Of a stretch of DNA of 22,781 bases, positions 1 to 22,781 are shown in pieces; positions within the stretch are counted from its first letter, which is position 1; each line of letters begins with the position of its first letter. A model generated the notes under the pieces. It worked only from the letters and a program-made list of their open reading frames with translations. It did no database searches and was not told the DNA's origin. The stretch is from IMG/VR virus record IMGVR_UViG_3300034356_001229, positions 1-22,781 of that record; one strand, given 5' to 3'. Source of the stretch: a virus. The position numbers and the translations under genes are program-made.

Positions 1-3000
1 ACCTTCTCCTGCTGTACTTACTAATGCTCTATATCCGCCTAATATATAGCTTACATCAAATATTGCATCAATTATGATTTCTTGAGTCATATCAAAATCA
101 CTTACTGTGTTAGATAAAGTTACATCGGATCCACCGCTACTAGCGGATACTGTTATATACTCTTCTCCAGTTCCTAACATTGATCCTGAATCATTTGTAA
201 GTATTTTTACACTTCCTCCGTCAGTATCAGATATAGTGAATCTAATTCCATCAATATTGATACTTTCTACAAAATATTCTACTCCTATTGTAATACCACC
301 TAGTCCTTGACCTGAGAATATGATAGGCATGCCTACATATAATGACTCAGTAGTATCACAGGTTATTAAATTACTTGATGATGTACTAATAGCATCTATT
401 TCTACTATACCGTAATCAGTTATGTAATATGTAGTTGCTGCTGTTAGTCCGCCTATAGTAGTATCAAATTGTACTGGCATATTAACATAAAAATCGTCGG
501 TGTTTCCAGTAGATGAGTCAATAGTAATTCTATCTAAAGTAGCTATTGTAGCCGTCATTGTTCTTTCAATTAACGAACTGTTTGTTCCAGAAACGTTTGG
601 ATATTGTTCAGACGTACTATACAAAGTAAACAGCTGACCATTTACTTGTCCAGGGCTTACTGGTAAAGATACATTCATTGTCATAGAACCGGTTGCAGTA
701 GACAATGTTAATGTGTTAGCTTGACTGGTTAACAGCATACTACCTGCACCGTTAGATAATACAAACACACCACCGTTAATCAAAGTAGAAATAGTCATTT
801 GTGTTGTGTTAACTATTTCACTTACATAATATGTTGTGCCGGCAATAATGTTACCAAATGTAGTTCCAGTAAATATAATAGGATCGTTAACACTAAAATC
901 ATCAGTTGAAGAAACAGTTACTCTATTATTAGATGCAGTGGTTGCAGTTGCAGTAGTTGATAATGGATCTTGTGTTTCTGAAATAGTAAACGTTTGACTA
1001 TTAATAACAGTTGTTATGTAATATACGTCATTTTCAATTACCCCACCAAACACAGGCTCAGTTACACTATACTTAGTAAAGAATACAGGCAAGTTAGTAT
1101 AAAATCCTTCAGTTCCTCCTGTACCTATTAAACTCATAGGAACAGTTAACGCATTAGTACCTGCTTGGGTAGCTGTTACTTCAAGTATGCCGGGATAGTT
1201 AACAGTTAATACAGCAGTATCTACTACTTCGCCTGCTAAACATTTTAATCCAGCTGCAGGAATAGTTGCGTTAGTTAAAGTTACTGTGCCGCCACCTTCG
1301 GTTAATGATACAGTAAAGTCTGTATCATTAATAATTGTTTTAACATAATAAGTAATATTTTCTTGTAATCCACCAGCAACCGCACCAACAAACTTAACAG
1401 GCATGCCTTCATAGAAACCTATTGTTGATCCTGAAGCATTTGGATTAGCAGAACCATCATCTAGAGGTATCAATCTAATTGCATTAGTAGCTAATATCGT
1501 GTTGCCTACGTTACGTTCTAATGAAGACCAAGTTAGCTGTCTATCATTGTCAACATCTGTGATTTCAAACGCAACACCTTGAGCACTTGCTAATACTGAT
1601 GAGATAGGAGGTAATACACTTTCTAATTGCATTGACGAGCTAGAAACACTTTCGCTATTAAAATAACTACCAGCAAAGAATGATCCGTAATATGTGCCTG
1701 CTCTCCAATCTTGTACTTGTGAAGTATAAGTTGTTCTATCAAATCTTAGTGTGATATTATTTTCTCTAATAGGAGACGCAGAAGTGATCGCAGAGGCTTT
1801 TGCTCCTAAACTAATAGTTAACTGATCATCTGTTCCGATATCAGATATTTGTATTCTGTTTGTATCATTTATAGCGTCACTGTAGTTAGAGTAAAACGCA
1901 ACTATAGCAGTTGGTGTTGTTTCTAATACATTGATATAGTACCATTGATTATTAGCTAAACGACCGACCCCAGCATCACTTTGTTTAAACAGTACTAAGT
2001 CTCCGGTAGCTAAGTTAGGACCATAAACTCTTATTGTGTGTAATGTTGAGTTAATATCAGCATTAGTAAATGATATTACTACTGAAGGATCTATTCTAAT
2101 TTCAGGAAGAACCATATATCCCTGACCAGGATCTATTACGTTAATACTTAAAACTGAATCTAAACTCATTACTGCTTCAAATACTGCTTCTGTAGTAGGA
2201 GCAGGATACAAATCAAGATCAACGTATGCAGTTACTCTAGGAGGATCAACATAACCTTTTCCTCCATTTAGAACAATTACTTCAGGTAAATCAATAAAGA
2301 TTTTTTCATTAGGGAAATGTTGAGAAATAGCTGTTCCGTTTAGTCCTCTTTGTAGTCCTGAAACTAAGTTAAGTGCTCTGTCAACTGAAGAGTAAGCTAT
2401 TTCTTCGTTACCTATTCTAATTGTACCATTGATTGGGAATCCTTGAGCATTGTCTACAAACATAAACGATGAACCCAAAGTCATGTAAGAAACTAATGTA
2501 GTGATCTCATAATTACTTTCACCGGTTAAGCTTACTCCCTTATTTTGAAACCATTGTGTGTATGGAGCAGTTTGCCAAATATCGTCAGTATCTACGTATT
2601 CATTATCTTGATTAGGATTAGAATATACTAATGAAGGAGTAATAAACTGATTTACTGATTTATCATACTGAGCAGGCAAATCAAAGTCTGTAATATTACC
2701 ATCAAATGTGTCTATTCCTGTATACTTAAATACAAACTCTTTTACAACCACATGATAAGGTTTAACTTCGTTAATGTATCCTGCTAAAAAGTCTTGATTA
2801 TCAGTTTGAAACACTTCTATTGGTTTCAATTCTCTTATAGTATGAGCCACATCTACTAATGAAGTTTTGTTTAACCAAGGTAAATAGTTTTGAGATTCAG
2901 TACTTTCACTTTGAATGTAGTCAAATAATAATATCAATCCTTTGTTTCTAAACAACAATAATTCATCAATATAAATTTGTTCGTTCAATGCGCGAATGAT

Positions 3001-6000
3001 ATATCTAGTTTCTTCACTTGGATATTCATCATATGAACTAGTATCAAAGAAGTTATCACCAAATCCAAGTCTTGCTTCAGCATAATCCCAAAGAGTCAAG
3101 TTAAATTCAATAGTTCCATTTTCTAAACCGATACGAGTCCAAATGCTGTTTCCATCATATCTGTAAACTTCAAACTTACCGCTACCATTGTTTTCTACAG
3201 TAACAATAGTGTCTGTTGCTACAGATAAGGTAGACAGATCGGCGTACAATGGAACTTGTATAGCTGACTTAGTGTTGTTGTCGTATCCAGTTGTCCACCA
3301 GTTAATATACTGCCAGTAGTCTGGTGTATTGTAAAATTCTCCTTGAGCAAACAATAAAGATATGTCAGGTCTAATTTCACTGATCGGATACTGAGCTAAT
3401 ACTTCATTAGCATATGTTAAGTAATTCTTTAATGCTAGGTAACGATTGTAAAAGAAACTTTGTCTTGGTCTAGCTAATACACCAGACTGAACTGCTTTTG
3501 GTAAGTACGGGTTAGGTACTACGCTTCCTTCTTCATCTACTCCAGCCAAACTGTCTAACAGTCTATCATAAAGACCTATAGGTTCTGCGTTGCTTCCTAA
3601 TTTAGGTAGTCCAGGTAAAAAGTCATCAGCAAAATCTTCTTTAATTAATGTATATTCTGAGTGTGCTTCATCATCATTTGTACCATTAGCATACCCTATA
3701 TGGAATACGCTATCATTTGCATTAATATATTCAGCACAGTTATAAAGAGCAAATGAATTATCTCTTAGCGGAGCAAAAAATGCGATACCAGAATTCTTAG
3801 GATTGCTGATGTAAGATTCAAGTATTGTATCAGATAATGTTTTTCCTTCTTCTCTAAAGATTATATTTGAATTTCTTACCCAGAAATAATAAACAGGAGT
3901 AACTATATTAGAAGAATCTATTATACTAGAAACAGTATATCTAGTGCTATCTTTTGGTGTGCCGGGGCCTTGATAATCTCTAGGAGAAACATTACTTACT
4001 ACCCAAGTATAAACAGCAACATCACTACCAGGAAATACTGTTCCCCAATATTTGCTGTTGTATACTAAGTCATTTTGATGGTAATTTACAAAACGAACAT
4101 TAGTAGTATCAAACCATACTTTACCAACTTTTTCAGGGCCCCAAATTAACCCTGACTGAGGATCAAAAATCTCATCACTGTTATAATTAGCAGGGTCAAT
4201 TGAAGTAACATAGTTTATGTTTTGTCTTACAGATCCTAATAGTTTACCCTGTAATGGATCAATGTAATCAAGATTTATCAATGTGTTATTTGTTTCAGCA
4301 CTAAAGAGTTGTGCATTCTGGATGCTATCAATGTTTACTATAGGCGCAGAATTTCTGTATATTGACCAGTCTTTAATACCTGATTCATTTTCGTAAATAG
4401 TTACTTGACCGTCTACTGAGTCTGGTAAGAAGTTAGGTGTGCCTATCATTACTACATTGCTGTTGAAATCTAAAGCAGTGCCATAAAGTGGATTGAAACC
4501 GTATACTATGTCTTTGCTGTTTACAGACTGTGCATAAACAAACTCACCGATATTAGTTAAGTTCTCGTTATAGTTTGAAATGTAATCAAACATATAAACT
4601 GCGCCGGCATTTGGTGCAGTATCTATAAACTGTGTAGCGTTGTTGTCAAAAATAGTATCGTTTGTAAAATCTTCGTCATCAATAAAATCAAACGTAGTAC
4701 CTTCATAACGAGTAGCTACTGGTGCGCTAATCACTACAGAATCATATTCGTTGAATTGAACTACTGATCCAAACTGAGTAGGTCCAAATTCATGCGGGCA
4801 GTTAATAACTTGTGTGTTAGTATATATTTCAATACCTAGTTCAGTTAATGTAGTGGTATCAACCGCTGTTATTATTAGTTTCTGATTAACCTGAGTTAGA
4901 TCAGTATTAATAACTTGAATCATTAGTTTATTATCTACAGTAGCCGCTGCTTGAATGTTAGTAATATTAGCAGAATTAATAGCATTAGCTACAACTGTTG
5001 CGTTTCCTATTGGCACGTTAACAAAGTATCCGTTAATTAGTAAAGGACGAACAGCAGTAACATTACATTCGTTTACTCCAGTTACTAAACCAAATTTTGC
5101 TCCAGCATTTGTAAATCTATAAACAGCACCTTCTTGGTTTTCGTCACTAATTTCAAAAGGAGATCCTATTAATATTTCAGAACCTGATTGAATAGTATCA
5201 AGTGAATAACCAAACTGAGTGCCTACTCTATTATTATAATTTGATGTAAAGGTCTGCGCGTAAGTAAACTTACTATCGCTTACTGTGATAATATCACCTG
5301 CTGTCAATGTACCTGAGTAAACGAACGTACTACCTATCACACCATAGTTGTTATCTTGAACTATTACGCCGTTTCTAGATACGTATAATGGTGAGGTTTG
5401 CACGGTAGCAGTTACGTTAGAAACAGATCCTACGGTAGATATTGCCTCAGGAGTAATAGATGATCTTGAAGTTTTTATTGTTATATCAGATCCTGCAATA
5501 CTTCTTATGTAGTAAACACTATTTCCTTGAATACCGGTACCAAGTAAACCAGTACCGCTAAAGATAATAGGATCATTAACTGCTATTCCAGATACACTGT
5601 TTAATGTGATCAAGTTTCCTGTGGCATTAGTAGCACTTACTGTTCGTGATACTGTTATAGGTGTCCATGCTAATTGGAAAGTTTGTCCTATTGTATTAAA
5701 CTGAACTTCAATATTTTGAACTGCTCTAGAAAATGCAAAAGCACTTCCCCAGTTAGCAATGTTGCCATCATAGTCTTTATCAGGAGCGCCCACTACCATC
5801 ACATCACCATAGTAGTTTGTAGTAATAGACTTGCTAAACTTATCAGTTGATGATACTAAGCTTAAAGCTACTCCGTTGATTATTGTTGACGCTTTGTAAG
5901 TGATCTGAGTTGCTGCACCGGTGCCGGTACCTACTCCTGTTGCAACAAACGTGATACCTACTTTGCTTTCAATCGCACCAATTAATGTAAAGTCAGTAGT

Positions 6001-9000
6001 ACCTAAGTCAGTGATAACATAAGTTTGTCCGGAAACAAAATATCCTGCATTAAGCAATATGTTTTGTTTCTGATAAACATGTACCTTATCGTTTGCAATA
6101 TCAGAAATATATAACCAATTTTGGTCTCCGGAAATAGCTAGTTCGCTACCCCAATCTGTTACTCCGCCGGGTGCAGCGATTGTTTGATAAAGAACAAAAT
6201 CGTCTGACAACTGACTATCATTAATTACATATACATGAACTTCTGAAGCAGTAGTAGGTTCAGAAATTACATAAGTGTTTCCTGCATAAACGATCTTAGA
6301 ACCAAATGATGTTCCGCCGGTTAGTGTTTCTACGATAAAGTAATTGTTAGCAGAATCTTGAGCGTAACGATAAACTTCGCCTGCACTAGCATCGCTTATT
6401 AAATACCCTGCTTGATCAGTGTACGCAACTGCGCTACCAAATGTAGTGCTGTTAGTTTTTGTTACTTCATTATTATACTGATAGTTCAAACTCTTTCTAT
6501 ATACAGCCCAACTACCGTCAGTGCTTTCGTCTACCCATACAGTATTTTTTACAAACTCTGTATCCAGTAGCGGTAGGTTATTAATACTAGCAGGATTGCT
6601 TACTCTTTGTGATTGGAATGTTAAACCAATACCTTGACCAGTGCTTGCAATTTCAGTAGCTACCGGTAAGTTAATAATCACTTCATTCAAGTTAACTATG
6701 TTAGCTACTATGTAATATCCGTCTACGTTTGTTGCATAGTTTATAATAGACAGAGGTTGCAGTCTTACTAAACCGTGAGGTTGAGCAAATGTTATTGTAG
6801 CAGTATTGTTTAGATTACTTCTTACTGCTATTACTCTACCAACAGATGTCCAAGCTAATACATCCCAGTTTCCTAGATAGTTAGCTAACCAAGCGTAGTC
6901 TCTTACATAAAAATCATTAATAAGTACAGGCTCATTATTTTTATCTCTTGCTACTGGTAACCCTGAATAGAAATAAGAAGACATTTTAACATCATCAAAG
7001 TTTACATATCCAGCATCAGGATATACTTGTGTTGGAGTAGAAGGATCAATAGTACTTAAAATATTAGGAGAGTCAATAGGTCTAGCATAATTGAACAAAC
7101 TATATATAGGCACTTCTTGTTGAGAACCCGGAGTATAAACACCGTTAGTCAAGCTAACAATTGATGGATTACCTGTTAGATATTGTTCGTTGATTTTAAA
7201 ATCTACAAAGTTTTTGTTTAATAGTCCACCAAACTCACCGCTTTTAATAGCCCAGTTTTCATAGACTTCATATTCAATACCACCTTGCGGTAAGGTAGCT
7301 CCTCTAAATGCTTCTATCGCATTACGAGTACCTTTGTTTTTAATCAAGTTTTGATAAACGTTAATCTGAGTAATATCAGTTAAGTCTACTAATGCCATGT
7401 AGTCACGAGGTCTGTAACCTATCAGTGAGAATCCTAATAGGTCTGCATCGTTTTCTAAGTTAGCTTTGTTAGTGTCATAATATAACGCACTTTCATATGA
7501 TCTAGTTGAAGAGTTAGGTAATAATCCTTTTTGAATTTGATCGTAATCGGTTTCTTTCCAATCTCTTTCATTGAAAATATTGCTAGGCTCAATTACTTTT
7601 AATGCAGTCCAGTATTTGTTTTTATAAAGTACAATTGATCCTTTAGTGTACTTGACTGCTCTTGACCATTCTTTTATGTTGTCTTGATTTAATATAAATC
7701 CTGAAGCGGTAATAGTTCCGTTCCATTCAGCGGTTTTAGTTCCTCTTACATATATTCTGTTTTGTCTTAACCCAGTAATTAAATTGTATATAGTATCATT
7801 AAACAATGTAGTATTATCAAATACCACAGCATGTTCAAAGTTACTTAAATTAAACTGTCCATAAGAAACAGTGTCACCTTGATTAAGTGCGGTAACACTA
7901 AACTCAGTACCGTTTCTAAACACGCTTAAGTCTTTTGCTTGTATTGGATACAAGTTTTGATTCAATACAAAATTAGTATTTTGTACAGTAAGCGGTTGAA
8001 CAATTGAACTTTCTTTGTCAATTTTCAATGTTTGAGCAGATGGATTTAATAAAAGAATACTTCCTACTTCCCAGCCAGTTTGTGACCAGTATAAGAATTC
8101 ACTGATCATTTGATCCCAGTTAACTTCTATTCCACCTAAGACATCGTTGAATATCATACCTTGTGAAGTTAGATATGCACCGTAACTAGACAAGAACTGT
8201 GCTACTTCTTGTTCGCTATAAAACTTAGCACCATAAGGAATTAATAATTCGTTAGCAGTATAATCAACTGCAACTTTTACCTGAGCATCTTCAACTTGAA
8301 TGTTATTGTATTTACCATTGTTTACTGGCTTCAATACTTTAAAGTATGCATTAGTTTGTGAATTACCAAATACAGTATAACCATCCTGTGTTATTTGTAT
8401 TACAACTCCTGAGTATACAATTCTATCAAACGGTTGATTATCATAAAGAAGCAATGAATAACTTTCGTCTGGAATTAACAATGATGCGTTTCTACTGTTT
8501 GGAGTTCCTTTTTCTACATAGAACTTTAGCAAGTTTTTATCGCTATACCCAGCCAAACGATAAATTAATCTTACATCAAGGTTATCAAGTAAGTTAGTAA
8601 TATTTTCAGTAGCATTTATTCCTATTTGCTTTTCGTAATCAACTATCCAGTTAATATAACTTGTTTTTGCAGTACCTGAACCATAGATTTCAACATCACT
8701 TATTACTAAATGACTTCTGTTGTTTACCAAGTATTGATTAAACTCTAAGTTATATTTGTAGTTGTCTACATCTACTCCCAAGTTAAAGAAGTTAGCAGGT
8801 TTCATTAATGCAAATATTCTCATCAGATCAAAAGGATATGCTGAGCTTCTACGATAGCTTAATTCAACCGGGGCATCATCACCCACTTTCCAATCTCTTT
8901 GGAATGTATTAGGGTTGTAGTTTCCTACTATTGCAACAAACGGAGAAACTAAATTACCTGCACTGTCTACTGGAATGATATTAGTTAAGCCAGGACGAGC

Positions 9001-12000
9001 AACTGTTTCAACTGTAATAGGTACTCCGTCATTCCAAATTACACCCTGTTCTAAATCATTCCAAAGAATTAAGTTATCACTAGTATAAGGCGCAGGACCA
9101 TATCTTTCTGTCCACCAAGTTGGTTGATCAGTAAAACCTAACATTTCCCATGGCGTAGCATTAGGGGTTGTAGTATCATAAAAGTATTGATACACACCTC
9201 TCCAATAACCTTGCTCAATCGGTGTATTAGTTAATTTGTTAGCTGCATTGGTGTAATTGTAAGTAAATTCATTTACTTTAGAAAAAACCTGAGTTTTGTA
9301 ATTTAATCTGTTTTGCCCTACCCAGTTTAAGAAACTTTCACTATACATTTGCAAGAATTCGCTATATGTATAGTCGGTATCTCTAAAGAATCCCGGTAGC
9401 ACTTCATATGTTTGAATAGGTACAGTGCTGCTTAATTTTAAGTTGTTATAAATTCTTGTTTCAAATTCTAATAAGCCCTGATCTCTAAAGTCTTCTAGAA
9501 CACCCAAATTAGTGTTATAAGATCCGTATAACTTATTATAAGAACCATCGTGTCCTTTAATAAAATATGTTGGTTGAGTATAAGCAGTGTCTAACACTAC
9601 TTGAGGAGTATAAGCAGGATATAAACCTAATTTTGTTGGTGTGTTAGGAACATAACTACCATAAGTTTGATTATATTCTTTAATAGTAATCTTGTCACCC
9701 GCAATCAAGTCTAACGTAACAGTTAGTGACGGGGCATCTTGACTTATAACATAGTCTTGATTAATAATCAATTGTTTCTGTATAGTTACACCGCTTATTA
9801 TTCTTGACAAATAAACAATAACACCATTATAGTTAGCAGTAGCAAAGTTATATGTTGTAGTTAAGGGATAAATGCTTGTATCTAAATTGTTTGCAAAAGT
9901 ATAAGTGTTGCTTCTTAATGGTGACTTAGCAGGTAACATGTCGCTCCAAAAGAACGCTTGTGACTCACTTTTAGCCGCAGTAATAATATCAATAGCTTGA
10001 TCTAGTATTTCTGAAGGCGTGTATCGTTGTACATATTCTGCATTATTAATAGTATCTACTAATAGATTTTTAAACTTAGTGTATTCGTTGCTATTAAATT
10101 GTAACGCATCAAACAAGTTGTGATTTGTTTTACGCAAGAATGTGCCGGGTAATACTAAAGAAGCACTATTTTGAATTATGTTAGTTCCATATGGAACTAA
10201 GTTACCTAAGTCTCTATAATTGTTTGATCCAAATACTTGACCTAACATACCGGGAGCATTTACATAAATGTCTCTGTATTGTAATCTAATATCACCAACG
10301 TTAACTGTTTCTAAGTCTTGGTTAAATGGATTGTTACTTAAGTTAACAGGTATTGTATAATATGCTTGATTACTAACTTGGTTACTTAATATTAAAACTT
10401 CAATTGGTGTATCACTATCCAATTCAGAAACGTCTAATAATTCAATGATCGTAGAATTTGCAGTAATAGTGTATGAATATTCACTTACGCACTGGCAAGC
10501 ATTGTTTATGTACACCTGTACACTAGTCCAAGAATCTTGACCTTCTACTTCAGATATAGCAGCAATGTCGCATACAAATGTTGTACTAGGATTATCCTTT
10601 AGATATGTAAATTGAAATACTTGATACTGCGCACTAGGTGCTACCGCGGTTTGCCAACCTAATTCTCTAGTATATTCAGTTCTGTCATCATAATTAAACA
10701 CATAACCTGTGTTAACTTTTTGAGTTATAGGAGTAGTTCCAGTAACATAATCAAATGTATCAGTGTTTAACGAAACATCAAAACTAATATCACCTACATT
10801 ATCAATAGCACTGTATCTTATAGGAAATCCTAAAATAGGATCATCGGTTCCAGAGCCTATGCCATAAGAAAATAATGTACAGCCGGCAAAAGAAGTACCT
10901 TGATAAATTGTTGGATCGCTAAAACTTATACCGTTTTCATCAAATACATCAAATAACGGTGCTTGATTTACAGTAACTTTTTCTTGTGCTGTGATCCAAT
11001 TATCGTTACTAAAATAATAAGTATTACCTTGATTATTATATCCTCTAGTAATAACTGCTTGATCATTTTCTTCACACAAACCATCCTGAGCTTCAGTTAA
11101 TGTAATAACCGGTACTGATGATGGGGATAATTGAGAAAGTGCAACAACATATATTTTATTGCGTACATTCACATCCGTGTCTGCTGCAAATATAATTCTT
11201 GCTCCAGAGAATATAGAGTAATTATTAACTGTAGTGTCTGTTGCAATAACGGCTACACTAGTAGCTGAGCCAACAGATTGTGATACGGCCCAAGACACTG
11301 TTAATACAGTGTTATTACCTGCTATGGTTATATTTGTAATTTGTGTGTTGTTAGGTAAAATATCTAAGTAATCACTAATATACTGCCCAACTTGGAACGT
11401 TCCTACAATATCAGCAGTAGGAATAGTAATAGTAGTTGATGTTCCTACAACAGATGCTATAGATACTGTATTTTCTGTATATACTTCTACATCAGGAAAA
11501 TAATTGTTTAATCCTGCAATTTGCGATAGTGCATCAGTTGTTCTTTGATCAATGAAATCTACTGCATCTTTGCCACGAGTACCTGAGTTGAATAATCCTA
11601 AATTAGGATAAAATTCAATAATAGGTCTTCTTGCTTTATTTTCTGCTTTAGCGAATTCAGTAACTATTGATGGATTATTATTATAAATCGCAGTTTGATT
11701 AATTACTTGCGAATGAAACCATCTGTTGCTTCTAGACCAAGCATTTTTGTTTATTGCGTTTCTAGCAATAGTAATATAATCTAAATCTGTTGGTATAAAC
11801 AAATCACTATCAAAGTTTGATAAATCAAACGGAGTAGTATCAAACGGGACAAAGGTACTTGTAGTAAAATCTTCAGGTGATACTAATGTTTCAACTGAAA
11901 TTAGTTCTATTGCCGAACCTACACCTTCTACGTAATATTGTCCGGATAAGTATCTTGACGGGATAACGTCACCGTCAAATTCTACTTTTAGTCCATTAGT

Positions 12001-13593
12001 AAACACAACACCATTTGTTGAAGTGTAATTCTTTTTACCTAAAATATCAGTTTCTACATTTATAGTATTCGTGGTATTATTTTCAATTATTCTAATAATA
12101 CCTACTTTGTTTGCAGAAGTACCATCTTGATAGTAAAGCTGATCAAGCGGTGCAGTAATATAAGGTACTAAAGAAACAACACCTAGCGTATTTCTATAAA
12201 ATTGTCTGTCAATCCAAGTTGAGCCGTACGTAGCTGTTATTTTTTGTTCAGTTGGTATTAAACCGTCTGGTATTAATCTTATAATTGGATTTGTAGGATC
12301 TGAGGGATCTACTACATAAGTAATTCTGTAAAAGTTTTCACTAACTGTTGTATAGAACCCTTCTTCATACAATCCTTGATTTGCGTTAGCGGTCATTGTT
12401 CCGCTATCAGTAGTAAGCGGAAAAGTTGCTCCACCTAATGTATCAGAAATAGTAAATTCCGTAGAACTGTCTACACTTTTAATATAATAAATTGTACCTG
12501 CTGTTACTCCACCAAATACTGGATTGTTAAATGTAATAGTATTGTTAACTACTAGCTGACTAGTATTTCCAGTTGATAAAGTAAATCTATCAGTTGATGA
12601 ATTAGAACTTCCTATTGTAACTACTAAAGGAGCTACTAATGCATTATCATTCGTATCAAATGAAGTTTCATCGTAGTATGCAGAAATATAACCAATCTCA
12701 TTAACTACACCTGTGTCATAAAACATAACACGTAAGTTGTTCAATGAAGTAATACTATCAATTGACCCTAATGCTGACAACGGAGCACCGTTGACATCTT
12801 CAAATGGTAGTGTGCTTATCACATCAACTAAGTTGTTACCGGGGAATATAAACTCATCTTGTGCATCTTTACTAGGTACTGTAAAAGTAACTACACCCTG
12901 AGTAGCTCCGTTATTACTAACACCATATACATCTCGTACCGGCAAATTAGGTTGAGTAGGACTGAATCCTGATACACCGGGTTCTCCTTGTATCCAAAAC
13001 TGTGATGGCTGATTTACTGTAAATCTATACGAACCACCTCTTAATAAAGTGATAGTAGGATTGGTACTGCCAGCAGAAGCTCCCAGTTCTCTTATATTAT
13101 AACCATTAGCTAAATCAGTAACTATATAATCATTGGTTGAATAGACTAGTGCAGAAGACACAGTTACTGCGGGAGGACCAGTAGGTATCCAGTAATATTG
13201 ATTGTAATTTACTATTTTGTCAAAATCAGTAAATGAATCCCATGAATAAATCTGACTTTCAAACAGTCTTGAATTATTATTAGTAATTCCTCCCTGCAAT
13301 TCTAGTGCATCTAAAATACCGGGATAGCTAATAAAATCTTGAGCAGTTGACTGATTAGTTTTTGTAAATACAACACCGGGATCTAGTTGATAGTCTGTTC
13401 TTGTTTTATTTGGTTCTGTTACATAATAATCATTAGCATTAACACCATAACCTACTTTACTACCAATATATCCTTGTATCTTTTTTGTGATAGGAGGATT
13501 TACTAGCTGGTCTAGTGTTGCTGACAAAAACTCAGTGTTGGTTTTTGTTTGAAAAATTTCGGGAAGAAAATTAAGAGTTCTTATTCTTGTCAT
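1..13593 (-). CDS. Giant modular baseplate/tail structural protein, gp7 position (3' end beyond window)
   Basis: One uninterrupted frame runs from the ATG at 13593 to the window edge: at least 4,531 codons, with the C-terminus missing. It starts 9 bases after the gp6 stop, the place of gene 7 in T4, but is over four times T4 gp7 length and I see no clear gp7 homology. Residues 1-160 (MTRIRTLNFLPEIF; GYIG; DYQLDPGVVF; NYNQYYWIPTGPP) are of a type I recall from large marine phage virion proteins. Then come a cupredoxin-like motif (178-206), a beta module (332-400), long tail-type regions with GHDGS and LLEFETRIYNN, a CBM5/12-like motif (1974-2016), seven FG-GAP-like repeats (2360-3075), VKPYH (about 3611), an RG-NGT module (3717-3770), GxGY motifs (3780-3830) and YYV/FTIS modules (4032-4477). 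No signal peptide or catalytic domain is evident. The likely role is a baseplate-attached structural or host-recognition protein. The weak ribosome site AGG lies 12 bases before the ATG. Confidence 0.88.
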   Translation of the reverse strand, partial: MTRIRTLNFLPEIFQTKTNTEFLSATLDQLVNPPITKKIQGYIGSKVGYGVNANDYYVTEPNKTRTDYQLDPGVVFTKTNQSTAQDFISYPGILDALELQGGITNNNSRLFESQIYSWDSFTDFDKIVNYNQYYWIPTGPPAVTVSSALVYSTNDYIVTDLANGYNIRELGASAGSTNPTITLLRGGSYRFTVNQPSQFWIQGEPGVSGFSPTQPNLPVRDVYGVSNNGATQGVVTFTVPSKDAQDEFIFPGNNLVDVISTLPFEDVNGAPLSALGSIDSITSLNNLRVMFYDTGVVNEIGYISAYYDETSFDTNDNALVAPLVVTIGSSNSSTDRFTLSTGNTSQLVVNNTITFNNPVFGGVTAGTIYYIKSVDSSTEFTISDTLGGATFPLTTDSGTMTANANQGLYEEGFYTTVSENFYRITYVVDPSDPTNPIIRLIPDGLIPTEQKITATYGSTWIDRQFYRNTLGVVSLVPYITAPLDQLYYQDGTSANKVGIIRIIENNTTNTINVETDILGKKNYTSTNGVVFTNGLKVEFDGDVIPSRYLSGQYYVEGVGSAIELISVETLVSPEDFTTSTFVPFDTTPFDLSNFDSDLFIPTDLDYITIARNAINKNAWSRSNRWFHSQVINQTAIYNNNPSIVTEFAKAENKARRPIIEFYPNLGLFNSGTRGKDAVDFIDQRTTDALSQIAGLNNYFPDVEVYTENTVSIASVVGTSTTITIPTADIVGTFQVGQYISDYLDILPNNTQITNITIAGNNTVLTVSWAVSQSVGSATSVAVIATDTTVNNYSIFSGARIIFAADTDVNVRNKIYVVALSQLSPSSVPVITLTEAQDGLCEENDQAVITRGYNNQGNTYYFSNDNWITAQEKVTVNQAPLFDVFDENGISFSDPTIYQGTSFAGCTLFSYGIGSGTDDPILGFPIRYSAIDNVGDISFDVSLNTDTFDYVTGTTPITQKVNTGYVFNYDDRTEYTRELGWQTAVAPSAQYQVFQFTYLKDNPSTTFVCDIAAISEVEGQDSWTSVQVYINNACQCVSEYSYTITANSTIIELLDVSELDSDTPIEVLILSNQVSNQAYYTIPVNLSNNPFNQDLETVNVGDIRLQYRDIYVNAPGMLGQVFGSNNYRDLGNLVPYGTNIIQNSASLVLPGTFLRKTNHNLFDALQFNSNEYTKFKNLLVDTINNAEYVQRYTPSEILDQAIDIITAAKSESQAFFWSDMLPAKSPLRSNTYTFANNLDTSIYPLTTTYNFATANYNGVIVYLSRIISGVTIQKQLIINQDYVISQDAPSLTVTLDLIAGDKITIKEYNQTYGSYVPNTPTKLGLYPAYTPQVVLDTAYTQPTYFIKGHDGSYNKLYGSYNTNLGVLEDFRDQGLLEFETRIYNNLKLSSTVPIQTYEVLPGFFRDTDYTYSEFLQMYSESFLNWVGQNRLNYKTQVFSKVNEFTYNYTNAANKLTNTPIEQGYWRGVYQYFYDTTTPNATPWEMLGFTDQPTWWTERYGPAPYTSDNLILWNDLEQGVIWNDGVPITVETVARPGLTNIIPVDSAGNLVSPFVAIVGNYNPNTFQRDWKVGDDAPVELSYRRSSAYPFDLMRIFALMKPANFFNLGVDVDNYKYNLEFNQYLVNNRSHLVISDVEIYGSGTAKTSYINWIVDYEKQIGINATENITNLLDNLDVRLIYRLAGYSDKNLLKFYVEKGTPNSRNASLLIPDESYSLLLYDNQPFDRIVYSGVVIQITQDGYTVFGNSQTNAYFKVLKPVNNGKYNNIQVEDAQVKVAVDYTANELLIPYGAKFYSEQEVAQFLSSYGAYLTSQGMIFNDVLGGIEVNWDQMISEFLYWSQTGWEVGSILLLNPSAQTLKIDKESSIVQPLTVQNTNFVLNQNLYPIQAKDLSVFRNGTEFSVTALNQGDTVSYGQFNLSNFEHAVVFDNTTLFNDTIYNLITGLRQNRIYVRGTKTAEWNGTITASGFILNQDNIKEWSRAVKYTKGSIVLYKNKYWTALKVIEPSNIFNERDWKETDYDQIQKGLLPNSSTRSYESALYYDTNKANLENDADLLGFSLIGYRPRDYMALVDLTDITQINVYQNLIKNKGTRNAIEAFRGATLPQGGIEYEVYENWAIKSGEFGGLLNKNFVDFKINEQYLTGNPSIVSLTNGVYTPGSQQEVPIYSLFNYARPIDSPNILSTIDPSTPTQVYPDAGYVNFDDVKMSSYFYSGLPVARDKNNEPVLINDFYVRDYAWLANYLGNWDVLAWTSVGRVIAVRSNLNNTATITFAQPHGLVRLQPLSIINYATNVDGYYIVANIVNLNEVIINLPVATEIASTGQGIGLTFQSQRVSNPASINNLPLLDTEFVKNTVWVDESTDGSWAVYRKSLNYQYNNEVTKTNSTTFGSAVAYTDQAGYLISDASAGEVYRYAQDSANNYFIVETLTGGTSFGSKIVYAGNTYVISEPTTASEVHVYVINDSQLSDDFVLYQTIAAPGGVTDWGSELAISGDQNWLYISDIANDKVHVYQKQNILLNAGYFVSGQTYVITDLGTTDFTLIGAIESKVGITFVATGVGTGTGAATQITYKASTIINGVALSLVSSTDKFSKSITTNYYGDVMVVGAPDKDYDGNIANWGSAFAFSRAVQNIEVQFNTIGQTFQLAWTPITVSRTVSATNATGNLITLNSVSGIAVNDPIIFSGTGLLGTGIQGNSVYYIRSIAGSDITIKTSRSSITPEAISTVGSVSNVTATVQTSPLYVSRNGVIVQDNNYGVIGSTFVYSGTLTAGDIITVSDSKFTYAQTFTSNYNNRVGTQFGYSLDTIQSGSEILIGSPFEISDENQEGAVYRFTNAGAKFGLVTGVNECNVTAVRPLLINGYFVNVPIGNATVVANAINSANITNIQAAATVDNKLMIQVINTDLTQVNQKLIITAVDTTTLTELGIEIYTNTQVINCPHEFGPTQFGSVVQFNEYDSVVISAPVATRYEGTTFDFIDDEDFTNDTIFDNNATQFIDTAPNAGAVYMFDYISNYNENLTNIGEFVYAQSVNSKDIVYGFNPLYGTALDFNSNVVMIGTPNFLPDSVDGQVTIYENESGIKDWSIYRNSAPIVNIDSIQNAQLFSAETNNTLINLDYIDPLQGKLLGSVRQNINYVTSIDPANYNSDEIFDPQSGLIWGPEKVGKVWFDTTNVRFVNYHQNDLVYNSKYWGTVFPGSDVAVYTWVVSNVSPRDYQGPGTPKDSTRYTVSSIIDSSNIVTPVYYFWVRNSNIIFREEGKTLSDTILESYISNPKNSGIAFFAPLRDNSFALYNCAEYINANDSVFHIGYANGTNDDEAHSEYTLIKEDFADDFLPGLPKLGSNAEPIGLYDRLLDSLAGVDEEGSVVPNPYLPKAVQSGVLARPRQSFFYNRYLALKNYLTYANEVLAQYPISEIRPDISLLFAQGEFYNTPDYWQYINWWTTGYDNNTKSAIQVPLYADLSTLSVATDTIVTVENNGSGKFEVYRYDGNSIWTRIGLENGTIEFNLTLWDYAEARLGFGDNFFDTSSYDEYPSEETRYIIRALNEQIYIDELLLFRNKGLILLFDYIQSESTESQNYLPWLNKTSLVDVAHTIRELKPIEVFQTDNQDFLAGYINEVKPYHVVVKEFVFKYTGIDTFDGNITDFDLPAQYDKSVNQFITPSLVYSNPNQDNEYVDTDDIWQTAPYTQWFQNKGVSLTGESNYEITTLVSYMTLGSSFMFVDNAQGFPINGTIRIGNEEIAYSSVDRALNLVSGLQRGLNGTAISQHFPNEKIFIDLPEVIVLNGGKGYVDPPRVTAYVDLDLYPAPTTEAVFEAVMSLDSVLSINVIDPGQGYMVLPEIRIDPSVVISFTNADINSTLHTIRVYGPNLATGDLVLFKQSDAGVGRLANNQWYYINVLETTPTAIVAFYSNYSDAINDTNRIQISDIGTDDQLTISLGAKASAITSASPIRENNITLRFDRTTYTSQVQDWRAGTYYGSFFAGSYFNSESVSSSSMQLESVLPPISSVLASAQGVAFEITDVDNDRQLTWSSLERNVGNTILATNAIRLIPLDDGSANPNASGSTIGFYEGMPVKFVGAVAGGLQENITYYVKTIINDTDFTVSLTEGGGTVTLTNATIPAAGLKCLAGEVVDTAVLTVNYPGILEVTATQAGTNALTVPMSLIGTGGTEGFYTNLPVFFTKYSVTEPVFGGVIENDVYYITTVINSQTFTISETQDPLSTTATATTASNNRVTVSSTDDFSVNDPIIFTGTTFGNIIAGTTYYVSEIVNTTQMTISTLINGGVFVLSNGAGSMLLTSQANTLTLSTATGSMTMNVSLPVSPGQVNGQLFTLYSTSEQYPNVSGTNSSLIERTMTATIATLDRITIDSSTGNTDDFYVNMPVQFDTTIGGLTAATTYYITDYGIVEIDAISTSSSNLITCDTTESLYVGMPIIFSGQGLGGITIGVEYFVESINIDGIRFTISDTDGGSVKILTNDSGSMLGTGEEYITVSASSGGSDVTLSNTVSDFDMTQEIIIDAIFDVSYILGGYRALVSTAGEG
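166..1500 (-). repeat. C-terminal cluster of about 75-residue beta modules
   Basis: Residues about 4032-4477 contain at least five diverged copies of one module: at 1241-1500 (ENITYYVKTI...DFTVS), 961-1170 (ENDVYYITTV...TFTISET), 727-950 (AGTTYYVSEI...MTIST), 395-570 (AATTYYITDYG) and 166-393 (GVEYFVESI...RFTISDTDGG). Each has an opening strand near a DD or DP-type turn, a strand ending in F, the YYV/YYI strand, and a FTIS strand; several end in GSM. A shortened piece lies at about 660-726. DNA identity between copies is low, so this is an old protein-level array rather than a recent duplication. A stalk or surface-binding role is plausible but unproven. Confidence 0.72.
2284..2445 (-). other. 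IGNEE...LQRGLNGT...H module
   Basis: Residues about 3717-3770 read INGTIRIGNEEIAYSSVDRA followed by SGLQRGLNGTAISQH and FPNEKIF. The pattern (strand, IG-x-E-x-x-x-Y, RG-x-x-GT, then H near a final strand) is a short motif I recall from many phage tail proteins. The GGKGYVDPP and PGQGYMVLPE motifs immediately after it (residues about 3780-3830) are of a GxGY-x-x-(P) type also common there. The role is probably structural; no enzyme residues are evident. Confidence 0.55.
5455..5652 (-). repeat. YYI-type beta module inside the propeller region
   Basis: Residues about 2648-2713 contain NLITLNSVSGIAVNDPIIFS, a short GTG segment, then NSVYYIRSIAGSDITIKTS. It is the same kind of module as those near 166-1500 and 12395-12600, especially the copy carrying VNDPIIFTG. 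It lies between propeller repeats 4 and 5 and is best read as another inter-blade insertion. Confidence 0.6.
5910..6057 (-). other. Inserted module of TTDFTLIGA/TGTGTG type
   Basis: Residues about 2513-2561, between propeller repeats 3 and 4, read GYFVSGQTYVITDLGTTDF, then TLIGA, VGITFVATG and VGTGTG. I recall this pattern (G-x-x-Y-x-I-x-x-x-G-T-T-D-F-T-x-I-G-A, later TFxATGxGTGTG) as a small beta module scattered through marine phage tail and baseplate proteins. It has no known catalytic role. Its place inside the propeller array suggests insertion at an inter-blade loop. Confidence 0.6.
7545..7680 (-). other. CBM5/12-like aromatic motif in the giant protein
   Basis: Residues about 1974-2016 contain EWSRAVKYTKGSIVLYKNKY followed by WTALKV, P and ERDW. 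The order Y-x-x-G-x-x-V-x-Y-x-x-x-Y-W-x-A, then P, then W matches the small chitin/cellulose-binding modules of CBM family 5/12, in which the aromatic residues contact sugar. Phage tail proteins often carry such modules for surface glycan contact. Binding is inferred; only the motif spacing is seen. Confidence 0.5.
12395..12600 (-). repeat. Isolated YYI/FTIS-type beta module, N-terminal copy
   Basis: Residues about 332-400 carry the pattern seen again near the left edge of the window: an opening strand (RFTLSTGNT), a short hydrophobic strand ending in F, GGVTAGTIYYIKSV, then EFTISDTLGG and a closing SGTMTA. This copy is separated by more than 3,600 residues from the C-terminal cluster, so the module has been used repeatedly within one protein. 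Such modules are common in marine phage structural proteins; their function is unknown. Confidence 0.65.
12975..13062 (-). other. Cupredoxin-like motif in the giant protein
   Basis: Residues about 178-206 read TITLLRGGSYRFTVNQ followed by FWIQGEPG. The pattern (hydrophobic strand, RG, Y-x-F, then FWI) resembles the core strands of cupredoxin-like beta-sandwich domains, which occur as non-enzymatic modules in phage structural proteins. No copper-ligand set is visible, so this is read as a structural fold only. The assignment rests on a short motif. Confidence 0.4.
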
Positions 13594-13602
13594 TTTTAAT
13601 GA

Positions 13603-16600
13603 TTACCTACCAATTTGTAACTCAGCGGGAGTTAATGCCGCTACTACCAATACATCATTTGCTACTGCCCCATTTGCAAAAATCTCATAAGGCATGCACT
13701 TTATTTCGTATAAATCACCAAAACGCTTGCTAGGATCATTTGGTACTAATACAGCAGAACTTATTAATTCTCCGCATTCAGCATGTAGATATGCACTTAG
13801 TTCTGAGAAAAAGAACGTATCTCCAAAATTCCAATTGTTAATATTAAAATACTCATTCATTGCTGTTAATACTGCACTTCTGATTTCACTATCACTAGCA
13901 TTAGTTTTACTTTGTTTAATTACCTTTATTGTGGCTCTTAGCGCAGGTTCTGCTTTAGGACCAAATAACGGTTTGAATACAACACTATTTAACACCACAG
14001 AATCCGACAACATTTTGAAATTCTGAACTTGTGAGTACTCTTGATTTAGTTGATTGATCGTTGGCATATCTGGCATAGGTATTGTGTTAGTTGAATCTTG
14101 AATCCAATTTTGATACGCAGTATAATAAGATTGCGTAACTACATAAAGATCAATAATATTAGTAGTAGCTGGATCTATTCTAGTAGTATTATTAGAATTA
14201 TGTCTGTATTGAAAAGACAATCCTTGTCTACCCGGTTTTACTGAGTATTCAAGTTGTTCTACTAATACATATGAAGGTATAGTTACCGTTTGATCTTGTA
14301 CTGATTTGTAAAACTTATTCTCTGTATATGCATAAAATAATTGTCCTAGAGGATAATCATATTTTACAACTTCTACTTGAGTTTTAGTAGCAAATTGATA
14401 CACAACGTCAGTAGAAGGAACAATAACTTCTCTTGATAAATTAATAGCATCTTGAATTAATCTAAAGAAAACATATATTCCTATATTTGAACCCGTATTA
14501 TCGTAACCAGTAATTTGCTGAAAGAAATCTGGATTTAAGATTAACTGACTGTTATTAACATCAGTAGCCGCAATTTCAACTTGGAAATCATCTACATAAC
14601 CGTCGGATTGAACAGTTTGTCCTAAAATATTAACTTTTACATCTTTACCTAAACTTTGTGAAGAATTAGGCTGAGAATTTACTTGTAAAACATTAATAAA
14701 GTCTTGAATAATTTTTCCAGTAAACGGATCGTATACTAACTCATCTCGTGCAAACGTAAATCTAGTATCCGCAACACTACCAAAGTAATAAGTTAATGAC
14801 TTAAGTGTAACAGTATATCTACCTGATCCCATACTTTGAAATTTAACAAAATAATTCTCGTCGGTTATAGGTCTAATAGTCCATCTTTCTTGATTTATAG
14901 TAAGGGCGTTATTGAATACTAATGTAAAATTCTGTTCAAGTTCCATACGAACTACACACTCATTAATTAAAGTAGCAGATAATGAGTTGTCAAAAACAGG
15001 TATAACGCTAACTAATATTGATCCTGAAGGAACATATCCGTTTAGTGTTACGGGTCCTGTTCCATTAGCGAAACCACCTTCGCCGTTATTACTACCGTCT
15101 CCTATAACGTTTAATACAGTAGTCCAAATAAAATATTGTTCAGAATTTGCGGGGATCCCTGCTACCAATCTATTGTTGGCATCATAGTAAAATCCTGACG
15201 GTGCACGAAATCTTAAAATTGATCCAGTAGTAACATACTTTGCATTAGTAGTAGTAAAGGTTCCCAACGAAGCGGGAGTATTATTACTACCAGATATGTT
15301 ATAAAAATATCCTGATTCACTAGAAGCATCTACTGAACTAGTTTGCCAATATACCCAAGTGTTGTTAGGAGCTACTTGTGTATTTGTAATAGTATATCTA
15401 GGATAATTCTGAATGTAATACTGATTAGCTTTATTTTCTGCAAGAACAGACGCAAGTGTATTATTAAAGAATGCAATAATATCACTTATGTTATCTATAG
15501 TAAGTTCTAAAAATCCGTCAGTATCGTTTTGATAAAGAGCACCATCTGAACCAAACGAATTAGTACTTGAATATTTTCCTGTTGGGTCTAATAAGTCAAA
15601 GTTTTTAGAAATACCCACTGAACTACGATTAATTGCTTTACTTTTTATAATAGAACTATAAAGAGTATAAGGGAAGTTGTTGTAGTCTTCACCGTTTACC
15701 ATTCTGTTTTGCGTGTAATAACGAGTAGGTGCTCGTTGTTTAATTTCTGATAAAGGCTCTCTAACTTGCGCGTTAGATACAGCAAGTGGTAACTCTAATC
15801 CCAATGTTAGTGTTTCATTTCTTCCTTGACGATTCACATAAGTAAACGCTACCGTAATGCCTTGCATTTCTGACGGGTCAATTACATATGTTTGAGCGTT
15901 ACTAGAACGTACATATGCTCTAAATAATCCTACCGGTACTTCAGAAAATACGCCATCACCGAAAATATAAGTAACTTGATCGTTAAATCTAGAATTTACT
16001 GAAAATATTTTTTTGTCAGAAAACTCTGTTTGTAGGTATGCGTCTGCATAAACGTTGTCAACTTTTCTCCAAAGTGTTCTATCACCATTGTTATTGTTTA
16101 ACTGATATAACCACGTGTCTGTATTATTAACACCTTGAATACTACCTATATCTACTGTTTGATTTGATATTTGTTGTTCTAAATTAAAATCAAAGTTTTG
16201 TAGTGTCCCTTGTTTGAAGTAGAAAAAGAATCCAGTTTCAGGACTACCGTATCCCAACTTGTCATTACGATATAAAATGTTAAATCTACTACTAGGGTCA
16301 GGTGGAATTTCGTATATATAATCTTCACCTAAACTAGTTACAGATACTAACTCAAAACTCATGTTCTGTCCATCTACTGAAGAAGTAAACGGAGCAATGG
16401 GCAAACTATTATCAGGAATTTTTATTGAATATTCGTTTGTTGTTACATTCACTATGTCAGTAGAATTACCCGGTCTACCTATGCGTTGAGTATCAACTAG
16501 AGTAGCATTGATAATAGTGTTGAATTGTTCTAACCAATTTGGATTTGCTGGGTCATTCCAAAGTATAGGTATATTATTTAAATTAACACCATTGATGTCT

Positions 16601-16989
16601 AAAAGATTTTGTGTAGTTTGGATACTAGTAACTTTCAAATAACCTTGAGCGGCTAAGTTTCTTTTAGGAGTATAGCTTACTAAGTTTGCTAACTTGATTA
16701 CTGAGTCTCTGCGTTCAGCAGTGTCAATAAAGTTTTCACGAGAGTTTAAGTCGTTTCTAAAAGCAAGACCCTGACCCATATAAGCCATAACGTCAAGCAG
16801 AGCAATAAACTCTGAACTTTCAATATAGTCGTTAAAAGTTTCAGGATAATATAATTGCAAATAGTCTATAAAACTCTTTCTAAGAGTTTCATAGTCATAG
16901 CTTCTAAAATCCGCTTCTCTGAATGTCTGGTAAATCTGCTTCCAGTCATTGACTCCAAAAAGTCCGCTTTGTCTAGATGATGTTGCCAT
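13603..16989 (-). CDS. 6: Baseplate wedge protein gp6 (baseplate J family)
   Basis: This is a T4 gp6-type protein. In T4, gp6 forms the continuous wedge ring of the inner baseplate, pairing with gp7 and joining neighbouring wedges around the hub. Residues 20-100 carry the family's N-terminal signature: FIDYLQLYYPETFNDYIESS, then AYMGQGLAFRNDLNSRENF, TAERRDSV and SYTPKRN. The baseplate-J-like part includes RAPTRYYTQNRMVNGEDY (about 420), and the C-terminal domain includes FKPLFGPKAEPALRATI (about 1005) and FGDTFFFSEL. At 1,128 residues it is much longer than T4 gp6 (660); the extra length seems concentrated at about 490-800, a beta-rich stretch. The ATG at 16989 follows a weak GAGA ribosome site held in an inverted repeat. 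The stop codon lies 9 bases before the giant gene, suggesting co-transcription and matched dosage. Confidence 0.95.
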   Translation of the reverse strand: MATSSRQSGLFGVNDWKQIYQTFREADFRSYDYETLRKSFIDYLQLYYPETFNDYIESSEFIALLDVMAYMGQGLAFRNDLNSRENFIDTAERRDSVIKLANLVSYTPKRNLAAQGYLKVTSIQTTQNLLDINGVNLNNIPILWNDPANPNWLEQFNTIINATLVDTQRIGRPGNSTDIVNVTTNEYSIKIPDNSLPIAPFTSSVDGQNMSFELVSVTSLGEDYIYEIPPDPSSRFNILYRNDKLGYGSPETGFFFYFKQGTLQNFDFNLEQQISNQTVDIGSIQGVNNTDTWLYQLNNNNGDRTLWRKVDNVYADAYLQTEFSDKKIFSVNSRFNDQVTYIFGDGVFSEVPVGLFRAYVRSSNAQTYVIDPSEMQGITVAFTYVNRQGRNETLTLGLELPLAVSNAQVREPLSEIKQRAPTRYYTQNRMVNGEDYNNFPYTLYSSIIKSKAINRSSVGISKNFDLLDPTGKYSSTNSFGSDGALYQNDTDGFLELTIDNISDIIAFFNNTLASVLAENKANQYYIQNYPRYTITNTQVAPNNTWVYWQTSSVDASSESGYFYNISGSNNTPASLGTFTTTNAKYVTTGSILRFRAPSGFYYDANNRLVAGIPANSEQYFIWTTVLNVIGDGSNNGEGGFANGTGPVTLNGYVPSGSILVSVIPVFDNSLSATLINECVVRMELEQNFTLVFNNALTINQERWTIRPITDENYFVKFQSMGSGRYTVTLKSLTYYFGSVADTRFTFARDELVYDPFTGKIIQDFINVLQVNSQPNSSQSLGKDVKVNILGQTVQSDGYVDDFQVEIAATDVNNSQLILNPDFFQQITGYDNTGSNIGIYVFFRLIQDAINLSREVIVPSTDVVYQFATKTQVEVVKYDYPLGQLFYAYTENKFYKSVQDQTVTIPSYVLVEQLEYSVKPGRQGLSFQYRHNSNNTTRIDPATTNIIDLYVVTQSYYTAYQNWIQDSTNTIPMPDMPTINQLNQEYSQVQNFKMLSDSVVLNSVVFKPLFGPKAEPALRATIKVIKQSKTNASDSEIRSAVLTAMNEYFNINNWNFGDTFFFSELSAYLHAECGELISSAVLVPNDPSKRFGDLYEIKCMPYEIFANGAVANDVLVVAALTPAELQIGR

Positions 16990-16995
16990 AATAAG

Positions 16996-17039
16996 TCTCG
17001 GTTAATATATACTATATTTATCATTTTGAAAAACCGAGA
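16996..17039 (-). promoter_or_regulatory. Inverted repeat covering the gp6 ribosome binding site
   Basis: On the minus strand TCTCGGTT (17039-17032) and AACCGAGA (17003-16996) are perfectly complementary 8-base arms separated by 28 AT-rich bases. The 3' arm holds the only Shine-Dalgarno-like bases before gp6 (GAGA, about 7 bases from the ATG at 16989). In a transcript reading through from gp25 both arms would be present and could hide this site. A U-tract is lacking after the 3' arm, so a terminator is less likely. Confidence 0.55.
17015..17022 (-). promoter_or_regulatory. Late-promoter-like octamer upstream of gp6
   Basis: The minus strand reads GATAAATA here, matching 7 of 8 bases of the T4 late promoter TATAAATA and the looser NATAAATA form described for T4-like cyanophages. 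It ends 25 bases before the gp6 ATG, so initiation a few bases downstream would give a short leader starting inside the loop of the inverted repeat. The octamer is AT-only apart from its first base and the region is AT-rich, so chance occurrence is possible; position is the main support. Confidence 0.5.
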
Positions 17040-17052
17040 GTTTTATGATTTA

Positions 17053-17502
17053 TTAAATTCTAGAGGCTACACTAGTATCTTGATTAAAAAATACATTTAA
17101 AACTAATGCTTGATTGAATGGAGTTACTGCCATTTCTACTTCTATTAGTATACCGTTGTCACGAGGATAAATATTTACATAGTTAAGTTGAAGTCTTGGA
17201 TCTAAACTAGCAACTCTTCTGACTTCAGTTTCTAACTGCTGCTGCGTATCAAAATTATTAGGCTCAAATACAAAACTCCAAAGAGTAGTTCCATATCCTG
17301 GTTGTCCTACTTTTTGTCCTAAGGGTATATTAAGTGCATTTATAAAGTCTTGAATAACTAGTTGACTATCCACCATTCTAAACTTTTTACCAAATACGAT
17401 AGGATCAGTTATACCGCCGGTGCCGGCATCACTACCGGGCCTAGCGTTAGTAGTTTTTGGTTTGTCTGCATTTATTGTACTGAATCCGATGTATGTTGGC
17501 AT
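17053..17502 (-). CDS. 25: Baseplate wedge protein gp25 (gpW/gp25 family)
   Basis: This 149-residue protein matches the gp25 family, small baseplate wedge proteins that connect the inner baseplate to the first sheath ring and are shared with P2 gpW and type VI TssE. Key features are the opening helix after KFRMVDSQLVIQDFINALN, the GYGTTLWSFVFEP core (about 69-81), the EVRRVASLDPRL helix-turn (about 93-104; the usual EPR-type motif appears as DPR) and a closing strand pair, GILIEVEMAV and LVLNVFF. The length is close to T4 gp25 (132) with a slightly longer N-terminus. The start at 17502 gives a 15-base gap after gp5. No clear Shine-Dalgarno is present, so translation may depend on coupling to gp5. 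Confidence 0.93.
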   Translation of the reverse strand: MPTYIGFSTINADKPKTTNARPGSDAGTGGITDPIVFGKKFRMVDSQLVIQDFINALNIPLGQKVGQPGYGTTLWSFVFEPNNFDTQQQLETEVRRVASLDPRLQLNYVNIYPRDNGILIEVEMAVTPFNQALVLNVFFNQDTSVASRI

Positions 17503-17517
17503 GATGTATTTATTCTT

Positions 17518-20500
17518 TTATTGTTGGTTACTTATTGCGTCTATTCTTGCTTGATAGTCTCTTTTCTTAGCAAATAGTGCATCAAGTTTTGCTTGTACTT
17601 CATCTTTTTTACGTTTAACTTCGGGATCGCCGGCTGGAGAATTTTGCTCTTCTGTTAATACAGCTATACCCTCTGTTTGTTTTACCCTTAATATTTGTAT
17701 ATTTACACCCTGTATCTTTTCTCTAAGATCAATTATTTCTCTGTCCACTCGTCTTATATCAGTTAAGCTTTGTACAGCCTGTCTAGAAACTTCTCCAGTA
17801 AAAGTTGGATTAGGTATTCCTGGATCTCCTAACAATGAAACTGTTTTCTGATTGATAGATTCTCTGTTAGTAGTGTTTACTGCAACTGATAATGTTCTAG
17901 ATTTTCCTTTGCCGCCAAACAATGATTTTACAGCAGAAATAGCAGACATTGCACCAGCAATAGATCCTATCGGCAATCCTGAAAGAGATTTTGCTAGTCC
18001 ACCTGATAATCCACTAGTTATACCTCCTAGTCCACCTGTTAAGCTACTAGTTATACCTCCTAGTCCACCTGTTAAGCTACTAGTTATACCTCCTAATCCG
18101 CCTGTTAAGCTACCGGTTATACCGCCTAGTCCACCTGATAATCCGCTAGTTAAACTGCTCAAGTCACCTGGTAATTTTGGAAGAGGTAAATTATTCATTG
18201 CAGAGCTAAAAGATCCAGTGACTAATGACGATATTTGACCAGATCCGGGAATGCTAGTTAAATTTGGTAATGCTTTATCAGTAAAAGATGCAATTGATTT
18301 CAATCCACCGGGCATATTGATTATCCCGCTAGCTATATTAGTAGATTCCAAGAGTGAAGTGCCAGTGAATCCCTGTAATGCTTGAGCACCTAACGAACTA
18401 ACGGGATTTAATTTACTAATAACATCTGCGCTAGCTTGCCCTACTACATTAGAAAGTGAATCAGAAACTATTTGCTGACTACTAACCGAAGTACCTAAAT
18501 TAGTAGCTACTCCAGCTCTGAAAGAAGGGAATGACAAGTTTATTGCAGAAAATGTAGAGCCCACAATACCGGTATTACTTGCTATCGGGCCACTAATACT
18601 TGGTGATATAGACATCGCATTTACTGCTTGTGAAATTCCGCCGAAGCCTTCTATTGTGTTTGTTGCTTCTGTCACAGATGCGGTAGCTAAACCTATGTCT
18701 CTTAGTACAGAAGAATCAGTAGTATTTTTATTAACTACAGTTCTTACTGTAGTTACTGTGTTACTTAAACCAGAGTTAACACCTGAAAAAACCACTCCTG
18801 CTATTTGACCTGATGTTTCTCTTCCTGTAATTACACCCGTATTAGTTAACGCTGTTTGTGATTGTCGCAGTGTTGTAACAACCGTGTTAGTTTGAGATTG
18901 TATTTGTCTAGTATAGGTACTTAAATTCTCTGCACCAGAGTTACCAGTAAACAATGTACTTGGCATAGCCTGCGTAATATTAGCCCCTGAACTTACTAAT
19001 GAATTAATTAGCCTATCTGATCCCGGTTTCAAGACACCAGCACTTGCTAGTTGCGCCGGGCTTTGTGCAAATGCTCCTATCGCAGCGATTCTTGACGAAC
19101 CCACATTTACTACGGATGCTCCTCGTTGTATAGCCGAAGATAGAGGTCCTGAAGCTGCTTGCTGAGCAGTAGCACCTATTAGTGCAGTAGTAGCTGAACT
19201 GTTTAAAGATTTGCTAATGGCTCCGGCAGTAGGCGAGGACAATGCAGTTGCTAGTCTTGCCGGCACAGCACCTGTTCTAAGTCCTGCTTGTACTACATTA
19301 GATAAAGCTGAACTAGGACCCTGAGGTAGTTGTGAAGAAGAACTTAGATCAACCTTTATGTCTACTCCTTGACCTGCATGAGCCCATGGCGCGTGAGCAG
19401 GTGCCCTAGATGTTACACTCATCAACTTACCAGGCGCTGCGGTAAATCCCTTTTGATTATCAAAAAGAGTATCAGTGTGCGCTATTAAAGGAGTAGGTGC
19501 TGCATCTAAAGGAATAATAGGAGATTTACCTGTGTTTAAATTTATTAGTCCTCCGTTTATAAAAGTTAATGCAGTACTTGAGAATGAAGCTATACCGGTA
19601 GCTTGAAGACTCATTGCTCCTAAAACTTTAGTTGTAACCATTCCTAAAGCAGAAGTTATTAAGTTCATACCTATAGATTGTGTTAATGATTTATCAGTGG
19701 CTATATTCATGTTTTCTGCATGAATATTTAAATTTTTAGCCGCGTGTATATTCAAGTCATTGTCAGCGTGTAAATTTAGATCACCGTGAGTTCTTAAGTT
19801 AATAGAATTTGTAGAGTAAATGTCTACTGTACCTTCTTTACCTAATTCTATATACGATTGTCCGTTGGAGTGTAGAACCATTAATGTTTGTCCGTCATCA
19901 CTCATAAGTATTTGATGACCTTTTGCTGTTCTTATTCGGACTAACTGATCTCTACCTATAACATCACCGTCATCCATTACAATAGAATGTCCGCCGCGTC
20001 TAGATATCACTCGTAATTTTTGATCAATGTTTGTTGGGTTATTTTTTATATTTTCAGCAATTGTTTCATCATCAAAACCTCCTTCATATATAGGTCTACC
20101 GGGTGTGCTTACTCCCCATCCCACTCTACTAGAAGTTTCTCGTTGTGCGCTTGATGATATCGGACCTCTCACTGGATCTCTTATTATACCTTGCTGTTCC
20201 ATGATAGCCGCTGTATAACTATGTACTGGTTTGGTTGCAGTTATAAAACCCGGCTTGTTAGATTCAGCTTGGTTATTTGTATTCATATTTGTAGTAGGTA
20301 GTCTGGGCGCCCCTCCGTAAGTAGAACCCTCGCTATCATTATTGAATGATACATTTTCTTGTTGATCGGTAAAAGTTGCACCAATAGCAGGAACCATATG
20401 TAAAGTTTCTGGGTCCGGTACGCACCCTATGTAAAAACCATAGTTTACATCCCCGTTAACAAAAACACAAATTACAGTAGTTCCTATATCGGGAGGGGCG

Positions 20501-20796
20501 TGCCACTCACCATATGACGATGGATTGTGTTTAAAATCTCCAGAACCCTCACTACTTGAAGTTGGTCTAACACTTCCAAAAAAGTTAGTCATATATCTCA
20601 CAGTTACCCAACCAGAAGAATTCTCTGGATCTAAACTGTTTAAACCGGATATGTAAACTTTAAGCCTACCTGCCCTGACAGGGTCAATATTATCTTTTAC
20701 TATACCAAACACAGGAGAAGACCTGATAAATGCTCCACCTGAGTCAGGTTTATATGCGTTCAATGTTCCTCTAGGTTTGAATACGTTTTCAGCCAT
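17518..20796 (-). CDS. 5: Central baseplate spike, gp5/VgrG type, with long C-terminal extension
   Basis: This 1,092-residue protein is the probable membrane-puncturing spike below the tail tube. Residues about 25-130 form the gp5-type OB fold (VFGIVKDNIDPVRAGRLKVY; GEWHAPPDIGTTVICVFVNG; YGFYIGCVPD). A linker follows, then RGGHSIVMDDGD (about 268) and beta-helix repeats at about 290-425 (VDIYSTNSINLRTHGDLNLH, DNDLNIH, KNLNIH). T4 gp5 has a lysozyme domain between OB fold and helix; no such domain is recognisable here. About 650 more residues follow: Ala/Ser-rich sequence, a PAQLASAGVLKPGS...TGRETSGQIA segment (578-680) like one I recall from phage structural proteins, the tandem repeat (880-934), a hydrophobic stretch (938-962) and a charged coiled coil (about 1005-1090). 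The ribosome site AAAGG overlaps the upstream stop. The ATG at 20796 is well placed. Confidence 0.9.
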   Translation of the reverse strand: MAENVFKPRGTLNAYKPDSGGAFIRSSPVFGIVKDNIDPVRAGRLKVYISGLNSLDPENSSGWVTVRYMTNFFGSVRPTSSSEGSGDFKHNPSSYGEWHAPPDIGTTVICVFVNGDVNYGFYIGCVPDPETLHMVPAIGATFTDQQENVSFNNDSEGSTYGGAPRLPTTNMNTNNQAESNKPGFITATKPVHSYTAAIMEQQGIIRDPVRGPISSSAQRETSSRVGWGVSTPGRPIYEGGFDDETIAENIKNNPTNIDQKLRVISRRGGHSIVMDDGDVIGRDQLVRIRTAKGHQILMSDDGQTLMVLHSNGQSYIELGKEGTVDIYSTNSINLRTHGDLNLHADNDLNIHAAKNLNIHAENMNIATDKSLTQSIGMNLITSALGMVTTKVLGAMSLQATGIASFSSTALTFINGGLINLNTGKSPIIPLDAAPTPLIAHTDTLFDNQKGFTAAPGKLMSVTSRAPAHAPWAHAGQGVDIKVDLSSSSQLPQGPSSALSNVVQAGLRTGAVPARLATALSSPTAGAISKSLNSSATTALIGATAQQAASGPLSSAIQRGASVVNVGSSRIAAIGAFAQSPAQLASAGVLKPGSDRLINSLVSSGANITQAMPSTLFTGNSGAENLSTYTRQIQSQTNTVVTTLRQSQTALTNTGVITGRETSGQIAGVVFSGVNSGLSNTVTTVRTVVNKNTTDSSVLRDIGLATASVTEATNTIEGFGGISQAVNAMSISPSISGPIASNTGIVGSTFSAINLSFPSFRAGVATNLGTSVSSQQIVSDSLSNVVGQASADVISKLNPVSSLGAQALQGFTGTSLLESTNIASGIINMPGGLKSIASFTDKALPNLTSIPGSGQISSLVTGSFSSAMNNLPLPKLPGDLSSLTSGLSGGLGGITGSLTGGLGGITSSLTGGLGGITSSLTGGLGGITSGLSGGLAKSLSGLPIGSIAGAMSAISAVKSLFGGKGKSRTLSVAVNTTNRESINQKTVSLLGDPGIPNPTFTGEVSRQAVQSLTDIRRVDREIIDLREKIQGVNIQILRVKQTEGIAVLTEEQNSPAGDPEVKRKKDEVQAKLDALFAKKRDYQARIDAISNQQ
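17995..18159 (-). repeat. Five 33-bp tandem repeats in the spike gene (11-residue units)
   Basis: Five contiguous 33-base units begin at 17995, 18028, 18061, 18094 and 18127. The second and third are identical and the others differ at a few bases. They encode 11-residue units of the form GGLGGITSSLT (variants GSLT, SGLS). The array is in frame, so unit number can change without disrupting the gene. The identical central units point to recent slippage or unequal recombination. The peptide is Gly/Ser/Thr/Leu-rich and probably forms a flexible or amphipathic segment. Confidence 0.95.
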
Positions 20797-20804
20797 TTTT
20801 TTAA

Positions 20805-20809
20805 CCTTT
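20805..20809 (-). promoter_or_regulatory. Ribosome binding site of the spike gene
   Basis: The minus strand reads AAAGG here, 8 bases before the ATG at 20796, and overlaps the TAA stop of the upstream gene. It is the clearest Shine-Dalgarno in the window, supports the chosen start, and suggests translational coupling of hub and spike. Confidence 0.7.
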
Positions 20810-22772
20810 AATCATCTGTTGTTGATGTTGTACCGAGTCTAAACGGTATTTGTATAGTAGATTCAGCAGGAACTGGATTAATTTGTGGTACTATATTAGT
20901 TACTAAGTTCTTAATAAATCCAGTATTGGACGTAGTTACATTACTGTTTGTTGTAGTGGGACCTGTTCCGGTAGTTTTAGGACCTATAGTAGAGTCAGTA
21001 AACTGGTAAGTCATTTTACATGTTAACACTTGTTTGAATACTCCTCCTGAAAAAGTACTGTCTACGTTTACTACTTGATAACTTATTCCTTTAATATTAG
21101 CTGTTTCCGGATAGTTCCAAAATCTAATTTGATCATTAATAGAAAGAGTGCCTGTATTGTAATTATAATCTTTTGCTTCTCTAAAATCTAATTCTATAAA
21201 AACTTGTCCGCCGTTAGCACTAATAGTAAAGTTGTTTGCTCCATAAAATTGATTGTAAACTTGATTAGGGCTATCTATTGTGTCTTCCATTAAAAAGTCC
21301 GGGTCGCCTAATATTGTTATCTTTGCCTCAGCAAAACTTTTAGGATCAGATAAATCAGTTAATACACTGTTTTCAGCAGCAAGGTTCGTATCTGTAGGGG
21401 CCCCGGTGTTATCTCCATTAACCGATTGAGTACCAAGAATACGAGGAGTTTCTGGTGCTATACCTGGACCTGAATTTTCATTTATATCCGGAAGATTATT
21501 TGGATTAAATATTATCATAAAATAATTGTTATCCAATCGCTGTTCGTATTCAAGCACTTCAGAATTTTGACCAGTATACCAGTATTCGTATCGTTTACTA
21601 GGTCCATAATATCCTATGCCAGGATTAGCTAACGGATTAATAATAACAGGGGTATCATACTTTTGTAGTACGTATGTTATGATATAAGCATAGTCTTTTA
21701 TTTTAGGATCCCATATACCACCAGAAACACGGGCGCTTAATGTATACCAAGAAAAGCTTTTACTAGAATTTGATATAATCCTTCTGTCGCGTTTAGTTGG
21801 ATCAGGTTCAAGATCGGTAGTTTGTATTTGTCTTAACGCATCTGTCAGATAACTGCTTTGTTTTATTATTTGACTTATTCCTTGCATTATAGAAATTTTT
21901 TCAAAAGTAAACTCTTTTTTAGTAGGATCATATGCTGCTCCCTGGCGTTCATTTACCTGATTGACAGTCAGAGCACCACTACCTGATGTTCTAAGTTTCT
22001 CTATATCACTATCATTAACTATAGATGCTTTTGCTATAGGATTATCTGTTGAATTTGGTGAATCCGGAAATCCATGGTATTCTAGCCTATAAAGAGTTGG
22101 CTTTATGTCATTATTATATTCTAATCTAAGTTGCTCATTATTAAGACCGTCTATTAGTTGTTGTAACGATTCCCCTACTGTACTTGCAGAAATAGAAACA
22201 GCATTATTTATAAATCCTTTTTTTGTGCCGAATCCGGTGTTTTGATCTATAGGGCTTGCTATAATATCATAAACAGTTGCTTTTCCGTCAATTTTAAATT
22301 TTATGTTTGTAATAGTTAAAAAGTAATACCTATTAAAAAGTCTGTTACTATCATTATTAAAATCTAGCGATACATCATCATATTGTTGATTACCCGACAT
22401 TAAGTTTCCATTCTTATCATACCCTAAAAACCCAACACTTAACACAAAAGGCATTCGTGTGGGATTATTAGGAAATGAAGTAGCAACAGCAAAACTATCT
22501 CTAGCTTTTTTTAAATTGCTTATAAAAGAAAATCCATATGGTTCTATAATCTTAAATGAAATATTAGTTACATTAGTAAATGTATGATTTGTTGCACCGG
22601 TTTTATTTTTTATTACTAAGTCATCTATATAATAATCTAGTTCAAATCCCGGTGCTGTATTAGAAGTAGTATTGTTTATGCCGCCGTTTTGTGCTACTAA
22701 GTAAGCGGTATTAGTGTCATTCAAAATAGTACCGTCTTTTGCATTAGTTGACCTAAACAAATCCATAAACAA
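20808..22772 (-). CDS. Putative baseplate hub protein (gp27 position), 5' end uncertain
   Basis: A protein of about 654 residues sits directly upstream of the spike, where a gp27/gpD-like hub that receives the spike would be expected. The N-terminal part has GFELDYYIDDLVIKN, then NISFKIIEPYGFSFISNL, PFVLSVGFLGYD and YYFLTITNIKFKIDG, a strand pattern suggesting a hub-type beta fold. The C-terminal half has ILGDPDFLMED, GGQVFIELDFREA, SINDQIRFW and GGVFKQVLTCKM, like late hub domains of large T4-like phages, followed by a Thr/Asn-rich tail. TTG at 22772 is one possible start; the ATG at 22766 (MDLFRST) is preferable. The frame stays open to the window edge, so a longer N-terminus cannot be excluded. 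Assignment to gp27 is by position and pattern, not by clear sequence identity. Confidence 0.6.
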   Translation of the reverse strand: MFMDLFRSTNAKDGTILNDTNTAYLVAQNGGINNTTSNTAPGFELDYYIDDLVIKNKTGATNHTFTNVTNISFKIIEPYGFSFISNLKKARDSFAVATSFPNNPTRMPFVLSVGFLGYDKNGNLMSGNQQYDDVSLDFNNDSNRLFNRYYFLTITNIKFKIDGKATVYDIIASPIDQNTGFGTKKGFINNAVSISASTVGESLQQLIDGLNNEQLRLEYNNDIKPTLYRLEYHGFPDSPNSTDNPIAKASIVNDSDIEKLRTSGSGALTVNQVNERQGAAYDPTKKEFTFEKISIMQGISQIIKQSSYLTDALRQIQTTDLEPDPTKRDRRIISNSSKSFSWYTLSARVSGGIWDPKIKDYAYIITYVLQKYDTPVIINPLANPGIGYYGPSKRYEYWYTGQNSEVLEYEQRLDNNYFMIIFNPNNLPDINENSGPGIAPETPRILGTQSVNGDNTGAPTDTNLAAENSVLTDLSDPKSFAEAKITILGDPDFLMEDTIDSPNQVYNQFYGANNFTISANGGQVFIELDFREAKDYNYNTGTLSINDQIRFWNYPETANIKGISYQVVNVDSTFSGGVFKQVLTCKMTYQFTDSTIGPKTTGTGPTTTNSNVTTSNTGFIKNLVTNIVPQINPVPAESTIQIPFRLGTTSTTDD

Positions 22773-22781
22773 TACTACTTC

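Follow-up and report, generated by a model that had tools for sequence, protein, structure and literature searches.

The giant protein encoded in the window (the whole stretch of 22,781 nucleotides analysed here) appears to carry a complete integrin-alpha-type propeller in the turn of a conserved beta-hairpin. Our best explanation, to which we give a probability of about 57%, is that this propeller, inserted in a baseplate-linked jumbo-phage protein, acts as a baseplate head contacting or processing the host surface. The ring would form a rigid platform carried on the hairpin stem, holding the head away from the baseplate with one face largely free for contact, and the loop modules would contribute binding to the host surface or, in certain relatives, its enzymatic processing. 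Once gained, the propeller would have been retained while its loop modules were added, swapped and lost.

The fold assignment, made from a predicted structure, is nearly certain. The AlphaFold2 model (pLDDT 90.4, pTM 0.88) is a single seven-bladed ring, with neither separate beta domains nor a wrong blade count, and VIA superimposes model residues 52-762 on integrin alpha-5 (9b9k_A) with Z 34.8 at 3.0 Å over 351 aligned residues (16% identity); all 50 entries listed by VIA-align for the model are integrin alpha chains. Foldseek scores against integrins are modest (TM 0.27 by query and 0.45 by target, 16.4 Å), since a rigid overlay is disrupted by the inserts. A single minus-strand open reading frame covers the region, and its translation agrees with the initial annotation, whose proposal of seven blades in one integrin-like ring is borne out by the model and by blade profiles. 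The repeat anchors fall at giant residues 2386, 2431, 2482, 2587, 2795, 2942 and 3038 and read, in order, FG, FG, WG, FS, FG, FG and YG, with successive spacings of 45, 51, 105, 208, 147 and 96 aa. A whole-family blade profile, which includes the window as one row, finds all seven blades with the best piece of each at 11.6 bits or more (blade 6 as two pieces, 11.6 and 9.3 bits); on 201 reversed sequences no match exceeded 6 bits, 4 exceeded 3 bits and 35 exceeded 0. A leave-out profile built from distant relatives only found five of the seven blades separately, namely blades 4-7 (13.7, 19.7, 8.6 and 9.5 bits) and blade 1 (2.9 bits), with no separate match to blades 2 and 3; on 200 shuffles of the region a single match exceeded 5 bits and the maximum was 9.3.

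Sequence comparison of the family points to the same fold. The window protein scores 12.4 bits against Pfam FG-GAP_2 (PF14312), under the cut-off of 23, and this family is matched at E <= 1e-3 in 113 of 127 homologous stretches from relatives among the matches listed, the Pfam scan having covered 127 of 144 propeller rows; nine of ten other relatives tested exceed the curated cut-off and L043 lies below it. The family profile matched integrin alpha-IIb propellers among PDB sequences (best E 0.0008). The propeller as a single sequence gave no PDB match at E <= 10, and three propeller stretches gave no match in the phage collection (window at 1e-5; L095 and L067 at 1e-3).

The N-terminal strand of integrins has a role in closing the propeller ring, and integrin residue 1 aligns in VIA with model residue 52, giant residue 2369; judged from the model, residues 2372-2379 at the start of the match to the integrin N-terminus are the more likely closing strand. 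The initial annotation had instead suggested a possible strand-swap closure by SWAVYR and DWSIYR. We set this aside because the two stretches form a joined hairpin in 26 of 44 giants with no propeller match: a profile of the joined flanks matches across the junction in these, among the matches listed, 22 at E <= 1e-3 and four more weakly, at E >1e-3 (L109, L122, L191 and L194). The 44 include L312, which has blades. The joined hairpin is present in PA5oct, SCTP-2, Atu_ph07 and Phosso; the RaK2-like giants give no match to the joined-flank profile across the junction, and neither they nor Vibrio 2.275 nor RAS14 belong to the 26. Most likely, the parent protein has a hairpin whose arms are SWAVYR and DWSIYR, with the propeller inserted in its turn.

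Table 1. Features of the window, with residue numbers of the giant protein and the basis of each call.
Feature	Position	Strand	Residues	Basis or remark
Giant virion protein	1..13593	-		4,531 aa in window, C-terminus incomplete; 6,265 aa in L003's contig
Stem hairpin, second arm (DWSIYR)	4351..4371	-	3075-3081	model strands; arms joined in propeller-less relatives
Integrin-type seven-bladed FG-GAP propeller	4357..6489	-	about 2369-3079	AlphaFold2 and VIA
Blade 7, strands A-C	4390..4485	-	3037-3068	model strands and blade profile
Blade 6	4525..4773	-	2941-3023	model strands and blade profile
Blade 6 B-C loop excursion (TTFD...TxFxD)	4603..4722	-	2958-2997	model
Blade 5, strand D	4801..4824	-	2924-2931	model
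Blade 5 C-D loop insert	4825..5106	-	2830-2923	alignment and model
Blade 5, strands A-C	5107..5214	-	2794-2829	model strands and blade profile
Blade 4, strand D	5248..5271	-	about 2775-2782	model
Blade 4 C-D loop insert, contains nested module	5272..5721	-	2625-2774	alignment and model
Nested module in blade 4 insert	5452..5634	-	2654-2714	iterated profile
Blade 4, strands A-C	5722..5838	-	2586-2624	model strands and blade profile
Blade 3, strand D	5875..5898	-	2566-2573	model
Blade 3 C-D loop insert (GTTDF...GTGTGA module)	5899..6066	-	2510-2565	model
Blade 3, strands A-C	6067..6153	-	2481-2509	model strands and blade profile
Blade 2	6175..6303	-	2431-2473	model strands and blade profile
Blade 1	6319..6441	-	2385-2425	model strands and blade profile
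Probable closing ('velcro') strand, outermost of blade 7	6457..6480	-	2372-2379	strand in model
Stem hairpin, first arm (NTVWV...SWAVYRK)	6493..6546	-	2350-2367	model strands; arms joined in propeller-less relatives
gp6-like baseplate wedge gene	13603..16989	-		phrog_10646 'baseplate wedge subunit', E 1.1e-259
gp25-like baseplate gene	17053..17502	-		phrog_43 'baseplate wedge subunit', E 5.1e-7
Baseplate hub (gp5-like) gene	17518..20796	-		phrog_13211 'baseplate hub subunit and tail lysozyme', E 1.4e-33

The extra modules reported between blades 3/4, 4/5 and 5/6 are real, as the anchor distances of 105, 208 and 147 aa indicate; they lie inside blades 3, 4 and 5, between strands C and D, and therefore between those repeats, and strand topology agrees that they project from one face. 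The blade 3 insert is missing (repeat distance <=60 aa) in 7 of 72 aligned rows, and its module alone (54 aa) had no match in the phage collection. The nested module of the blade 4 insert recurs within the 6,265-aa protein, where an iterated profile, whose bit scores are inflated, finds 14 copies of roughly 62 aa above 40 bits; it is nearly missing from distant rows. None of the window's inserts matches a Pfam family at cut-off, and its own propeller has no recognised binding partner, enzyme or catalytic site.

The protein that carries the propeller matches phrog_10938, 'virion structural protein', at E 5.2e-282 (PHROGs category head and packaging). Its gene ends the order hub, gp25, gp6, giant that is common to the window and annotated relatives, and directly follows gp6, the position of the T4 gp7 gene. 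Identity with T4 gp7 is unsupported by profile comparison or by fold: hhalign gave probabilities of at most 0.2 when three core profiles were compared with five sequences of gp7, and one core part (1313-2148), predicted at pLDDT 83.7, fits no solved structure, the best Z being 6.6 over 45 residues of another phage protein. Its place in the baseplate is accordingly judged from gene order and from mass spectrometry of relatives' virions, which support the earlier description of a phage baseplate protein. PA5oct gp355 is annotated with a note of ESI-MS/MS, and CBB_236, the same gene as the giant's, is among the listed CBB structural proteins. We infer that the propeller is positioned outside on the baseplate and contacts the host surface.

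The propeller has a simple distribution among relatives. Collection scans returned the best 80 of 584-585 confirmed stretches each, and our counts describe the matches listed; 275 frames with both cores reduced to 201 distinct ones and, after removal of near-copies (CBB among them), to 185 in the tree, which was built with FastTree, is unrooted and has long branches at L016, L226 and L009. For the tree L312 was labelled propeller-bearing by eye, and Pfam later agreed. Among these 185 relatives, one clade with support 100 has the propeller in 144 of its 145 rows, L243 being the single exception, and two changes explain the distribution compared with a shuffled mean of 37.3. All nine cultured phages in the tree fall outside the clade and have no propeller. 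The giants of PA5oct, RaK2, PBECO4, GAP32, CBB, Atu_ph07, Phosso, SCTP-2 and Vibrio 2.275 have, like the window's, homologous cores flanking the propeller site, and share its gene order where annotated, but show no propeller match at that site. The simplest history is a single gain of the propeller by the ancestor from which a large group of uncultured relatives descends; the tree favours a single origin over a freely exchanged propeller cassette.

Some relatives carry recognisable binding or enzyme families in the same zone. CBM_5_12 occurs in 20 of the 127 zones scanned, among the Pfam matches listed. Enzyme domains are rare: a subtilase in one of 127 (L317, E 5.7e-35, with a BD-FAE match at E 4e-7, by eye in the C-D loop of blade 4) and a YHYH domain in one of 127 (L125, E 4.7e-36). 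L243, the clade row with no propeller, has a GDSL hydrolase (E 3.7e-9). We placed the modules of L125, L197, L229, L311, L312 and L317 by eye. CBM_5_12 modules are widespread in structural proteins of phages too, and there they do not necessarily bind a receptor. Carbohydrate-binding and enzyme-like domains in the same zone of some relatives speak for surface contact, and a receptor-binding role is plausible. Tentatively, the whole clade may possess an exchangeable 'integrin head', a ring inserted once into the hairpin of the giant at the wedge position and loaded at its loops with binding domains and hydrolases, so that one propeller could recognise and trim the host surface and be re-equipped with the baseplate left as it is.

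The same modules, together with the fast turnover of loop content (over 72 rows the distance 3/4 varies between 49 and 519 aa), argue against the propeller being a structural adaptor, that is, an intravirion scaffold docking tail fibres or neighbouring wedges, in which the inserts are packing and other proteins contact the receptor. We regard such a role as possible though less likely than not. In its favour, propellers serve generally as platforms for binding other proteins. The nozzle proteins of T7 and SU10 contain them (PMC10607447); stem and three inserts exit on the same face by topology; and most of the 72 rows in the alignment have the blade 5 insert and the blade 6 B-C excursion filled, as a fixed docking surface would predict. 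L149, whose propeller is undecorated, retains the excursion as well. Against this, the nine cultured relatives manage with no propeller, so it is not required for the wedge as such.

That the propeller is itself an enzyme cleaving a host surface polymer is very unlikely. No catalytic residues are known for FG-GAP_2, and the 50 entries listed by VIA-align are non-enzymatic integrins. In favour of an enzyme, glycoside hydrolases and lyases are well represented among propellers. The K1F endosialidase is one such protein from a phage (PMC10607447). Separate beta domains that form no ring, a reading encouraged by the interruptions of as much as about 150 aa in the window's repeats and by its score under the Pfam cut-off, have a negligible chance of being correct, being contradicted by the model, the integrin superposition, the integrin alpha-IIb sequence match, the seven profile-detected blades and, by eye, the compact seven-repeat form of L149, which has none of the three inserts.

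With the integrin alpha N-terminal propeller the window's propeller shares seven four-stranded blades across the whole domain, FG-GAP spacing, a weak sequence match and the probable N-terminal closing strand; it differs in its large C-D inserts and its hairpin mount within a phage protein, and no thigh or membrane part was seen with it. In integrins proper the A-B loops of the final blades carry Ca-binding DxDxDG motifs, whereas the window's A-B loops have none; its single match (DKDYDG at 2605) falls in blade 4, within the B-C loop.

Propellers in phage tail and receptor-binding proteins have precedents in the literature used here (PMC4901313, PMC5259590, PMC10607447 and PMC11821841): phi11 Gp45, the PRD1 P2 head, the T7 and SU10 nozzles, the K1F endosialidase and the T7 gp17 tip. 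As described there, phi11 Gp45 and PRD1 P2 have five blades rather than seven, and an FG-GAP or integrin type is not part of the excerpted descriptions of the phi11, PRD1, T7, SU10 and K1F propellers. The phiKZ gp131 C-terminal domain (PDB 4GBF) is a seven-bladed propeller at the baseplate periphery for which a receptor-binding or enzymatic role has been speculated and is unconfirmed (PMC4901313); as a C-terminal domain it is set apart by that description from a hairpin-inserted ring, and 4GBF is neither among the PDB sequences matched by the family profile at E <= 1 nor among the 50 VIA entries listed.

An integrin-type, hairpin-mounted, decorated propeller was not found in the literature searched, which was mainly non-subscription: there, FG-GAP with jumbo phage returned nothing, and FG-GAP with bacteriophage and baseplate returned only prasinovirus work, by title. 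If our reading is right, an integrin type joins the known phage propellers, and one insertion site, in a protein that is conserved and linked to the baseplate, is clearly seen both empty and filled. The relatives would then form a natural series from empty hairpin through plain and decorated ring to ring with enzymes, showing which propeller loops tolerate whole domains and bearing on how jumbo phages with no obvious receptor-binding proteins meet their hosts. The best BFVD matches include FG-GAP proteins of giant eukaryotic viruses and a 'hemagglutinin' of Agrobacterium phage Atu_ph07, which are stand-alone or multi-domain proteins rather than insertions in a baseplate-linked giant; in Atu_ph07 FG-GAP_2 lies in a separate 409-aa frame, whereas its own giant has no propeller match.

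The region under study in the giant, the minus-strand virion protein of the window, is predicted to fold as a propeller, an assignment we regard as nearly certain. AlphaFold2 run with the 72-row alignment gave a mean pLDDT of 90.4 and a pTM of 0.88, and VIA-align, run on the 1000 best Foldseek chains, returned integrin alpha chains for all 50 matches listed, the best being 9b9k_A (Z 34.8, 3.0 Å, 351 residues, 16% identity, model residues 52–762). Many other propellers score too, with Z ≥ 8 in 966 of 972 chains. Foldseek by itself also has an integrin as its top match; the TM-scores are modest (0.27 and 0.45) and the deviation is 16.4 Å because the inserts prevent rigid superposition. The family profile also found integrin alpha-IIb from sequence, at E 0.0008. 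BFVD yielded 119 entries at E ≤ 0.001; the best of them is an uncharacterised protein from a phage that has not been cultured, and giant-virus FG-GAP proteins make up many of the rest. The seven repeats counted in the initial annotation recur as seven FG...GAP...G-V-Y repeats in the consensus of the 72 homologous regions, and seven is the modal number of blade matches per giant among the 157 with a propeller match (92 giants at >0 bits, 94 at >3 bits). Among the 44 giants without such a match, 36 lack any blade at >0 bits; six blade matches occur in one of the others, L312. The window's own protein stays below the cut-off of Pfam FG-GAP_2, a family that was matched in 36/40, 39/41 and 38/46 relatives in three batches.

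The strand list of the model has strands A to D in each blade and places the three inserts of the window in the C-D loops of blades 3, 4 and 5. Since all C-D loops of an up-and-down blade leave on one face, the inserts would share a face, as judged from topology rather than coordinates. By the same reasoning, the stem (the SWAVYR and DWSIYR arms flanking the propeller) would reach blade 7 on that face if the probable closing strand is the outer strand of blade 7, and the opposite face would be open save for a blade-6 excursion, which is kept in most aligned rows. The blade-3 insert is missing in 7 of the 72 rows, the distance between repeats 4 and 5 is ≤150 aa in 47 of 72 versus 208 in the window, and in L149, a related giant, the ring looks undecorated by eye, with none of the three inserts. 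Nested in the blade-4 insert is one copy of a module that recurs along the giant, with 14 copies at >40 bits, of which 12 lie beyond residue 4000 and one within the propeller.

Coordinates of features in the giant, the window and related loci
Feature	Sequence	Position	Strand
Region under study	giant	2357-3076	
Probable closing strand	giant	2372-2379	
Blade-6 excursion	giant	2958-2997	
~62-aa module (VNDPIIF...YYI), 14 copies	L003 giant	331-5979	
~62-aa module	window	1-13593	minus
Core stretch, fold likeness to chitin-binding (CBM5/12-like) modules, best Z 6.6, 45 residues	giant	~1970-2016	
Short tandem glycine/leucine/serine-rich repeats (GGLGGITSSLT), hub protein	window	~17850-18240	minus
L317 zone	L317 locus	12674-19063	
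YHYH domain giant, L125	L125 locus	12686-16657	
GDSL-type hydrolase giant, L243	L243 locus	12515-15013	
Separate FG-GAP_2 frame	NC_042013.1	243045-243311	

Cultured relatives have conserved cores on either side of the propeller zone, up to residue ~2150-2300 and again from ~3060-3100. We fused the two immediate flanks into one profile and searched the 44 giants without a propeller match; the profile spans the junction in 26 of them (22 with E ≤ 1e-3), including PA5oct, SCTP-2, Atu_ph07 and Phosso; the matched text reads, for example, as a WVYQK-type strand, a short turn and a W..YR-type strand. RaK2-like rows, Vibrio 2.275 and RAS14 gave no match of this profile across the junction. From the matches that do span the junction, SWAVYR and DWSIYR, initially taken as a possible strand-swap closure, are best interpreted as the first and second arm of a hairpin, with the propeller placed in its turn. 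The Atu_ph07 and Phosso giants carry ~1,500 aa of other modules between the cores, rich in GSGY-like repeats, in which Pfam found no family above the cut-off.

Four viral-contig scans (best 80 of each) and nine cultured loci gave at least 201 distinct giants that contain both cores; 157 have a propeller match and 44 have none. Mapped onto a tree of 185 cores built with FastTree, the propeller costs two changes versus a shuffled mean of 37.3. It is present in all but L243 of one clade of 145 rows (support 100), and the nine cultured phages that the tree includes all fall outside; a tenth, CBB, which has no propeller match, was left out as a near copy. A single gain is the simplest reading, short of proof because the root was not inferred. 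Across IMG/VR, the best segment of the 767-aa region is 100% identical in four contigs and 82% in a fifth.

On the minus strand of the window, a virus record of 22,781 bases, transcription runs from a partial structural gene through hub, gp25-like and gp6-like genes to the giant, whose frame continues beyond the window edge (6,265 aa in the 266,967-base L003 contig). Gene order and gene families point to a baseplate location. The PA5oct homologue is annotated with the note ESI-MS/MS, and the CBB homologue, CBB_236, is among the CBB structural proteins listed in PMC5259590. Against a baseplate location, PHROGs assigns the giant's family to head and packaging, T4 gp7 gave no match to the giant core profiles, and a model built for part of the core (pLDDT 83.7) found no good match among solved proteins, its top hit being the 45-residue stretch that resembles chitin-binding modules. 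We infer, with a probability of about 0.57, that the propeller serves as a head on the baseplate, equipped with exchangeable loop modules, and either contacts the host surface or processes it. The main rival, that it serves as an internal adaptor, we hold to be distinctly less probable.

Modules in the zones of relatives differ from giant to giant. Pfam places CBM_5_12 in 20 of 127 zones; visual placement inside the loops of blades covers L311 and L312 alone. The L317 zone has a subtilase (Peptidase_S8, E 5.7e-35) and a BD-FAE hydrolase match, by eye in the blade-4 C-D loop, and the subtilase thus occupies the site of the window's largest insert; a second, degenerate-looking subtilase-like stretch lies in blade 7. 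L125 has a YHYH domain (E 4.7e-36) in the blade-1 C-D loop by eye, and L243 has a GDSL-type hydrolase (E 3.7e-9) directly before the stem.

Propellers are already known in phages, from accounts of phiKZ gp131C, phi11 Gp45 and PRD1 P2 (PMC4901313), of the T7 and SU10 nozzles and K1F endosialidase (PMC10607447), and of Kelch-type proteins in CBB, one of them in the virion (PMC5259590). The Atu_ph07 record also holds a separate 409-aa frame with FG-GAP_2 repeats, distant from the giant gene.
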